Positions 1 to 64,000 of a DNA stretch of 64,000 bases are shown piece by piece (within the stretch, counting starts at the first letter, position 1; every line of letters begins with the position of its first letter). The stretch comes from Sinorhizobium fredii. Lineage in GTDB: Bacteria > Pseudomonadota > Alphaproteobacteria > Rhizobiales > Rhizobiaceae. The stretch is taken from the NCBI RefSeq assembly GCF_002944405.1, contig NZ_CP024309.1:1-64000 (forward strand), in the 5' to 3' direction. Below the pieces are notes generated by a model. It had not been told where the DNA came from. It saw only the letters and a list, made by a program, of their open reading frames with translations, and did no database searches. The translations under genes were made by a program, and so were the position numbers.

Positions 1-30
1 GCGCGAGCGGTAAGCCTGTTTGCGTCGCAA

Positions 31-48
31 GAGTTACAGCTGTAACTT
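31..48. repeat. Left copy of an 18-bp palindrome
   Basis: The sequence GAGTTACAGCTGTAACTT is a near-perfect palindrome with only the last base off. A perfect version, GAGTTACAGCTGTAACTC, lies at 1359-1376. The two copies bracket the decayed IS5-type transposase, so they may mark the ends of the inserted segment or be two copies of a small repeat. I cannot assign them to a named family. Confidence 0.6.
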
Positions 49-112
49 GAGGCCTCTAGCATGCTGTTGATAAAGGTCCCTGGTTGTTTGGAGTCGTGGA
101 TGCGCGGCGGCG

Positions 113-1056
113 ACGTGAGGACGGGTCAACTCTTCAGCTATGTCGATCTGGAGGATCGTAGTCGACGTGATCATCCGCTGCGAGATCGGGCGGTCGTCGA
201 TCGCGCCTGAGAAGCTTATGCGCGCAATGCTTTTGCAAGCCTTCTTTTCGATCCGTTCTGAGCGCCTTTTCATGAAACGGCTGGAAAATGACCTTCAGTT
301 CCGCGGGTTGTCGACACCGGCGTTGACGATCCGGCTTCGGACCGTTTTGTGTTTTCGAAGAACCGTGACCGTGGCTGGAAGGCGAAATTCTGAAAAGTTC
401 CAGGGCGCGATCCTGGCGCAGCCCGAGGTTAAAGCACTGCAGTCAACGGACCACTTCTCTGCCGATGGCACGTTGATCAAAGCCTGCGCATTGATGAAGA
501 GCTTCGATGCTGATGCGCCTTGGGCGAACTCCCGTCGGAACGCCGGTCGGAATGCGGGAAGCAGACTTCACGGCACAAGGCATTCCAACCCTAAACGACT
601 GATCAACGTGCAAGTCTTTACTGGAAGGCACTGAAGGAAAACCGCCACAGTTGGCTGATCGAAGCGTCCCTGACGGAGCGCTAGCGGGTATGCCGCGCGG
701 CTGCGGCGCTGCAGATGATCGAATCCTTTGCTGACCGGTCACAAGCGATCGCTGGGTGACGACAAGGCCCCCGACATAAGTCACTTCGTTTGAAAATTTG
801 CGGTCGAGGAAAGGCGACGCCCCCAGGTGGCGCAGAACCTCCATGGTCGCCACTCGGCCGTTGACGAGTGCACGAGACGCCATGCCGGCTATAGGTTCAC
901 CTTGCGCGTCCGTAAGCGCATCGACGAGGCGTTCGGCTGGATCAGTCGGGGCGGGGCAAGATGAAGCTCCGTGTCCGCGACAGCGGCGGATGGGCCCTCA
1001 CTTTGGTGACCGCCGCTTATAGTCCGTTGCGGGTACCGAAACTGATGGCGGTGCCG
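113..1056 (+). pseudogene. IS5-family transposase, heavily frameshifted
   Basis: Pieces of an IS5-type DDE transposase can be read in several plus-strand frames. The N-terminal motif GQLFSYVDLEDRSRRDHPLR starts near 119. A segment reading APEKLMRAMLLQAFFSIRSE follows near 208-260. The region around the catalytic Asp, STDHFSADGTLIKACALMKS, lies near 440-500. The C-terminal part (VRKRIDEAFGWIS, then GWALTLVTAAYSPLRVPKL) ends near 1050. Intact relatives are about 330-380 aa in one frame. Here frame changes, internal loss and stops make it non-functional. The palindromes at 31-48 and 1359-1376 flank it. Confidence 0.8.
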
Positions 1057-2231
1057 TCATGGGCGGGGCTTAAAACTCGACCGATTGGCCGCTGGCGGGT
1101 CGCGGAGGCCGACCATTGGGATCGGGACTATCTCTACCTGGTTGAGCCTGCCGCAATAGCTTTCGGCGGCGATGCAAGCGACTCGATCTCGGATCACAAT
1201 GGTCTGGGTTTGACGAAATGGACGAGCTTCCGCGCGACGTTCATGCCGATTTGCTTCGACGATGACTCGATTGAGATGCTTCGCGTACGGCAATGGTAAC
1301 GAGGCCGTGCGGCTAGACCAGCCTGCTGGGTCGCGCTGGAGAATATAGGAAGCTGCAGGAGTTACAGCTGTAACTCCGAAAGTCTCGTCTCCTCTGCCTA
1401 AAATAGGCTCGAGTACCTGCTCCCAGCAGCACGATGCGCTTTTGTAGTGCTTGCGATAACGACGGCAAACAGTTCACCGAGCTGTCGAAAGAATCGACGT
1501 CTGGCGTCGTGAATAGCCCATCGACAACTGACCCCAGAACCTGGGTGAAGCCCGCGGTAAGGAACGAAAAGGACATTACAGCAGCGGTCATATAACCTTC
1601 TATGCAGACCCCGACGGGGAGACGATGTTCGGGGCCAGATCGCCAGCAAAGGTCTGACGCCAAAGCTGCTAAAGTTCTTCTTTGCGCACCATATCAGCGG
1701 ATCGCACTAGCTCTGACAATGGGATCCATCGCTCGAATGGCGATTACGACATGTGCAGGACGCCTGCTTCGAGGCGTAGCGTCAACGTGATTGCTTCATG
1801 ACTTCGGGGACGGAAGATCTCAGAAATCGGCCATCCCGCAATGCTTCTATCTGGGCTGGCATGACGTGTTCCGGATCGGCTTCCCACCGGCGCGGGTCCC
1901 TGATGGACGACTAAGCGAACAGCAGCGGCCTTCGCACCAAGCCTCAAGATAGCTGAGGCCCGAGGCGAGCGCCCCAGCGTGTTTTCTCCCATGCCGCCCC
2001 CTAGGTGCTTGAGCGTCGCGACGTCACCGTCGACCGGCAGCGCGGCCAGCTAATCTAGTCGCCCCGTGCGAACGGCAGGATGTCGTCGAGCCGTCGAACT
2101 CTTCGGCGCGGCAATGCACCGCTTGGCTGTTCGGATCAACCGCCTTAAGGCTATTGATCCTCTCGTCCAGTTTCCGGTGTTCCTTCCGAGTTGCGGAAAA
2201 TCCGTATATTCCGGACAATAGGAGTGTTGAT
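1057..2231. other. Degenerate region, no recognisable gene
   Basis: About 1.2 kb lies between the transposase remnant and the decayed antitoxin. Open frames are short and overlap on both strands, and none shows a family motif I recognise or a convincing ribosome binding site. The perfect palindrome at 1359-1376 is the only clear structure. It reads as decayed accessory DNA. Confidence 0.5.
1359..1376. repeat. Right copy of an 18-bp palindrome
   Basis: GAGTTACAGCTGTAACTC is a perfect 18-bp palindrome, matching the left copy at 31-48 in 17 of 18 positions. The spacing of about 1.33 kb is what one would expect for an IS5-size insertion, though IS5 ends are not normally self-palindromic. Confidence 0.6.
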
Positions 2232-2481
2232 ATGACGTCGACTGTGACCGCTGCGGCTGTTTCCGAGAAATTCGGGGCTATCAGAATGCCGCCGTGCGCG
2301 AGCCGGTATTACCAAGAACGGCCGGCCACGGACCCTGCTGCCTCCGAGGACTATCTGCCGGCTGTCGCAGCGCGCCCGTCGAAGCGACCACGGAGCTGAG
2401 CGACGCCGAACTTGCCGCGGTCGAGAAGTCCGAAATGGAGTCGGGTCTCGATCATCAATGCCGAACTGTTGACGGGCAAGC
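2232..2481 (+). pseudogene. Phd/YefM-type antitoxin, frameshifted
   Basis: The start reads MTSTVTAAAVSEKFG after a good AGGAG motif, matching the N-terminus of prevent-host-death antitoxins. The next segments, YQNAAVREPV and then TKNGRPRTLL, appear only after frame changes near 2272 and 2310. The C-terminal part (VEATTELSDAELAAVEKSEM) is in yet another frame. In this family the N-terminus binds the operator and the C-terminus neutralises the toxin, so the frameshifts should abolish both together. It immediately precedes a decayed toxin gene, the normal antitoxin-toxin order. Confidence 0.7.
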
Positions 2482-2870
2482 ATGCTGCCGACTGAAATCA
2501 AGATCTCTGGCACTGGCAACATCTCGAAGGTCGTGAGGAGGGAGATAAAACGGCCCTGCCTTGTGCTGGCGCTGCTCACGCCCCTCGAGGATGGCATGCC
2601 GATCGTGCGCGTGCTGCCGATTACCCATACGCCGCCGGCCCGATCCGACGAGCCGATCAGATTCCCGCAGGCCATCGAGCGCTGTCACGGCCTTGACGGC
2701 GAGCGCTCCCGGATTGTGCTTTCGGAAAGCAGTCGCTTTGCCTAGCCGGGACGGGACATCTGGCCGGCCGACAGCGGCTATTTCGGGCCGCGTCCCGCAG
2801 CGCTTGAAGCGGGCGAGGGCCTGCGGGGCGACAAAGAGATATTCGGTTATCTTGGGTTTTCCATAAATAC
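2482..2870 (+). pseudogene. PemK-like growth-inhibitor toxin, interrupted by a stop
   Basis: The frame from 2482 contains RPCLVLALLTPLEDGMPIVR, then PITHTPPA, then LGLDGERS-like and IVLSESSRFA segments. This is the core pattern of a PemK/MazF-like plasmid-maintenance toxin family found after Phd-type antitoxins. A TAG codon at about 2743-2745 falls exactly where the family continues with Trp-Pro-Gly (the next residues are PGRDIWP), so a nonsense mutation looks likely. The C-terminal tail is hard to recognise. With the antitoxin also broken, the module is probably dead. Confidence 0.65.
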
Positions 2871-3609
2871 GCTAATGTCCTGGGCGAACTCGTGGGACCC
2901 TTCGGCTTTTGGAATGAAGTTTGCGTGGTGAAAAAAGTTACGCCCGAGATGATCGAAGCGGCCTTGGGGCAACGGACTTTGCGGTCAACGCGACTTCGAG
3001 GCGCTGGATGAAGGCAGCACTTGTCGCTGCATTGAGCGCTTTGAAAGTCGAGCCGTTTGCTCGGGACTCGAAGCACGCGGACGACGACGAACAACCCTCT
3101 ACCGGTTTTCGCAAGGTGAGCTGAAAGTAAGGTGACGAGCAAACCGCTATTTCGCCTGAGCCAGATCCGCAGTTGCGCGGCACCAGTCAATGTGACGATG
3201 CACCACGAAGGCGCGGGCTGGAGAGAAGTCGTCGCAGCGAACGGCGAGAGCAGGGTGTCCAAGGAACAGATCAAGCCACGCAATGACCGGTTTACCATGT
3301 GCATGCGACGACGCCATGGAGGGCCGAAAGGGCAGCTGAGACGCTGGAATGACGGCTGCGGTCCAAGTTGGGAGGTTTCGACCGCAGTCTCCACCAAGAA
3401 TTTCCATTGAGGGTCGCTGCAAAGATGCCCTAGGTGCCATCGCCGCGTTTAAAAAAGCGGTTCATTTCCGCTAGGTGCCTCCCATCGAATTCCGGAAGAG
3501 GCGAGCTGCCCGTTTCCAAGCGCAGGCTTCTGCCGGGCGCGGAGGACCACCGTTTGGCCGGACGAAGGCCACACTCGGACGACAGCTTGGTCGCCTCATG
3601 ACCAGGCAC
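2871..3609. other. Unassigned region between the dead toxin module and the recombinase
   Basis: About 740 bp. An open plus-strand frame at 3132-3410 and a minus frame at 3147-3440 overlap each other, and neither has a recognisable domain or clear translation signal. I see no intact gene here. Confidence 0.45.
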
Positions 3610-4527
3610 TCAGGACCGAACCAGCCCGAAGCGGCGCGCCTCGTCCAATAGCGCCCTGACGGAAGACGGCTGCCATTTCCTGCCGCCGCCTGGCGGCCGC
3701 TCCTGCATCCGGTCCAATTGGGCGGCAATGTCGCGCAGCGACAGATCGGGATCGGCGATCGCGATGCCAGCAACCAGCCGCATCAGATAATGCTCGGGTG
3801 GCCGACGCGGGGATCGGCTGAGTAGTTCCGGGTCCGCGAGCTTTTCGCGCACCATCCGATGAACCGCCCGACGCAAGCGCTCGACCGTCCAGTCGTGACC
3901 TCGACGATTGAGAATACGCACGACATCGTCCCAGCCGTGCCGCGGCCGCAGCTGCCGTACGATCGGCAACCATGTCTGTGCCGACGCAATCAGTTCATCG
4001 AGGTAGGCGCGCTCGCGCGCTGCGGAAACCGCGCGGATTGCCTCCGGTCGGCGTTCCCGAAGCCCCGGATTGCCGGCAAGCCTGCCGCGAGCCTTTGCGG
4101 CCTGCATGCCGGACTTGGTTCTCTCCGCAATCAACGCACGTTCGAACTGGGCGACAGCGCCGAGCACCTGCAGAGAAAACATGCCTTCCGGTGTCGAGGT
4201 ATCAATCGGATCGTGCAGCGAGCGGAAATGCACCCCTCGCGTCACGAGGTCCTCGATGACCTCGAGCAAGTGGCTGACCGAAGGCGCCAGCCGGTGCAGA
4301 CGAACGACGACGAGCATGTCGCCGGCGGCAAGATCCTTCAGCAGCTTCGCAAGAACCGGCCTTGCCCGCCAAGCGCCCGACCGGTGCTCCTGGTAAATCC
4401 GATCGCAGCCGGCGGCGCGCAGCTCGTCGACCTGGGCGTCGTTGAGCTGGTCGGCCTTCGAAACGCGGGCGTAACCGATAAGCCTTTTTGGCGGGGAAGG
4501 GGGAGCGAGATGCGAAACTTTCGTCAT
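3610..4527 (-). CDS. Serine recombinase (resolvase/invertase family)
   Basis: A 305-aa site-specific recombinase. The resolvase catalytic domain covers roughly residues 15-150. It includes the nucleophile motif IGYARVSKADQ, with Ser in YARVS, then MLVVVRLHRLAPS and the helix QFERALIAERTKSGMQAAKARG leading to DNA binding. The C-terminal half is longer than in classic 180-200 aa Tn3 resolvases and carries two helix-turn-helix-like stretches (IVRQLRPRHGWDDVVRILNR and SLRDIAAQLDRM). It matches the larger resolvases of some Tn3-family or plasmid elements. No Tn3 transposase is present in the window, so it may be a remnant of a transposon or a plasmid multimer-resolution gene. One unusual point: the usual Asp of the 'DRLxR' motif reads HRLAP here. 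Confidence 0.85.
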   Translation of the reverse strand: MTKVSHLAPPSPPKRLIGYARVSKADQLNDAQVDELRAAGCDRIYQEHRSGAWRARPVLAKLLKDLAAGDMLVVVRLHRLAPSVSHLLEVIEDLVTRGVHFRSLHDPIDTSTPEGMFSLQVLGAVAQFERALIAERTKSGMQAAKARGRLAGNPGLRERRPEAIRAVSAARERAYLDELIASAQTWLPIVRQLRPRHGWDDVVRILNRRGHDWTVERLRRAVHRMVREKLADPELLSRSPRRPPEHYLMRLVAGIAIADPDLSLRDIAAQLDRMQERPPGGGRKWQPSSVRALLDEARRFGLVRS

Positions 4528-4949
4528 CGGTCTTTAGCGGCCGTTTCAAGGTCTGCCTGTACAGAAATGAATGCGTCAGAAAACGTACCTTTGCAAGCGT
4601 GTTTTATGACCTAAATGGAAGCCCGCCTGACTCGAAATGCCCGTGCGGATGACCCATGGACCATAAGCGGTCGCAAAATCGCGTCAGCGGGCGTCTGTGG
4701 CGGAAACGGCGCGAAATCAGCTGTTTTGGAGGGATCGGCCTTCCGCTCTGCCGTTTTGGATGGCCCATGTGGCTTTTACTTCCCGATCTCAATTGTAGCG
4801 CTAAGCTGAAAAACTGGCGCCGAACTTTGACCTAACGGATTCACACGGAGCAGGGGAGGGGAGTTCGAAATCGTTAGGCCCGATAGATGCGTGTTGGACG
4901 AATGCGCTCACAGTTATAAAACTGGCTGCCTACAACGATAGGATTCGGG
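4528..4949. other. Non-coding stretch with a possible recombination (res-like) site
   Basis: This stretch is upstream of the recombinase, where resolution sites normally lie. At 4575-4610 there is an imperfect dyad: GTCAGAAAACG, about 12 bases, then CGTGTTTTATGAC. Its length and AT-rich arms resemble a resolvase binding site. No coding sequence is evident up to 4949. The site is suggested by position and symmetry only. Confidence 0.35.
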
Positions 4950-5306
4950 ATGAGCTGGAAGCTGAGGCGGGTTAGGCAGTGTGCCAAGTGCCCTTGGAAG
5001 GTGTCGACGAACCCTCATGATATTCCGGGTGGCTATAGCGAGGAACTGCATCAGGCTCTTGTCCGCACCATCGCCGAGCCGGGATCGCTAGACAGCAGAG
5101 GTCATGTCATGGCTTGCCATGAGCATCCCCCAGGGGAGGAAGCCCACTGTGTCGGCTGGCTGATGAATCAGATCGGGCCCGGGAACAACATCCCTTTGCG
5201 TCTTCAAGTTATGTCTTGCGAGAACATTGAAGCGGTTATGTTGGAAGGCCCGCAGCACGAACGGTTTGAAGATACGCTGCCGAAAGGCGACGCGGCAGTT
5301 GGATAG
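4950..5306 (+). CDS. DUF6283 family protein
   Basis: A 118-aa protein beginning MSWKLRRVRQCAKCPWKVST. It has the Cys pattern CAKCPW near the N-terminus, then HVMACHEHPPGEEAHCVGW around residues 51-69, which look like metal-binding or Fe-S-type cysteines and histidines. This matches the DUF6283 family, small cytoplasmic proteins of unknown function common on phages and accessory replicons. It lies between the recombinase and the integrase and is transcribed alone. I infer no specific role. Confidence 0.75.
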   Translation: MSWKLRRVRQCAKCPWKVSTNPHDIPGGYSEELHQALVRTIAEPGSLDSRGHVMACHEHPPGEEAHCVGWLMNQIGPGNNIPLRLQVMSCENIEAVMLEGPQHERFEDTLPKGDAAVG

Positions 5307-5379
5307 GTGTCACCTGCTGCGATCGCCGAAAGGCTAGATTGGCGGCCGCTGCACCTTGGCACAGCTCTGATTTTCGCCA

Positions 5380-6528
5380 TTAGAGTCCCGACGCCTTGGT
5401 GAGGTTGACGCGAAAGCGGTCGCGCCGGCGCTGGTATTTGCGGGTCATCTCGGCGCTGGCATGGCCGAGCTGCTTCTGGACATAACGCTCGTCGACCTCG
5501 GCCGAGGAGGCAAGACCGGCGCGCAGCGAATGGCCGGAGAATTTTTCGGCTCGCTCACCCTCGCTGAGGTCGCCACGAATGCCGGCGGCCAATGCCGCCC
5601 TCTTGACGAGCCGCGCGACCTCGCGGTCATTCAATCGATCCGGTCCAACATCCCTCCCTTGGTCGCGGACGCGGCGGAAGAGAGGACCCTTTGCAACCCG
5701 GGCAAACTTGATCCAGCTTTCAACGGCGACGACCGGGCAGGTCGCATCCGATGAGCCGCGGCCAATCTCGACCTCGCGCCAGCCGGTCTTGCCGCGCAGG
5801 GTGACGAGCAGGCCCTTGTCGAGAATCTCGACCCAGCCGCGGCCGTCTTCGGTCTGGTCGCGACCGCAATCCAGTCCGACGATCTCCGAGCGGCGCAGGC
5901 CGCCCGCGAAACCGACCAACAACATTGCCCGATCCCGCATACCGCGCAGGGTTCCCCGGTCAAGCGTTTCGAGCATGGCGATCAGGTGCTCGGGCAGCAC
6001 CGCCTCCTTCTGACGGGGAGGGGCGGCATGGGTGTTGCGAATGCCGGCCAGAACGGTGGCGATGTGGCGGTCCTTGCGGTCGAGTTTTTGGTCGCCGCGC
6101 TGGGCGCAGTTCCACGACAGTGATGAAAGGCGGCGTTCGATGGTCGAGACGGAATTGGCCTTGGCGCCGCGCTCCGCTGTCCCGGACGCGAGAGCCGTGA
6201 TGTAAAGCCCGACAATCTGCGGATCCGGGGGGAGCGGCGAAAGGTTCTGCCGCCTGCACCAGGCTGCGAAGTGCTTCCAGTCGGAGGCATAGGCCTTGCG
6301 GGTGTTGGCGGAGCTGGAGGCCTCGACATAACCGCGGGCCCGATCGGCGAGGCGCCGGAGATGCGCCGGCAGCGCTGCGGTCGCCTCCGCAACAGGGGAG
6401 GGGAGTGACGCGCTGTTCTCGGCCGACGGCTCGGCCACGGAAACATCGTTGTCGCCGGCCGCGCTGTCAGACGGAGCAGAACTCTTCTCGACGTGCTTTT
6501 CGCTGTTTTGCTCGATGATTTGGCCCAT
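5380..6528 (-). CDS. Tyrosine site-specific integrase
   Basis: A 382-aa XerC/D-type recombinase. The first ~55 residues are Ser/Ala/Pro-rich, followed by a SAM-like N-terminal DNA-binding domain (ANTRKAYASDWKHFAAWC). The catalytic domain shows the first Arg in GFAGGLRRSEIVGL, the HSLRAG motif, LGHAS, and the nucleophile Tyr in EMTRKYQRRRD, so the Arg-His-Arg-His-Tyr set looks complete. It is transcribed away from the DUF1403 gene across a 125-bp region with two inverted repeats. It may mobilise the neighbouring cluster or serve in plasmid dimer resolution. No attachment site could be identified. Confidence 0.92.
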   Translation of the reverse strand: MGQIIEQNSEKHVEKSSAPSDSAAGDNDVSVAEPSAENSASLPSPVAEATAALPAHLRRLADRARGYVEASSSANTRKAYASDWKHFAAWCRRQNLSPLPPDPQIVGLYITALASGTAERGAKANSVSTIERRLSSLSWNCAQRGDQKLDRKDRHIATVLAGIRNTHAAPPRQKEAVLPEHLIAMLETLDRGTLRGMRDRAMLLVGFAGGLRRSEIVGLDCGRDQTEDGRGWVEILDKGLLVTLRGKTGWREVEIGRGSSDATCPVVAVESWIKFARVAKGPLFRRVRDQGRDVGPDRLNDREVARLVKRAALAAGIRGDLSEGERAEKFSGHSLRAGLASSAEVDERYVQKQLGHASAEMTRKYQRRRDRFRVNLTKASGL

Positions 6529-6547
6529 TTCTCATATAGTGAGCAAA

Positions 6548-6632
6548 ACGTCCGATAATGCAACATTATCAGACGTAAATCTTTGCCGACGAGCTGTGCG
6601 GTTATGGGCTAATTTTATGGCATAAACCGCAC
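6548..6632. promoter_or_regulatory. Two inverted repeats in the integrase/DUF1403 divergent intergenic region
   Basis: The first dyad, 6548-6576, has 13-base arms ACGTCCGATAATG and CATTATCAGACGT separated by CAA, with one mismatch. The second, 6596-6632, pairs GTGCGGTTATG with CATAAACCGCAC, with one bulged base and an AT-rich spacer. Both lie between two divergent start codons (6528 and 6654). They could be operators controlling both genes, or arm sites for the adjacent tyrosine recombinase. The symmetry is seen directly; the role is inferred. Confidence 0.55.
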
Positions 6633-6653
6633 GCTTGCGATAAGGTTGCTGAC

Positions 6654-7607
6654 ATGGATTCGCTCGCTCCACAGCCGATATCGTCGTCCCTTCCACCCGC
6701 CCAGCTACCGTTCTGGGCCATGCCACGCGGCCGAGAGCCGAACGAGCTCGACGCCGCCTTCACCGCCGGCATCGCCCTGAAATCGCTCGACGATCTCGTC
6801 CGAAGCGAACCCGTCTGGGCCGGCTGCTGGCGCGCCAGGCAGGCGCTGAAATGCGCTGCGGCCGCCGTTCGGCTGATGGGTCGAAACGAGGACGAGGCGG
6901 CGCTTCGCGACGCCGTGCTTCTCACCGCGCCGGGAGGCGATCCCGGCCCCGCCGGAAGGGTGCTTTTGGCCTTCGAAAGGTTGTCCACACGCAAGGCCGC
7001 CATTTCCTCGAAGGCCGTGGCCGAGCTGGCTGATCTGCTCGCTCTCGCCTGGGACGACCGGCTGGCGGCGGCCGTCGATCATGTCGACAATGCCCTGCAG
7101 TCCGGCCGCGCCGGGCCGTTTGCCGCGGCGGACCTGGTGAGCGCCATCCACGCCGCCCGTCCGGATGCCGAGCCGCTCGCCTGGGCACTGGCCGATGCCC
7201 TGGTAGCCTCCATGCTGAAATGGCCGTTGCCCGTACCGCTGCTGATGGGCGAACGCTATGGATCGGCTTTCCGGACGCTTGGAGGCAGGGGTCGCGTGCG
7301 GCCGGGCGAGACGGCCTTCCCCCGCGCCGTATGCCTGGCCCTGGTCGAAGGTACAGGTGCTGCGCTGCGTGCGGCCGGCGAAATTGCCCGTCGCGCGGAA
7401 AAACTTCTTGCCATCACACCGAAGGTCCGCACCAAGGGCGCCGAGACCGTGATCCGCAAACTGCTCGACGAGGATGCCGCGCCGGGCGTCGCGCCCGGCG
7501 CCAATCTCTCCCGTTGGGCCAGCACACGGCTGTTCGAGCGGCTGGAAGGTTTCGGCGCGGTTCACGAACTGTCCGGGCGCTCATCCTTCCGGATTTATGG
7601 ATTGTGA
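6654..7607 (+). CDS. DUF1403 family protein
   Basis: A 317-aa protein matching the rhizobial DUF1403 family. The N-terminal ~90 residues ([18 protein letters not shown], then [18 protein letters not shown]) align by eye with the N-terminus of the DUF1612-type protein at 8639. The extreme C-terminus ([20 protein letters not shown], then SFRIYGL) looks like a winged-helix segment similar to the tail of Fic-associated proteins. No Fic catalytic motif is present. It is followed after two bases by the ScpB-like gene, so the pair is almost certainly co-translated. Function unknown; a DNA-associated role for a plasmid or island is an inference. Confidence 0.85.
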
Positions 7608-7609
7608 GC

Positions 7610-8302
7610 ATGGCCGGAACCAGACCCGCAAACACATCCCGCAGCGAAAGAAGGAAGGCCGCGGATGAACGTCTGATTGATCGGGAGCTGGAGGACCTGC
7701 CGGCGGAGCTTCGCTGGCGTGAATGGATGTTGCGGGTCGAGGCCGTTATCTTCGCCTCGGCCGAACCAGTCGCCCGTGAGACCTTGGTGCGTGTGGTCGG
7801 TCGGTCCTGCAGCATCGATCTCTTGATTGAGGACCTGCGTGAGGAAATACGAACACGACCCTACGATATCGTCGCGGTCGCCGGCGGCTGGCAGCATCGC
7901 ACCCGCGCCGCTTATGGACCGGTAATCCGAGCTTCCGCCGCCCCGACCCGTTCAGGGGCGGCAAGCCTCTCCGAATACGAGGCGGCCGTTCTGATGGCAA
8001 TCGCCTATCTGCAGCCGGTAACGCGCGGGGAGTTGTTGAAAGTCTTCGGTAAGGACGTAAGCCGCGACACGATCGGATCGCTTCGCGACGCCGGGTTCAT
8101 CGGCTCAGGGCCACGGAGCCCCACGCCTGGGGCGCCCTACACGTATGTGACGACTAAGCAATTTTTGTCGGTGTTCGGCCTCGAGACGCTGCGCGACCTG
8201 CCGGATCTCGAGCGGTTGGAAGATGCGGGGCTGCTCAGCCGGCAGGCGCTTGTACAGGACACCATCGCTGAGCCAGAGAGCCAAGCGTTGGAGGGTGAGT
8301 GA
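7610..8302 (+). CDS. ScpB-like segregation/condensation protein
   Basis: A 230-aa protein. After a charged N-terminal ~35 residues, it shows the ScpB pattern: LRVEAVIFASAEPVARETLVRVVG (first winged helix), then SLSEYEAAVLMAIAYLQPVTRGELLKVFG (second winged helix, normally 'LTQAALETLAIIAYRQPITR'). ScpB is a kleisin-associated subunit of the SMC-ScpAB condensin in the nucleoid. I chose the ATG at 7610, two bases after the DUF1403 stop. No ScpA or SMC gene is nearby, so it may work with chromosomal partners, compete with chromosomal ScpB, or act on its own as a DNA-binding protein. Confidence 0.85.
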   Translation: MAGTRPANTSRSERRKAADERLIDRELEDLPAELRWREWMLRVEAVIFASAEPVARETLVRVVGRSCSIDLLIEDLREEIRTRPYDIVAVAGGWQHRTRAAYGPVIRASAAPTRSGAASLSEYEAAVLMAIAYLQPVTRGELLKVFGKDVSRDTIGSLRDAGFIGSGPRSPTPGAPYTYVTTKQFLSVFGLETLRDLPDLERLEDAGLLSRQALVQDTIAEPESQALEGE

Positions 8303-8638
8303 GTTTCCAGCTCTGGCAGCTTTCTCTAGGTCCCGATCGTCTTGCGTTGGTCGACCGATGTCGAGGACAACCATGGCTGTCATAGACTCTGAGCAGGTCG
8401 TGGAAGCATCTCAAAGTACGTTATAGGACTGCACTCGTTTAAGTCGGCCATAGAAGTAATAGAAGTAATAGAAGTATGTGTAATACGTTTCATGGTTCAG
8501 TGATATACCCATAGAATTACGATGACTATCGATACGAGGTACTTATCGCAAGTGAGACGCCGAACTAGCGGCCATATCCAGTGAGGAACACTAACTTTTA
8601 AATAGAGTTCGTGTAAGAAATCATTTACCATAATTTCA
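8303..8638. other. AT-rich intergenic region upstream of the DUF1612/HTH gene
   Basis: About 336 bp of non-coding sequence, clearly more AT-rich than its neighbours. It carries a short tandem repeat at 8451-8477 (TAGAAGTAA twice, then TAGAAGTAT). It likely holds the promoter of the gene at 8639. I could not fix a -35/-10 pair with confidence. Confidence 0.5.
8451..8477. repeat. Three tandem copies of a 9-bp unit
   Basis: TAGAAGTAA, TAGAAGTAA and TAGAAGTAT run head to tail. The region is AT-rich and lies ~160 bp upstream of a protein with a helix-turn-helix. It could be a small binding array or a slippage product. Confidence 0.7.
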
Positions 8639-9766
8639 ATGGCTTACGATTTTGCGAGATTGCCCATATCGAGCTTGATGGACCCGGCTTTTCGAGCCGG
8701 CATAGAGTTGACGCGTCTCGACGAGCGCATCGCCCGCTCGCCGGTCGGACAGGGGTGGATCGAACGATCGCACTTTGCCGACGCCTGCGCCTCGCTGTGG
8801 ATCGACGGCGAACTTGTTCACCTCGAAGACCTCGTCCTCCACGACGACACCCGCGATATTCGCACACCCACCCATGAACTGACAATCGCCCGCGACGCGC
8901 TGCGCACCCGGCGGCGCATTGCGGCGCAACCACCGGTCTGGGCACTGTCGCCCGACGGCATTCGCACGCTCAGGCAAACCTCGGATGTGACATCGGTCAG
9001 CGCCGATGATGCTGCGCGGGGCGCCGCCGCCAAGCGGCCTGTCGCTGTCGAGCCGATAGGGGAGGGGGACGATGCTGACAGTGGCGAAGGCGTCCCCGGT
9101 GTCGACTATGCGGAAATCGATGCTGTACTGGCCCGGTCGGAAGCGGCGATCGAGAACGCACGGTCCGGACGGGCCGGCGCGCAAGAAAAAGATCCCGTGA
9201 TCTACGATCTTGACTGGGACGAGGACGAGCGGCTCGACGAATGGCGCGGCGTCCTGCGTCAGGCTACTGATCTGCCGGCGGTGCTGCAGGCCATTGTCGC
9301 CCTCGATGCCTGGAACGAGATTGCGGTCCTGCAGCATGCGCCCTGGCTAGGCCGGCTGTTTGCCGCCGCAATCCTGCGCGAGGCCAGCATCACGTCAGGC
9401 GCCCATCTCGCCGCCATCAATCTCGGCCTGAAAACCATTCCCGTCGATCGGCGCCGGCATCGCGACCGGGAGACCCGGCTGCTCGCCATCGCCCACGGAT
9501 TTTTGGCAGCCGCCGAGATCGGATTGAAAGAGCATGACCGGCTGGCGTTGGCGCGCACGATGTTTCAGCGAAAACTGGAGAAGCGTCGGACGTCGTCAAA
9601 GCTGCCGGAGCTGGTTGAGCTCGTCATGGCAAAGCCGCTGGTGTCGGCCGGGATGGTGTCCAAGACCCTCGAGGTGACGCCGCAGGCGGCGCGGCGGATT
9701 GTTTTGGAACTGGGCTTGCGGGAGATGACCGAGAGGGGGAGGTTTCGGGCATGGAGTATTCTTTAA
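8639..9766 (+). CDS. DUF1612 and helix-turn-helix domain protein (RHE_PE00001-like)
   Basis: A 375-aa protein of a rhizobial plasmid-associated family. The N-terminus ([20 protein letters not shown], then [14 protein letters not shown]) is related by eye to the DUF1403 protein at 6654. The middle holds an acidic linker. The C-terminal ~60 residues form a helix-turn-helix/winged helix: [20 protein letters not shown] then [16 protein letters not shown] and RFRAWSIL. This tail resembles the HTH at the end of many Fic-family proteins, but no Fic motif (HPFxxGN) is present. It follows the DUF1403-ScpB pair on the same strand after a 336-bp AT-rich gap, so it probably has its own promoter. Confidence 0.8.
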
Positions 9767-9864
9767 GCACGTGCGGGCGGAATAGCTGTGGGGTCTCAGG
9801 TTCGGCTTTGCCACATCGAAGCCCTCAATGAGAGGGGCCAAAAAAGGCCAGTGTCGATAGTCCG

Positions 9865-9898
9865 AGGCGCGGAAGCCTCAGGTCTCAATCTTTTTTTC
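9865..9898 (+). terminator. Possible weak terminator after the DUF1612/HTH gene
   Basis: A short stem, GAGGC with GCCTC (9865-9880), is followed ~11 bases later by a run of seven T at 9892-9898. The stem is short and the T run is not adjacent, so this is only a candidate. Confidence 0.35.
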
Positions 9899-9951
9899 GT
9901 CCTTTCGGTGGTCGTTGAAGGTTTCTTTAAGGATTGATAACACGCTCATCG

Positions 9952-10527
9952 ATGATGAAACAGGTTAAGATACTCACCAGTACGGACGCCAGCATACGGA
10001 CGCCACTGCTTTCGTGGTTGCGGCAGCAGCACCCTGACCATTTGACAGCAAAGATGCTCGAAGAGTTTAAGATGCCGCGGCCGTCGGCCCGCATCGACGT
10101 CGCGCTTGTCAACGGTGAAATGGCTGGCTTCGAAATTAAAAGTGACCGAGATACCCTGAACCGGCTGACTGTCCAGATTCCAGCGTTCTCCAAATTCTTT
10201 GATAGAGTGTCACTCGTTACCACACCCCGGCATTTGAAAGATGCAAAATCCAAAATTCCGGCTTGGTGGGGGATTGTAGTGTTTGGTGACGACGGCCGAT
10301 TTAGGGTCGTCCGTACATCAAGGCGCAACAAGAACGTCGATGTCCGAGCGCTACTCTTTGCTCTTTCAAAAAAGGAGCTGATTCAGGTGGCGCGAATGGC
10401 CGATGCGATTCTTGCGACGACTCTGAGAAAAGAGACGATGGTGGAAGTTCTCACCTCGACCATTGCGTCATCGGTAATCTGCAACCTCGCCCGAGAGGTG
10501 ATTAAGATCAGAACGACGTGTTGCTAA
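9952..10527 (+). CDS. sce7726-like family protein, PD-(D/E)XK-type fold suspected
   Basis: About 191 aa from the ATG at 9952 (an in-frame TTG lies at 9934; neither has a strong Shine-Dalgarno). The segment SARIDVALVNGEMAGFEIKS fits a PD-(D/E)XK nuclease core: Asp in the first strand, then Glu-x-Lys (EIK) in the next. This is typical of the sce7726 family, which often travels with T4-beta-like proteins. Here the beta-like gene is next door but convergent, and the two stop codons overlap by four bases. A DNA-targeting defence role is inferred from motif and island context. Confidence 0.7.
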   Translation: MMKQVKILTSTDASIRTPLLSWLRQQHPDHLTAKMLEEFKMPRPSARIDVALVNGEMAGFEIKSDRDTLNRLTVQIPAFSKFFDRVSLVTTPRHLKDAKSKIPAWWGIVVFGDDGRFRVVRTSRRNKNVDVRALLFALSKKELIQVARMADAILATTLRKETMVEVLTSTIASSVICNLAREVIKIRTTCC

Positions 10528-11660
10528 AATTCGTCTGCGCTAATTGCCACGTCTCGCGCATACCGAATTTGCCGATGAATGTGCATGTTGATTTTCGCTC
10601 CATGCCAAAACCGCGCAGAGCCCGAAGCGTCCAGATTCCCGACGGCAGCGGACTTCATTATTGAGCTTCCCCAGCACGCAATCCCGTCATCAAAATAGGC
10701 GTGTGCCATGACCGCCTTTGAGCCGTCAATCCAGCCTTGTGTATCTTGAGCGTTTGCGTGCCGATATACGATCCAAGACTCGGGCAAGGCATATACTACC
10801 TGAGCTTTCCAATCGCCCGGCATGTACGTCGATTGCTTCTTAAGTCGTCGGTTGGCGGCATAGTCGCCGTATGAAAAAGGAAACCCGGTGCTGGCTTCTC
10901 TCCATAGTTCCCAAGAGTAGGACTCGTAAATTTTCGTTTCTGTCTGGCTGGGAAACGTGTCGTTCAAACATACGGCCGACAAGCTTAGTACCTGCGAAGC
11001 ATCCAACTCTTCGACTACACGAGCGACGGCCTTCTTGGCGAATTCAGCTCGCTCCGCAATCTGCGTCCGACCCTGACCGCAATCGACGATAAGGAGCAGC
11101 TGATCCGCTGAGTCCAAGAATGCGATAATTTGTCCGATGATCGGAAAGATGTCGTCGCTACACTCCTGTGTGACGCGAATGGCTAGCCTTTCAAATCCGG
11201 CCTTCCACAGTTGGGCGGCTTGGCGAAGGATGCTTTTCCCCTGGGTTGCCGGGTCGGTGAACTGGAGAACAGGCACTGCGTGCGGGAAGGCGCTAACGCA
11301 TGTCCTCCATGCCGCAAATCCATCGACGGGCGAGAGCAAGGCAAGGAGCTCGGAATTGTAGCTGTCTTGAGCGTCTTGAAGCTTTTTTATTTTGGCGTGA
11401 TCCGCGTTCTGTTTCGGCACAAACGCAGTAGGAGCGCGGTCTTTCGACAAATCTAGGATGAATGGTCGCGAAGCGAGAAGTCCTTTGACCGCTTGAATCG
11501 TGTCTCCAAAAGACGCCTCATTTTTTGTCTGGCTGAGTTCGATAATAGGGAGGATTGCATCCTTGTCTTCGTCTGATAGTTCCCGATAACCGATATGCTC
11601 CGGCTCGGAGCACTGAAGGCAGGGGTAATACTGATACTGACTGAATTCGATTGTCACCAT
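10524..11660 (-). CDS. T4 beta-protein family (PF14350-like) protein
   Basis: A 378-aa protein starting MVTIEFSQYQYYPCL (upstream in-frame starts extend to 11693). Matching features are the N-terminal YYPCLQCSEPEH and RELSDEDKDAILPIIELSQT, the middle block VPVLQFTDPATQGKS, and the C-terminal SWIVYRHAN and YWGSS-like ACWGSSIMKSA segments of the beta family. Family members are found in phages and bacterial defence neighbourhoods and are often paired with sce7726-type genes. Its biochemical activity is not established. It is convergent with the sce7726-like gene. Confidence 0.65.
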   Translation of the reverse strand: MVTIEFSQYQYYPCLQCSEPEHIGYRELSDEDKDAILPIIELSQTKNEASFGDTIQAVKGLLASRPFILDLSKDRAPTAFVPKQNADHAKIKKLQDAQDSYNSELLALLSPVDGFAAWRTCVSAFPHAVPVLQFTDPATQGKSILRQAAQLWKAGFERLAIRVTQECSDDIFPIIGQIIAFLDSADQLLLIVDCGQGRTQIAERAEFAKKAVARVVEELDASQVLSLSAVCLNDTFPSQTETKIYESYSWELWREASTGFPFSYGDYAANRRLKKQSTYMPGDWKAQVVYALPESWIVYRHANAQDTQGWIDGSKAVMAHAYFDDGIACWGSSIMKSAAVGNLDASGSARFWHGAKINMHIHRQIRYARDVAISADEF

Positions 11661-11787
11661 CAGCCTCATCGATTGCGAATCATCTTCCCGCACGAAGTTT
11701 ACGCCGAAGTTCCATCATCGCGAGCCGAGGCATACGCAAGCACAACTAATAAATCCAACTCGGCTTGGGTGCGTAACGGTTAACGGT

Positions 11788-13815
11788 TCAGAACTGGTGC
11801 ACAACAGATACATTTCGACCCTCGATGACGAGGTCGTAGTCGTCTGATTGCCGGGGAGACCGCGGATAGCCTTCCGGTGTCTCCGATACGGCAAGACGAA
11901 AACCGGAAGCGTCGAGCCAGCGGATCCGCTCTCCGGATCGCACCGGAATGACGGCATACCGTCCCGCTCTCCCGTCGGTTCCTGACAGAGCCGCCGCGAT
12001 CGGAGCACGCCTGGGCGCATCAGCCTGTTGTATCGTTAGCGTTCTCGACCAAGCGAGAAGGTTGCTGGGGTCAATTTGATCCTCGCCGTCCCAAAGGATC
12101 AATTCGTCATTGAGCCATGCGATGTACCGGCCGCGCATCACCTCGGCCTCGGGGCGGGATTTTGCTATGCCGAGAGAAAGGGCAAAGGCCACAAACGGAT
12201 CGAGCGTTCCCCATCGCAGAAGTTCCTTTGCCCAGAAGGCAAACCACGGCAGACCTGTCGTCGCTTTCCAAGTGTCGATCGTCGGGGTCGCGAGAGCATC
12301 ACCGGCACCTTGCGTCCATGCTCGAGCAACAACTGCGCCTATGGCGACACCGAGTCGGAATTCGAAATTGTCCGATGTGAATATCTGCCAGGCGCGAAGG
12401 TCGCGCGGCTCAGGACCCTCAGCCCCCGGGACACCCATCCACCAGCGCAGGACCGCATGCCAATTGCCGTACAGGGTTCGGCCCATCTCGGTGTCGCGGA
12501 CAGAAAATCCGTAACCGCCGTCGTCCGCAACCATCTCGCCAAGCGCGACGAACACGCCGAGCCGTTCTTCCGGTTGCATTGTACCGTAGCCTGCGGCCTC
12601 CTGGAGGAGGAGCAGCATGGCCGCTGCGATCTCTTCGAAGCGGCGGCCGACGTGCGGCGAATAGCCGTAGTCATAGAGGCGTTTGCGCTCCTCAGGATCG
12701 GGATAGATGGTCTCAACCATGCCCCGGCCGCGTTTCACGAAAGCCTGCTCCATCCAGTCTTCGGTTGCTTGCGCGACCACCGTGAAGGTTCGCTGCCACA
12801 GCTCGACGAGCATCGCCTCGGCACCCGCGGGCGTGGTCTCGGTCGCAGCGATCGCCGCGGTCTCTTCAATTGCCGCCAGGATCGTTGCATCGAGCTCATC
12901 AAGGCGGTCGGCCAGACGCGCAGGCGCCGACGCGTTTGCCTGACCGGCATAATCGGAAACATCCCCGGGCGCAGTCGCGGCGATCCAGTCTAGGAATCGT
13001 CGTTATCGATGATCCCGGGCAGGCGCATCACCTGTTCCTTTATCGCATTTAGCAAGACGGACAGCGGGCTTACTGTGTCGCCATCACCGACGGCGTCCGC
13101 TCGGAGCCTGGTCAAGAGGTCGTCATAGTCCTGGCGCCGGTCCCGCACCTGCCTCTGCTGCGTGGCTATTTGCTTGGGGGCTGTCGTTGAATGCGCGACC
13201 GGCAGGGCGATCAGGGTGAAACCTTCCATCCCCTTCGCCGCGCCTGGTCGACCAGCGCGGCCGGACAGATTACGGAATTCGGCGGCTGACATCGGGTATT
13301 CTTCCTGCCTTTCCGTCGCCACGTTGAAAATCGTGCGCTTCAAGAGGGGCAGGAAGATCATGTCGAACGGAAGATTCACCCCTTCGGTCAGCGTCGCGGT
13401 CGCGACCGTGATCGGGCAGATTGACCGATCGATCAACGCGACCATCAGCCGGCGAAGGCGCTGCGGCATCTGGCCATGCGACCTTGTCGCGTGCTCTTGA
13501 TAGCCATTCGAGAAGCTCGCCTGCCCTTCGGAATGCAAAGGAAGCCTCCTCCGGATGTCCCTCTCCCACCGTCGACAAGACTTTGCCAGCACGGATCAGG
13601 TACCGTGCCTGCTGGAGGATTGTATCGGAGTCACGGTCGACCCACTGGATCGTCTCGACATTCCAGTCCGTTTGCAGGCAACGCACGAATGAACGTGCCT
13701 GCAGGGCGCTCAACGTCGTTTCCTGAGCGAGGTCGCTCTGTATGGCGCGAGCGAGGTCGACGCGTTCCTGGTCAAACTCCGGCAAGAACCTGCTCCCTCG
13801 CCCACAGACCTGCAT
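11788..13815 (-). pseudogene. hamB: hamB-like Hachiman helicase, internally deleted and frameshifted
   Basis: The start (MQVCGRGSRFLPEFDQERVD) overlaps the 3' end of the HamA-like gene by 44 bases, the usual gene order. The first ~110 residues (to EWLSRA, near 13490) look like a HamB N-terminus. They join out of frame to a block with late helicase motifs: TVATATLTEGVNLPFD (motif V-like) and MSAAEFRNLSGRAGRPG (motif VI). No Walker A or DExH box is visible, so several hundred residues of the helicase core appear deleted. A second frame change near 12992 leads to the intact-looking C-terminal domain (12813 to 11788). Full-length HamB is roughly 800-1000 aa or more. The product should be inactive. 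Confidence 0.75.
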
Positions 13816-14788
13816 AAATTGCGTTTATCAGGTCGTCACCATTCGAGAAAAGCAGCTCCACGATCTGCAAATCCCGGCCGGCCGTATATTCCTCCGGCAC
13901 AGCTTCCCACGGTATGAGCGAATGTTTCGCCTTACGAGTGGGTGCGGAGCCACCCGCCAGAAGGATCAAATCTGTGCGCTCAACGGGATCCGGGTTGCGC
14001 CGTGCCAGGATGCGATCGAGCGAAGCGATCACCCGCGCGTACTTGTTCGGCTCACATTCTTCGAGGATCGCGTGCAGCTGCTCCAAGCCCAGCGGGACGG
14101 CAAGCGCTCGATTGACTTCGTACCAAACACCCCGGCCATTATGGATACGATTGTTTGGATCGGCCGGGTCGACGATTTTTTCCCCGAGCATGACGCTATC
14201 CACGACCGACTGTCGCCAGATGCTCCGCCATTTCGCCTCGCCGGCGATGAAGCGTGTGACCCTTCCCTCCTCATCGACCACGATCGCGATGAAGTCATCA
14301 CCTTTGCGCCCGAGGACCTCGCGCGTGCGCGTGGGATCCCGGCTGAGGGTGTAGATGTATTGGCCGGCGTCCTCGTGATTGCGAAAGAGAGAGACGGGGA
14401 TCAGGTATTCGTGTTTACCGATAAACTCATAGTTTTCCGAGACCATCCCTGACATCACTTCGCCAAAGAGACCCTTTCTGGCGATGAGAGGAAGTGATCC
14501 GGGATAGTGCGCGTCGCAGCCAGCATCACCTTCGTCCGGATGAATACTGATGCGAGCGAGCTTGTGGAAACACTGCCGCGCGTCAAGATGCGCGGATTCA
14601 AAATAGGGAACAAGATCAGCCCCGATCGCAGGATCGGTTTCCGCCTTCTCTTCAAGAAGCAAATGGCCAAAATTTTCGACCTCGCTCGGGTAGCCCGTTA
14701 ACCAGTTGTCCAGCGCGTCTTTCGGAGGAGGGGCGGTATGCATTATGTCCGTTTCAGTTGCTCGTTGTGCAACTCTAGCGAAAGTCAT
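13772..14788 (-). CDS. hamA: HamA-like Hachiman nuclease (DUF1837 protein)
   Basis: A 338-aa protein of the DUF1837/HamA type. The nuclease-like core is GDDFIAIVVDEEGRVTRFI followed by AGEAKWRS. The Asp (about 164-165) and Glu-x-Lys (GEAK, residues 183-186) match the PD-(D/E)XK active site described for HamA/AbpA. A second conserved stretch is NNRIHNGRGVWYEVNRALAV. In Hachiman, HamA is held inactive by the helicase HamB and cuts DNA after sensing damage. Here HamA reads full length while HamB is gutted. The start could be 14788 or the internal ATG at 14743 (preceded by GGACAT). Confidence 0.8.
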   Translation of the reverse strand: MTFARVAQRATETDIMHTAPPPKDALDNWLTGYPSEVENFGHLLLEEKAETDPAIGADLVPYFESAHLDARQCFHKLARISIHPDEGDAGCDAHYPGSLPLIARKGLFGEVMSGMVSENYEFIGKHEYLIPVSLFRNHEDAGQYIYTLSRDPTRTREVLGRKGDDFIAIVVDEEGRVTRFIAGEAKWRSIWRQSVVDSVMLGEKIVDPADPNNRIHNGRGVWYEVNRALAVPLGLEQLHAILEECEPNKYARVIASLDRILARRNPDPVERTDLILLAGGSAPTRKAKHSLIPWEAVPEEYTAGRDLQIVELLFSNGDDLINAIYAGLWAREQVLAGV

Positions 14789-14867
14789 GCTCGTGCGCTA
14801 GCGCGAGACCGCGTCGAGCAGACCCATTAACCCCGCGCATTTTGCGCCTTAGAATTAGAGGAACGTA

Positions 14868-16076
14868 TCAGCGCCTTCTATACGGGAATGGAACGACTTC
14901 CCCCGGGCCGATCGAGCTTCGTGGCGAGTGATCACCACTAGCCTTCAGAGTGACAACTTCAGCAGCTTCCCTATCGAACCAGCCCCGGGGTAAGCCACAC
15001 AATGTCTCAATATCTGTCGCTGAAACAGTAAATTCGGTGGCCAAGAGATCGGTTTTGCCTCTGACACCATTCTCGACGATCAGAGTTAAACTGTCCCGTA
15101 GCGCCTTTGGAGCTGTGACATGCCAATGCTGATCAAGGGGTTCGCCTTTTGCCCAGCCTTTTGCCGAATAGAGTTTATACAGTTGGCGAGAATAGTCATC
15201 GGGTATGATCTCGAGATCGGAGAGCCTCTTAATCTGAGCCTTAATAGATACTCTCCAACGCTCCTTAAGCCTGGTCAACATGGCAAGTGACGGATGCTTC
15301 ACTTCATGAGGGTAAGTCGTCGATGGCAAAAGCAGAGCGCTCGCTAACCGGAAAGCCTGCTGCTCGATAATGCGAAGGTTCTCCTCGAACTCGGATTCAG
15401 AAACATTCTTGTGAAGGACCGCATGAGCCAGCTCATGGGCAGCATCCATTTGACGGCGAGGGAACGACATCTTGTCGGTGGCGAGCAAAACATGAGGACG
15501 ATCATCGACCGGGGACCAGCTACACAGACCGTCGAGCTTCGTCGTATTCATAGGGATAGTCGCAACCACAATGCCCACGCGTTCCATCAATGCCACGACA
15601 TCACCGCAGGGCCCTTCCCCCAAGTTCCAATGACGCCGGAGCTGCAGCGCAATGTTCTCAATGTCGTCATCGCGGAGGTCGGTATACCGACTGCCCGAAA
15701 GCACGTCAGGAATATCAACGTTAGGAAGATCGACGTAGTGACTTAAGACGTAGCTGACTTCTTGAAGCCAATGCATTTGGGCCTTTTGGTAGTTGAGATC
15801 CCGAACAAGGGTACTCGCTAGTGATCGCAAAAAAGTCGGCCGCTCGCTGGCGAACGGTGGGCGCAGAAAAAACTCCGGCCGCACGTCAAGCTCGTCGGCA
15901 AGGCGGATGAGAGTCGAGTAGTCTGGGCTCTGATCGGCAGTCTCGTCTTCCCAGCGCGAAACAGAGGTAGGACTTACGCCCAGGCGCCGTGCAAGAGCCG
16001 ATTTGGTTGTGACGCGTCTTGCATCGCGAGCTTCCGTCAAACGGGCGGGAATAAACCCTGGTGTGCCAATTCTCAT
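14868..16076 (-). CDS. XRE-family regulator fused to ImmA/IrrE metallopeptidase
   Basis: A 402-aa protein. Residues ~10-66 form an XRE helix-turn-helix (TKSALARRLGVSPTSVSRWE). The C-terminal half holds an ImmA/IrrE-type zinc protease with HELAH at residues 214-218 (QMDAAHELAHAVLH). Fused XRE-ImmA proteins sense stress and cleave repressors or partners, often in mobile elements, TA-like pairs or defence modules. It is transcribed after the gene at 16154-16864. The short intergenic space contains two interlocked perfect inverted repeats that are good candidates for autoregulation. Confidence 0.88.
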   Translation of the reverse strand: MRIGTPGFIPARLTEARDARRVTTKSALARRLGVSPTSVSRWEDETADQSPDYSTLIRLADELDVRPEFFLRPPFASERPTFLRSLASTLVRDLNYQKAQMHWLQEVSYVLSHYVDLPNVDIPDVLSGSRYTDLRDDDIENIALQLRRHWNLGEGPCGDVVALMERVGIVVATIPMNTTKLDGLCSWSPVDDRPHVLLATDKMSFPRRQMDAAHELAHAVLHKNVSESEFEENLRIIEQQAFRLASALLLPSTTYPHEVKHPSLAMLTRLKERWRVSIKAQIKRLSDLEIIPDDYSRQLYKLYSAKGWAKGEPLDQHWHVTAPKALRDSLTLIVENGVRGKTDLLATEFTVSATDIETLCGLPRGWFDREAAEVVTLKASGDHSPRSSIGPGEVVPFPYRRR

Positions 16077-16086
16077 TTCCTTGAAT

Positions 16087-16117
16087 CCAACAAGCTCCGT
16101 ACTTGTTGGTACGGAGC
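16087..16117. promoter_or_regulatory. Interlocked double inverted repeat before the XRE-ImmA gene
   Basis: Palindrome 1 (16087-16109) pairs CCAACAAG with CTTGTTGG across a 7-base spacer. Palindrome 2 (16094-16117) pairs GCTCCGTAC with GTACGGAGC across 6 bases. Each arm pair sits inside the other's loop, so the arms run A-B-A'-B'. In DNA this could be two overlapping operator sites. In RNA the hairpins would be mutually exclusive or form a pseudoknot. It ends 11 bases upstream of the XRE-ImmA start codon (minus strand). Confidence 0.75.
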
Positions 16118-16153
16118 ATCACTCTTGTCGCAGGTTTTAACTAACAGGCGACT

Positions 16154-16864
16154 TTATTCACCTGTGCCGTCACCGGAGTCTTTATCTTTTCGGGTCTCCG
16201 GCGGAACGAACAGCTTCCGGGCCGGCCGGAGTTTGACCACGCTCCCACCGCCCGGCGAGTCTTGGGGATCGGCGGGAGGCATTTCCGGCTGCGACCCATA
16301 CCCACCCAAAAACTTCTCCAGCGATTCATAAAATACGAAGTCCTTATAGTCCGAACCAATGACGCCGATTGCGATCTCCTCGATCATTCCGGCGCGTTCG
16401 CGATCACGAGCTGTTAGGAACAATGCGAAGATATCCGTCGGCTGTGGACTTTTGTCGTCCATGAAAAGGCTGGACTGAAGGCTGACATTCAGAGTTACGC
16501 CGGCCGCGCGTGACATATTTTTCGGGGGGATCTTTTTGCGTTCCGGCATGGAAGCGAACCCCAAAATAACGCCGGTCTGAGGTCCAACAAATCTGGCGAA
16601 AGGCTGAAAGACCTTGAGATTTGTTCCGACCATTACGCCGTCAGTAAGATACCCGCCGTGAAGCTGCACCACCTCTTCGTAGCCCTGCTCCTGCAAACGA
16701 AAGCGGATCTGCCCCTCGGCTTCCCGGCTGCGTTTCGGATTCAAAGCGAATTCTCGTTGCACGACGTTATTGGCCTTCAATGCTTCAGCGCGAAGCCGAT
16801 CTTCAAGATCCAGCAAAAGATCTTTCGGCAACGCATCGAGAATGGTTTGGCGAACGTCGATCAT
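16154..16864 (-). CDS. Hypothetical partner of the XRE-ImmA protein
   Basis: A 236-aa protein. I chose the ATG at 16864 because it is preceded by GAAAGGGATTCGC, a good ribosome binding site; an upstream ATG at 16900 has none. No family recognised. The N-terminus is helical (IDVRQTILDALPKDLLLDLEDR). The middle is beta-rich with MVGTNLKVFQPFARFVGPQT, and the C-terminus is Pro/Gly-rich and disordered. It lies just upstream of XRE-ImmA on the same strand, 77 bp apart, suggesting an operon and perhaps a protease substrate/partner pair. Confidence 0.7.
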   Translation of the reverse strand: MIDVRQTILDALPKDLLLDLEDRLRAEALKANNVVQREFALNPKRSREAEGQIRFRLQEQGYEEVVQLHGGYLTDGVMVGTNLKVFQPFARFVGPQTGVILGFASMPERKKIPPKNMSRAAGVTLNVSLQSSLFMDDKSPQPTDIFALFLTARDRERAGMIEEIAIGVIGSDYKDFVFYESLEKFLGGYGSQPEMPPADPQDSPGGGSVVKLRPARKLFVPPETRKDKDSGDGTGE

Positions 16865-17105
16865 GCGAATCCCTTTCGTGATGAGGGAAACGATATCCAA
16901 ATTTTCGCGTTTTGCAAGACTGGGCAGAAATTTATCGCGGAAAGCAGGTTTTGCTTAATCCTGCACCGCGTGCTGCGCGAGATTGGACGGTTCGGGAGAT
17001 GCAGGGCGTTTGCTCGGATGATCGATGACGCAGTGGTGAGGTTTTCTAAAGATTGCGACATTTCGAACTCCGCCCGGCAACTTCAGGGCATCACCACGCA
17101 CGGTA

Positions 17106-18527
17106 TCAGCTTTTTCCGAATGAAGACGCGTCAGTGCGATGCTTCTTCGCGTCTATAAAATCTTCCAGCGTTGGGGCCGGCTTTTCAGCGTCGGTGATCA
17201 ATGTCTGCGACCACAAGATCGAAGCTTCGTAAACGGAAGTGCACTGCCACTCGCCATCTGCCTCAAACCAGTGTTGCCCTTCCGGCAGCAATTCGAACGG
17301 CACAGGATGGTGGGCAAAGGGGTTGTGAATCACCTCGATTTCGGCGGTCCAGGCTTCATACCGATGCGGCCAAAGGTTGCGATACTCGTCGCTCGTGATG
17401 TCGAGGCAGAAGGGGATGCCTTTCAGTGCGCCGGGGGCCCGGTCGAAGAATTCTCCCATCCTGGTATAACGGTAGCCGGCTGGCGCCCCCGCGGCGGAGA
17501 TCGGAACCCGGTTGAGCTTGGCTATTGAGCAGGCGTTGGAAAAAATGACTGCTGAGAGTTCTGCATGCCGATCATTTGCGAACAGACCGGTCGGAAATCG
17601 GGCTGGGCCAAGAAGCGTTTCAGCTGGCATCGGCACAGCTTCCAGCCGGCCGCCGATCTCGGCCACGGTCGCGCCAGATCCCTGGAGATAGCCGATCAAC
17701 CCTTCACGGCTCCACATCATCGATCCAGACGCGTGGAAATCGGCGACCGCCAGGATTAAGGGTTTTCCAATAACATGGGGAAGCTGATCATACCGTCTCG
17801 CGAGCTTATTGCCGATTGTCTTCGCAAAGCGCAAAGCGGCGCTGCCAAAGAAAATCTCCTCCCTGTCCGTCGGTATCTCCGCGAAAGGCGCATTGACGTG
17901 ATTGTAGGGCAACGGCGCATTTGCCGTGACTGCCTCGACCCAAGCTTCGCCGCCAAGGCGGCTCTCGATGCGAAAATCGGGCGACTCGAACGGCTGCTCG
18001 ACCAGCAGCCCTTGTTCTCGAAATGAGGCGAGGAGCTGAGCCTCCCAAATGCGCGTGTGAAAATTGGTGGTCTGGCAGTCGCTGACCCAATTGCGGTCGG
18101 GCCTTGGCAGGGCGAGATAGAGTTGGTTCAGCGCCCATGCGGCTGGCCGACGCGCGGCAGTTGCCAGCAGTCGAAATGAATCGCTTGGCTCACGATCCTT
18201 GAGATCAAAGAGTGGCGGGTGTGCGACGACGCCGGAGGGGACAGGTTCCGGCGGTATCCCCTCTGCCAGGGAGGGCTCTAAAGCTTCGACTGCCGCATCC
18301 ATTGAGCCGAAGCCGCTCCCTCGCTCGGTGATCGTCCAGACCGAGTCCACGCGCCGGCGCATCACAATCGTGCCAAACGTCTTGGTGGCGACGTTCCGGG
18401 TGACAATCCCGCAGGCGAGGCCGTCCGACCCACCCCACGCTCCGACGGGAGACTCGTCGCCGAAACCGTGGCCGCGGGGGAGCGACAATGCGTTGAAATC
18501 GAACTCCCACTGCGGGATTTTGCGCAT
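17106..18527 (-). CDS. Hypothetical protein with a nuclease-like (PD-(D/E)XK-type) core
   Basis: A 473-aa protein. Around residues 155-205 it reads NFHTRIWEAQLLASFREQGL, then ESPDFRI, then GGEAWVEAVTA. This Glu / Pro-Asp-Phe / Val-Glu-Ala-Val pattern resembles the fold core of PD-(D/E)XK-like proteins, though the usual Lys is replaced, so catalysis is uncertain. The rest (DREEIFFGSAALRFAKTIGN, LILAVADFHASGSMM) supports a large accessory-island family seen near defence genes. It is the last gene of a likely operon with the amidohydrolase (28-bp gap) and the DUF5677 protein. Confidence 0.65.
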   Translation of the reverse strand: MRKIPQWEFDFNALSLPRGHGFGDESPVGAWGGSDGLACGIVTRNVATKTFGTIVMRRRVDSVWTITERGSGFGSMDAAVEALEPSLAEGIPPEPVPSGVVAHPPLFDLKDREPSDSFRLLATAARRPAAWALNQLYLALPRPDRNWVSDCQTTNFHTRIWEAQLLASFREQGLLVEQPFESPDFRIESRLGGEAWVEAVTANAPLPYNHVNAPFAEIPTDREEIFFGSAALRFAKTIGNKLARRYDQLPHVIGKPLILAVADFHASGSMMWSREGLIGYLQGSGATVAEIGGRLEAVPMPAETLLGPARFPTGLFANDRHAELSAVIFSNACSIAKLNRVPISAAGAPAGYRYTRMGEFFDRAPGALKGIPFCLDITSDEYRNLWPHRYEAWTAEIEVIHNPFAHHPVPFELLPEGQHWFEADGEWQCTSVYEASILWSQTLITDAEKPAPTLEDFIDAKKHRTDASSFGKS

Positions 18528-18554
18528 TACGTCGCCTTCGGCTGTTCGGGCCGG

Positions 18555-20108
18555 CTAGAGGGCTTGCTTCACATAGGTCGGGAGGTTGATGTTAGCTTTC
18601 AAAGCGGTGATGAAACCAGGATCGTCAACGGCCGTGATCGGCGACATAGGCAATGGTTTCAACACTGGCGCCGCCGCCTTCATAATGTCCTGCAATGTCG
18701 AGAATTGCTGATCGTCTTCCAATTCGAAATCGATTGTGATCGCATCTCGCTCGATCGCCTGAAATCCCATGATAGTAGGCGAGGGAGCGCTTGCGGCGAG
18801 CTCAGGCAGGTGCGCCAGGCCGAACGTCAACTTGGCGATTGCGGTACCAAGTGAAAGCCCGGCAAGCGGATCGTCGCCGGCTTCGGTCAAATCGAGGACG
18901 TAGTCCTTCCCGCCGATAACGATCCGTTCCTGTTCCTTGGCGTTGAAGTCAAGGAATCCAAGGCGACCGTGCCGGGGCGTTCCATTGATCAGAACGGCCA
19001 GGACCTCATTTTCTCGTGCGCCGATGAGCTGCGCGTAGGCATCGCCCGCGTCACCGTCCAGGATCAAGAGGTCGGCTTTCAGTCCGCGTTCTATGCTACC
19101 AACCTGGCCCTGCCAGCCAAGCATTTTCGCGGGCGTTGATGTCACCATCCGTGACAGATCTTCCAGAGAGAATAGGCCTCCCAGATGGTCGCTGACGATG
19201 CGTGCAATCTTGAGCTCGCCCAGGAGGTTCTTGCTTCCGCTTGGTGACCAGTCGGAGCCGAGCGCGATCGGGACGCCCGCAGCCTTTGCGGATGCGACGT
19301 CGGCTGTCTTTCCATAAAGGAGGAGGTTGGAAAGCGGTGACCAGACCATCCCGGCAGCAGCAGCGATGCGTTGAAAGTCCGCGGCCTGCAGCCCGGTGCA
19401 ATGGATGGGGATCAGATCCGGATCGATGGCCCATGTGTTGGGAATGTATTCGAGATCGAGGAAGCGCTGGCGTGCGTCCTGATCGGTTCCTTCGCTGAGG
19501 TGATAGAAGAAGGGGCGATCCTTCTGAAGCGCCGGGACGAGGTCCGACGCGATCTGGGCTGCCGTATAGTCTAGTGTCTGGCCGCCGGCGGCTGGGAAGG
19601 CAGGGTCGCGCGGTGCTTCGACATTGCGGGTGAGACCCTGGTACCATTTCGAGCCGCCGCCTCGGCTTAGTCCTTGCGTTGTCGTCGTCCCGCCAAGCAG
19701 CGACCGGCATTCAACGAAGCGCGCGATACTGCGCGGGTAATCGACATCAACGTTGCCGCCGATGACATTAGCGGGGAGGGAGATCGAAACCTTGTAATCG
19801 GGTTCGTGCTCGCGCCACTGATTTCGGTTGGTGTAGGTCTTCGGGACGTTCCAGAGGGGCAGGAAATTGTAGCTCAAGTGGTTGTGGAGCTCGATGAGGC
19901 CTGGGTAGATCGTCCCGTGGGTGTCGATCGGCGTAATGCCAGCGAATTCATTGGGAACATGACCAGGGTCGGCGACGACGGCGGCAATGCGGTCGGCTTC
20001 GATGCAGATCGCGCCATGGGGGTAGATCGTGCCGTTCCCATCCATCGTGACGATGCGGCCGACGAGAATCTGTCGAACGCCGTGAACTGCTGCAATGAAA
20101 TTTCCCAT
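18555..20108 (-). CDS. Amidohydrolase-superfamily metal-dependent hydrolase
   Basis: A 517-aa cytoplasmic protein. Metal-binding motifs: LIELHNHLSYN (His75 and His77), FFYHLSEGTDQ, LIPIHCTGL, and LGSDWSPSGSKN (the conserved Asp before a Ser-rich loop). The C-terminal segment MLGWQGQVGSIERGLKADLL is the usual composite-domain return strand. This fits the ATZ/TRZ-like or guanine/cytosine-deaminase-like branch of the superfamily; the substrate is not clear. It sits between the DUF5677 gene (33-bp gap) and a nuclease-like protein inside the defence island. A nucleotide- or nucleoside-modifying role would fit, but that is inference. Confidence 0.8.
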   Translation of the reverse strand: MGNFIAAVHGVRQILVGRIVTMDGNGTIYPHGAICIEADRIAAVVADPGHVPNEFAGITPIDTHGTIYPGLIELHNHLSYNFLPLWNVPKTYTNRNQWREHEPDYKVSISLPANVIGGNVDVDYPRSIARFVECRSLLGGTTTTQGLSRGGGSKWYQGLTRNVEAPRDPAFPAAGGQTLDYTAAQIASDLVPALQKDRPFFYHLSEGTDQDARQRFLDLEYIPNTWAIDPDLIPIHCTGLQAADFQRIAAAAGMVWSPLSNLLLYGKTADVASAKAAGVPIALGSDWSPSGSKNLLGELKIARIVSDHLGGLFSLEDLSRMVTSTPAKMLGWQGQVGSIERGLKADLLILDGDAGDAYAQLIGARENEVLAVLINGTPRHGRLGFLDFNAKEQERIVIGGKDYVLDLTEAGDDPLAGLSLGTAIAKLTFGLAHLPELAASAPSPTIMGFQAIERDAITIDFELEDDQQFSTLQDIMKAAAPVLKPLPMSPITAVDDPGFITALKANINLPTYVKQAL

Positions 20109-20140
20109 CTAAACTCCCCCCAGAGACTGAATTGAAATTT

Positions 20141-20923
20141 TTAGGCGTTCTCATCCTGCTGCGACGGTTGGTCGGCGCGGTGCCGTTCACTTGCCAAGGC
20201 CCGGTAGCGTCGAAGTAGCGTCTGAAATTCGACCCAAACGCCAGTTTTTGCTTTGATCTTCATGATGAGCAGAGTGGCGATTGTCATAGAAATGCCGAGC
20301 TCGGTCATCGTGCGGTGAAACTCGTCGTCATCGAGCGCCGGATGAAGGGTCAATGTTGCCGATCCGGTTTCGGGATGCTCGATATAGTGCCGGTTGAGGG
20401 CGGTGACACTCACGTGAGCCGCGTCCCCGGAAATATCGCGATAGCTGCGATAAAGCCGATCGAAGTCGCTGCCCTCCAGGAGCGTACCGAGTTGGATTGC
20501 CTTCGCGCCCTGAAGCCCTTGATCGACAAATTCCTGCAGCTGTTGCCTGACGTCGTCGGTGCCGCTGAACGTGTTCGCATCGAGATGAAGAGCAGCCCGC
20601 GAATGCCGGCTCTTGAAGTCATCGTCCTTCATTTTTGCGACGAAAGCGGGATTTCGGTCTAGCGCGATGAGGTACATCGTCGCCTCAAGGACGCCGCGGG
20701 AATGGATGCGAAAATCAAGCTGTCGGTCGTTTTCGAGCAGGAGCAAGGCGCCCTCGAACAGCGTCAGCGCTCGGGCGTACAGCGCCATTTTGAGCGCAAT
20801 TAGCTCCCGCTCCTCGTCTGAGGCAACGTCGACTGGGTCTTCCGAAGTAAAGCGTCTGGCAGCGTCGACATAGTCATTCATCCAGGCAAGCCATTGCGAT
20901 GAGCGCGATCGCTGTTCGGTCAC
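20141..20923 (-). CDS. DUF5677 family protein
   Basis: About 260 aa from a GTG at 20923, which has GGAG upstream; the open frame itself extends to 21016. The protein is alpha-helical, with ALTLFEGALLLLENDRQLDF, SRGVLEATMYLIALDRNPAF, and a His-containing segment YRDISGDAAHVSVTALNRHY. This is typical of DUF5677, a HEPN-like helical family common near defence genes. It is the first gene of the minus-strand operon with the amidohydrolase and the nuclease-like protein, and is divergent from the pair at 21099-22305. Confidence 0.65.
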   Translation of the reverse strand: MTEQRSRSSQWLAWMNDYVDAARRFTSEDPVDVASDEERELIALKMALYARALTLFEGALLLLENDRQLDFRIHSRGVLEATMYLIALDRNPAFVAKMKDDDFKSRHSRAALHLDANTFSGTDDVRQQLQEFVDQGLQGAKAIQLGTLLEGSDFDRLYRSYRDISGDAAHVSVTALNRHYIEHPETGSATLTLHPALDDDEFHRTMTELGISMTIATLLIMKIKAKTGVWVEFQTLLRRYRALASERHRADQPSQQDENA

Positions 20924-21098
20924 GGATGATAGCTCCGAAAAAATTGGTATGGCTGAAGATTCCTGGCAGAATTTCGCGGGAGCGCGATGCCATCGGCAGG
21001 CATATAGGAAAGGCAAAGAGTGTTGGATTTCGTCTTCTTGTGGGCGAATTCAGTTTTCACGTCGCGGCCCCGATTCTCATTGAGGTATTTCATGGTAG

Positions 21099-21635
21099 AT
21101 GAATGTTATGAGGGATGATTTGCAAGAAATACTTTCAGTATTAGCGGTGGCGGTGCGTGCACTTCTGCAGGACAAGGATCTTGCCTATGCGGATCCTGCC
21201 GAGCGCGCGCTTGTCGCGCGAATTCGGGATCTCCTGCATGGGGAATATGCCGGGTGGTCGATCGATTTGGAATGGAATCGCCGCGAGGACGTGATCAAAC
21301 GCCTTCGCTATGACCTGAGCGATGATGAGTTGATTGGGAAGGACGCGATCGTCCCCGACCTGATCGTACATCGGGTCGGGAAGCGTGAAAATTTGCTCGT
21401 CGTTGAGGTCAAGAAGTCGACCAACAAGGACTTCGATGGGGACATCTGGAAACTCAAGGGAATGACGGAGCAGGCCGGGGCTTACGGGTATATGGTTGGG
21501 CTTCATCTGGTGATCGACGTAAAGGCAGGGATCGCGCCGCGTTGCGACGTCTATGTCGACGCTGCGTTGGACGAAGAGTTGACGGAGTGGATGCGCGCCG
21601 AGTTGGGGGAGCAGATTGACTGCAGATCCTGTTGA
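21099..21635 (+). CDS. Small PD-(D/E)XK-like nuclease
   Basis: A 178-aa protein. The motif IVPDLIVHRVGKRENLL followed by VVEVKKS gives Pro86-Asp87 and Glu103-x-Lys105, a good PD-(D/E)XK signature. Downstream helices (KLKGMTEQAGAYGYMVGLHL) fit restriction-like nucleases. It is only this core plus a short helical N-terminus. The next gene starts 20 bases before its end with a TTG, so the two are translationally coupled. Confidence 0.7.
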   Translation: MNVMRDDLQEILSVLAVAVRALLQDKDLAYADPAERALVARIRDLLHGEYAGWSIDLEWNRREDVIKRLRYDLSDDELIGKDAIVPDLIVHRVGKRENLLVVEVKKSTNKDFDGDIWKLKGMTEQAGAYGYMVGLHLVIDVKAGIAPRCDVYVDAALDEELTEWMRAELGEQIDCRSC

Positions 21636-22305
21636 GATCGTAAGACTGCTCGGCCGCTTTACCGGGCCGGATTTGACGCGGACATTATCGCGCATCGAGG
21701 GTGCGGTGCGAGGCGTGTCAGCCGGCGACTGCAGGGGCTTCCTCGCAAATGCCGGGGCTGGCCGTGAGGTGCTGGCGGCCGCGGCCGGCATGAAGCGGCT
21801 TGCCGGACAGATCAATGTCACAATTCATGCGCTCGGCATCCTCATGTGCCTGCCACATATTCTCGAGCCGGACGAGCGCGTCGAATCTGTGTCTCTCGGT
21901 GCCGGAAATACGGGCCGCGATTTCGATCTGGAGACGAATGTTCGGGTTGCCGAGTTCAAATTTATTCAGTGGAGAGGCGGGCCGGAGACGATCCGCCAGA
22001 ATTCGGTTTTCAAGGACTACCTGCTGCTTGCGGAACATCCGACGGCGAAGCGTAAGCACCTCTATTTGCTCGGAACGGAGCATGCGATCAGGTTTTTGCG
22101 AGGTGGTCGCGCCATGTCGAGCGTCTTGAGCAGAAACACCAAGCTGCAGAGGATGTTTACGGAGCGGTTCGGGAAGCGCTTCCGGACGGTCGGCGATTAT
22201 TACGCGGCCCACGCTAGCGCGGTTCAGATCGATGATGTTTCGCCCTGGCTTTCTGAATTGGCGGAGGAGTTGATCGCGGAGCCGGATATGGATGTGAGTG
22301 ATTGA
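21616..22305 (+). CDS. Hypothetical protein with a second nuclease-like motif
   Basis: A 229-aa protein from a TTG start at 21616, preceded by GGGGGA at a good distance. The segment NTGRDFDLETNVRVAEFKF contains Asp102/Asp104 and Glu113-x-Lys115, resembling another PD-(D/E)XK core; the N-terminal ~80 residues are helical. It overlaps the preceding nuclease gene by 20 bases. The two may form a heteromeric enzyme or nuclease plus regulator. Family not recognised. Confidence 0.65.
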   Translation: MTADPVEIVRLLGRFTGPDLTRTLSRIEGAVRGVSAGDCRGFLANAGAGREVLAAAAGMKRLAGQINVTIHALGILMCLPHILEPDERVESVSLGAGNTGRDFDLETNVRVAEFKFIQWRGGPETIRQNSVFKDYLLLAEHPTAKRKHLYLLGTEHAIRFLRGGRAMSSVLSRNTKLQRMFTERFGKRFRTVGDYYAAHASAVQIDDVSPWLSELAEELIAEPDMDVSD

Positions 22306-22361
22306 AGAGCAGCGTAGATGAGCGAATGGGTTGGCGAACGGGAAAACGCTGAAGGGCTGGG

Positions 22362-23261
22362 ATGGGGAAAACGCTTTACATCATCGGAAACGGCTTCGAT
22401 CTCCACCACGGAATTCCGTCATCCTATAAGGCGTTCGGAGAGTATCTCCGGCGGTCGGATGCCAAGACCTATGAGGTCGTCGAGAAATACTTCGCGATGG
22501 ATGCTCAGTTCTGGGCCGAATTCGAGGATCGGTTGGCCTATTTCGACAGCGATTCGCTGATCGAGGACGCGTCCAACTTTCTGGTCGGATACGGCGCCGA
22601 CGATTGGAGCGACGCATACCACCACGATTACCAGTACGAGATTCAGCAGGCGGTCGAGGCGATCTCGACGACGTTGCAGTTGCGCTTTGCCGAATGGATA
22701 CGCCAGCTTCCCGTTCCATCGGCTGCTGAGTTCAGCGGGCAGCGCGTTCCGGTGGATCCGTCGGCGGTCTTCCTGAACTTCAACTACACGCCGTCGCTAC
22801 AACGCCTGTACGGGGTTCCCGGCATAAACGTGTTGCACATCCATGGAGCGGCGGCGAACCCAACGGAGACGTTGGTGCTGGGCCATGGATGGGAGCCCGA
22901 TCCAAACCCGGATCCCTACCGTTTCGAGCAGGATCCGGAGGGTGCGGATATGCGTGTCGTCGAAGGGCAGGGGATTGTCGACGACTACTTCAGGGACACG
23001 TTCAAACCCACCGCCAAAGTCATTGAGAAAAACGCAGCCTTCTTCGCCGGGCTGTCGGATGTGGATCGGATTGTTGTGATGGGACATTCGGTGTCGGAGG
23101 TCGATCACCCGTATTTTGAGGAGGTCATCGCGAATATCGACGTCAACCGGGTGCGCTGGACGGTCAGCTATTACGGGGATCTTGCTGGGCTGCGCCAGCG
23201 CATGGAGTCGCTGGGCGTGCCAGATCATCTGACTGAGTATGCATTACTGAATGAGTTTTGA
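22362..23261 (+). CDS. abiH: AbiH-family abortive-infection protein
   Basis: A 299-aa protein starting MGKTLYIIGNGFDLHHGIPSS, the hallmark N-terminus of AbiH (PF14253). Further conserved blocks are FLNFNYTPSLQRLYG, then NVLHIHGA and LGHGWEP, and near the C-terminus RIVVMGHSVSEVDHPYF. AbiH, first described on a lactococcal plasmid, confers phage resistance by an unresolved mechanism. Spaced 57 bp after the small nuclease-like pair on the same strand, with GAAGGG upstream of the start. It may form an operon with them. Confidence 0.88.
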   Translation: MGKTLYIIGNGFDLHHGIPSSYKAFGEYLRRSDAKTYEVVEKYFAMDAQFWAEFEDRLAYFDSDSLIEDASNFLVGYGADDWSDAYHHDYQYEIQQAVEAISTTLQLRFAEWIRQLPVPSAAEFSGQRVPVDPSAVFLNFNYTPSLQRLYGVPGINVLHIHGAAANPTETLVLGHGWEPDPNPDPYRFEQDPEGADMRVVEGQGIVDDYFRDTFKPTAKVIEKNAAFFAGLSDVDRIVVMGHSVSEVDHPYFEEVIANIDVNRVRWTVSYYGDLAGLRQRMESLGVPDHLTEYALLNEF

Positions 23262-23536
23262 GCCAATTGAAATGATCCGAGAGGTCGGAGAGGAGAGAGA
23301 TGGGAGAGCGATAAGTTTGGTGATGACCCCTTTAATACAAAAGCTGTTTGAGCTTCTCAGAGCGGAAGGTTCTATTTGAGAAACGGGACCCAACGGTGAC
23401 GTATCCGACCGCGTCGAAACGGTGGTAGGGCAGTATCACCGTTCGCACGGACTCGACCTGGGCTTTCATCGCGAAGTTTGCAATAGGAATGCCCTCGGAG
23501 CTCAAACCCAGTGGTAAGCAATTTCATGTGTCAACG
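23262..23536. other. Short gap with a possible gene fragment
   Basis: No complete gene. On the minus strand a short open frame ending near 23330 reads SSEGIPIANFAMKAQVESVR and continues ~35 more residues. It could be the C-terminal piece of a lost gene, but I do not recognise it. Confidence 0.3.
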
Positions 23537-24433
23537 TTAAGCAGAGAACAGGTCCGTCACGCGGGCGAAGGGCTGGCGCCGCTCCGAGTGATGGCGGACT
23601 TTTTTCCGCACGACCTCTCCAAGATCGAGCCGGCGGTTCAGGGCGTGGTAGATGTCGGCACCATCCATCATGATCAAGCGGCGGGCGGTGAAAGCGTCAA
23701 AGCTTTCGCCGGAAAAGCTGCCGTACGAAACGTAAAGCCCTCGGGTCCAATCCGGGCGTTCTAGCAATTTTCCCTGGAAACTGTGAAGCATTGCGGCGTC
23801 AGTGGGCCGCGAATGCCACTTGGCTTCAACAAGGTAAGTGCTTCCTTCGTGCTGAAATGAACCGTCGATCTGTTCGCCTGAAGTACGGAACGACGCGTGT
23901 GCATCTAGGCCCCATACGTCGAACCAGCGCTTCAAGAAGCGTTCGAACGCGTATCCTCGCTGTTGGGGGGCTTCGTCCATCGCCGTTAGAGCAAGGAACT
24001 CCTGCTCCAGCGCAAGAAGGACGCCCTCACTCGGTCCTTTCGGTTCGGGTGCCGGCGGTGGCGGCGCAGGTGCGTCGTTGGGATCGGACGGAAGTGGCTT
24101 TCCGCCTAGCTTCTGTAGCATACTGCTAAGGCGCTGTCGTGCGTTGGGCACCGTTTCTTCTTCCCCACGATCAAGCATTCCGGTTTCGCGATATTCCCAC
24201 AACGCAGTGAGCGTGCGAACTACGTCTGCGTTCGGTGAGATCTCAAGGAACGCACGGAAATGCTTCCCTTTGGAGGTGCCGTATATCGCATAGCGGTCGT
24301 GATAGATGTCGATCTTGAGATCGCGGTTGAAAAATGCCGCGAAACGGTCGTTGCTGAAGTCCAGGACATATCCGCCGTACATCCCGAAGATCTTGTCAAT
24401 CAACGCCATGTCGGTAGTCGTTAGTTCCGCCAT
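23537..24433 (-). CDS. Mrr-like restriction endonuclease domain protein
   Basis: A 298-aa protein. I take the start MAELTTTDMALIDKIFGMYG at 24433 because the extension upstream is low-complexity and unlike a real N-terminus. The N-terminal half is a helical DNA- or protein-binding region. A Pro-rich linker (DAPAPPPPAPEPK) leads to the nuclease domain: GYAFERFLKRWFDVWGL, SGEQIDGSFQ, then YLVEAKWHSRPTD. The Asp and Glu-x-Lys form the Mrr catalytic set. Mrr-type enzymes cut modified or foreign DNA. It is convergent with abiH. Confidence 0.8.
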   Translation of the reverse strand: MAELTTTDMALIDKIFGMYGGYVLDFSNDRFAAFFNRDLKIDIYHDRYAIYGTSKGKHFRAFLEISPNADVVRTLTALWEYRETGMLDRGEEETVPNARQRLSSMLQKLGGKPLPSDPNDAPAPPPPAPEPKGPSEGVLLALEQEFLALTAMDEAPQQRGYAFERFLKRWFDVWGLDAHASFRTSGEQIDGSFQHEGSTYLVEAKWHSRPTDAAMLHSFQGKLLERPDWTRGLYVSYGSFSGESFDAFTARRLIMMDGADIYHALNRRLDLGEVVRKKVRHHSERRQPFARVTDLFSA

Positions 24434-24597
24434 CGATTTGCTCGCGAAATTTCTTATGCTAGCCAATTTGGCGCAACACCGGACCGGTATGCAATCACGG
24501 AAACGGGAATCCCGGGCTTTTCGTTTTGAACCACAATGTCTATTGCCCGCCTTTCGGCGATGCACATTGCCGGAAGGCGAGCCGTGGCGACGCTACT

Positions 24598-24801
24598 TCA
24601 AAGAACGCTGACGTTCTCGGCCTTCGACTTGCCGGTCTTGCGGTCCTGTCCCATGTCGTAGCTGACCTTCTGACCATCCTGAAGAGAGCCGCCGAAACCG
24701 ACCGCTGAGATGTGAACGAATACGTCTGGGCCGCCATTGTCAGGAGTAATGAAGCCAAAGCCTTTGTCTTGAGCGAAGAATTTTACAGTGCCAGTTGCCA
24801 T
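24598..24801 (-). CDS. cspA: Cold-shock protein, CspA family
   Basis: A 67-aa protein, the family's normal length, starting [23 protein letters not shown]1 (KGFGFI) and RNP2-like (DVFVHISAV) motifs are present. These small OB-fold proteins bind single-stranded RNA and DNA and act as RNA chaperones. Very similar to the second copy at 58834-59037. The upstream in-frame extension has no family support, so I place the start at 24801. Confidence 0.95.
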
Positions 24802-25160
24802 CTTGTCCTCGTCGGTTGCTGAGCGTCCCTCAACGCAATACCGGTCAACGATCGGTACGGCAAGGATCTCCATGGCGAGCAAATCCGCCGCTTCGGACGA
24901 TTTTACGCTAAGTATTTGTATATCATATCAATCGGCTACCGAAATGACCGGCCGATAGTTCGTATCCCTTCAAGGCGACGAGAGATCGCACGTCGGCTTT
25001 TGGCCTCACGAAGCTGTCACCGCTACGCTAAGCTTCGATGACCTGTTGGCACTACAGAAGCGGGTCTTTCCTGCCGAACTGATCGAGATCGACAGGACGA
25101 GCGAGCACTGGGTCAAGTCGGCAGAGCCGCAAAATGCCACTTTAAGGCTCGCCGGTTCGA

Positions 25161-26918
25161 TCAGTCAGCCCGCGCAAAGAGCTGGCGATCGCGAGCGCGC
25201 ACCGGATCGGTCCAGTCGCGCTCGAACCACGCCGCTTCGCCCGCCTCCGGTGGCAATTTCAATTCAAGAGGAGCGCCGGTTTCTTCTCCGTCTTCTGCCG
25301 CGACACGGAAACGATAATGGTCGTACATCCTGAGCGCCTCGATCATATAGCTGGTCGCAACTGTGCGGTCGCGGACGAGGACCAGATTTTCACCGTTCTC
25401 AAGGTCGGCCGGCTCCGAGAAATTATACGAGCCGAGATAGACCCGCGCCGTCGGCTTGTCGAAATCCAGGACCACGAATTTGTGGTGCATCCGCGTGCCG
25501 CGGTGATTGCCGTCGACACCGGCCAGGCCGGATGGTTCCGTCAGGAACGGAGGTGGGACGTTGCCCGTCAGGGCAGCGGCCCGGACAACGCGCCGACGAT
25601 TGTCGGGACTAAATACGGTCAGTCCGAGATTCTCGGCCTGGACCCGCCCGTCAGCAATGCCCATGACATGCACGTCCGGCTTTCGCAGCGCTCGTCCCAA
25701 CGCCGGTCCGATTGGTCCCCTGGTCGTCTGGCCAAGGAAAGCGAGCGAGAAGAAAACGCTCGAACCAGCTGCGTCAATGTCGGCGCCGATTTCATTTAGA
25801 AGACCATTGGCTTCGCTGTGAGGTGAAAAAGCAACCTTGGCGTCGACGCCGTCGAGTCCCAGGTCGTGCCAGCCTGCGGAACTACCAGTGGCTTTGAAAG
25901 CCGGCGCGCCAGCGGCAGAGAAGTAGTCCTCGAAGGCAGTAAAATAATCGCCGACCGCACTGGCGCTTTGAACAACGAGGCTGTTGTTCGACTGGACGTA
26001 GAAGCCTCGCCAACTGTGGTTCGTTGAACCATAGACGACTGTGTCGACGCCTCCTCCGCGGACCGCTATCGACTTGTGATGCTGGAGGTTCGCCATGTTC
26101 TGGCGCTTGACGTTTTCCGCACCGGCCGAGGCGATCAGCCGTTCGGCCGCACGGCTCTCCGGTGAGTGCGGGCGTCCATGTCCCTTGGTTCGCGCGCTGT
26201 CGTCAATGATGACCTTCAGGTTGGGTCCGAGTGCCTCCAATCGCTCCACCACTTCCGGAAGGTTGAGATCGTACGCAATGACGCGGACCTCTGCGCCTGT
26301 GTCGCGGGCGCGTTCGAGAAGCGAAAGCGTTTCCTTGCGCGCTTCGAACCCCATCCAGGCATAGGCGCGGTCAGCATCGGCATGAGTGGGCACGAAGTCC
26401 AGCCCCTGATCGCCATCCGGCGGGACAAGCGCGATCAAGGGCCCGCCCTCTGCGAAGTTGCGCACGAAGGATTGCGACGAGACATAACCGCGAGTGAAGG
26501 CGACGTTGAGCTTTCCGGGAATGGTCTCGCGCATCAGCGCGAGTTCCGCTTCTTGTGCCTCGCCAGGGCTGAGCGCGCGATCAGCACCCATGAACATCGG
26601 AATCACTCGATAAAGGAAGGCGCCCGGAAGATCGGCGTTGAAGGGAAAATGCACCCAGCGGAATTTCTGGATCGGGGCCTCGATTGTGCGAATGCCCTCA
26701 CCCGGGACCTCCTGGCCAGGAAAGCCGATGCGATTGCGTACGTTCTTGAAGACGTCGGTTCCTGGCTCGCGGTATCGAATCGCAAAGCCAACGAAATTCT
26801 CCGGCGGCCGGCCATTCTTCCAGTCCATTGCGAGAAGCAGCATGCCGTCGCCGCGATGGATTGTGAGAGAAAACGGTGCCGCCGCGTTCTTTCCTGTGAC
26901 CCGATAGTTCGTATCCAT
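25161..26918 (-). CDS. Phospholipase D-like domain protein
   Basis: A 585-aa protein starting MDTNYRVTGKN at 26918, where GGGGGGAC gives a strong ribosome site. Two PLD half-sites are visible: NLQHHKSIAVRGGG (HxK near residue ~290) followed by VYGSTNHSW, and RMHHKFVVLDFDKPTARVYL with GSYNFSE near residue ~505. The two HxK motifs form one active site in this superfamily (phosphodiesterases, nucleases and lipases). The first ~150 residues are a fibronectin-like or beta-rich N-terminal domain. The substrate cannot be told from sequence; no signal peptide is visible. Confidence 0.85.
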   Translation of the reverse strand: MDTNYRVTGKNAAAPFSLTIHRGDGMLLLAMDWKNGRPPENFVGFAIRYREPGTDVFKNVRNRIGFPGQEVPGEGIRTIEAPIQKFRWVHFPFNADLPGAFLYRVIPMFMGADRALSPGEAQEAELALMRETIPGKLNVAFTRGYVSSQSFVRNFAEGGPLIALVPPDGDQGLDFVPTHADADRAYAWMGFEARKETLSLLERARDTGAEVRVIAYDLNLPEVVERLEALGPNLKVIIDDSARTKGHGRPHSPESRAAERLIASAGAENVKRQNMANLQHHKSIAVRGGGVDTVVYGSTNHSWRGFYVQSNNSLVVQSASAVGDYFTAFEDYFSAAGAPAFKATGSSAGWHDLGLDGVDAKVAFSPHSEANGLLNEIGADIDAAGSSVFFSLAFLGQTTRGPIGPALGRALRKPDVHVMGIADGRVQAENLGLTVFSPDNRRRVVRAAALTGNVPPPFLTEPSGLAGVDGNHRGTRMHHKFVVLDFDKPTARVYLGSYNFSEPADLENGENLVLVRDRTVATSYMIEALRMYDHYRFRVAAEDGEETGAPLELKLPPEAGEAAWFERDWTDPVRARDRQLFARAD

Positions 26919-27039
26919 TAGCGTCCCCCCAGTTGACTGGCGGAAAACTATCACGGTTGTGCGACAGTATGGAGATGCCCGATAAAGTTTAAACGTAAAA
27001 TCCGCACATAGGCGCGTAAGTGAGTTCGGGCAATATTTA

Positions 27040-28123
27040 TCAGAGAGCAAGTACGAGCTGAGGTTTGTCTTCATCGTCTGCTTGATCAAGCGAGGAAAGC
27101 GTGACGCCCAGCAGCCGGATCCCCTTCGGAACAGGGAAGATCGGCGTGAGCAACTGCTCGATGATGCCGGAGATTTCAGCCGCGTTTGCTATGGGGTGTG
27201 CAGTGGTCTTGCTCCGAGTTATCTGCGTAAAATCCGCCCACTTCACTTTGAGTGTCACGGTCTTGCCGCGAATGCTGTTGGCTTCGCAATACCGCCAGAC
27301 CTTGTCGACGAGCGGCCGCAGGCCGGTGCGGGCAGCCTCAAGCTCATGGAGATCTTCGCCGAATGTGTCCTCGGCGCCGATCGATTTGCGAATGCGATCA
27401 GGCTTCACCTGCCGCTCATCAATGCCGCGGGCGATCCAGTAGAACCACGGTCCCGATTTCCCGAAATGCTGCTGCAGGAAGGGGAGAGTCTTTTCTTTGA
27501 GGTCGGCGCCTGTTTCGATGCCAAGCCGGTGCATCTTTTCGGCCGTCGCAGGCCCGACGCCATGGAATTTCTTGACAGGGAGGGCCTCGACGAAGGCCGG
27601 TCCGTTCTTCGGCGTGATCACCGCCTGTCCATTGGGCTTGTTGAGGTCGCTTGCCATCTTGGCGAGAAACTTGTTGTAGGAAATTCCGGCGGACGCGTTA
27701 AGGCCAGTCACCTGCTTGATCTTCGCCTTCCAGCGCGATCTCAGTGGCGATCTCCATGCCCTTGAGGTTCTCGGTGACATCGAGATAGGCTTCATCGAGC
27801 GACAGCGGCTCGATCAGCGGCGTGTATTCGGCAAAGATCTCGCGGATTTGCTGGGACACCGCCTTGTAGACATCGAAGCGCGGCGGCACGAAAATCAGGT
27901 CCGGGCACTTTCGCTTGGCGGTGACCGACGGCATAGCCGAATGAACGCCGTAGGCGCGCGCCTCGTAACTCGCGGCCGCGACGACGCCCCGCGCGGCGGA
28001 GCCGCCAACCGCAACTGGTTTGCCGCGCAGGTCTGGATTGTCGCGCTGCTCCACCGACGCATAAAACGCATCCATGTCCACATGGATGATTTTGCGAATG
28101 GGGATCGAGCTCATGTCGTTCAT
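27040..28123 (-). pseudogene. dinB: DNA polymerase IV (DinB), frameshifted
   Basis: The N-terminal part (28123 to about 27735) reads [20 protein letters not shown] and [13 protein letters not shown], with the catalytic Asp and Asp-Glu residues of Y-family polymerases. The C-terminal part continues in another frame as [20 protein letters not shown], then KKFHGVGPATAEKMHRLGI (helix-hairpin-helix) and the little-finger domain. The junction reads ATEIALE then (G)AKIKQ; relatives have Ile-Arg between, so about five bases look deleted near 27730-27736. As written, the polymerase is truncated. A sequencing error is possible. Confidence 0.85.
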
Positions 28124-28349
28124 GGCGGCTTTAGCGATGGCAAGGGAATCGGCGCATCACCGGAGGACCCGCGCCAAAACAAATAGGGAACATACCAGCC
28201 TTTACCGCGATATCAACTGTTCGACCGACCCGGACCCACCCGCCCCGCGAAACTACGGACCGCCGGCGGCGTTGTCATCCTGCGAGCATCGACGATCGGA
28301 AGGGACGCCGGCGCCGCTCCTCGTACGACTGGAAGGGTCCGCGAAACCA

Positions 28350-30986
28350 ATGGCCGATAATCTCTCGAAATACCGTGCCAAGCGCGATTTCAAGAAGACC
28401 AGCGAACCGAGCGGTGAGGCGCAGGTCAAGCCATCGAACCGCCGGCGGTTCGTGATCCAGAAGCACGACGCCACACGGCTCCATTATGATCTGCGGCTTG
28501 AACTCGACGGCGTGTTCAAGTCATGGGCGGTGACCAAGGGACCCTCGCTCGATCCGCATGACAAGCATCTCGCGGTCGAGGTCGAAGATCACCCGCTCGA
28601 CTATGGCGACTTCGAAGGCACGATTCCAAAGGGTCAATATGGCGGCGGCACGGTCATGCTGTGGGACCGCGGCTACTGGGAGCCGGAGGGTAGGAAATCA
28701 CCGGAAGAGGCCCTGAAGAAGGGCGACTTCAAGTTCACGCTTCATGGCAAGCGGCTGCACGGCAGCTTCGTCCTGGTCCGGATGCGCAACGACCGCGATG
28801 GCGGCAAGCGGACGAATTGGCTGCTGATCAAACATCATGACGAACATTCGGTTGAGGAAAACGGTGCGGCGGTGCTGGAGGAGAACGCGACCTCGATCGC
28901 TTCCGGCCGCAGCATGGATGAGATCGCCGAAGGCAAGGGCCGCAAGCCGAGACCGTTCATGATGGCGAAGGCGGATGTCGAGGCGGACGCCGTCTGGGAC
29001 AGTAAGCATGGTCTGGCGGCTGACGAGCGCAAGAAGAGATCACGCAAGGATATCGCGACTTCCACCACAGTCGACCTGCCGGATTTCATCGATCCGCAGC
29101 TTTGCGAGACGCTTTCGCGGCCGCCGGCTGGTGACGACTGGCTGCATGAGATCAAGTTCGACGGCTATCGGATCCAGATGCGGGTTGCCGACGGTAAGGT
29201 GACGCTGAAGACGCGCAAGGGGCTCGACTGGACCGCGAAATATCCAGAGATCGCCGACGCTGCATCCGAACTGCCCGATTGCATCATCGATGGCGAAATC
29301 TGCGCACTCGACGACAATGGCGCACCCGATTTCGCAGCACTCCAGGCCGCGCTCTCGGAAGGCAAGACGGGAAACCTTGTCTACTTCGCCTTCGACCTGC
29401 TCTTCGATGGCGGCGAGGACCTGCGGTCGATGCGATTGGTCGAGCGGAAGAAGCAGCTGCAAAAACTGCTTTCCGACGCGAGCGACGATCCCCGCATCCG
29501 CTACGTCGATCACTTCGAATCCGGCGGTGACGCGGTGCTCCGCTCCGCCTGCAAGCTGTCGCTCGAAGGTATCGTCTCCAAGCAGATGGATGCGCCCTAC
29601 CAGTCGGGCCGCACCGATACCTGGGCAAAGTCGAAATGCCGGGCCGGCCACGAAGTGGTGATCGGTGGCTATGCCAGGACCAACGGTAAATTTCGATCGC
29701 TCCTTGCCGGCGTGCACCGCGGCGATCACTTCGTCTATGTCGGCCGTGTCGGAACCGGCTACGGCGCGAAAAAAGTCGAGACGCTGCTGCCGAGACTGAA
29801 GGCGCTGGAGACGGCCAGATCGCCGTTCACCGGTATTGGCGCTCCGAAGAAGCAGGCCGAGGTTGTCTGGGTGAAGCCCGAGCTTGTCGCCGAAATCGAA
29901 TTCGAAGGTTGGACTGCTGACGGCCTTGTCCGTCAGGCCGCTTTCAAGGGGCTGCGCGAGGACAAGCCTGCGAAAGAGGTCGACGCTGAGAAGCCGGCGT
30001 CGCCCGCCAAGACAGATACCGCTGAACCTGTCGCAGCCGCCAGATACAAGCCTATCCGCAACAAAGGCGCGAAGGCAGAGGTCATGGGCGTCCTGATCTC
30101 CAGTCCCGACAAGCCACTCTGGCCGGACGCCGGCGATGGCGAGCCGGTCACAAAGGAGGACCTTGCCCGCTATCATGAATCTGTCGGCACCTGGCTCATC
30201 GATCATATCAGGGGTCGGCCCTGCTCGATCATTCGAGCGCCCGACGGTATTGGCGGCGAGCAGTTTTTCCAGCGCCATGCGATGCCCGGCACGTCGAACC
30301 TGCTCGACCTGGTGAAAGTTTTTGGCGACAAGAAGCCCTACCTTCAGATCGATCGGATCGAGGGGCTAGCGGCGATCGCCCAGATCGGCGGTATCGAATT
30401 GCATCCCTGGAACTGCGAACCCGGCAAGCCGGAAGTACCCGGCCGTCTGGTGTTCGACCTTGATCCTGGCCCCGACGTGCCTTTTGCTGCTGTGGTTTCG
30501 GCTGCCCGCGAGATGCGCGATCGGCTCGATGAGCTTGGCCTCGTCAGCTTCTGCAAGACAACCGGTGGCAAGGGCTTGCATGTCGTCACCCCGCTGGCCG
30601 TCAACAAGCGCAAGCCTCTTGCCTGGGCGGAGGCCAAGGGTTTCGCGCATGATGTTTGCCAGCAGATGGCGCGCGACAATCCCGACCTCTATTTGATCAA
30701 GATGAGCAAGAGCCTTCGCGGTGGCCGCATTTTCCTCGACTATCTCCGCAACGATCGGATGGCGACGGCGGTGGCGCCATTGTCGCCGCGCGCGCGGCCC
30801 GGCGCCACAGTCTCGATGCCGCTCAACTGGACACAGGTGAAATCCGATCTCGATCCGAAGCGATTTACCATCCGCACCGTGCCGGCCCTGCTTGCGAAAA
30901 CCACTGCCTGGCAGGACTATTGTGACGGCGAGCGTCCGCTCGAACAGGCGATCAAGCGCCTCGGAAAATCAAGACGGGCCGCATGA
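28350..30986 (+). CDS. ligD: Multifunctional NHEJ DNA ligase D
   Basis: An 878-aa protein, the usual LigD length, starting [20 protein letters not shown]. Order is phosphoesterase (residues ~20-190, [20 protein letters not shown]), ATP-dependent ligase (~230-540, catalytic Lys269 in EIKFDGYR), and AEP-type primase/polymerase (~590-870, [32 protein letters not shown]). This is the Pseudomonas/rhizobial domain order. With Ku it trims, fills and seals double-strand breaks. Ku genes lie 3-5 kb downstream on the opposite strand. It is divergent from dinB. Confidence 0.95.
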
Positions 30987-31011
30987 TCGCGACAAGGTGC
31001 TGGCTCGGACC

Positions 31012-31863
31012 ATGACCGATGGACGAAGAAAGAAAGACGAACCTGCTTCTGCCGCGCGCGTGGGCGCGACGACCGACCTGCCGCATGACCGCATAACGCT
31101 CGCACGGTTTCGGGAGGCATTTCCACGGGCGCGCTGGAGCGACAGGCTGAATGCCGATAGATTCGCTGATGAGAAGGGCAGGGACGCGTTCGCCTTCGAT
31201 CCGATCCAAAGCCGCTACCTCACGGCGGCACCGACGGGCTTTCAGATCCGGACGCCCTATTCCCGCACAGTCGTCAACCAGATCCGGGAAATTTCGCACG
31301 CACGCTGGGGCGCCGATCGCCGGCTATGGACCGTCCCTTACCGCTCGTTCGATGAACTCCGGAAGCGATGGCTCAGGATCGAGGCGGCGGTCGAGCGCAG
31401 TGAGCCGGAAGCACGGCGGGCCCGGCGCGAAGCGATCAAGGAGACGGACGAAGACGAGGCATCCAAGGCGAGGATGAGGGAGCGCCGTCGGAAACGCTAT
31501 CCCATTCCTGCCGATGATGCTCCGCCCTCCGAGCGCGCCATCGGCACGCATGTCGGCGTCGTCTTCTTCATCGACACCGACGGCGAGCTGGCCGACCCGG
31601 CGACGGTCACCGCGTTCTACTTCCCCGCCGCGGATGGCGAGGAATATGTCTGGGCGTCCTGGCGACCGGGTTCACTGGAAGAATTGGTGACAACCTGGCC
31701 CGCACGCGGGCAACCGGAACAACGCGAGCGCGAGCGGGGCTGGTGGATGCCTGATCTGGAGGAGTTGCGGCTTGCGCGGCGCGACGCCAAGTCCAGGCGG
31801 CTGGCAAAAGAACGCAAGGACAAGAAGGATGTTTCCGGTGAAAGGCCAGCAGACAGCGCTTGA
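31012..31863 (+). CDS. Hypothetical protein with a HARP-like N-terminal motif
   Basis: About 283 aa from MTDGRRKKDEPASAA. The segment FQIRTPYSRTVVNQIREISH with ARWGADRRLWTVPYRSFDEL resembles the HARP-type pattern, in which a clamp of residues around an Arg-Trp motif binds DNA or nucleoprotein. The C-terminal part is charged and Arg-rich. It starts 26 bases after ligD on the same strand, so it is likely a co-transcribed NHEJ-island companion. Function inferred only from position. Confidence 0.6.
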   Translation: MTDGRRKKDEPASAARVGATTDLPHDRITLARFREAFPRARWSDRLNADRFADEKGRDAFAFDPIQSRYLTAAPTGFQIRTPYSRTVVNQIREISHARWGADRRLWTVPYRSFDELRKRWLRIEAAVERSEPEARRARREAIKETDEDEASKARMRERRRKRYPIPADDAPPSERAIGTHVGVVFFIDTDGELADPATVTAFYFPAADGEEYVWASWRPGSLEELVTTWPARGQPEQRERERGWWMPDLEELRLARRDAKSRRLAKERKDKKDVSGERPADSA

Positions 31864-32347
31864 GGAGTTCCGCAGCCTGCCGCCGATCGCGCCGCGCGAA
31901 ATGATCGGGCTTTGGAAAGGACACGGCATCCCGACGGGGCATCCGTTTGACGGTGTGCTCGAAAATCTTGGCTGGTTCGGCAAACGGTTCACGCCGGACA
32001 TGCGCGCCGATGCCTTGCTGTTTCGATCGGGAAACCGGCGACTGGTCGCGATTGATCCGAAATGGATCCCGCTTCGGCTGGCTTTGCGTTTTCACGAGGT
32101 TGGCAGAATGCGCGTCGCGCGAAACCTGTTTTCCTATCTCCAGCGCCGGCTGCGGGCGAAGGGTCCGGTCGCTTCCTTGAAGACAATGGTGTTTGGCGGC
32201 GTCGAGAGTGCGGCCATGGTCTATGACCACCAGCCGATCGTCGACCACTTCCGGCGGATCGATGCGGACAGGATCATGGGCGCGATGACCATCAGGAATG
32301 ACGACCGGATCTACTTCTTCGAACTCCAGCGCGTCGACGGACCTTGA
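31829..32347 (+). CDS. GXWXG/DUF4334 domain protein
   Basis: A 172-aa protein. The N-terminal GXWXG domain reads MIGLWKGHGIPTGHPFDGVL with LGWFGKRF. The C-terminal DUF4334 domain reads SLKTMVFGGVESAAMVYDHQ and IDADRIMGAMTI. The family is a small, widespread cytoplasmic protein of unknown role. I place the start at 31829, overlapping the previous gene by 35 bases. A strong hairpin terminator follows ~95 bases after its end. Confidence 0.8.
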   Translation: MFPVKGQQTALEEFRSLPPIAPREMIGLWKGHGIPTGHPFDGVLENLGWFGKRFTPDMRADALLFRSGNRRLVAIDPKWIPLRLALRFHEVGRMRVARNLFSYLQRRLRAKGPVASLKTMVFGGVESAAMVYDHQPIVDHFRRIDADRIMGAMTIRNDDRIYFFELQRVDGP

Positions 32348-32440
32348 AAACCGGGTAGCCGGTCATCATCTATCGGTGACCACCCGTATCGATGATCGCC
32401 TTGCCGAGCAGCTTGTCTGCCGCGCGGTCGTCCGGGTCCG

Positions 32441-32481
32441 ACAGGGCGCTCCCCGCAAGGGTCGAGCGCCCTGTTTTTTTT
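32441..32481 (+). terminator. Rho-independent terminator after the ligD operon
   Basis: A perfect 11-bp stem, ACAGGGCGCTC (32441-32451) with GAGCGCCCTGT (32464-32474), is followed by a run of T up to 32481. It ends the plus-strand ligD-HARP-like-DUF4334 transcript. Confidence 0.92.
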
Positions 32482-32567
32482 GTCGGCCGGGTTCCCCAAA
32501 TCTCGGTGGCGTCATACTGAGAACCATTTCCGTTCCTAAGGGTTCGCCACGTCAGGAGGTCCAAGCT

Positions 32568-32780
32568 ATGAAGCCTGAACAATTCCTTGAACGCTGGAAA
32601 TCGGAACATATCGACAGCGGCACGCAGCAGAGCGACGCATCAAGGCTGGTCGAGGATCTTCTCGCCGACGCGGAGAAGGAGGGCATCAGTCGCGACATGC
32701 TGGTGGAAGCGGCCGGCGGCGGGCTCGTCAACTATATCGTCGGCGCTATCAAAGAGGCGGTCGAGGAGGAGCTCTGGTAG
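32568..32780 (+). CDS. Small DUF768-like protein
   Basis: A 70-aa protein starting MKPEQFLERWKSEHID, with CAGGAGGT directly upstream, a near-perfect ribosome site. The body (SRLVEDLLADAEKEGISRDM, then LVNYIVGAIKEAVEEE) is a short helical pattern like the rhizobial DUF768 family: 'FLxxW', then 'LxxDAxxxGISRDxL'. Role unknown. It stands alone after the terminator and is convergent with the ligase gene. Confidence 0.75.
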   Translation: MKPEQFLERWKSEHIDSGTQQSDASRLVEDLLADAEKEGISRDMLVEAAGGGLVNYIVGAIKEAVEEELW

Positions 32781-32814
32781 CGGTCATTCGCGGCGCGGCT
32801 CGCCACCCTGCCTT

Positions 32815-33858
32815 TCAGAGGGTCGCCCGTTCGCTCATGTCAAACACCGCGGCGTTGTCCTGAACCTCGCGAAGGCCCTTGTAGGAGGCGGGGCGCAGGC
32901 TCCCGTCATGGGTCCAGCCGCGAAACTCGATCTCGGCGATCAAGGTCGGCTGGGCGAACACCAGGTTCTTGCCCTTGAGCGGCACGGCCGGCCGTTTGGT
33001 CTTGAGCTTGTCGAGAGTGGCGCGCAGGTATGCTGCGTCCTTCGTATTAAACCCGGTTCCGACCGAGCCGACGTATACCCAGTCATGACCTTTGCGGCCG
33101 GCGAGAAGCAGGCTGCCAAGCCCGCCGCGGGCAGTCAGCGACTGCTCGTAGCCGACGATCATGAAGCTTTCGCTCTGGACGCATTTGATCTTCAGCCAGT
33201 CGCCGGTGCGGCCGGAGCGATAGGGCCGATCCCGATGCTTGGCAATGATCCCCTCGAGCCCCATGGAGCAAGCCTTCTCGAGAAGTGCCGCGCCATCGCC
33301 ATAGACTTCCTCGGACAACTGGATTGCGCCGGGGGCGCCATCGAGAAAGTCCTCGAGCAGGTGCCGGCGGACCGAAAGTTCGGTTTCCGTCAGGTCATGG
33401 CCGTCGAAATAAAGTAGGTCGAACGCGAAAAACACGGACTCCGTCGACGAACGCTTGCCGCCGCGTCCGCCGAGCGAGCGCTGCAGCGCCCCGAAATCAG
33501 AGCGCCCCTCTTCGTCGAGCACGACGGCCTCGCCATCGAGGATGGCAGTCCCGACGCCGAGCTCGCTGGCGGCCTCGGCGATTGCCGGGAAACGATGCGT
33601 CCAGTCGTGGCCGCCGCGGGTGATGATCCTGACACCCTTCGGCTCGATATGAATGGCCAGGCGATAGCCGTCCCACTTCACTTCGAACGCCCAATCTGGC
33701 CCATTCGGCGGGACCGGCTTCAGGAGCGCCAGGCACGGCTCGATGCGCTCGGGCATCGGGTCGAACGGAAGGTTGGGTTGTGCCGGATCGCGCGGCCGGG
33801 CCGGTTTGGACTTGGCGACGGAATCGTCCTGCAGCAAAGGTTTGGCACGACGGCTCAT
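32815..33858 (-). CDS. ATP-dependent DNA ligase (LigD ligase-domain type)
   Basis: A 347-aa ligase, much shorter than LigD, containing only the ligase and OB domains. The catalytic Lys61 lies in WAFEVKWDGYRLAI; motif III-like VFFAFDLLYFDGHDL, motif IV-like EGIIAKHRD, and motif V-like GDWLKIKC are present. Such ligases act in NHEJ or base-excision repair with Ku in rhizobia. The start overlaps the stop of the Ku gene by four bases (ATGA), so the two are translationally coupled. Confidence 0.92.
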   Translation of the reverse strand: MSRRAKPLLQDDSVAKSKPARPRDPAQPNLPFDPMPERIEPCLALLKPVPPNGPDWAFEVKWDGYRLAIHIEPKGVRIITRGGHDWTHRFPAIAEAASELGVGTAILDGEAVVLDEEGRSDFGALQRSLGGRGGKRSSTESVFFAFDLLYFDGHDLTETELSVRRHLLEDFLDGAPGAIQLSEEVYGDGAALLEKACSMGLEGIIAKHRDRPYRSGRTGDWLKIKCVQSESFMIVGYEQSLTARGGLGSLLLAGRKGHDWVYVGSVGTGFNTKDAAYLRATLDKLKTKRPAVPLKGKNLVFAQPTLIAEIEFRGWTHDGSLRPASYKGLREVQDNAAVFDMSERATL

Positions 33859-34661
33859 TTGGTCGCCCGTTTCTCAGCCGCTACTGACTTCCGCAAGGCG
33901 TCCATGATGTTGACGACATTGCTCGGCGACGACGAAGATGCTGTCTTGCCCTTGGCCTTCTGCGGCTTCAACGCCTTCTTCTTGGCCGCGATGATTTCGA
34001 GCAGGCGCTCCTGGACCGGGTCGGCGACCATTTTCGGGCTCCAGTCCTTCGTCTGCTTTTTGATCAGCTGCTGGACCAGCGGCATCATTTCGGAATCCGC
34101 CTTTTCGTCGCCGATCGACTCGAAATAGCTGTCTTCATCGCGGACTTCGTCCCCATAGCGCAGGGTCCAGAGGACGATACCTTTGCCGCGTGGCTCGAGC
34201 ATGACGGCGCGCTCGCGTCGCGAGATCACCAGCCGGGATATGCCCACCATGCTCTGCGCCGCCATCGCATCGCGGATGACAGAAAATGCTTCCTGCCCGA
34301 CAGGATCGTTCGGGGAAAGATAATAGGGCGTGTCGAGCCAGATCCATTCGATGCTGTCGCGGGGCGTGAACGTCGAAATATCGATTGTCCTGGTGCTTTC
34401 GAGCGCCACGTTCTCAAGCTCCTCGTCCTCAAGGATGACGTATTCGTTCTCACCGCGCTGATAGCCTTTGACCTCATCCTCTTCCTTGACCTCTTTCCCG
34501 GTCACGGAGTCGACATAGCGGCTGACGACGCGGTTCTGGGTCTGGCGATTGAGCGTGTGGAAGCGGACCTTCTCGCGCTCGGAGATCGCCGGCATCATCT
34601 GCACCGGACAGGTGACCAGCGAGAGTTTGAGATAGCCTTTCCAATAGGGACGCAGGGCCAT
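33855..34661 (-). CDS. ku: Ku protein, copy 1
   Basis: A 268-aa bacterial Ku starting MALRPYWKGYLKLSLVTCPV. Core blocks include EREKVRFHTLNRQTQNRVVS, DPVGQEAFSVIRDAMAAQSM and YFESIGDEKADSEMMPLVQQ. Bacterial Ku forms a ring homodimer that threads onto DNA ends and recruits LigD. The C-terminus is Lys-rich (KKALKPQKAKGKTASSS), as expected for DNA threading. It lies 12 bp after the second ku gene and overlaps the ligase start, forming the operon ku2-ku1-ligase. Confidence 0.95.
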   Translation of the reverse strand: MALRPYWKGYLKLSLVTCPVQMMPAISEREKVRFHTLNRQTQNRVVSRYVDSVTGKEVKEEDEVKGYQRGENEYVILEDEELENVALESTRTIDISTFTPRDSIEWIWLDTPYYLSPNDPVGQEAFSVIRDAMAAQSMVGISRLVISRRERAVMLEPRGKGIVLWTLRYGDEVRDEDSYFESIGDEKADSEMMPLVQQLIKKQTKDWSPKMVADPVQERLLEIIAAKKKALKPQKAKGKTASSSSPSNVVNIMDALRKSVAAEKRATK

Positions 34662-34673
34662 GGCGACCTCCGA

Positions 34674-35570
34674 TTAGCCGGCTCGCCGCGCCGGCGTCTG
34701 AGACTGCTTTGCTTTCGCCGCGGGCTTGGCTGCCTTCTGGCGGCCGGCGCCGCGGTTGGCATTGGCGGCAGTGCGCTTTGGTTTCGTCTCTTTCGCACCT
34801 ATGCCGGCGCTCTCGCGCAGGGCCTGCAGGAGATCGCTGGGTTTGGAAGCGACCGGAGCCTTCTTCTTCGGCAGCGCGCGGCCTTCGATCTTGGCTTTCA
34901 CCAATTCGGCGACGGCGGCCTCATAGCGGTCGTCGAAGGTACTGGCATCGAAACTGCCCTTCTTGGTGCCGATGATGTGCTCGGCGAGCTCAAGCATTTC
35001 CCCTTCAATCTTCATGTCCGGCATGTCGTCGAAAGCCTTCTCCGACGAGCGCACCTCGTAGTCGAAGTTCAGCGTCGAGGCGATCAGGCCCTTGCCGTGG
35101 GCGCGGATGAGCACGGTGCGCATCCGGCGGAACAGCACCGTCCGGGCAATGGCTGCGACACCTTGCTTTTTCATGCCGTCGCGCAGGAGCAGGAACGCGT
35201 CCCGGCCCATCTTGTCGGGCGCCAGGTAATAAGGCTTGTCGAAATATGTTGTGTCGATCTGCGAGCAGGGGATGAAGGCGTCGATGACAAGGGTCTTGTC
35301 GCTGTCGGGTATGGCGGCGGCGACCTCGTCGGCTTCGAGCACGACATATTGGCCGTTCTCGACCTCGTAGCCTTTGACCTGGTCCTCGCGCTCGACCGGA
35401 TCACCGGTTTCGCTGTCGATGAACTCCCGCTTGACCCGATTGCCTGTCTTGCGATTGAGCGTATTGAAGGCGATGCGCTCTGAGGATGATGCGGCCGTAT
35501 AAAGCGCCACCGGACAGGTCACTTCTTCGAACTTGATATAGCCTTTCCAATTCGCTCTTGGCCCAGCCAT
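34674..35570 (-). CDS. ku: Ku protein, copy 2
   Basis: A 298-aa Ku starting MAGPRANWKGYIKFEEVTCP at 35570; the upstream in-frame extension has no family match. Core blocks: ERIAFNTLNRKTGNRVKREF, MGRDAFLLLRDGMKKQGVAA and AFDDMPDMKIEGEMLELAEH. The C-terminal tail is long and very Lys/Ala-rich, ending ...QTPARRAG. Rhizobia often carry two or more Ku paralogues that can form heterodimers. First gene of the ku2-ku1-ligase operon. Confidence 0.95.
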   Translation of the reverse strand: MAGPRANWKGYIKFEEVTCPVALYTAASSSERIAFNTLNRKTGNRVKREFIDSETGDPVEREDQVKGYEVENGQYVVLEADEVAAAIPDSDKTLVIDAFIPCSQIDTTYFDKPYYLAPDKMGRDAFLLLRDGMKKQGVAAIARTVLFRRMRTVLIRAHGKGLIASTLNFDYEVRSSEKAFDDMPDMKIEGEMLELAEHIIGTKKGSFDASTFDDRYEAAVAELVKAKIEGRALPKKKAPVASKPSDLLQALRESAGIGAKETKPKRTAANANRGAGRQKAAKPAAKAKQSQTPARRAG

Positions 35571-35768
35571 GACCCTGTACTCCCGACGCAACTCAAGCGA
35601 TTCAAGCGAATCAGCGGCGAATCGTTCCGAGTCGAAACGAATCATTTTTCAATAACTTAGCTGCGATCGCGTGCTCGTTTTGCGAGTCCCTGCTAGAGTC
35701 CTGATTCGGTGCATCTTTTCGGGGCCGCGCGCGTTTTCTTGGAGGAACAACTGCAAGGGAGTCTCGTC

Positions 35769-35945
35769 ATGAGCAAGCGCGAACTGATCGATACCGGGAC
35801 CGACAAACGCTATGTCCGTCGCGACAAGGAGGGCAAGTTCAAGGAGAGCGACGACGTCTCGCGGTCGCTGTCGGCCGACGTCCGCCGCGACGCCAAACAT
35901 GAAGCCAAACCCGGCCAGGGTGACAAAGGCGATCGCAAGCATTGA
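35769..35945 (+). CDS. Small charged rhizobial protein next to ku
   Basis: A 58-aa protein starting MSKRELIDTGTDKRYVRRDK, after a GGGAG ribosome site. It is very charged, ending in GDKGDRKH. Proteins of this kind are common in rhizobia beside Ku genes. It is divergent from the ku operon and probably shares its promoter region (35571-35768). No biochemical role is known to me. Confidence 0.7.
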   Translation: MSKRELIDTGTDKRYVRRDKEGKFKESDDVSRSLSADVRRDAKHEAKPGQGDKGDRKH

Positions 35946-35976
35946 GAGCGGGTAAAGCCTGTCAGCTGGCCATCGG

Positions 35977-36240
35977 CTACTTTGTCGTGCCGTACTTGTT
36001 CGCGCGCTCCTGAATGAGCGCGCATCGCTCGATCAGTTGCTCAAACGGTTCAGAGTCTCCAAGCAGAAGGCCGTCATCGACCATTTTTGCATAGTCCTCA
36101 CTGAGCGCGCGGAGACCATCTCCGGACGGTGTCAGAACCAGATTGCCATTGACGGCGGCCGCATAGTCGATCGGTGACCGGTCGGCCGCCTTTTCCGCAA
36201 AGAACATGGATTTGTGTTTCGCCACCGCATCGTACCCATC
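35977..36240 (-). pseudogene. C-terminal fragment of an AbiEii-like nucleotidyltransferase toxin
   Basis: The fragment YDAVAKHKSMFFAEKAADRS continues with PIDYAAAVNGNLVLTPSGDG and ends ...LIERCALIQERANKYGTTK. The ending resembles the C-terminus of AbiEii/AbiGii-type nucleotidyltransferase toxins (type IV toxin-antitoxin). The N-terminus and catalytic GS-x10-D-x-D part are missing. The open frame runs into the IS66 left end near 36240, so the element truncated it. No matching half lies on the other side of the IS. Confidence 0.6.
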
Positions 36241-36281
36241 CGGTGACGGCCGCCTTGCTGAGGCAGGCTGAAGGCTGCAAG

Positions 36282-36301
36282 TCCTAGTGCAAACACTAGG
36301 A
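36282..36301 (+). promoter_or_regulatory. Hairpin covering the tnpA ribosome binding site
   Basis: TCCTAGTG and CACTAGGA form a perfect 8-bp stem with a CAAA loop. The AGGAG of the tnpA Shine-Dalgarno (36298-36302) falls in the 3' arm, nine bases before the ATG at 36310. Such structures commonly limit transposase translation from read-through transcripts. Role inferred. Confidence 0.65.
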
Positions 36302-36309
36302 GTAGTCCT

Positions 36310-36699
36310 ATGACAAAGCACCAGATTGAGGTGATCACATCGGTCGAGCGGCGTCGGCGCTGGTCTCGGGAGGAGAAGGAGCGGTTGGTCGCGGCGACAT
36401 TTGAGCCAGGAGCCCGGGTTTCCGAGATCGCGCGATCGGCCGGTATTCATGTGAGCCAGCTTTTCCGCTGGCGCAAGGAGCTCTGCCAGGTATCCGCACC
36501 GTCCGTCCCGCAACTCGTTCCCGTGGAGATCGTCGAGACGCTGCCCGCGCCGGCATCACCGGAGCCGCCGGTCGCTCGATCACGCAAGAAAGCCAGCATG
36601 GTGACGATCGAGCTCGGCGGTGGCCGTCGCCTGCGAGTCGAGAGCGACGTCGATACCGAAGCCTTGGCCCGCATCCTCGATGTTCTGGAGCGACGATGA
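36310..36699 (+). CDS. tnpA: IS66 accessory protein TnpA
   Basis: A 129-aa protein with an HTH (WSREEKERLVAATFEPGARV, then IARSAGIHVSQLFRWRKEL), the IS66 OrfA pattern. The C-terminal half contains VTIELGGGRRLRVESDVDTE. It acts with TnpB and TnpC in transposition. Its stop overlaps the tnpB start by four bases. Confidence 0.93.
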   Translation: MTKHQIEVITSVERRRRWSREEKERLVAATFEPGARVSEIARSAGIHVSQLFRWRKELCQVSAPSVPQLVPVEIVETLPAPASPEPPVARSRKKASMVTIELGGGRRLRVESDVDTEALARILDVLERR

Positions 36700-37043
36700 T
36701 CCCGGTTCCGAGCGGTGTGAAGGTCTGGCTCGCCACGGGCTATACGGACATGCGGAGAGGCTTCCCCGGCCTGTCGCTGCTGGTGCAGGAGACGTTGAAG
36801 CGCGATCCAATGAGCGGCCATCTCTTCGTCTTCCGGGGGCGGAGCGGCGGCCTGATCAAGGTGATCTGGCACGACGGCCAGGGTGCCTGCCTGTTCACGA
36901 AGAAGCTCGAGCGCGGTCGCTTCATCTGGCCGTCGGCGGCCGATGGCACGGTGGTGATCACCCCGGCGCAGCTCGGCTATTTGCTCGAAGGCATCGACTG
37001 GCGAATGCCGCAAAAAACCTGGCGTCCGACGTCGGCGGGATGA
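36696..37043 (+). CDS. tnpB: IS66 accessory protein TnpB
   Basis: A 115-aa protein: VKVWLATGYTDMRRGFPGLS, LFVFRGRSGGLIKVIWHDGQ and LEAIDWRMPQKTW-like ending, all standard for IS66 OrfB. Normal length, intact. It overlaps tnpA by four bases and precedes tnpC by 44 bases. Confidence 0.95.
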   Translation: MIPVPSGVKVWLATGYTDMRRGFPGLSLLVQETLKRDPMSGHLFVFRGRSGGLIKVIWHDGQGACLFTKKLERGRFIWPSAADGTVVITPAQLGYLLEGIDWRMPQKTWRPTSAG

Positions 37044-37087
37044 GCAAAACGCTGGCGTGGCAGGGGCGAATATGATTCCATCCCGCC

Positions 37088-38731
37088 ATGACCGATGCGG
37101 CCGATCAGCTTCCCGACGACCTCGCCAGTGCGCATGCGATGATCCTCGCAGAGCGTGCAGCCCGCCGCGAAGCCGAAGCGCTCGCCGCCCGCGCCCAGGC
37201 GGTGAACTCGCATTCGGATGCACTGATCGCCCGGCTCCGACTCGAGATTGAGAAGCTGAAGCGCGATATCCACGGCAGCCGCTCGGAGCGCAAGGCGCGG
37301 CTTCTCGAACAGATGGAGCTGCAGCTCGAGGAGCTAGAGGCCGACGCCGGCGAAGACGAACTGGCGGCGGAGATGGCGGCTCGCTCCTCGACGGCCGGGG
37401 CCTTCGAGCGCAGGCGTCCGTCGCGCAAGCCGTTTCCCGAGCATCTGCCGCGCGAGCGCGTTGTCGTCGCCGCACCATCAAACTGCCCGTGCTGCGGTTC
37501 AGCCAAGCTGGCAAAGCTTGGCGAGGACATCACCGAGACGCTGGAGGTGATCCCGCGCCAGTGGAAGGTGATCCAGACGGTGCGCGAGAAGTTCTCCTGC
37601 CGCGAATGCGAGAAGATCACACAGCCGCCGGCCCCCTTCCATGTGACGCCGCGCGGCTTTGCCGGGCCGAACCTCTTGGCAATGATCCTGTTCGAGAAGT
37701 TCGGTCAACATCAGCCGCTGAACCGGCAGAGCGAGCGCTATGCCCGCGAGGGCATTGATCTCAGCCTGTCGACGCTTGCCGACCAAGTGGGGGCCTGCGT
37801 CGCGGCGCTGAAGCCGGTGCATGGACTGATCGAGGCGCATGTGCTGGCCGCCGGGCGGCTGCATGGCGACGACACCACCGTGCCGATCCTGGCGAAGGGT
37901 AAGACCGACACCGGGCGCATCTGGACCTATGTCCGGGACGACCGGCCATTCGGTGGGCAATCGCCGCCGGCGGCGCTCTATTATGCCTCGCGCGACCGGC
38001 GGCAGGAGCATCCCGAGCGCCACTTGAAGAGCTTCACCGGCATCCTGCAGGCCGACGCCTATGGCGGCTATAACCCGCTGTTCAAGGTCGATCGCGATCC
38101 CGGTCCGCTGACCCAAGCGCTGTGCTGGGCACATTCACGTCGCAAGTTCTTCGTGCTTGCCGACATCGCCACCCACGCCAAGCGCGGAAGGAACGCCACG
38201 CCGATCTCGCCTGTCGCGCTCGAGGCGGTCAAGCGCATCGATGCGCTGTTCGACATCGAGCGCGAGATCAACGGACTTGCCGCCGACGAACGCCGGCAAC
38301 GCCGCCAGCAGGAAAGCCAGTCGATCGTCGATGCGCTCGAGGAATGGCTGCGCGCCGAGCGGGCGAAGCTATCGCGCAGTTCCCCGGTCGCCGAGCCAAT
38401 CGATTACATGCTGAAGCGCTGGGACGGCTTCACATCCTTCCTTGGCGACGGCCGGATATGCTTGACCAACAACGCCGCCGAACGGGCGCTGCGTGGCTTT
38501 GCCCTCGGCAGGCGGTCATGGCTCTTCGCCGGTTCCGATCGTGGTGCCGATCGCGCCGCCTTCATGGCGACGCTGATCATGACCGCCAAGCTCAACGACA
38601 TCGATCCGCAGTCCTGGCTTGCCGACGTTCTCGCCCACATCGCCGACACGCCGATCACCAGGCTCGAGCAATTGCTCCCGTGGAACTGGGCCGTCAACCA
38701 AAACTGCACCGAATGCGGCAAAGCCGCGTAA
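37088..38731 (+). CDS. tnpC: IS66-family transposase TnpC
   Basis: A 547-aa transposase. A coiled-coil N-terminus (EIEKLKRDIHGSRSERKARL) leads to the zinc-finger CPCCGSAKLAKLG with FSCRECEKI, then the DDE domain with LHGDDTTVPIL, LQADAYGGYNPL and the Glu region GRICLTNNAAERALRGFALG. Length and C-terminus (QNCTECGKAA) are normal, so the protein should be active if its ends are intact. Confidence 0.95.
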   Translation: MTDAADQLPDDLASAHAMILAERAARREAEALAARAQAVNSHSDALIARLRLEIEKLKRDIHGSRSERKARLLEQMELQLEELEADAGEDELAAEMAARSSTAGAFERRRPSRKPFPEHLPRERVVVAAPSNCPCCGSAKLAKLGEDITETLEVIPRQWKVIQTVREKFSCRECEKITQPPAPFHVTPRGFAGPNLLAMILFEKFGQHQPLNRQSERYAREGIDLSLSTLADQVGACVAALKPVHGLIEAHVLAAGRLHGDDTTVPILAKGKTDTGRIWTYVRDDRPFGGQSPPAALYYASRDRRQEHPERHLKSFTGILQADAYGGYNPLFKVDRDPGPLTQALCWAHSRRKFFVLADIATHAKRGRNATPISPVALEAVKRIDALFDIEREINGLAADERRQRRQQESQSIVDALEEWLRAERAKLSRSSPVAEPIDYMLKRWDGFTSFLGDGRICLTNNAAERALRGFALGRRSWLFAGSDRGADRAAFMATLIMTAKLNDIDPQSWLADVLAHIADTPITRLEQLLPWNWAVNQNCTECGKAA

Positions 38732-38750
38732 ATTGAGAACGTAGGACATC

Positions 38751-39602
38751 ATGGTGAGACGCGGAAACACGAAATTTTCATTCCAGCAGGTTGACGTTTT
38801 CTCCTCCAAAGCTTTGTTAGGTAACCCGCTGGCGGTTGTCATCGGAGCAGATTCCTTGGCCGCATCTGAGATGGCTGCTTTCGCGCGCTGGACGAACCTT
38901 AGCGAAACGACTTTCCTTCTCCAGCCGAGGTCGGGGGATGCCGACTACCGCGTTCGCATCTTTACGCCTGTTGCTGAGTTGCCCTTCGCGGGCCACCCCA
39001 CTTTGGGGAGTTGCCATGTATGGCTGTCTTCCGGCGGAAGTCCAAAGAGTGGCGACATTGTCCAGGAGTGCGAGGCAGGACTAATCCACATTCGGCGCGA
39101 CAATGAACGACTTTGCTTCGAAGCCCCCGAACTGCGCCGCTCGGGCCCGGTGGAACTCGACATACTGACGCGAGCCATCAAAGGTCTGCGATTGACCTTT
39201 GATGACATCATCGACGCCAACTGGGTGGACAATGGCCCCGGCTGGCTCGCCGTTCTGCTACGCTCCAGGGCTGACGTCCTGGCGTTGCGCCCGGATTTCG
39301 CCGTTCTGGCCGGATTGCGGGTCGGTGTCGTTGCTCCCTGGGATCCTACGAATGATGGGCGGGATGCGGATTTCGAGGTGCGTGCCTTTACCGCGGCCGG
39401 TTTTGAAGATCCGGTAACCGGCAGCTTAAACGCTGGCATCGCTCAATGGTTAATTGGCAACGGCATCGCGCCTCCGTCATACATTGCCAGCCAGGGTACC
39501 GTCCTTGGACGGGAAGGACGTGTTCATGTGGAGCTGGTCGAAGATCAGATTTGGATCGGTGGCGACGTTACGACATGTATCGAGGGCGTTGCAGCTCTTT
39601 AA
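38751..39602 (+). CDS. PhzF-family (phenazine biosynthesis-like) isomerase
   Basis: A 283-aa protein starting MVRRGNTKFSFQQVDVFSSK, then GNPLAVV and LSETTFLLQP with the conserved catalytic Glu. It has FTPVAELPFAGHPTLGSCHV (the 'ELPFAGHPT' signature) and FEDPVTGSLNAGIAQWL near the C-terminus. PhzF-like enzymes are diaminopimelate-epimerase-fold isomerases; most bacterial members have unknown substrates. The ribosome site AGGAC is next to the tnpC stop, so its promoter may now lie within the IS66 element. Confidence 0.88.
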   Translation: MVRRGNTKFSFQQVDVFSSKALLGNPLAVVIGADSLAASEMAAFARWTNLSETTFLLQPRSGDADYRVRIFTPVAELPFAGHPTLGSCHVWLSSGGSPKSGDIVQECEAGLIHIRRDNERLCFEAPELRRSGPVELDILTRAIKGLRLTFDDIIDANWVDNGPGWLAVLLRSRADVLALRPDFAVLAGLRVGVVAPWDPTNDGRDADFEVRAFTAAGFEDPVTGSLNAGIAQWLIGNGIAPPSYIASQGTVLGREGRVHVELVEDQIWIGGDVTTCIEGVAAL

Positions 39603-39786
39603 TTTGAACGCCCCCTAGCGAAATCGAAGCCACCGCGGCCTCGGCCGTATGGTTACGAAAGGGGAGATCCTTCCGGCATTTGTTGGGCATGGCCCAGGAT
39701 CTGAGACGTCAGGTTTTGCATGGCGGCGCCGGAAGGACCACGTCTATCCTGCAAGCATCTGATGACTGGGATTGATCAAAGACGCG

Positions 39787-39927
39787 TCAAAACAGCATCG
39801 GCTGGGTAACCGGCTCGCCTGCTTTGGTGACGATCGTGGCGCCATAGGGCTCACGCGACGTCACGATGATCGCATCGCCGGGAAGCGGCCGGGCGAGCGC
39901 CCTCGCTTCGTCCCCGCATCCAGACAT
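39787..39927 (-). CDS. Small 46-aa protein
   Basis: A short open frame on the minus strand with GGAGGAGACCG immediately before its ATG, a very strong ribosome site. The product starts MSGCGDEARALARPLPGDAI, is compact and mixed beta-like (IIVTSREPYGATIVTKAGEP), and ends TQPMLF. The RBS and sensible composition favour a real gene. No family recognised. Confidence 0.5.
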   Translation of the reverse strand: MSGCGDEARALARPLPGDAIIVTSREPYGATIVTKAGEPVTQPMLF

Positions 39928-39940
39928 CGGTCTCCTCCCT

Positions 39941-40010
39941 GGTTAGTCTAGAAGCAGGACCGGCATTGCTTAATGGGCGGGTCGGCGGTTCTAATCCTCT
40001 CAAGGCGGTT
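39941..40010 (+). other. Possible tRNA-derived remnant
   Basis: The stretch GGTCGGCGGTTCTAATCC resembles a tRNA T-arm, and the preceding ~45 bases have a loosely tRNA-like layout. But the 5' acceptor part and pairing are not convincing, and the anticodon stem is weak. At most a degenerate tRNA fragment, perhaps an old integration site. Confidence 0.2.
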
Positions 40011-40211
40011 ACAATGTTACAACGATCAGCGGCTTACGATTTGTCGTCTCCAAAGCAGTTTGCACCTGATCTTCTCAAGGCATGCGGCCTGGTCCAAAAC
40101 TCCGTCAGTCCTTTGAACAAAGGACTGATTGCTGCCGCCCGCATGTGAGGAGGGCATCTGATCGCAATTTCGCCCCGCATCGCCCGGCTGCGACAACTGT
40201 TTGGGACGTGA

Positions 40212-41891
40212 TCACGAGGCAACCATTTTTCCGGACAGTCGCTCCGTCAGGACGATGGCGCTTCCTATGACCGCTCCGAGGACCAAACCTGTCGGAAGCC
40301 CGTAAATGAATCCGCCTTTCATCATCCCCCAAGGATCGTTTACGCGCGCTTCAAGATACGCAATTACAGCGTGAACGATCCCCATAAGGTAGAGCGGCGC
40401 AAAAACGACTACTGCCATTGCCGCACCAAGTGCGATCGCAAGGAACGCACTGGCTATCGATGCCCAAACACGCCGGCGAGTTAGCCGTTCGAAATCGAAG
40501 TTGACTATCGAAAGAACGATGAACGCTGCACCCAATATGCTACCTGGTAAGAGTCGTTCAGGTGTCATCTGTGGGCGGTTCTCCATAATTCCGAAGTAGT
40601 AGGTCAGGAAAGGCGCAGTAAGGCCTCCTGCGACAGCTCCGCCAACGCAACTGCCCAGAAAAACGCGTGTTGCAACAGCAAACTTGGAAAACCGCAACTG
40701 CCTCCCGACGCCGGCGCAAAAAATAGTAGTGCCCCCCAACGGACACGCTGCAAATGCTGTTCCGTAGGTTATTTCAACCATCAGCTGCCCAAGTGAAATG
40801 TGAGGAAAATCCCACTCGTAGTAATATAACGCGCTCAATGTGGGGGCGGCGAGAAGCGACCCTAAGTAACCGCCTAACAGCCCCTTTTGAAGTGATCTGA
40901 GACTAAGCGCCCACCGTTCTGATGTGATTCGAGGCGCGTTACTGACATTTCCGCGGAGTCTTGAATAGACGCTCTGTACGCCGAAAAGGAGGATGCACAG
41001 CGCGACTAGGGGAAGCATAGTCGCGCCAACAACATAGATCATCTCGCGTGGGAAGAAACTCTCAGCGATCAGGCATGAATAAATGGCAAGCGAGAGAAAT
41101 AGCCCTACGAGTGCCATGAAATTCCCGGCGAATAGGAGCAGTGAGCCCGGATTGAAATAGAATGGTGCCATCAGCGAGGACTGGTCCCAAGTTCGCTGCC
41201 TCCCTTCTGTGGACCTCAGAACGTCTGATCGAATTCTGCTCGTCAGATTCGAAATGGGCAAATCAACCGCATCAAGATTCTTCACAAACGAACTCGTGAA
41301 GGGACTGAGCTCTCCAGTCAGTTCGCCTTCGTAGGCGACATCGCCTGGTGCAGCGGCGAACGCAATAAACGTATTGCTCGTGGCTTTAATCTCGGCAAGC
41401 CCTGTTCCTATGACCGTGTTTCCACCGATTTTGAATTCTTTCTTTGAACTATGTAGGGACAGATCTTTTCCGCCAATGAACTGTCGAGCAGTGGCATTGC
41501 TTCGGCAAGCATCGAGGAGGACTATCCGTACAGCCGAGTCGCAGGTCATTCGATCCAAGATTTTCTGGACACTGATGAGGCGCGCGAGGTTTCCATCGGT
41601 GATTTGATCGAAATCCACCGGAATGATGTAATTCTCGCCATCGATTTGAATTCCATGGCCCGAGTAGTACAAAATGGACACAAGCGTCGAGGGTCGTGAA
41701 ACCCGCTCCAGGAACGCATCGATCGTAGCTGTGATCTGTTCAAAATTGGCGTCGATCAGCAGGTCGACATCAATCTTCAGACTCCTAAAGCTCTTGGCCA
41801 CTTCATCGGCATCTCTGCCAGGGCTATTGAGGCGAAGAGGCCCCGAATAGTTGCCGTTGCCAATCACCAGAGCCTGACTTTTGCTGGACAT
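40212..41891 (-). CDS. Caspase-like (peptidase C14) protease with multiple membrane spans
   Basis: A 559-aa protein. The N-terminal caspase domain (residues ~5-240) has the catalytic dyad His79 in LYYSGHGIQ and Cys129 in VLLDACRS; the nearby NGNYSGPLRLNSPGRDADEV fits the caspase start. From ~residue 250 there are about seven or eight hydrophobic segments, such as LLLFAGNFMALVGLFLSLAI and GGFIYGLPTGLVLGAVIGSA. It is therefore a cytoplasmic protease anchored in the inner membrane. A GGGAGGG ribosome site precedes the ATG. Last gene of the minus-strand lysis-type cluster, 21 bp after the DUF1353 gene. It may process neighbours or act as an effector. Confidence 0.88.
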   Translation of the reverse strand: MSSKSQALVIGNGNYSGPLRLNSPGRDADEVAKSFRSLKIDVDLLIDANFEQITATIDAFLERVSRPSTLVSILYYSGHGIQIDGENYIIPVDFDQITDGNLARLISVQKILDRMTCDSAVRIVLLDACRSNATARQFIGGKDLSLHSSKKEFKIGGNTVIGTGLAEIKATSNTFIAFAAAPGDVAYEGELTGELSPFTSSFVKNLDAVDLPISNLTSRIRSDVLRSTEGRQRTWDQSSLMAPFYFNPGSLLLFAGNFMALVGLFLSLAIYSCLIAESFFPREMIYVVGATMLPLVALCILLFGVQSVYSRLRGNVSNAPRITSERWALSLRSLQKGLLGGYLGSLLAAPTLSALYYYEWDFPHISLGQLMVEITYGTAFAACPLGGTTIFCAGVGRQLRFSKFAVATRVFLGSCVGGAVAGGLTAPFLTYYFGIMENRPQMTPERLLPGSILGAAFIVLSIVNFDFERLTRRRVWASIASAFLAIALGAAMAVVVFAPLYLMGIVHAVIAYLEARVNDPWGMMKGGFIYGLPTGLVLGAVIGSAIVLTERLSGKMVAS

Positions 41892-41912
41892 GCCACCCTC
41901 CCATGGCCATAC

Positions 41913-42476
41913 CTATTGGAAAACGTTCGGATCCGCTTGAAACTTGTTTGGATCTGCCTTCCAAATCGCCCAAGTAATCTTGGGGTCGGGGGGGAAATCT
42001 ACCAAAATCCGCCGTTCACCAGCCGCCCTTCTTTCTGCGTTTTCCCGCCACGAGGCAGCCCCACCCATTCGAACAGCACCATATATTGTAGATGAGGTGG
42101 CCGCCGGCACGTCAAGTTCTTCCATTGCCAGCCGGAGCACGTCGTCAGCTTCTTCACGCTCGCATGGTTGGAACCAATATAGAAAATCGTGAAGCACTGC
42201 GGGATACGTGTACCGAGCCTGTCGGGGTAGAATCGACCAAAGCGGCCGGGGTATGCTTGCCAGATCTGTGACGAATCCTCTCGGCACCTTCACATCTTTC
42301 ACAGTCATCAGGGTTCTTGAAGTTGGCGTCCACTCAAGTAAACGTTCCACGTAGTAGTAGTCCCAATCAGCAAATGGAACGATTGGAACAGGCGGCCCAA
42401 AATACTTGGTCGGCTTCAAAACGAATTTCATATACGATACTAATTCGTCGGCGATATCCGCATTTGACTTCTTCAT
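41913..42476 (-). CDS. DUF1353 family protein
   Basis: A 187-aa protein from the ATG at 42476, which has GAGGGG upstream. The DUF1353 core is VPRGFVTDLASIPRPLWSIL, then YTYPAVLHDFLYWFQP. DUF1353 is known from phages and bacteria next to lysis, tail or peptidoglycan-active genes, but its activity is not established. The conserved His-Asp in 'AVLHDFLY' is suggestive of an enzyme. It is followed after 21 bases by the caspase gene, so the pair is surely co-transcribed. Confidence 0.8.
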   Translation of the reverse strand: MKKSNADIADELVSYMKFVLKPTKYFGPPVPIVPFADWDYYYVERLLEWTPTSRTLMTVKDVKVPRGFVTDLASIPRPLWSILPRQARYTYPAVLHDFLYWFQPCEREEADDVLRLAMEELDVPAATSSTIYGAVRMGGAASWRENAERRAAGERRILVDFPPDPKITWAIWKADPNKFQADPNVFQ

Positions 42477-42761
42477 GTTTTTGCCCCTCGAAGGATTTAT
42501 ACTATGTTCAGTTCCCTGTCGTTCGTCAACTCCATCCCCCGAGATCCCGATATTAAAAAGTGCAGGCTTGTAGACGCTGGAGGTAGTTCGACTGGTTTGG
42601 CTCCCCAACGTGATCTTCAGTATCGAACGGCGTTGCGAGAAGCGGGCTAAGCAAAGGTCCCGGAAGTGACACCTAATTTTTACGGATGCGAACGAGGTGG
42701 ACTTCTCCTCACCTCCAGTACACAGTCCGCCGCGCTTGAGATCTGGCTGGGAACGGCCACG

Positions 42762-44522
42762 CTAGTTCGTAGCGGTCGGAGCTACGAACCCATTTCTCAG
42801 TGCTCGGACCCACTTTTCTATCTTGCCCATTGCGCCCCAGCCAGTCATCGCAGCAAATACTGGGAAGGAAGCTGCCACAAGCTCTCGGCCAAGCCCACCT
42901 CCGGCCTGCGTTGCCGCGGCTGCGGCATTGCCGGCGTTGGCAGCGCCGTCTATGAGCGGCGCGGCAATCGCTGCTACCGGCGCCAGCTGCGGGAGGAAAA
43001 TCGGCAAAATGGTTGTCGCGAGCATGCCGACCACACCGATTGCAGTTTTGCGACCGTCGAGAGCATGCCCAATCGCCTTGCCGAGCGCGCCGTTGACCGG
43101 AGTCAGTTCGGGGTCGCTCGTCGAAGCAAGGATATCCTGTTTCTTGCCATTCAAAATCTCACCATTGAATGTGGTCGGCTCGGCCATAATCATCCGCAGA
43201 AGGTCCTGTAGCCAGATCATGTCAGCCTGGTTCGGCGTCGTTCGTCCGCGCAATGTAGCGGCGAGCGTCAAAATCTGTTGCGCCAGTTGTGCGAGGTTGA
43301 CCTCGGTCGTCATAGGCGTGGGCTGCGGAATGGCGGGCACGGTCGTTTCCTCCTGTGGAATATCTTCCTGATCGACGAGCAAGTAATAGAAAGTCTCCTG
43401 GCTGTGCTTTTTCAGCAGGCCATCCACTAGCGTCTTGAATTCATTCCATTGGTGCGGCGGAACTGTCTGGCAGCCGAGGCTGGAGGTCGTTGTGATGCCG
43501 CCGCGGTGGAGATTGATCCAGAAGCGGCCGCTAGGCGAATCCGTGTCCTCACCGGTCTCGTCGCGGATAACAGTACAGTTGCTATCCTGTCGAAAAGCGG
43601 GATAGGGTCCGTTCTTGCGCGAAAAACCGTGTGGGCCAGGGCGGTATCGGATAGCTTGGCGCGATTTCAACCTTGCAATGCCACGACCGAACCGTCCAGG
43701 GTCGGTATTGCTGTTAAAGTTGTGTACGCCTTCAGGCTCAACGACGAACATGGCATCGTCATAGACCCCGCGATCGTTGGCACCTTCCTTGCCCAACGTG
43801 TTCAGGTAATAGCCCCGAACAGCCACCACTGCCACCGAGTCGTTGTGCCCATCCGCGGGCATGAGGTCGTGGAATTTCTGGAGCACGGCCCGTGTGATCG
43901 CAGCCGTCTGTTTCGGGCGTTGGAGCGGCAGAAGCTGCGAGATCGGATTAGCCAGCAGTTCTTCGGTGGACTGCTCGTCCTCCGAGCTCACCGCACCGCC
44001 AAGGAGCGCTTCGATCTGGTCGGCGGTGAAGATCTCCTCCGGGCCGCCCTTGGTCTCCAGGACACGAACTTTTGGATTGCCATAATCGCCCTTTGAAAAC
44101 ATCGCCGTCTCACGCTCGCGGCGGGCGATAAGGCCCTCAAGGACCTTTCCCTTGCTCTTGTTCCAGCGTGCGAACTCGGCTGCAGCGCCAGCCACGTCTC
44201 CGGTGTTCAGCTTCCGCGTCAACGTGGCGCTTGAAATCGCACCTGTGTTGAAGTGCCAGGAGACGAGAGCATCGAACTGGTGTTGTGAGAGCACGGCTCT
44301 GACCGCAGACTGGACCTGACTTTCTGTCTTGGCGAGGTCGTTGCGGTATATATTTATGGCCTCGGTGAGCGAGATCGTCATTCCGGAGCGGGGGACCGGT
44401 GGACCGGCAGCCGCGGTGTGGCCGGCGCCGATCGTCATGGTGCCCGTACCGTCGTTGTAACCCGCCAAGACGATCGCCTCTTCGGCAAGCATTGCGCAAA
44501 TGCCGCGTAGACTTGTCCTCAC
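42762..44522 (-). CDS. GH24 lysozyme-like protein with a second Cys-containing domain and hydrophobic tail
   Basis: A 586-aa protein from a GTG start at 44522 (GGGAGG ribosome site). The N-terminal T4-lysozyme-like domain has Glu15, then GYNDGTGTMTIGAGHT and ALVSWHFNTGAISSATLTRK. A second domain (~residues 235-390) reads ARLKSRQAIRYRPGPHGFSR, FWINLHRGG, and TTTSSLGCQTVPPHQW. The His and Ser-Leu-Gly-Cys pattern resembles an L,D-transpeptidase-type active site. The last ~110 residues are hydrophobic (GVVGMLATTILPIFLPQLAP), perhaps a membrane insertion segment. No signal peptide. Likely a peptidoglycan-targeting enzyme whose delivery is unclear. Confidence 0.75.
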   Translation of the reverse strand: MRTSLRGICAMLAEEAIVLAGYNDGTGTMTIGAGHTAAAGPPVPRSGMTISLTEAINIYRNDLAKTESQVQSAVRAVLSQHQFDALVSWHFNTGAISSATLTRKLNTGDVAGAAAEFARWNKSKGKVLEGLIARRERETAMFSKGDYGNPKVRVLETKGGPEEIFTADQIEALLGGAVSSEDEQSTEELLANPISQLLPLQRPKQTAAITRAVLQKFHDLMPADGHNDSVAVVAVRGYYLNTLGKEGANDRGVYDDAMFVVEPEGVHNFNSNTDPGRFGRGIARLKSRQAIRYRPGPHGFSRKNGPYPAFRQDSNCTVIRDETGEDTDSPSGRFWINLHRGGITTTSSLGCQTVPPHQWNEFKTLVDGLLKKHSQETFYYLLVDQEDIPQEETTVPAIPQPTPMTTEVNLAQLAQQILTLAATLRGRTTPNQADMIWLQDLLRMIMAEPTTFNGEILNGKKQDILASTSDPELTPVNGALGKAIGHALDGRKTAIGVVGMLATTILPIFLPQLAPVAAIAAPLIDGAANAGNAAAAATQAGGGLGRELVAASFPVFAAMTGWGAMGKIEKWVRALRNGFVAPTATN

Positions 44523-44574
44523 TTCAGCCTCCCATTACTTGAATGGCCTCTTCAAAGCTAAAAAAGCGACGCAT

Positions 44575-46707
44575 TTACTTTTGGACCATGCTTTCCGCCA
44601 CGACCTGCTCGGGCAAGAAAATCCCGTCTTTGCTGACCCGCGCCATCATCCTTGCGTTCGGAGGGCTACCCGCGCCGGGAAAGACCACTTCGAGCGTGTT
44701 GTCTCCATCCAAATCGTCAACAAGTGTCGGGGTCCGCCGTATGAGTTCGAGGCGCTTCTGCTTCAGGATTGGTTGCGGTGTGTTCTGGTCATCCTTGGTC
44801 GCGTTCGGTATCAGCGTCACCGCAGGGATCATCGGCCCGGTGAAAAGACTTTCGGAACAGCGTCCATCGGTTCTGATCTTGAGTGTGGCCAATTCCAACC
44901 CGTAGCCTCCGTTTTCGTCCTTCGTGCCGACGATGCGCGACAAAAGGACGATCGCTTCGTCCGATCCGACGGAAAAAACAATCGGTGGCCTGGCCAGCCA
45001 TGTGCCTTCGAATTTCGGCTGGCACGCCGCGGTGTTCGCTTCGATCAACGGCGCCTCACCCGTGTCGTCGTCCCGTAGCCCCGGCAGGCGCCATTGGCGG
45101 ATCTCCACGCGGCTCACGCCCGTATCGTCGGACTTCCGTATTGCAACCAAGGATTGGCGCTCGCCTGTCCGACCCAAGGCGAAAAGGGGTTCATCGCTTT
45201 CCTGTATGTCGGCGAGCCACACGGAACCGCGCGACCGACCGGTATCATTCTTGGGCCTTGCGGTCTTGCGCGCGATACCGATGCGTCGAACGAGGGCCTT
45301 CGATTCATAGTCCTTGTCCCGCCGCGCCCAGGTCATGAGAGGATCGCGTTCCATGGGTGACTGGAAGACCAGTGGAGCAGCGACGTAGTTGCGATAGACG
45401 TCGCTTTCTTCCTGTTCCTTTCCGGGGGTTTCTTTCGCAAGCTGGTCCGTCACCCGCAGGGGTTCTTGCACCTGGTGCTTGCGGCGTAGCGCCGTACTGA
45501 TGAGAATGTCGCGAAAACAGGGAGCGTTGGCACCGTTTCCGAGGCAGCTGTTCGTTTGCAACGCCATTAAGTGAAGCGTATCTGGCGCAGGCTGCGCGCC
45601 GTGGGCCGCGACAACCTGGGAAAACCCGCCATCGTCGGGACTCCCGGCATTGCCCACTTCGACTACTGCTATGGTACTGCGCGCGCCGCACGGATCGTGG
45701 TCACCGAGCATCTCATCGGTCATGCCGGCGAGGTAGAGGCAGTTCCAATCCTCGTTGGTCGCCCGCCCCGGAGCAATCGCCAGGATGCGGCCGCCGGTTT
45801 CGCTGAGGCCGCGTCGCTGCCACCATACGAACCAGTCTTCCTTCTTGCCGCCATGTGTCGTGGCGACGACAACCGGGGCATTGACGATGTAGGACGGATC
45901 ACCTGGCAGCTTTACGTGGAGCTTAAGCGCGCCAAACTTCGCATGTTTGCTTATTGGAGCTACGGAGACGAACATGCCGGAAGGCCGCATCGAGAACTTG
46001 TAAAGCGCCTTCAGTCCCTGGTGCTTCCTCTCCGGGTCGTAGGCATCCGCAATTCGGTAGACGGCGTAGGAAAGAGATCGAACGGGATAGGGATCGAACT
46101 CGAAATAGGTCGATGCTCTGCCATCAAGTCCTGCCTTGTTTTCGAGGCCCTGCGACAATGCATCGACACTCGGGTTCAGCGGCCGGAATGAATCACTCCC
46201 GCCGGCGCGAACGCCGAGGGTCACGAGCCTGGCATCACGAATGCATTTGCTTTGTTTGGCCTCCATGTCACTTCCCGGTTCCCGCCTCTCGATGAAATAG
46301 CAAAGCCGAAATGCGTGCTCCTGGAGCAGGAAGTCGCAATCGGCTTGGGTGTAGCCATAGGTGGCCGCACCGTGCCTGTAGCAGTAATCGTGCGTGGCAC
46401 AGGCCTGCCGCATCTGGAGGCCGATTGCGTCGCGACCTTCTTTTTGGGGAAAGGCGAGGTCGGCCAAAAGTCTGGGCAGGCTGCAACTCAACCCTTCTCC
46501 CCGTCCGCCGATGATCTGGATATCCGCAGAGGAAAAGGGGATCTGCCCGGAAGTGGGTGGCATCTCCTTTTCCGTCGGCATGGCGGCGTTCGCCAGCACC
46601 TTGTCAGCCAGCAAGCGCCCGAAAAAGTCCATTCGTATGAAGACGGCCGAAACGGCGACGCAGACCAGAAATCCGATGGTTGCCATGAGCAGATAGACGC
46701 GGCGCAT
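44575..46707 (-). CDS. Membrane-anchored phospholipase A2-like protein
   Basis: A 710-aa protein. One N-terminal membrane segment (VYLLMATIGFLVCVAVSAVF) is followed by a short PLA2-like domain with the signature CATHDYCYRHGAATYGY: Cys103, His106, Asp107, Cys109, with further Cys124 and Cys136. This is the Ca-dependent phospholipase A2 active-site motif CxxHDxCY. The remaining ~550 residues show repeated beta-rich segments (IVNAPVVVATTHGGKKEDWF; LVDDLDGDNTLEVVFPGAGS) like a periplasmic FG-GAP or propeller-type domain. It should face the periplasm. It lies between the DUF2235 gene (121-bp gap) and the lysozyme gene (52-bp gap). Confidence 0.75.
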   Translation of the reverse strand: MRRVYLLMATIGFLVCVAVSAVFIRMDFFGRLLADKVLANAAMPTEKEMPPTSGQIPFSSADIQIIGGRGEGLSCSLPRLLADLAFPQKEGRDAIGLQMRQACATHDYCYRHGAATYGYTQADCDFLLQEHAFRLCYFIERREPGSDMEAKQSKCIRDARLVTLGVRAGGSDSFRPLNPSVDALSQGLENKAGLDGRASTYFEFDPYPVRSLSYAVYRIADAYDPERKHQGLKALYKFSMRPSGMFVSVAPISKHAKFGALKLHVKLPGDPSYIVNAPVVVATTHGGKKEDWFVWWQRRGLSETGGRILAIAPGRATNEDWNCLYLAGMTDEMLGDHDPCGARSTIAVVEVGNAGSPDDGGFSQVVAAHGAQPAPDTLHLMALQTNSCLGNGANAPCFRDILISTALRRKHQVQEPLRVTDQLAKETPGKEQEESDVYRNYVAAPLVFQSPMERDPLMTWARRDKDYESKALVRRIGIARKTARPKNDTGRSRGSVWLADIQESDEPLFALGRTGERQSLVAIRKSDDTGVSRVEIRQWRLPGLRDDDTGEAPLIEANTAACQPKFEGTWLARPPIVFSVGSDEAIVLLSRIVGTKDENGGYGLELATLKIRTDGRCSESLFTGPMIPAVTLIPNATKDDQNTPQPILKQKRLELIRRTPTLVDDLDGDNTLEVVFPGAGSPPNARMMARVSKDGIFLPEQVVAESMVQK

Positions 46708-46828
46708 TGACCCGTACCTCCTCGATCGTTCTACCTACCATGACGTCGTCTCGTGCGCTGTTTCATTAGGAACAACTGAAAATTGCGAGCGAGCCGCAAG
46801 ACGAGTTGCGCTGCCGATGATGCGACGC

Positions 46829-49318
46829 TCAATAGCCGCTGACATTCTCCACAGTGACCCGGGCGGCGCCGCTGTTGTTCCGATAGAAGAGATCGTAAAA
46901 TCCCGGTAGGCCAACTGCAGCGTCGTTCAGGTAGAGGTAAAGCCGTCCGGTTTCGCGTGGCGTAAACAGGAAAGCGGCACGCGAAATGTCCTCTGGCTTG
47001 GGGGCTCGCAGCCTGATAGGCACTACCGCCTGCTCATCGGCGCCGCGGCTGCCGATACGGGCGATCAATTGAAAATAAGGCTGTCCCCACCACCTTCTGA
47101 GCGGAACTCCAACGGCTTGTCTGAAGGACCGGATTTTCATTCCCGCTGCGCCAGACCGGATGCTGTCGTCTTTCAACGACGATCCGGGCGGAATGTCGAG
47201 TGTGATCCGGTAGCGCTCTCCTTTAAGGAGAACCATCTGCGTGTCCCAGCACATTGAGGCCGGGTTGAAATCCCCCTGGTCCTTACCCAATATTTCGACT
47301 TTTTCATCAGACGGATTGTTGTCCCCGCAGAAGGCGCCGGCGGCGCTGGCCACATCGACCGACGCCTTGTTGATCAGGAATAGGGCAGCAAGGCCTGCAA
47401 GGCCGAGAGACAGTGCCGGGAAGATATGTTCACGAAGGGCGTTGTAGAGCGCGATCATTTTCGGGTTGGTCCGCACCGACCGCGCAAACCTCAGAAAAAG
47501 CGAACTCGTCAGTCTTTGGCGCTCCCTTTTCATACCGATCATGCCGAGGAAGCACAAAAGCCCAGCCGTCGCGAAAAATGCAGCCGCGATCTGCGTACCC
47601 GTTGCGGCAGCCGCTATCGCAGCAATGAGGGAGATCAGGGTGCCAGAGGCAGCAAGGCGCTTGTGGTGTTCGGCCCGCTCCTTTGCGAAATATGACTGGT
47701 CGCGCCGCCACCTGCCACTGCACCAAGCAATTCGGGCCCGATCGGCTATACGCGTACGAAGAAATGCGCTCAGCCACATCGTGGCCGCCACCAGGGCGGC
47801 AAGTATGGCAGCCGCGGCCGGATTGCGGGCGATTGCATTCAGCCATGGCATGGCAAAACCGGGTGTAAAGAACTCGATAATGCCCGTCAGGCGCCCGACG
47901 ATAGGTACTGCCCCATCTTCCAGCCGGTCCAGCGGACCGGATGATACATATTCGGCGAATAGCGGGTAGCAGGCGACGAGCAGGACGAGGAACAGGAGCA
48001 CGTAATAGACGGCGCGGCGCCACCAGATCGTATCGTGCATAACGGCGAAGCGTTCAAGCTGATCTGCCCCGTCTGCCGCTTGACGCTCCCGCAGCTCGGC
48101 GAGCACCATTTGGGCACGAGCCTGGAGAGCGGAGCAGTTTGGCGAAGGTGCATCCCCAGTCCGCGGCGTTAGGAAAGGCACGACAGTGCCGTTCGGCATT
48201 CGAATCCGAAAATCGAGCGGCAGGGCGAGAGGCGCGTAGCCGTCGGAACCGTCTGCCATGCGAAACAGAACGCTCCAATCTACCAGCGGGGCGAATTGGC
48301 CCAATAGAGTTTTGCTGTCACGCGGATGGTAGCGATAGAAAAAGCCGAGCTTCGCGCGGCTATCGTAGATCCGGCCGTTCTCCGAGGCGAGATCGGCGTA
48401 TCTCGCGACCGTATCGGCCTTGAATCTCAGCCCGGTAATTTGAGCTTCCTCTATGAGCCAGCACAAAGGCACATAGGCCAGGCGGTCATCCGGATAGCCG
48501 CCGCCGATATTCGAGTGCACACCGGCGAACCATAGCTGGCATAGGCGGTCCGGACCTATTTCGTTGCCATCGGCACCCGTCGGGCTCCATGGAATGGGGA
48601 AAAACGTCCGACGCTCGTCATCGAGGCTGAGTGCTTGACGGGCCCGCTCGACACACGGCAGCAGGTGAGATTTCTCGAACGTCATCGGCCAGATCCACCG
48701 GTTGACCGCCCGGGTCAACTCATCGATCGGCAAACCATATGCCCCAACCGTGTCCCACACGCCGACAAACGCGATCTTCACCTCTTCGGCCGAGCGAGGG
48801 CCGGAGCGGGGCCGGACCTCATCGTACGAGCGGCTCCCCGTCAACCAGTTCCAGCGCTTGACGGCTGCGTCCCGCAAGCTCCGCCCCCATTGCGTCCAGG
48901 GCAGTCGTGACGGAAATGCTTTCTTGCGATACGCCCGGTAGGCCGCAAGCGCGTTGCGGTCAAGTTCCTCGTGCGATTGGAAATCGACCAGTCCCTCGCG
49001 AGCGACCAGCCCGACCAGCAGACGGATCGTGAAGGCGCCGCGGCTAAAACCGAAGACATGTATCCTGTCGCCAGGCTGGAAATTCAAGCAGAGGAACCTG
49101 TAGAGAGCGATGACACGTCGCTTCACCCCGAAGCCAAGCGCCAGGCCGATCACCTCGAAGGGTTTGAACGAGGAGGTTCCGACCCCGTCGCTGAAGCTTG
49201 CGATCTGATCCTGCTCACCGAGATCGAGCGCTTCGTAGAGCCGCCACACATTCGTCTTGAACAGTTTCGCAGCGCTATTGCCCGTTCCGTCTGCAAGAAG
49301 CACGATGTTCTTCTGCAT
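46829..49318 (-). CDS. DUF2235 (Tle1-like) lipase with membrane spans
   Basis: An 829-aa protein. The alpha/beta hydrolase DUF2235 domain covers ~residues 1-360: NIVLLADGTGNSAAK, the nucleophile Ser92 in HVFGFSRGAFTIR, the Asp in AFVGVWDTVGAYG, and the His in LWFAGVHSNIGGGY. Type VI effectors of the Tle1 class share this domain. Here four or so transmembrane segments follow (RAVYYVLLFLVLLVACYPLF; LAASGTLISLIAAIAAAATG), then a beta-rich C-terminal part. First gene of the minus-strand cluster, GGGGAC before the ATG. No T6SS, VgrG or PAAR gene is visible, so secretion is not supported here. Confidence 0.85.
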   Translation of the reverse strand: MQKNIVLLADGTGNSAAKLFKTNVWRLYEALDLGEQDQIASFSDGVGTSSFKPFEVIGLALGFGVKRRVIALYRFLCLNFQPGDRIHVFGFSRGAFTIRLLVGLVAREGLVDFQSHEELDRNALAAYRAYRKKAFPSRLPWTQWGRSLRDAAVKRWNWLTGSRSYDEVRPRSGPRSAEEVKIAFVGVWDTVGAYGLPIDELTRAVNRWIWPMTFEKSHLLPCVERARQALSLDDERRTFFPIPWSPTGADGNEIGPDRLCQLWFAGVHSNIGGGYPDDRLAYVPLCWLIEEAQITGLRFKADTVARYADLASENGRIYDSRAKLGFFYRYHPRDSKTLLGQFAPLVDWSVLFRMADGSDGYAPLALPLDFRIRMPNGTVVPFLTPRTGDAPSPNCSALQARAQMVLAELRERQAADGADQLERFAVMHDTIWWRRAVYYVLLFLVLLVACYPLFAEYVSSGPLDRLEDGAVPIVGRLTGIIEFFTPGFAMPWLNAIARNPAAAAILAALVAATMWLSAFLRTRIADRARIAWCSGRWRRDQSYFAKERAEHHKRLAASGTLISLIAAIAAAATGTQIAAAFFATAGLLCFLGMIGMKRERQRLTSSLFLRFARSVRTNPKMIALYNALREHIFPALSLGLAGLAALFLINKASVDVASAAGAFCGDNNPSDEKVEILGKDQGDFNPASMCWDTQMVLLKGERYRITLDIPPGSSLKDDSIRSGAAGMKIRSFRQAVGVPLRRWWGQPYFQLIARIGSRGADEQAVVPIRLRAPKPEDISRAAFLFTPRETGRLYLYLNDAAVGLPGFYDLFYRNNSGAARVTVENVSGY

Positions 49319-49942
49319 GGCATGATGTCCCCAACGAAATGACCGATGCGACCATGTCTATGCGGCCCACTGTGCGCCGGATGTCCGATCTTGGTCTGAG
49401 GGCCTACTTGTTTGTTATCCATGCACCCCACACTTCGGCCGCCGCGGGCGTTGAAGTCACAAACCTCCCTTGGCGATTTTGCCGCGACAAAGCGGCTCCT
49501 ATTGCGCGTCAACATCAGCTGCGCGCGTTGGCATTCGCTTGTTCAGATATGTCCTGCGATATCGGGTCTCGCGCCTGTAGCCTTCGCTGGAACGCAGAAA
49601 CTGACGCATCTCTGTCTGCGCATTAGACTAGAAATTTCAGTATAAAATGAACTAGAAATATATACGCCTGAGATTGCGATATGGCAAGCTACGAAACTTT
49701 AAAGAGTGCAACGGGCGATAGCGGGCAGGCAACACCTCGCGGTACCGAACCGGAGGTGCGAAACATAATTGATTGCGTGGTTTTGCAGAGCCGCCTCCAA
49801 GAGGTCTGAAGAGAAGAGACGTCGGGCTTGCCTATGGTATGGTCATGTTCTGTGCTTCAAAAGTCGCATAATGTATCGACCGGAACCGGATGCGGTGCAT
49901 GTAGCAGGGCCATTGGGGCGTGAAGCGATCCGCTGTGTTCTG
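49319..49942. other. Upstream region of the lytic cluster, no gene recognised
   Basis: About 620 bp. The segment near 49630-49680 is AT-rich (TATAAAATGAACTAGAAATA) and could hold a promoter. Short open frames are present but none has motif support. Confidence 0.45.
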
Positions 49943-50242
49943 CTAGCCGGTGGCGACGGCGGTTTCTGAGTGCCGAGATGAGACCGTCGTGATTTTTTGG
50001 CCGACCCACGCAGAAAGGTCGGCCCAAAGCTGCTGATCCAGGCCCACTTGGCGAGCAATGTCGATGATCTCCTGATAGGAGATCGGCGTGATTGCGGCCT
50101 GGCCGCCCAACCTGGCATCGAACAGGTCCAGTTTTGCCTTCCGAGCCGTCGGAAAACTTGGATGGTCGGCAAAGGTGGCAACCGCAGCGGCGTGGAGGTT
50201 GCGGTGCTTGCCAATTACGGCCGCCAAAACCGCTTTACGCAT
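49943..50242 (-). pseudogene. C-terminal fragment of an unidentified protein
   Basis: A 99-aa frame reading HRNLHAAAVATFADHPSFPT, KLDLFDARLGGQAAITPISY and QEIIDIARQVGLDQQLWADL. The composition and even coding look like part of a real protein, but it starts abruptly and has no clear ribosome site. It may be the end of a restriction- or stress-associated gene; family not certain. Confidence 0.4.
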
Positions 50243-50411
50243 CCATTGATAGGCGTCGCCGGCGAAAGTGCAGGGTGCATGCTCAGCGGCCGGTTTAGCC
50301 GCGCATTGTCAAGCTTGGGGATCACGGTGAGGACGAGGCATTGTTCGCCGACTACCAGAGGGAAAACATGCTGCTCTGGTCAGGAGTTTGAGAAGGGTAT
50401 GGTCCGAAAGG

Positions 50412-50782
50412 AGATTTTGAGATCGAGCGATTTCGGCGAGTTTTCGAGCAGCACGGCGTCGACGCCGATCCCGAAGCCGCAAGCGCACGCTATCTGCAGT
50501 TCCTACCGGAAACTGTCTTGCTGGTGGAGGGCGCGGCCGAAATCTGCGAGAGGTTAGCTGGCGTAGGCGAGGTCAGGATCATCACCAACGGGATTGAGGC
50601 GGTCCAGGCGAAGCGCCTTGAAATAATAGTCGGTGACCGACTGGATGCGGACATTCTTGGGGCAAACCAGTTCGGGCATCGAGAGCTGTTGGTTTAACCC
50701 GCTGCGCGCGGAGAACTGGAGCTCGGCGGTGCCAACGATTCAAGTAGCGCGGCTCAGCGAAATTGCTGTTCGACTTGCGGGC
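50412..50782 (+). pseudogene. HAD-superfamily nucleotidase (YjjG-like) with internal deletion and frameshift
   Basis: The frame from ~50412 reads FEIERFRRVFEQHGVDADPE, then LVEGAAEICERLAGVGEVRI and ITNGIEAVQAKRLE (HAD motif II). It jumps straight to IIVGDRLDADILGANQFG (motif III/IV), so ~60 residues between are missing. The last part (CWFNPLRAENWSS and TIQVARLSEI) continues in another frame. The N-terminal nucleophile motif is also absent. Non-functional. Confidence 0.7.
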
Positions 50783-50981
50783 GGATGGCATCGTCAGCTG
50801 TCGCAAACTGATATTTGCGAAGCGTGTCGGCGAATGATTTCAACTCAGCCCGTTTCCGACGGAAAGTCAGGCTTGTCGCGATGAATGTCCTGAAAGAAAT
50901 GCTGCCACCCTGTGGTGTACGTCCACCGCATGGTCGCGTATGCGATGGACAAAGGATGTTTCGGCTCCTGACGGTCTCGGC

Positions 50982-51197
50982 CTAGCTTTCAGATCCGAGA
51001 ACGAATGAGATCGGTGTCGTGCCAAACCGGGCACGATAGAGTTCGGCGAAGCTTGCTTTCAGTTGATTGGTCACGTGCAGGGTGTTGTCGCGCATTTGTT
51101 TCAGACGGATCACCTCTTCGCGGCCGAGACCGGCTGCCGCTTCAAGGCTGTCGACCAGAGCGCCGGAACCGAATGGAAATTGCAACGGGTGTCCCAT
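50982..51197 (-). CDS. Small protein coupled to the chemotaxis receptor
   Basis: A 71-aa protein starting MGHPLQFPFGSGALVDSLEA. Its ATG overlaps the stop of the receptor gene by one base (TGATG), so the two are translationally coupled. A helical middle (REEVIRLKQMRDNTLHVTNQ) and an ending FGTTPISFVLGSES. Not a known Che protein; possibly a receptor-associated factor. Confidence 0.65.
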   Translation of the reverse strand: MGHPLQFPFGSGALVDSLEAAAGLGREEVIRLKQMRDNTLHVTNQLKASFAELYRARFGTTPISFVLGSES

Positions 51198-53212
51198 CAG
51201 AACTCCTCCCAGTTGGCTGTGGCTGCGACCGCCGCCGTGGCCGCGCGTCCGCCCAAGGCGCCGGCGAGCTTACGCGTGAGCGCGCGGGCTGGCGAGGTGA
51301 CGGGACGGGTGTCCGCGGCGGCCGCCCGTGGGGCAGTGCCGACCTCAATCTTGAAGCGAGCGATGAGCCGGGCGAGGTTCGCCGCCTCGTCGGCGAGCCG
51401 GTTCGTGGCCGCCGTCGATTCCTCGACCATCGCCGCGTTCTGCTGCGTCACCTGGTCCATCTGGTTGACCGCCGTCGAGACCTCCGACAGGCCGGTCGAC
51501 TGCTCGCGGGCGGCGGTCGCGATCGAATGGACATGCTCGTTGACTTTGATCACATGGCCCTCGATCAGGGTGAGCGCCGCGCCGGTCGCCGTCACCAGCT
51601 TCACCCCGGCCTCGACCTCGGTGCCCGAGCGCGAGATCAGCGCCTTGATGTCCTTGGCCGCATTGGCGGAGCGCTGCGCCAGCTCGCGCACCTCTTGCGC
51701 CACGACGGCGAAGCCCTTGCCGGCCTCGCCGGCGCGTGCCGCCTCGACGCCGGCATTGAGCGCCAGGAGGTTCGTCTGGAAAGCGATCTCGTCGATGACG
51801 TTGATGATCTGGCCGATCTCGCCGGAAGCCTCTTCGATCCGGCCCATCGCCGAGACCGCATCCTTGACGACGGCGCTCGACTGCTCCGTGCTTTTCCTCG
51901 CCTCGTCGACCATGTGGCTGGCCTCCGTCGCCCGCTCCGTAGAGCTCTTCACCGCGGCGGTGATTTCTTCCAGCGCCGAGGAGGTCTCTTCGAGCGAGGC
52001 GGCCTGCTGCTCGGTGCGCTTTGACAGGTCGCCCGAGGCAATCCGCATCTCGCCTGCGCCGCCATTGATCGTGTCGATCGCCGAACGCACCTCGCCGAGC
52101 ACGGAGCGCAGGTTCGCCATAGTTTGATTGACGTTGGACTGAAGCTCGCCGAAGACGCCCTGGAACTCGCCGCGCATGGTTTCCGTGAGGTCGCCCTCCG
52201 CCAGTGCCGAGATCACCCGGCGGGTCTCGGCGACACCGCGCGCGACGGAAGTAACCAGTTCGTTCACCTGGGCGGCGAAGCGGTCGAGATCGGCATTGTC
52301 ATAAGTCTTGGTGATGCGTTGCGTGAAATCGCCGGCAACCGCCGCCGACACCACCTCGCCGATGCTCGACTGAAGATCGGTGCTTTTCGCCTGCAGCGCC
52401 GCTTCCTGTGCGTTCAATTCGCGCACCTTGATGCCGTTCTGCTTGAACACCTCGACGGCCCGCGCCATCGCGCCGATCTCGTTCGCCCTGTCGGTAAAGG
52501 GAATTTCGAGCGACAGATCGCCATCCGCGAGGGTGCGCATGACCGCGGTCGTCCGATTGATCGGGCGCGAAATGCCGACGATCGCAAAGGTCATGGCGCC
52601 GAGACCGGCAAGGCAGGCGATAGCGAGCAGCATGAAGTTGGCGATGCGGGCGCTGGCGAAGCCGGCCGAGCTGTCCGCGTAGCTCTGCTTCGCGCCGGCA
52701 AGATTGATGTCACGGAACCCGTCAGCCAGCTTCTCCAGTTCGGTGTAGCTCTGACGCATGGCGCTTGTCAGGAAATCCCCCGCCTCGTCCTTCTTACCGG
52801 CGCGCGACATCGCGATCAGCTCGTCATGCTGCTTCAGATAGGTGGCGAGTACATCCTTGAATTGGGCGTAGAGCTCGCGCTCCTCCGGGGCGTAAACCAG
52901 CCCGTCATAGATTCTCATCCGCTCTTCCAGTTTCTTGAGATCGGCGGCGAGCGCGTCGTCGGCACGCTTCATGCCGGCTTCGGTGCGGTTCACGATATGC
53001 CGATTTTCCGAGCCACGGAGGTCGGAAATCGCAGTGTTGATCTTGTTGGTGATGTCGATGCTTGGAACCCATTTGGCCGCCATCGTTTCGACGTCGCCGA
53101 AGACCCGCCCGATTGACGAGAGCGCGAAGAGACCTTGGCCAGAGAGCAACAGAAGCAGCAGCGAAATCGCACCAATCAATGATGTTTTGAGAGAAAGCGA
53201 CGATAGTTTCAT
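51197..53212 (-). CDS. Methyl-accepting chemotaxis protein
   Basis: A 671-aa inner-membrane receptor, start MKLSSLSLKTSLIGAISLLL at 53212 after GCAGGAAAA. It has a first membrane segment, a ~150-residue periplasmic four-helix sensor, a second membrane segment (IANFMLLAIACLAGLGAMTF) and a HAMP domain. The cytoplasmic signalling domain has the conserved hairpin EIAFQTNLLALNAGVEAARA. The C-terminus ends NWEEF, a CheR/CheB-docking pentapeptide, so it should be methylated. The ligand is unknown. Downstream is the coupled 71-aa gene. Confidence 0.95.
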   Translation of the reverse strand: MKLSSLSLKTSLIGAISLLLLLLSGQGLFALSSIGRVFGDVETMAAKWVPSIDITNKINTAISDLRGSENRHIVNRTEAGMKRADDALAADLKKLEERMRIYDGLVYAPEERELYAQFKDVLATYLKQHDELIAMSRAGKKDEAGDFLTSAMRQSYTELEKLADGFRDINLAGAKQSYADSSAGFASARIANFMLLAIACLAGLGAMTFAIVGISRPINRTTAVMRTLADGDLSLEIPFTDRANEIGAMARAVEVFKQNGIKVRELNAQEAALQAKSTDLQSSIGEVVSAAVAGDFTQRITKTYDNADLDRFAAQVNELVTSVARGVAETRRVISALAEGDLTETMRGEFQGVFGELQSNVNQTMANLRSVLGEVRSAIDTINGGAGEMRIASGDLSKRTEQQAASLEETSSALEEITAAVKSSTERATEASHMVDEARKSTEQSSAVVKDAVSAMGRIEEASGEIGQIINVIDEIAFQTNLLALNAGVEAARAGEAGKGFAVVAQEVRELAQRSANAAKDIKALISRSGTEVEAGVKLVTATGAALTLIEGHVIKVNEHVHSIATAAREQSTGLSEVSTAVNQMDQVTQQNAAMVEESTAATNRLADEAANLARLIARFKIEVGTAPRAAAADTRPVTSPARALTRKLAGALGGRAATAAVAATANWEEF

Positions 53213-53996
53213 TCGGGTTTTCCTGCAATTCGGACAGGGAGACCTCATGCTTCCGAGTCTAGGTACTAAGGAAATCAGCCGTTCGAATCATTCGATTAGC
53301 AAAGGGGCGCCCATCTACTCGCTTGGGCAATCGTAACTCGCCGCCGGGGTCTTGCGCCAACTCCATACGGTTATTGAGTCAGTGGCAATCCAGGGACTGG
53401 TTCCGTTATCCAGTTGTAAAGCTTAACAACACCTAAGCCTCGCAAGCCACGATGCTTAACAATGCGCAAATTGAACACTGCTTCTGAAAATGCATACGAG
53501 GCGAACTGGCTAAGTTAGTGCCGCTCGCCTTTTCGTATCGGACGGTTCTCTCCCTAGGCCTTCCGATAGACGGCGGAGAAGTGGCCGAAGTGAAGGAAGC
53601 CTTATTTCAGGTATATGTCTCTCACGGATTGGCGATTCGAGGGATCGAGAGGATCGGCGAGGCGGCGAGGCGAGCCCGCCGGCCATGTTGCTCGCTCGGC
53701 TTTCGGGTGCCTTTGAGATCAGCATATTTACGCTGATGGTTCGAGCGGAGTTGCAGGAGGGAATGCTGCTGCGGAAATGCCACCGGCTAATCTGCGGATC
53801 CGGTCACCGGTTAGCTGAGGTGACGGCTCTTGCTGCTTCATATTCGCGATCCCTGCGCTGGAAGAAAACCAGACGCTCATCGCCGACACCTTGGCGGGCG
53901 GGCAAGGATCAGTGTGCGAAGGAACGCCATTTGACATTGGCCAAATGCCTTCCATGGAGCGGCAAGCGAACGCAAATCATCCTCTTGCCATCTTCT
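53213..53996. other. Gap between the receptor and flavin reductase, no gene recognised
   Basis: About 780 bp. It contains the receptor's promoter region near 53213-53450. From 53510 to 53960 there are short frames on both strands with coding-like base use but no recognisable motif, probably decayed genes. Confidence 0.45.
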
Positions 53997-54509
53997 TCAG
54001 GCCCGGATCTCGGCAAGACGCGCAGCACTGACGCCAACGCGGTGGAAGTCTCGCCCGAAATAGATGAGCCCATCGCAACCGGCCTCGTATCGAACGGCCG
54101 TCACTCCGCAATAGAAAACGGTGTGGGTGCCCACTTCCGAAGCAGAATCGACCTGACAATCGAAAGCACAGACAGCCCCATCGAGCACCGGAGCGCCCGT
54201 TTCAAGAGCACCCCATTTAGCACAGGCGAGCCGTTCGCGGACTGACAGCCCCTTCGTAGCAAACTGCATCGCCACGTCACGCTGATCGGCTGACAGAACG
54301 TTGACACAAAGATTTCCATTCTTGCGAATGATTTCGTTGGTGGCGCTCGAGCGATTGATGCAGACGAGGAGCGTCGGCGGCTCGTCCGTCACTGAGCAGG
54401 CTGCGGTGACTGTGCATCCTGCAAGGCCTGCGGCCCCGTTCGACGTAACGATATTAACTGCCGCAGCAAGACCTGCCATTGCGTCTCGGTACTGGGACCT
54501 ATCAATCAT
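53997..54509 (-). CDS. Flavin reductase-like protein (HpaC/RutF family)
   Basis: A 170-aa protein: MIDRSQYRDAMAGLAAAVNI, TVTAACSVTDEPPTLLVCIN, then NGNLCVNVLS and FYCGVTAVRYEAGCDGLIYF. It fits the short flavin-reductase family that supplies reduced FMN/FAD to a partner monooxygenase. No partner monooxygenase is adjacent; only the hydroxylase-like gene at 54782 lies upstream, and that family does not need flavin. Confidence 0.88.
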   Translation of the reverse strand: MIDRSQYRDAMAGLAAAVNIVTSNGAAGLAGCTVTAACSVTDEPPTLLVCINRSSATNEIIRKNGNLCVNVLSADQRDVAMQFATKGLSVRERLACAKWGALETGAPVLDGAVCAFDCQVDSASEVGTHTVFYCGVTAVRYEAGCDGLIYFGRDFHRVGVSAARLAEIRA

Positions 54510-54781
54510 GTGAAATCCTGCATCTCACAAGTGAAATCACTTTGGCAGCCGCATCGCCGCGACACTTCGCGGCCGAATGCGTTTCTTTGCTGCGCGACCC
54601 ACCCAGATGATGGTAATCCGCCTACTTGATTCGGAGGCGAATATCAGTACACGTCCTGGTCACACTGCCGGTAGCATCTTCGCCAGAAATCGTTGACGCG
54701 AACATCCGTGCCCGCTTCAAGTCGATGCACATTCTTTATGGTTTTTGGGATCTCGACAGCCAGATTCGCGTAGATTTCCAT

Positions 54782-55639
54782 TCAATCCCCAGCCCCTACA
54801 TCACTTCCGACTTTAGCTCTACGCCAGCGACGTCGATCGAATGGGAACATAATGTAATCGCGCACGGTGAGCGGCTCGGGCTGGTCTCGGAGGCCAACTT
54901 CTGGCCACTCATTCTTTTTTGGCCAGTATGCCGTCAGAAAAATCGTGTCCCAGAGGGTTGTAAAGAACCCATAGTTTCGGTGCCGGTGATGCGGTTCCAT
55001 CGAGTGGTGAATGCGGTGGAACTTATTGTCGCCAATGATGTACCGAAGCGGCCCAAGATTGATGCGGGTGCTAGAGTGTGAAAGATGGGCCTGGAACGTA
55101 ATCAGGGTCATGGCAACAACGGGCACTACGCCAGATTCGAAGTGGATAAGCGCGAGAGGTAGGGCCACTAACGCTGCGTAAATGAGGGGCTCGGTAACGT
55201 GATGATTGCAATTCCATGCCGTCAATTCGCGGATCGAGTGGTGAGTAGCGTGCAGACGCCAGAGGAATGGAACAGCATGCTGAGCGCGGTGCATCCAGTA
55301 GTAAAAGAAGTCGCCGGCAATCGCGACCAAAACCCCTGAAAGGACGGCCAATCCAGTGTTAATGATTGCGTTTTCGGAGTGAAGCAACGTACCGAAGTCG
55401 ATTGTTACGAGCGGCTTTACCCCTAACCAGTCCAAGCTCACGGCGTAGAGGTGCCAAACCAACGCACCCCATCCGAGGCGAATAATCCAATTCCGCACGC
55501 CGCGAACGTATGAGGCAAAACTGTAGCGATAAGCCGGAAGGGTTAGCTCCAGCGCGGCGCAAAAGGTAGCGAAAATCACAACCAGCTCTAGCGATTTCAC
55601 AAAGGACTGGATCATCTGATCAACATCGAGAATGTGCAT
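54782..55639 (-). CDS. Sterol desaturase/fatty-acid hydroxylase family membrane protein
   Basis: A 285-aa protein with four or so membrane segments (VVIFATFCAALELTLPAYRY; IINTGLAVLSGVLVAIAGDF). The His boxes of the di-iron family are present: WMHRAQHAVPFLWRLHATHH, then FHRIHHSMEPHHRHRNYGFF. These enzymes hydroxylate or desaturate lipids at the membrane. The substrate is unknown. Upstream at 56292-58170 is the RiPP locus on the same strand, but a 650-bp gap makes co-transcription uncertain. Confidence 0.88.
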   Translation of the reverse strand: MHILDVDQMIQSFVKSLELVVIFATFCAALELTLPAYRYSFASYVRGVRNWIIRLGWGALVWHLYAVSLDWLGVKPLVTIDFGTLLHSENAIINTGLAVLSGVLVAIAGDFFYYWMHRAQHAVPFLWRLHATHHSIRELTAWNCNHHVTEPLIYAALVALPLALIHFESGVVPVVAMTLITFQAHLSHSSTRINLGPLRYIIGDNKFHRIHHSMEPHHRHRNYGFFTTLWDTIFLTAYWPKKNEWPEVGLRDQPEPLTVRDYIMFPFDRRRWRRAKVGSDVGAGD

Positions 55640-56291
55640 TTGTTTTGCTCCGGCGAATCTTTCTGATCAGCGCGGTCGCCTTCGTCACGAGGGCGAGTCC
55701 AACCGGATCGGTATCGGCGCAGAAAGAACGATGGCCACGTCATGCAAATTTCCTCGCACGAATCCAAACGGTGATCATGCCGCCGTACGGCGGGGCACCG
55801 CGAGGACGCTATGCGCTATTCTCGGTCATCGGTAAAATCCATTGTTTGGATAATACCCATCCGTGGCCCAAATGGTTGGAGGAGCCCAGCAGAGAAGGCT
55901 TACGGGAGACGTTTGGATTGGTAAGACTACGAATACTACCAGAGCGACGCAAGCCATCCCGGTCACGGCAGTACTCGTTCGTGTCTCCTGCGCGACTTTG
56001 CTAAGTATCGGCGACGGGACGCCCTCCGACTGATTACGGGGTCTACCGCAGACAGAGGTCGCGAACATCGCGATGCTGGTACCTTTGATGGTAGTTCGGC
56101 GGGTTGCAGGCGTAGCCAGCGATGCGGTGCTTGCGCTGAAACTGACTGCGATGGTGGTGGAAGCGCAAGGACACGACCATCACCACGAATCTCGCCGTGA
56201 AACGACGACTCTTTCACCTGGTCGGTGCGCATGCTCGGCCCCCCGGCAAATGAGGGACGCAATATACATCCCCGTCCCGAAGGCCTTCGCA
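55640..56291. other. Gap between the hydroxylase gene and the radical SAM gene
   Basis: About 650 bp. A minus-strand frame at 55826-56068 contains a hydrophobic stretch (GMACVALVVFVVLPIQTSP) followed by a Tyr-rich end (ATDGYYPNNGFYR). It could be a small exported or second precursor-like peptide, but I see no good ribosome site. Otherwise nothing recognised. Confidence 0.35.
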
Positions 56292-57815
56292 TCAGGCCCC
56301 TTCGACGCGGCTCGTCATCCCGTCGCCGTTCTGCCAAGCAAAGCGGTCATCGAGGTCCTCTTCGATCACCCCGGCCGCGTATAACTGTTCGAGCAGGTCC
56401 GCGACCGCAAGTATGCTCGACCCGTCCGTCGCGACCCGCCTGACGAGCTCCGAGGCTGTGCAGTTGCCGCACGCGATTAGTTGGCCAACGGAAATCGGAG
56501 CGACATCGTCAAGCACCCTGTGTTCCATGTTGCGTGAGCGGAGCTTGAAGTACCCGTTTCCTGGCCTGTATTGCAGGTCGCTGCGGAAGCGAATTGGCAG
56601 GCCTGGGGCTGGGCTCTCGAGCATATGCTGATCCATCATGCTCTGCAGCCCCTCCCGAAACTCGTCAGGCGTCCTGAAGCAACGTTGATCCACAATGCGA
56701 TACCCGAGAGGCCACCGTTCGCTGCCCGGTACCGGCGTCACCAATTGTGAACGTCCCTGCGGCATATTTACGAGGAAGCCGGAAACACAGGCGATTGTCG
56801 TGTGATAGCCCTCCGGCAAGGCGATTGCATCACATTCGTTGGCCACTCTGAGCTTCTGCTTCCGCGCGCGTGCGCGCCCGGTGAAAGCCTTCGCGGTCGG
56901 TGCTTCCTTCCCCTGCAGGATGAGTTCGACCCCGAGCAGCTCCTCGGGCGAAAACGCCATGTGAATCTTATTGAGATGTGCTGTGCTCAGCACGGAGAAA
57001 CGATTGGTAGTAGTGCCGTAACGGTCGAAGAGTCCGAGCACGCGCCTGGTGAGTGCCTCATCCTTGAGCGGGGCGGCTGTCGATGTTTGCGGCAATGCTC
57101 CCGTGATTTGGTAGTAGTCGTACAGAAACTGATCGTAGTGCGGGTTGTCCATAGGATCTGTGGCCCAGTAGCAGAAACCAGTGCGGGCTGCCGAACCAAA
57201 CATGTCGCTTGCGACACCAACCACACCGCGCCAAAGCTCTGCATGCTCTTCGCTGTGGTCATAATAGCCTTTAAAGCGATCGGCCGAGAGGCCACAGAAC
57301 CAGCAGCCGACGGTGCAGCCTTCGCTCAGCTCAAAGGCGATAATGGGGTGCGTGATCGAGGGCGCCGATCCGCCCAATTCGTCGTTGCAGCGCCGCATCT
57401 GGCGCTCACGCCAGGCATGAAATCGGGGGTTGGTCTTCGACATATCGCCTTCGACGCGCAGGCGGTCGCGATGGCGCAACATGTCGCGGATATGGTCATC
57501 CCACATCATCGCCAATGGCCAGGGGGCAGACTCCGGCTTGAAGCGGTAATTCAGGTGGTCACTGCGCCAGAGCGGCAGCATTTGCATTGGGTCAACTTCG
57601 ATGCCGTAGCGCTCTGTTACCGCTCCAGGCGCGTCTACGTTCTCCGAAAGCGCCCTGCGGAACTTTACATCACCAGACAGCCGTTCCATGAAGCGCTTGA
57701 CGTGTGACAACGTGCGCAGTTGCTCTGGTGTGCGCCGGTCAACATTCGGTCGGCAGTGTTCGCCCCGAGGGCACAGGTCGGCCCCTGAAGCCATACCTTG
57801 CAGGCTTGATGACAT
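56292..57815 (-). CDS. Radical SAM peptide epimerase, PoyD-like
   Basis: A 507-aa protein. The [4Fe-4S] motif is LSEGCTVGCWFCGLSADRFK: Cys167, Cys171, Cys174 (CxxxCxxC). The N-terminal ~80 residues (LSHVKRFMERLSGDVKFRRAL) resemble a Nif11-type leader fold, a known feature of the RiPP-maturation epimerase branch. Further blocks: GFCYWATDPMDNPHYDQFLY and ASELVRRVATDGSSILAVADL. The family turns L-residues of a precursor into D-residues. The precursor gene lies 79 bp upstream on the same strand. Confidence 0.88.
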   Translation of the reverse strand: MSSSLQGMASGADLCPRGEHCRPNVDRRTPEQLRTLSHVKRFMERLSGDVKFRRALSENVDAPGAVTERYGIEVDPMQMLPLWRSDHLNYRFKPESAPWPLAMMWDDHIRDMLRHRDRLRVEGDMSKTNPRFHAWRERQMRRCNDELGGSAPSITHPIIAFELSEGCTVGCWFCGLSADRFKGYYDHSEEHAELWRGVVGVASDMFGSAARTGFCYWATDPMDNPHYDQFLYDYYQITGALPQTSTAAPLKDEALTRRVLGLFDRYGTTTNRFSVLSTAHLNKIHMAFSPEELLGVELILQGKEAPTAKAFTGRARARKQKLRVANECDAIALPEGYHTTIACVSGFLVNMPQGRSQLVTPVPGSERWPLGYRIVDQRCFRTPDEFREGLQSMMDQHMLESPAPGLPIRFRSDLQYRPGNGYFKLRSRNMEHRVLDDVAPISVGQLIACGNCTASELVRRVATDGSSILAVADLLEQLYAAGVIEEDLDDRFAWQNGDGMTSRVEGA

Positions 57816-57894
57816 GTTTCTCTCTCAATTGGATGGCTTCCATGTTCTCTTGGCACGGCTCGGCCAAGTCGATGCCGGCAGAGCCAGAATCACG

Positions 57895-58170
57895 TCAAGT
57901 CGCCACCGCAACAACAACTACAATAAGTACAACGACCGCGGCGAAGCCAGGGAACTTTTCCTCGGCGTCGAGCCTCTTACTACTAGTCACCCTCTGTGGG
58001 TTGGCCAGCCGTACGTAACTTTTCACCTCGTCAGGCGTGATGTTGTAGTCGAGGCTCTTTCCGACCGCTGCGATCGTTGCAAGGCCTGTAGCAGTTGGTT
58101 TGACGTTTTCAAGCAGGCTCGCTTTTCCCCCTAAGTCGTTGACGAAGCGCTCTACATCAGTTTGCGGCAT
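57895..58170 (-). CDS. Nif11-like RiPP precursor peptide
   Basis: A 91-aa peptide starting [20 protein letters not shown], with AAGGCGG upstream. Residues 1-55 have the Nif11-like leader pattern ([20 protein letters not shown], then [10 protein letters not shown]). After a charged linker ([14 protein letters not shown]) the C-terminal core is [15 protein letters not shown], almost all Val, Ala, Ile and Leu. No Gly-Gly cleavage site or Cys/Ser/Thr ring residues are present. Given the epimerase next door, alternate D-residues may be introduced, giving a gramicidin- or polytheonamide-like helix. That is inferred. Confidence 0.8.
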
Positions 58171-58833
58171 AGCTGATTTCCGCCTTTTCTCAATGTTGCC
58201 AAACTACCCATCTCGCTCTCGCAAACGCTCAAGTGATGATGCCGTGAACGAGGCAAGCGGCGTACCAATCTGAGATTTCTGGCCTTGCGCCTTGTCTGAC
58301 CGTATACATTGTCAACTTGCCGACATTTGGCTCCCGAAACCGACAATTGGCCTGCTCCAAAATGTCGCCAACCGCGCATTCTTTCAGTCAGCGCTCTGCG
58401 GCCGCCAGCTCAGTTGTGGAGACGCCTGGTGGATCCCCCCGCGCGGCATCGATCGGGTGGCGGGGGCGACATTCATCTGACGCGCTCATTCCTTTGCGAT
58501 GCTTGCCGTTCTGTCGACAAGCGTCACGACATCGCGAGATACTCTTGGAGTAGCGATTTCAAACTAGAGGCCACATTCAAGCCTCGAGGATTTCGAGCGC
58601 CTATGGGCAAGCCCTACACTGAATAAGTGGCTATCGAGCCGAGCGCCGTATGAGAAGCAAAAGGCAGAGCGGCGACTAAAAGAGGGCGCCGCCGCCCCCG
58701 CTATGGGTCGTCATCCCAACGGTCGTCGCGAAGGCTTCCACGGTTCGACGGTTCGATCACATCGCGGTCGAGATCTCGGCCTACCAGAACAGGATCGGCC
58801 TCCGCGGCCGATCCACGAATTGAACGATCTCAG
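58171..58833. other. Gap between the precursor gene and the second cold-shock gene
   Basis: About 660 bp. It includes the precursor's upstream region near 58171-58300 and the hairpin at 58792-58814 near the cold-shock stop. No convincing gene is visible. Confidence 0.45.
58792..58814 (-). terminator. Hairpin after the second cold-shock gene
   Basis: GGATCGGCC and GGCCGATCC form a perfect 9-bp stem with loop GCGGA on the minus strand, 20 bases after the cspA stop. The sequence after it (TGTTCTGG) has only a weak U-tract, so termination efficiency is uncertain. Confidence 0.5.
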
Positions 58834-59037
58834 TTAAAGTACGCGAACGTTTTCTGCCTTCGATTTTCCGGTCTTGCGATCCTGACCTAGGTCGTAGCTC
58901 ACTTTCTGTCCTTCGCTCAGGGAACTGCCACCTTGCAAGGCAGACACATGCACAAACACGTCAGCCCCTCCATTTTCGGGTGTAATAAAGCCAAATCCCT
59001 TGTCTCCATTGAAAAACTTAATCGTGCCAGTGGCCAT
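58834..59037 (-). CDS. cspA: Cold-shock protein, CspA family, second copy
   Basis: A 67-aa protein starting [20 protein letters not shown], with [20 protein letters not shown] and an ending [15 protein letters not shown] nearly identical to the first copy at 24598. RNP1 (KGFGFI) and RNP2-like motifs intact. Start placed at 59037; the upstream in-frame extension has no family support. Two such copies 34 kb apart suggest duplication or transfer of Csp-carrying segments. Confidence 0.95.
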
Positions 59038-59681
59038 GAACAAATCCTCGACGCTTTCACGGCTGATTGCCGCTTGAAGGGCTTTAAGCCGGCAATTTGT
59101 CGCCCGCAATCTATTTGATCCTCATCTTGTCCCGAGCATCGGACCACTCACGCAAATGGAGGCGTCCAGAGGTTCATCATGTGTTGGCCGAAAGGATCAG
59201 TGGTCAAGCGGTTGCCGGTGACGACGCGGGGGCCATCGCTTGGTTTAGGAGCGACCAGGTTCCAACAGTGTCATCGGCACCTATTTGCTGCGATACCATG
59301 GCCGATATGGTGTTCATCCGTGTCGTGGTCTCGCCCGACAGTAACGACGCATAACGATAGTGCAGTGGCACGGTCCTCAACTTCCTTGTCCATCCGGATG
59401 AGCGCTTAAATGACCACCGGCCGATAAACCTGTTGAAGGCCGGCGACGTGAGGCCGGTCGAGGACGCAACAGGTGCGTGACGGCACCGCTCCCGCCGGCT
59501 GACCCCGCTGCGGTCGAGTCCCGAAGGGGCGCTCCTTCACTGGTGATCTCGTTGGAAGGGGAGGGTGGTTACCCAAGTCGACGGCGCGCCATTAAACCGG
59601 TGCCGCCTATCCGTGGAGCGGTGGGCCTGCTTGCTACTGCCCGTTCACGATGGCAACGCGGCCGTCGCCATCTTCTCCTGC
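59038..59681. other. Gap between the cold-shock gene and the ROK regulator
   Basis: About 640 bp. A short plus-strand frame near 59170-59350 reads AERISGQAVAGDDAGAIAWF, loosely like a Nudix C-terminus, but the Nudix box is absent. Probably a decayed gene remnant. Nothing else recognised. Confidence 0.4.
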
Positions 59682-60932
59682 CTAGATTACCAACTTGAGA
59701 TGGCTGGACAAGACCAGGCCGGCGGCCCCGCGTAACGCGGTGTGACCTTCTCCGATCCCGTTCACCGTAATGGAAATCTCCTGGTTTGGCCGCTTCCTGA
59801 CCAGGTGTTCGACATGCTGCTTGACGCGTTCCGCGGCGTCTGCACCGCCTCCTGCGATGTCGCCGTGGAGGACATAGGAGTTGAGCGACAGGGTCTGTTG
59901 CAGGTTCAGGATCCCGAATGCGACATTGCGGGTATAGCGATCGAGCAGAACATCGGCGGCCTCCGATCCTTCGGCGGCCTCTTTGACGAGGCGAGCGGAG
60001 GTGACACCTACGGGGTTCGCCAAACCGAGCCGAGCCGCTTCTCGCCGTAGCCAGGGCAGGGCCGCGACTGTCTCCCAACATCCATGTTTGCCGCAGTTGC
60101 AGAGCTCGCCATCAATTTGAACCACCGTATGGCCAAGTTCGCCTCCGGAGCCGGCAAGCCCCCGATAAACCCGTCCGTCGATGTAGAAGGCTCCGCCCAA
60201 CACTTCACCGGTGTAGATGGCCGCGAACGTCTGCTGGCCTCTTCCCGGTCCAAACCACCGGTCGCCGACGAGGAGTGCGCGGGGGTGGTGATCGATGACC
60301 ACGGGAAGCGAAAAATGCGTCTGCAGGATGTCGACCAGGGGAAGGCCGCTCAGAACCGGCGCGAGATTGACCGCAAGGATCACGCCGTTATCGCTGTCGA
60401 TCATGCCGCCAGAGGCAATGCCGATCCCGAAGGGCGCCTGTTGGGCCTGGGAGAGCGTTGCAGACAAGGTGTCCTTGATGATCGCCAGGAACGCATCCCT
60501 GTCTCCATGCGGATCGAATTCTGCCTTGGTGAGTGCCTTGATCTCGCCGCTTAGCGTCACGAGACATGTCTGGGTTCTGCCCGGCAAGAGAAGCACGGCG
60601 CCGAGCATCGGGGCTTCCGGATTGAAATAGATCGGACGCGCCGGCTTGCCGCCCTTGAAGTCGGAGGGGACCGCTTCGCCTTCGACGAGCAGGCCCTCTT
60701 CGATCATCGGCTGGACGATGCCGGTTATCGTCGTACGGTTCACGCCTGCCAGACGGGCAAGCTCCGCGCGGCTCTTGGGGCCGTGGTCGTACAGGGCCTG
60801 CAGCACGCGGCCACGATTGATCTCGCCCAGCGTCGACTGTGAAACAAGCGTCACGTTGCCACCGTCGCCAGCGTCCTTTTGGGAAGGACTGCGCTGCCCG
60901 AGCGAATAAGGTGGTTGATTCTCGAATTTCAA
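59682..60932 (-). CDS. ROK-family transcriptional regulator
   Basis: A 416-aa protein from a TTG start at 60932 with GGAG upstream. Residues ~30-90 form a winged helix (LGEINRGRVLQALYDHGPKS, then RAELARLAGVNRTTITGIVQ). The ROK sugar-binding/kinase-like domain follows, with GSGGELGHTVVQ and the zinc-type motif CNCGKHGCWETVAAL. NagC/XylR-type regulators repress sugar transport genes and are released by the sugar. It is divergent from the ABC transporter operon, which it probably controls. Confidence 0.92.
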   Translation of the reverse strand: MKFENQPPYSLGQRSPSQKDAGDGGNVTLVSQSTLGEINRGRVLQALYDHGPKSRAELARLAGVNRTTITGIVQPMIEEGLLVEGEAVPSDFKGGKPARPIYFNPEAPMLGAVLLLPGRTQTCLVTLSGEIKALTKAEFDPHGDRDAFLAIIKDTLSATLSQAQQAPFGIGIASGGMIDSDNGVILAVNLAPVLSGLPLVDILQTHFSLPVVIDHHPRALLVGDRWFGPGRGQQTFAAIYTGEVLGGAFYIDGRVYRGLAGSGGELGHTVVQIDGELCNCGKHGCWETVAALPWLRREAARLGLANPVGVTSARLVKEAAEGSEAADVLLDRYTRNVAFGILNLQQTLSLNSYVLHGDIAGGGADAAERVKQHVEHLVRKRPNQEISITVNGIGEGHTALRGAAGLVLSSHLKLVI

Positions 60933-61064
60933 CTTGCATCTCCGATTTGGCAGCTGGTCTTTCTAGCCTGTGAACGCTTGCTCGACCAGACGGGGTCCGC
61001 GCGCACATCCAGGACCGGTCGCGAGCGGGTGAGGCCGCACCGCTGGAAACTCTGTGGCGACTTC

Positions 61065-61098
61065 TTGACAGTAGCATAAGTTTGTGCGAAGTACAAAC
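61065..61098 (+). promoter_or_regulatory. Probable promoter and operator of the sugar ABC operon
   Basis: TTGACA at 61065-61070 is a consensus -35. Just downstream, GTTTGT (61080-61085) and ACAAAC (61093-61098) form a dyad with a 7-base centre, overlapping where a -10 would lie. ROK regulators bind such AT-rich dyads near the promoter. The -10 itself is weak or unclear. Confidence 0.5.
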
Positions 61099-61204
61099 AA
61101 ACTGCTGCAAACGGCGGACGAGGGGTAACAACTAAGTCGAGCACGGCGCCAACCGGGGTCCGAATTCGATCGAGGTTGGATTACAGACAACTGAGGAGGC
61201 ATTC

Positions 61205-62665
61205 ATGACATTTGATATCGGAAACATGTCGCGCCGGAACATGCTGAAGTCGGCGTCCGCCGCAGCGCTCCTGGCGTCAGGGGTCAGCTCGCTGGTGGCG
61301 CCACGGCGTGCAGCCGCCGCCGACACGGTACGGGTACTATCCGTCGAAGACCCGTTCTTCTTCGCGATGAAAGCGATGATCCCGGAATACGAGAAGGAGA
61401 CCGGCATCAAGGTCGAGTTGGAAAGCCTCTCCTATGATGCGCTGCAGACCCGCCTTGTTTCCGCCTTCGTCGCCAAGACCTCCGATGCCGATGTCATAGC
61501 CGTCGACCAGATGTGGCTGGGGCAGTATCTAGACAACGGCTGGATCATTTCGCTGAACGACTTCATTGCTGAGGACAGCGACATCGATCTCTCGGATTTT
61601 ATTCCCGAGGTTCTCTATTCTTCGAACATGTGGCGCGGCCAGATCGGTACGCTGCCGGTCGCGGCCTATGCGCAGGGCGTCATGTACCGCAAGGACATCT
61701 TCGATGAGTTCGGCATCGCCGCACCGCCCTCCGAAAGCTCGGAAGACTGGACCTGGACGAAATACCTTGAGACGCTGAAGGCGCTCGAAGGCAAGTCGTT
61801 CGGCGGCAATCCGCTGTTCCCGACGGTGGTCTGCGGCTCGCAACCCTCGCCGATCACCCATATGTTCACGCAGCTTTCCGTCAGCCATGGCGCCAGCTGG
61901 TTCAAGTCCTTCCCTGGTGCTCCCTGGGATTTCTCGCCGGAACTGACCGGCCCTGCCTGGGTAAAGTCGGTCGAGATCTACCGCCAGCTCTACAAGCTCT
62001 CGCCGCCCGAGGCGATCAATTATGTCTGGTTCGATGCCGGCACCCGCTTTGCCAAGGGCGATATCGGCATGTTCTACTGGTGGACGCCGTATTTCTACCT
62101 GGTCAAGAATTCCGGCTACATGACCGGCAAGAAGTCGGATGTCATGGACAAATACGCAACCGCTGCCCTGCCCAAGGCCGAAGGCCTGCCGCAGACCGTC
62201 AGCCTCGGCGGCTACAGTCTCGGCGTTCCCTCGAGCTCCGATCGGCAGGAAGCGGGTTACGCCTTCATCAAATGGGCGACGTCGAAGGCGACCCAGAAGA
62301 AGATGGCGCTCTGGCCGGACCTCAATTACCAGTTCTCCGACTTCGCCCGCGCATCGCTCTACGAGGACGCGGAGGTGAAGGCGGCCTATCCTTACCTCGA
62401 CGTCCAATACGCGATGATGAAGCAGGGCAACGGCAAGATCACCCGCCCGCCGGTCCCTGGCTATACGGCCGTCGAGAGCGTGCTCGGCCTCACATTGAAC
62501 CAGCTCCTCACCGGCAGTGAGGATCCGAAGACTGCGCTCGAGCGCACCAACGGCCTGTTCGAAAGCATCCTCAAGGGCAATCTGATGATTCCTTATCAGA
62601 AGGAAAGCTTCGCGGACACGCTCGACGGGGCGAAGGCCCTGATCGGCACGCTCGGCAAGGCGTAA
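61205..62665 (+). CDS. Tat-exported sugar-binding protein (ABC transporter, family 1)
   Basis: A 486-aa protein. The N-terminus MSRRNMLKSASAAALLASGV is a Tat signal (SRRNM) with an Ala-rich cleavage region. The mature part matches extracellular solute-binding proteins of the sugar (family 1) type: YEKETGIKVELESLSYDALQ, then DVIAVDQMWLGQYLDNGWI. It is the first gene of the operon before two permeases. Sugar unknown. Confidence 0.93.
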   Translation: MTFDIGNMSRRNMLKSASAAALLASGVSSLVAPRRAAAADTVRVLSVEDPFFFAMKAMIPEYEKETGIKVELESLSYDALQTRLVSAFVAKTSDADVIAVDQMWLGQYLDNGWIISLNDFIAEDSDIDLSDFIPEVLYSSNMWRGQIGTLPVAAYAQGVMYRKDIFDEFGIAAPPSESSEDWTWTKYLETLKALEGKSFGGNPLFPTVVCGSQPSPITHMFTQLSVSHGASWFKSFPGAPWDFSPELTGPAWVKSVEIYRQLYKLSPPEAINYVWFDAGTRFAKGDIGMFYWWTPYFYLVKNSGYMTGKKSDVMDKYATAALPKAEGLPQTVSLGGYSLGVPSSSDRQEAGYAFIKWATSKATQKKMALWPDLNYQFSDFARASLYEDAEVKAAYPYLDVQYAMMKQGNGKITRPPVPGYTAVESVLGLTLNQLLTGSEDPKTALERTNGLFESILKGNLMIPYQKESFADTLDGAKALIGTLGKA

Positions 62666-62737
62666 TAGAGTTCTCCTCGTGCCGGCGCGGTACGCCCGCG
62701 CCGGCGGTCACGCGCGAAGAAGAACTGGACCCCCACC

Positions 62738-63667
62738 ATGCACGCTACAACCATTCGCTCGCCGCAGGCGCTTGCGCCTGTCCGCAAGAGCTTTGTCAGG
62801 CGAAACCTGCCCTACCTGTTGATCGCGCCTTCGGTCGTCATGCTGCTGGCGCTGATCGCCTACCCGCTGCTCTTTGCGCTCAAATCGAGCTTCTATTTCT
62901 GGAACCTGCAGGTCGGGCCGCAGCCCTTGGCCTTCGTCGGCTTGGACAACTACGTTCAGGCGATCAATGCCTTCGATTTTCGCGCGGCACTGACCAATAC
63001 GCTGATCCTCTCGGTCGTCGGCACCGCGACCGAGTTCTCGCTCGGCCTGGCGATTGCGCTCGTCCTGCTCAAGGCGCTGCCCGGCATGAATGTCGTGCGG
63101 GCGCTTCTGATCCTGCCGACCACGATTGCACCGATCGTCGTCGGCTTCCTGTTTCGCTATCTCTATGACCCCGGCGGCGGGTTGGTGACCTGGGTCCTGC
63201 AGTCTCTCTGGCTGCCCGTGCCGGCAGAAGGCATTCTCGGCTCGCCGTCGACGGCGCTTGCCGCCATCCTGTTCGTCGACATCTGGCAATGGACGCCATT
63301 CTTCGCCATCGTCCTCTATGCAAGCCTGCTCGCCGTCCCCGACGAGATCATTGAAGCAGCAAGGCTGGATCGCGCCTCGGCTTGGACGATCCTGATGCGC
63401 ATCAAGCTGCCGCTCATCCGGCGCACCGCCATCATCATCGTCATGCTGCGCTTCATGCAGATATTCAACACCTTCGACACGGTGCTGGTGCTGACGCGCG
63501 GCGGACCGGGCACCTCGACGCGCACGCTCGGCTATTCGCTCTACGAGCAGGGCCTCGTCAACTTCAATGTCGGCCTTGTCAGCGCTCAGACGTGGATAGC
63601 GGTGCTGATCGTCAACATCATCGTCGCCCTCTACGTCTTCTTCGCCTTCCGGAATGAGGAGTGGTGA
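62738..63667 (+). CDS. Sugar ABC transporter permease
   Basis: A 309-aa MalF/UgpA-type permease with six membrane segments. The EAA-loop motif reads DEIIEAARLDRASAWTILMR, followed by IKLPLIRRTAIIIVMLRF, which docks the ATPase. It follows the binding-protein gene by 72 bases and is one base before the next permease. Confidence 0.95.
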   Translation: MHATTIRSPQALAPVRKSFVRRNLPYLLIAPSVVMLLALIAYPLLFALKSSFYFWNLQVGPQPLAFVGLDNYVQAINAFDFRAALTNTLILSVVGTATEFSLGLAIALVLLKALPGMNVVRALLILPTTIAPIVVGFLFRYLYDPGGGLVTWVLQSLWLPVPAEGILGSPSTALAAILFVDIWQWTPFFAIVLYASLLAVPDEIIEAARLDRASAWTILMRIKLPLIRRTAIIIVMLRFMQIFNTFDTVLVLTRGGPGTSTRTLGYSLYEQGLVNFNVGLVSAQTWIAVLIVNIIVALYVFFAFRNEEW

Positions 63668-63668
63668 T

Positions 63669-64000
63669 ATGAAAAGCCGCACGACCTTCTACACGGCGCT
63701 CACCTATGCCGCCGGCCTGCTGTTCCTGGCCGTCTTCATTGGTCCGATCCTGTGGTTCCTGGCACTCGCTATCCGTTCGGCCGAAACGGCGTTCGAGATG
63801 CCGCCGCAGCTCACCTTCGAACCGACGCTCGACGCCTTTCGCCATATCCTTGTCGATCCCGGCACCAATGCGCCGCAGCTGGTGAACTCGCTCATCGTCG
63901 CGATCGGCGCGGTGCTTCTCAATCTGCCTTTCTCGGTGCCTGCGGCATACGCGCTCTCGCGCTTCAAGCTGCGCGGTAAGAAGAACATCATGCTCTGGTA
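63669..64000 (+). CDS. Second sugar ABC permease (partial, cut by window end)
   Basis: Start MKSRTTFYTALTYAAGLLFL, one base after the previous stop. Membrane segments LFLAVFIGPILWFLALAIRS and LVNSLIVAIGAVLLNLPFSV are visible, matching MalG-type permeases. About 110 residues are present; the EAA loop lies beyond the window. The ATPase gene is expected downstream. Confidence 0.93.
   Translation, partial: MKSRTTFYTALTYAAGLLFLAVFIGPILWFLALAIRSAETAFEMPPQLTFEPTLDAFRHILVDPGTNAPQLVNSLIVAIGAVLLNLPFSVPAAYALSRFKLRGKKNIMLW

Follow-up and report, generated by a model that had tools for sequence, protein, structure and literature searches.

Five intact genes on the minus strand of a 64,000-nucleotide stretch of Sinorhizobium fredii DNA (contig NZ_CP024309.1, positions 1 to 64,000; hereafter the window) lie in the order DUF2235, PLA2-like, GH24, DUF1353 and caspase, and their predicted products are a muramidase, a transmembrane caspase and three enzymes of phospholipase type. 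Three phospholipase-type enzymes are counted because the DUF1353 family contains TtaP, a phospholipase A2 shown experimentally. The tentative reading is that a modular unit for envelope lysis, gated by the membrane caspase and probably directed at the cell that makes it, sits in an accessory region rich in defence genes. The underlying association of lipase and muramidase genes is well supported at the level of sequence.

The open reading frame coordinates bear out the description in the initial annotation of five one-strand genes separated, in gene order, by 121, 52, 285 and 21 bp, with the DUF1353 start at 42476, and the motifs that it listed (GFSRG, CxxHDxCY, SGHG and DACR) are all present. 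Its mention of membrane segments in several products agrees with hydropathy, which predicts hydrophobic segments in four of the five proteins. The cassette consists of two modules, DUF2235-PLA2-GH24 and DUF1353-caspase. Third-position GC is 0.52 for the DUF1353 gene and 0.56 for the caspase gene versus 0.68-0.70 for the other three genes, and therefore suggests separate origins for the two modules. The DUF2235-PLA2-GH24 module is under purifying selection in Sinorhizobium, with dN/dS of 0.11-0.18 for its three genes against their relatives. A second promoter had been proposed for the 285-bp gap between the GH24 and DUF1353 genes (42477..42761, minus strand). A promoter-like site with a 9/12 match lies there (42529-42501, minus strand), but the scan of the region returned four such sites versus 3.8 expected, so that the proposal gains no support from it. 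No RNA families were found in 39500-50500, and the repeats around the cassette showed nothing notable. A prophage remnant was considered and set aside, given that PHROG matches were obtained for GH24 and DUF1353 alone and for none of the other three genes. PADLOC, run on the five proteins, matched only the caspase, and weakly (4.8e-8).

The DUF2235, or Tle1-like, lipase (46829..49318, minus strand; 829 residues) matches Pfam T6SS_Tle1-like_cat (PF09994, 7.4e-63). Its N-terminal alpha/beta hydrolase domain carries GFSRG, of the GxSxG type, at residue 90; five hydrophobic segments are predicted by hydropathy in residues 431-649, and the C-terminal domain has no Pfam name. Relatives are intact in loci L036 (81%) and L051 (94%) and present as remnants in L049 and L050. 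The PLA2-like protein (44575..46707, minus strand; 710 residues) has an N-terminal hydrophobic anchor and the motifs CxxHDYCY and CD, and the window copy itself has no Pfam match. In an alignment of 29 PLA2-like proteins, chosen among the best 120 of 167 matches, H106, D107 and D125 are invariant (29/29) and the cysteines are also conserved, while a lipobox pattern occurs in 9/29. Weak Pfam matches within this alignment are to PLA2G12 (7/29, best 0.05) and Phospholip_A2_3 (1/29, 0.0027). The C-terminal part is probably FG-GAP-like, a family weakly matched by 7/29 members (best 0.0056) and not by the window copy. A PDB search with the PLA2-like profile gave no match. Common descent with the DUF1353 domain gains no support from hhalign, which aligned the HD motifs with a probability of just 2.3%, using a three-sequence profile. 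Long open reading frames 5' of the PLA2 gene in L034 (756 residues) and L035 (628 residues) were dismissed, as they look like antisense frames.

The GH24 muramidase (42762..44522, minus strand; 586 residues) is a three-part protein that matches Pfam Phage_lysozyme (PF00959, 5.6e-34) and a PHROG endolysin (1.8e-40). Within the catalytic domain assigned by Pfam (residues 15-138; 44109..44480, minus strand), E15, D24 and T30, the last read by eye, presumably correspond to the E-D-T spacing of T4-type lysozyme; E15 and D24 each occur in 34 of 44 alignment rows, some of which carry a different catalytic domain. The constant middle domain (residues 195-405; 43308..43940, minus strand), has invariant H339, S347, S348, G350 and C351 and is joined elsewhere to GH24, GH19, PF01832 or PF05838 domains. 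Its PHROG match, phrog_3000, carries no annotated function; it has no Pfam relative, and its sole PDB match is at E 0.98. Identity with a YkuD L,D-transpeptidase was rejected: against 11 of the 17 YkuD matches in this genome, the hhalign probability was 0.24% and the alignment was limited to an SxGC-like motif. The C-terminal segment (about residues 480-580; 42783..43085, minus strand) contains a hydrophobic stretch at 493-511 by hydropathy and is shared with an alpha/beta-hydrolase-like protein that adjoins the GH24 homologue of L069 (44% over 94 residues, E 2e-23). The tail of a Mesorhizobium muramidase (L015) does not align with it.

The DUF1353 protein (41913..42476, minus strand; 187 residues from the ATG at 42476) matches PF07087 (6.9e-22) and has no predicted hydrophobic segment. 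A longer open reading frame spans 41913-42608, and the start at 42476 fits the Rhizobium ruizarguesonis homologue. The phospholipase A2 activity of TtaP was established experimentally, with catalytic residues H70/D71/D85 (JBC 2024; PMC11525133). Counted by eye, the window protein has HD and a D at +15, the same catalytic spacing, and family and spacing together make it a candidate phospholipase A2. By eye, D at +15 is also found in the L066 copy, a homologue of 58-60% that adjoins a caspase there, and His occupies +15 in the L051 and L100 copies. The membrane caspase (40212..41891, minus strand; 559 residues) matches Peptidase_C14 (PF00656, 2.2e-30), with the C14 domain at 41157-41876 and a C-terminal transmembrane part, predicted by hydropathy, at 40215-41129, both on the minus strand. 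The transmembrane part has at least 43 relatives. The H79/C129 dyad is present in 21/21 aligned membrane caspases (20 chosen among 43 matches, plus the R. ruizarguesonis copy); candidate catalytic residues are thus conserved here as in the PLA2-like family. The window caspase is the sole C14 match in its genome, and it scores 33.6 bits against the NCBIfam model caspase_w_EACC1, for which the cut-off is 140.

No other genome or locus examined has the five genes in exactly this order. The cassette as a fixed unit, which the initial annotation would have called a chance cluster on such a result, is therefore given up; the envelope-hydrolase theme and the link to caspases, which recur in other arrangements, are kept. 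PLA2-GH24 was found in 5/33 genomes of the genus, and of these the window genome alone has a caspase match extending over the transmembrane part; the core thus persists in four of the five without such a caspase. In all 14 full-length GH24 loci read, which represent four independent arrangements rather than 14, a lipase-type gene is adjacent (PLA2-like in 8, DUF2235 in 4, patatin-like in 1 and alpha/beta-hydrolase-like in 1). Outside Sinorhizobium, a long PLA2-like gene lies at most two genes from a wall-hydrolase match in 5/13 loci; three of these five matches are above the Pfam cut-off (Muramidase 4.1e-37, Amidase_2 4.7e-9 and VanY 6.4e-6), and the wall hydrolases belong to unrelated families.

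Pairing of wall hydrolase and lipase therefore recurs, as does proximity of a caspase to an alpha/beta-hydrolase-like protein, once as a fusion. In S. meliloti BL225C/ml28, an alpha/beta-hydrolase-like gene (AHSAG; DUF900 0.02, below cut-off), a different caspase and pYEATS directly follow a DUF2235-PLA2-GH24-type core, and a divergent DUF1353-type gene lies about 0.5 kb upstream in BL225C. In R. ruizarguesonis TP15, the DUF1353-caspase pair stands behind another putative wall hydrolase. A related membrane caspase in the Mesorhizobium genome G141 is fused in the order caspase, transmembrane part and alpha/beta-hydrolase-like domain (DUF900 0.002, below cut-off); PLA2-like and muramidase genes are also present, on another contig. 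In genome G013, read by eye, a distance of about 4.5 kb separates an alpha/beta-hydrolase-like gene and a caspase from a DUF1353 gene, away from the PLA2-GH24 pair. That related bacteria combine genes of similar kinds in different ways suggests a switchable kit for envelope breakdown.

Bacterial caspases are widespread, and the targets of only a few are known. It is possible, at lower confidence than the general reading, that the transmembrane caspase licenses interchangeable phospholipases and peptidoglycan hydrolases in a self-destruct lysis that breaks down membrane and wall at once and uses neither gasdermin nor a separate holin pore. The first module would attack phospholipids and peptidoglycan, and the second would add another PLA2 and the caspase. 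The enzymes would be made inactive, membrane-tethered or wrongly located until the caspase senses, directly or through a relay, an inner-membrane signal such as envelope stress or phage infection. Its protease domain would then cleave an enzyme, an anchor or a putative inhibitor, after which the phospholipases and muramidase would dissolve the cell's own envelope, and lysis would limit the spread of phage. What the sequences themselves show is family membership, intact residues at the active sites, hydrophobic segments, purifying selection on the first module and the recurrent pairings described above; we infer joint action, the caspase as switch, the producing cell as target and defence as purpose. 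Among ten chosen window genes scanned, AbiH lies about 17 kb and RmrAT about 23 kb away, and IetAS (L049), Drt8 (L012) and a PifA-like gene (L055) lie near other copies; this is weak evidence, because accessory replicons often carry defence genes. Against self-lysis, the analysis recognised neither a cleavage site nor a sensor nor an inhibitor, and GH24 has, by hydropathy, no N-terminal hydrophobic segment that could direct it to the wall. The unique gene order, the persistence of the core without the caspase, the differing third-position GC of the modules and the weak PADLOC result also count against this reading. In the nearest tested case, deletion of ttaP left toxin secretion and measured envelope integrity unchanged (PMC11525133).

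The same enzymes might instead form a type 10-like release module, in which the muramidase and phospholipases open some cells for cargo to exit and the caspase sets the timing. This is unlikely. In the typhoid islet, the muramidase TtsA lets the toxin out and a phage-type muramidase is likewise paired with a DUF1353 PLA2; the authors of the TtaP study favour a secretion-related role, but TtaP was neither secreted nor needed for toxin secretion (PMC11525133). The cassette does contain a wall hydrolase, GH24 with its C-terminal hydrophobic stretch, that resembles phage endolysins and, below the cut-off, a gene-transfer-agent endolysin, but Pfam recognises no cargo gene and no separate holin among the five. 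A set of antibacterial effectors, delivered to rival cells through contact or when the producer lyses, is quite improbable. The DUF2235 domain is that of the type VI effector family Tle1, and the layout of the GH24 family, in which a constant domain goes with swapped catalytic domains, resembles that of polymorphic toxins. However, the type VI sheath gene TssC/VipB (PF05943) has no match in the window genome, in a search that matches E. coli, one of 14 controls, and it occurs in only 1/7 genus genomes with full-length GH24. Type VI delivery of the window enzymes is therefore judged unlikely. A non-systematic inspection recognised none of the five as an immunity gene, and the predicted hydrophobic segments in four of the five proteins are unlike soluble injected effectors.

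It is also unlikely that chance alone brought the genes together at an accessory hot spot, with an unrelated DUF1353-caspase insert beside a lipase-muramidase core. The differing third-position GC and the unique gene order would fit such an insert, as would the flanks of eight PLA2-GH24 loci read, which lack a caspase in 5/8 and a DUF1353 match in 6/8. Against it stand the second caspase type at the equivalent place in BL225C, with its DUF1353-type neighbour, the DUF1353-caspase pair behind another putative wall hydrolase in TP15, the G141 fusion and the G013 locus.

Caspase-gated envelope lysis would be directly testable here, given a membrane caspase beside lipases and a wall hydrolase and a related caspase that carries a fused lipase-like domain. 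If true, it would give a shared context to DUF1353, to DUF2235 outside type VI and to the unnamed PLA2-like family, and the pairing in the typhoid islet would join a wider theme. No literature was found that joins caspase, peptidoglycan hydrolase, phospholipase and abortive infection, or that treats pYEATS, in a search mostly outside subscription journals.

Several known systems share parts of the cassette. The window lipase has the DUF2235 catalytic domain and GxSxG of Tle1 type VI effectors, but differs in its five predicted hydrophobic segments and in a genome without the sheath gene. The TtsA muramidase presumably belongs to another family than the window GH24. The typhoid islet resembles the cassette in its muramidase and DUF1353 PLA2 (PMC11525133), whereas the window has no recognised toxin subunits and adds extra lipases and a caspase. 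In LypABC and CARD-NLR systems, proteases are needed for lysis and CARD-NLR effectors include phospholipases (PMC13236601), but the window protease is a C14 caspase, and Pfam finds no NLR ATPase, CARD or gasdermin in the five proteins. The two-gene EACC1-caspase system also has a membrane-associated caspase (PMC7159879); the window caspase falls far below the model cut-off, and its 5' gene is DUF1353, with no predicted hydrophobic segment. The vWA-MoxR/VMAP conflict systems place a caspase-superfamily protease beside an alpha/beta hydrolase, pairs that BL225C and the G141 fusion resemble; Pfam shows no MoxR, vWA or VMAP in the window proteins, and the window cassette adds a wall hydrolase and PLA2 families (eLife 2020, PMC7159879).

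The initial annotation had placed five genes on one strand, with gaps of 121, 52, 285 and 21 bp, and reading frames, Pfam matches and motif checks agree: the genes are real, the frames unbroken and the spacing as given. The cassette (40212-49318, minus strand) encodes a DUF2235 lipase, a PLA2-like protein and a GH24 muramidase, together termed the core, followed by a DUF1353 protein and a membrane caspase. The window is the start of contig C3 (499,999 bases) of a Sinorhizobium-type 6.56-Mb genome in 4 contigs that is rated 100% complete, its genus being judged from the closest relatives. About 1.5 kb past the caspase end of the cassette, reading frames at 36310-38731 indicate transposase genes, which we take to be of the IS66 type.

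In a search of 60 genomes, 33 of them from the genus with the window's own included, the PLA2-like gene is present in 5/33. Full-length GH24 is present in 7 of the 33. GH24 adjoins the PLA2-like gene in all five genomes that have the latter, and in the two with GH24 only it is a DUF2235 lipase that adjoins it. Compared with relatives, all three core genes have dN/dS values of 0.11-0.18. The transmembrane form of the caspase (TM-caspase) is absent from four of the five genomes with the PLA2-GH24 pair.

The GH24 protein consists of a muramidase domain, a constant middle domain and a hydrophobic C-terminal stretch. A protein search found at least 88 proteins with the middle or C-terminal part in common, and their precomputed domains include PF00959 (GH24), PF00182 (GH19), PF01832 (presumably glucosaminidase) and PF05838 (which we take to be GH108). 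Residues H339, S347, S348, G350 and C351 of the middle domain are invariant in 44/44 aligned rows, comprising the window and 43 chosen among these proteins. GH24 is present in 4/394 family genomes. A lipase-type neighbour was found in 14/14 full-length GH24 loci read in genomes and plasmid records (window, L033-L036, L049-L053, L067-L070): PLA2-like in 8, short DUF2235 in 4, and a patatin-like and an alpha/beta-hydrolase-like protein in one each, the last with every Pfam match under cut-off (best Thioesterase, 0.00084, and Lipase_3, 0.0063). This count drops duplicate stretches (L006-L008, L054, L078), a contig edge without the GH24 tail (L071) and a GH24 remnant (L066), and leaves out plasmid matches H8, H11 and H13-H15 and the contigs of the proteins with shared parts. 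Since many of the loci are close relatives, the independent evidence is four arrangements rather than 14. The alpha/beta-hydrolase-like neighbour, which is that of L069, has a segment in common with the C-terminal part of the window's GH24 (44% over 94 residues).

Across 84,980 species genomes, a pattern-limited scan found the PLA2-like gene at 27 loci, Sinorhizobium included. Among 13 long-form loci read outside Sinorhizobium (L009-L020 and L055, the more distant L021-L032 being left out), a wall-hydrolase match lies within two genes in five, as a raw count: Muramidase (L015), Amidase_2 (L016) and VanY (L010), with GH75 (L013) and GH19 (L014) under cut-off. None was recognised next to the gene in the other eight, L012 included; of these eight, seven had one or two neighbours scanned and L020 had none. 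In L012, from a Hydrogenophaga genome, a DUF2235 protein with a lipobox, seen by eye, is divergent to the PLA2-like gene; at 8375-15128 these two stand side by side with Drt8, in which a reverse transcriptase is fused to a nucleosidase (PADLOC 8.9e-98).

The DUF2235 protein has a Tle1-like lipase domain with a GFSRG motif and five hydrophobic segments, as judged by Pfam, hydropathy and motif checks. Intact copies of the long form occur in the window, L036 and L051; L049 and L050 have fragments of it, and L033-L035 gave no match. The 710-aa PLA2-like protein (44575-46707) has no Pfam match; a scan of 29 relatives, chosen from a protein search with at least 167 matches, gave weak matches to group XII PLA2 (7/29), prokaryotic PLA2 (1/29) and FG-GAP (7/29). 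The FG-GAP match probably falls within the C-terminal region. Its HD, distal Asp and cysteines are invariant in 29/29 aligned sequences, and the catalytic His and Cys of the caspase in 21/21. Because an N-terminal hydrophobic segment scored in 28/29 relatives and a lipobox pattern in 9/29, the PLA2-like domain is probably periplasmic. The DUF1353 family includes TtaP of the typhoid toxin islet, a phospholipase A2 by experiment (PMC11525133), and the window protein retains His-Asp plus the Asp 15 residues on. In two DUF1353-type proteins (L051 4211-4894, L100 11678-12721) HD is kept and, by eye, a His occupies the position of TtaP's second catalytic Asp.

The caspase (40212-41891) joins a C14 domain to a multi-helix C-terminal part with at least 43 relatives in a protein search, and is the one C14 match in its genome. 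It matches 7/33 genus genomes, but beyond the C14 domain only the window's own. Profile searches scoring at most three candidates per genome found the TM-caspase in at least 1/397 order genomes (the window's own) and at least 2/394 family genomes (the window's own and the Mesorhizobium genome G141). These two genomes alone in a 297-genome family sample have the PLA2-like gene. In G141 (L098 9725-17020), the caspase-TM protein runs on into an alpha/beta-hydrolase-like domain (1064 aa, GHSYG; Peptidase_C14 1.7e-27; DUF900 0.002, under cut-off), with 27% identity to the window caspase over the transmembrane part. Downstream come a protein of 424 aa, a CHAT protein two genes on, and then one of 462 aa that carries SHG and CC motifs; the PLA2-like and muramidase genes are on another contig. 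S. meliloti BL225C and ml28 carry, after the core, genes for an alpha/beta-hydrolase-like protein with an AHSAG motif (DUF900 0.02, under cut-off), for a different caspase, with AGHG and DCCR, and for pYEATS; in BL225C a divergent DUF1353-type gene is also present ~0.5 kb upstream. R. ruizarguesonis TP15 has, in order, a PG-binding protein that weakly resembles NlpC/P60 (0.17), a membrane protein, DUF1353 (60%) and TM-caspase (60%). About 9 kb on are a remnant of GH24 and a patatin-like gene whose match is just under the Pfam cut-off. By record annotation, this ~40-kb hydrolase-rich stretch of pRlX4 (L066 4847-44559) holds two caspases, CHAT, an alpha/beta hydrolase and an M15 peptidase. G013 has, as read by eye, a caspase gene together with an alpha/beta-hydrolase-like one ~4.5 kb before a DUF1353 gene, near transposase-like remnants and on a contig other than that of the PLA2-GH24 pair. 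Against a caspase link stand the absences from core-bearing genomes and third-position GC, which splits the core (0.68-0.70) from DUF1353 and caspase (0.52-0.56).

A C14 match lies ~20-23 kb from one type VI sheath gene copy in all seven sheath-bearing genomes among the 33 (G008, G011, G012, G021, G022, G023, G029), and may there belong to the type VI locus.

A PADLOC scan of ten chosen window genes, together with Pfam, identified an AbiH abortive-infection gene (22362-23258; Pfam 4.6e-75), an RmrA-like (HTH and M78 peptidase) and RmrT-like pair (14871-16900; PADLOC 2e-206 and 1.9e-97) and convergent genes that match 'cll' and 'beta' (9934-11693; Pfam Beta_protein 1.2e-35), none of them nearer to the cassette than ~17 kb. 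The PADLOC accessions of 'cll' and 'beta' are near in number to that of the 'caspase' model. Within the cassette, the caspase alone matches, weakly (4.8e-8). Elsewhere, IetAS is ~5 kb from the core in L049, and Drt8 (L012) and a PifA-like NTPase (L055) adjoin the PLA2-like gene. Such neighbours fit a defence island, and are also expected on accessory replicons.

The families break down lipid and wall, their residues are intact, hydrophobic segments are present and the pairings recur. We infer that the enzymes would act jointly on the producing cell, with the membrane caspase as a putative switch and defence through lysis as the possible benefit. Type VI delivery is unlikely, given the lack of a sheath gene in the window genome. 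The main rival would be a role in type 10-like release, since the typhoid islet likewise joins a muramidase to a DUF1353 PLA2, although secretion there proceeds without the phospholipase. There, ttaP deletion caused no measured envelope change (PMC11525133), which also speaks against DUF1353 having a strong effect on the envelope by itself.

A 2012 survey of bacterial caspases (PMC3501461) mentions one operon in which a caspase is accompanied by an amidase, and LypABC lysis depends on peptidase domains (PMC13236601). The window caspase did not reach the score set for EACC1 caspases, and titles and abstract openings among the matches listed in a literature search hold no description of the cassette's combination. 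The pairing of a caspase with an alpha/beta hydrolase is already known from VMAP systems, and membrane caspases from EACC1 systems (PMC7159879).
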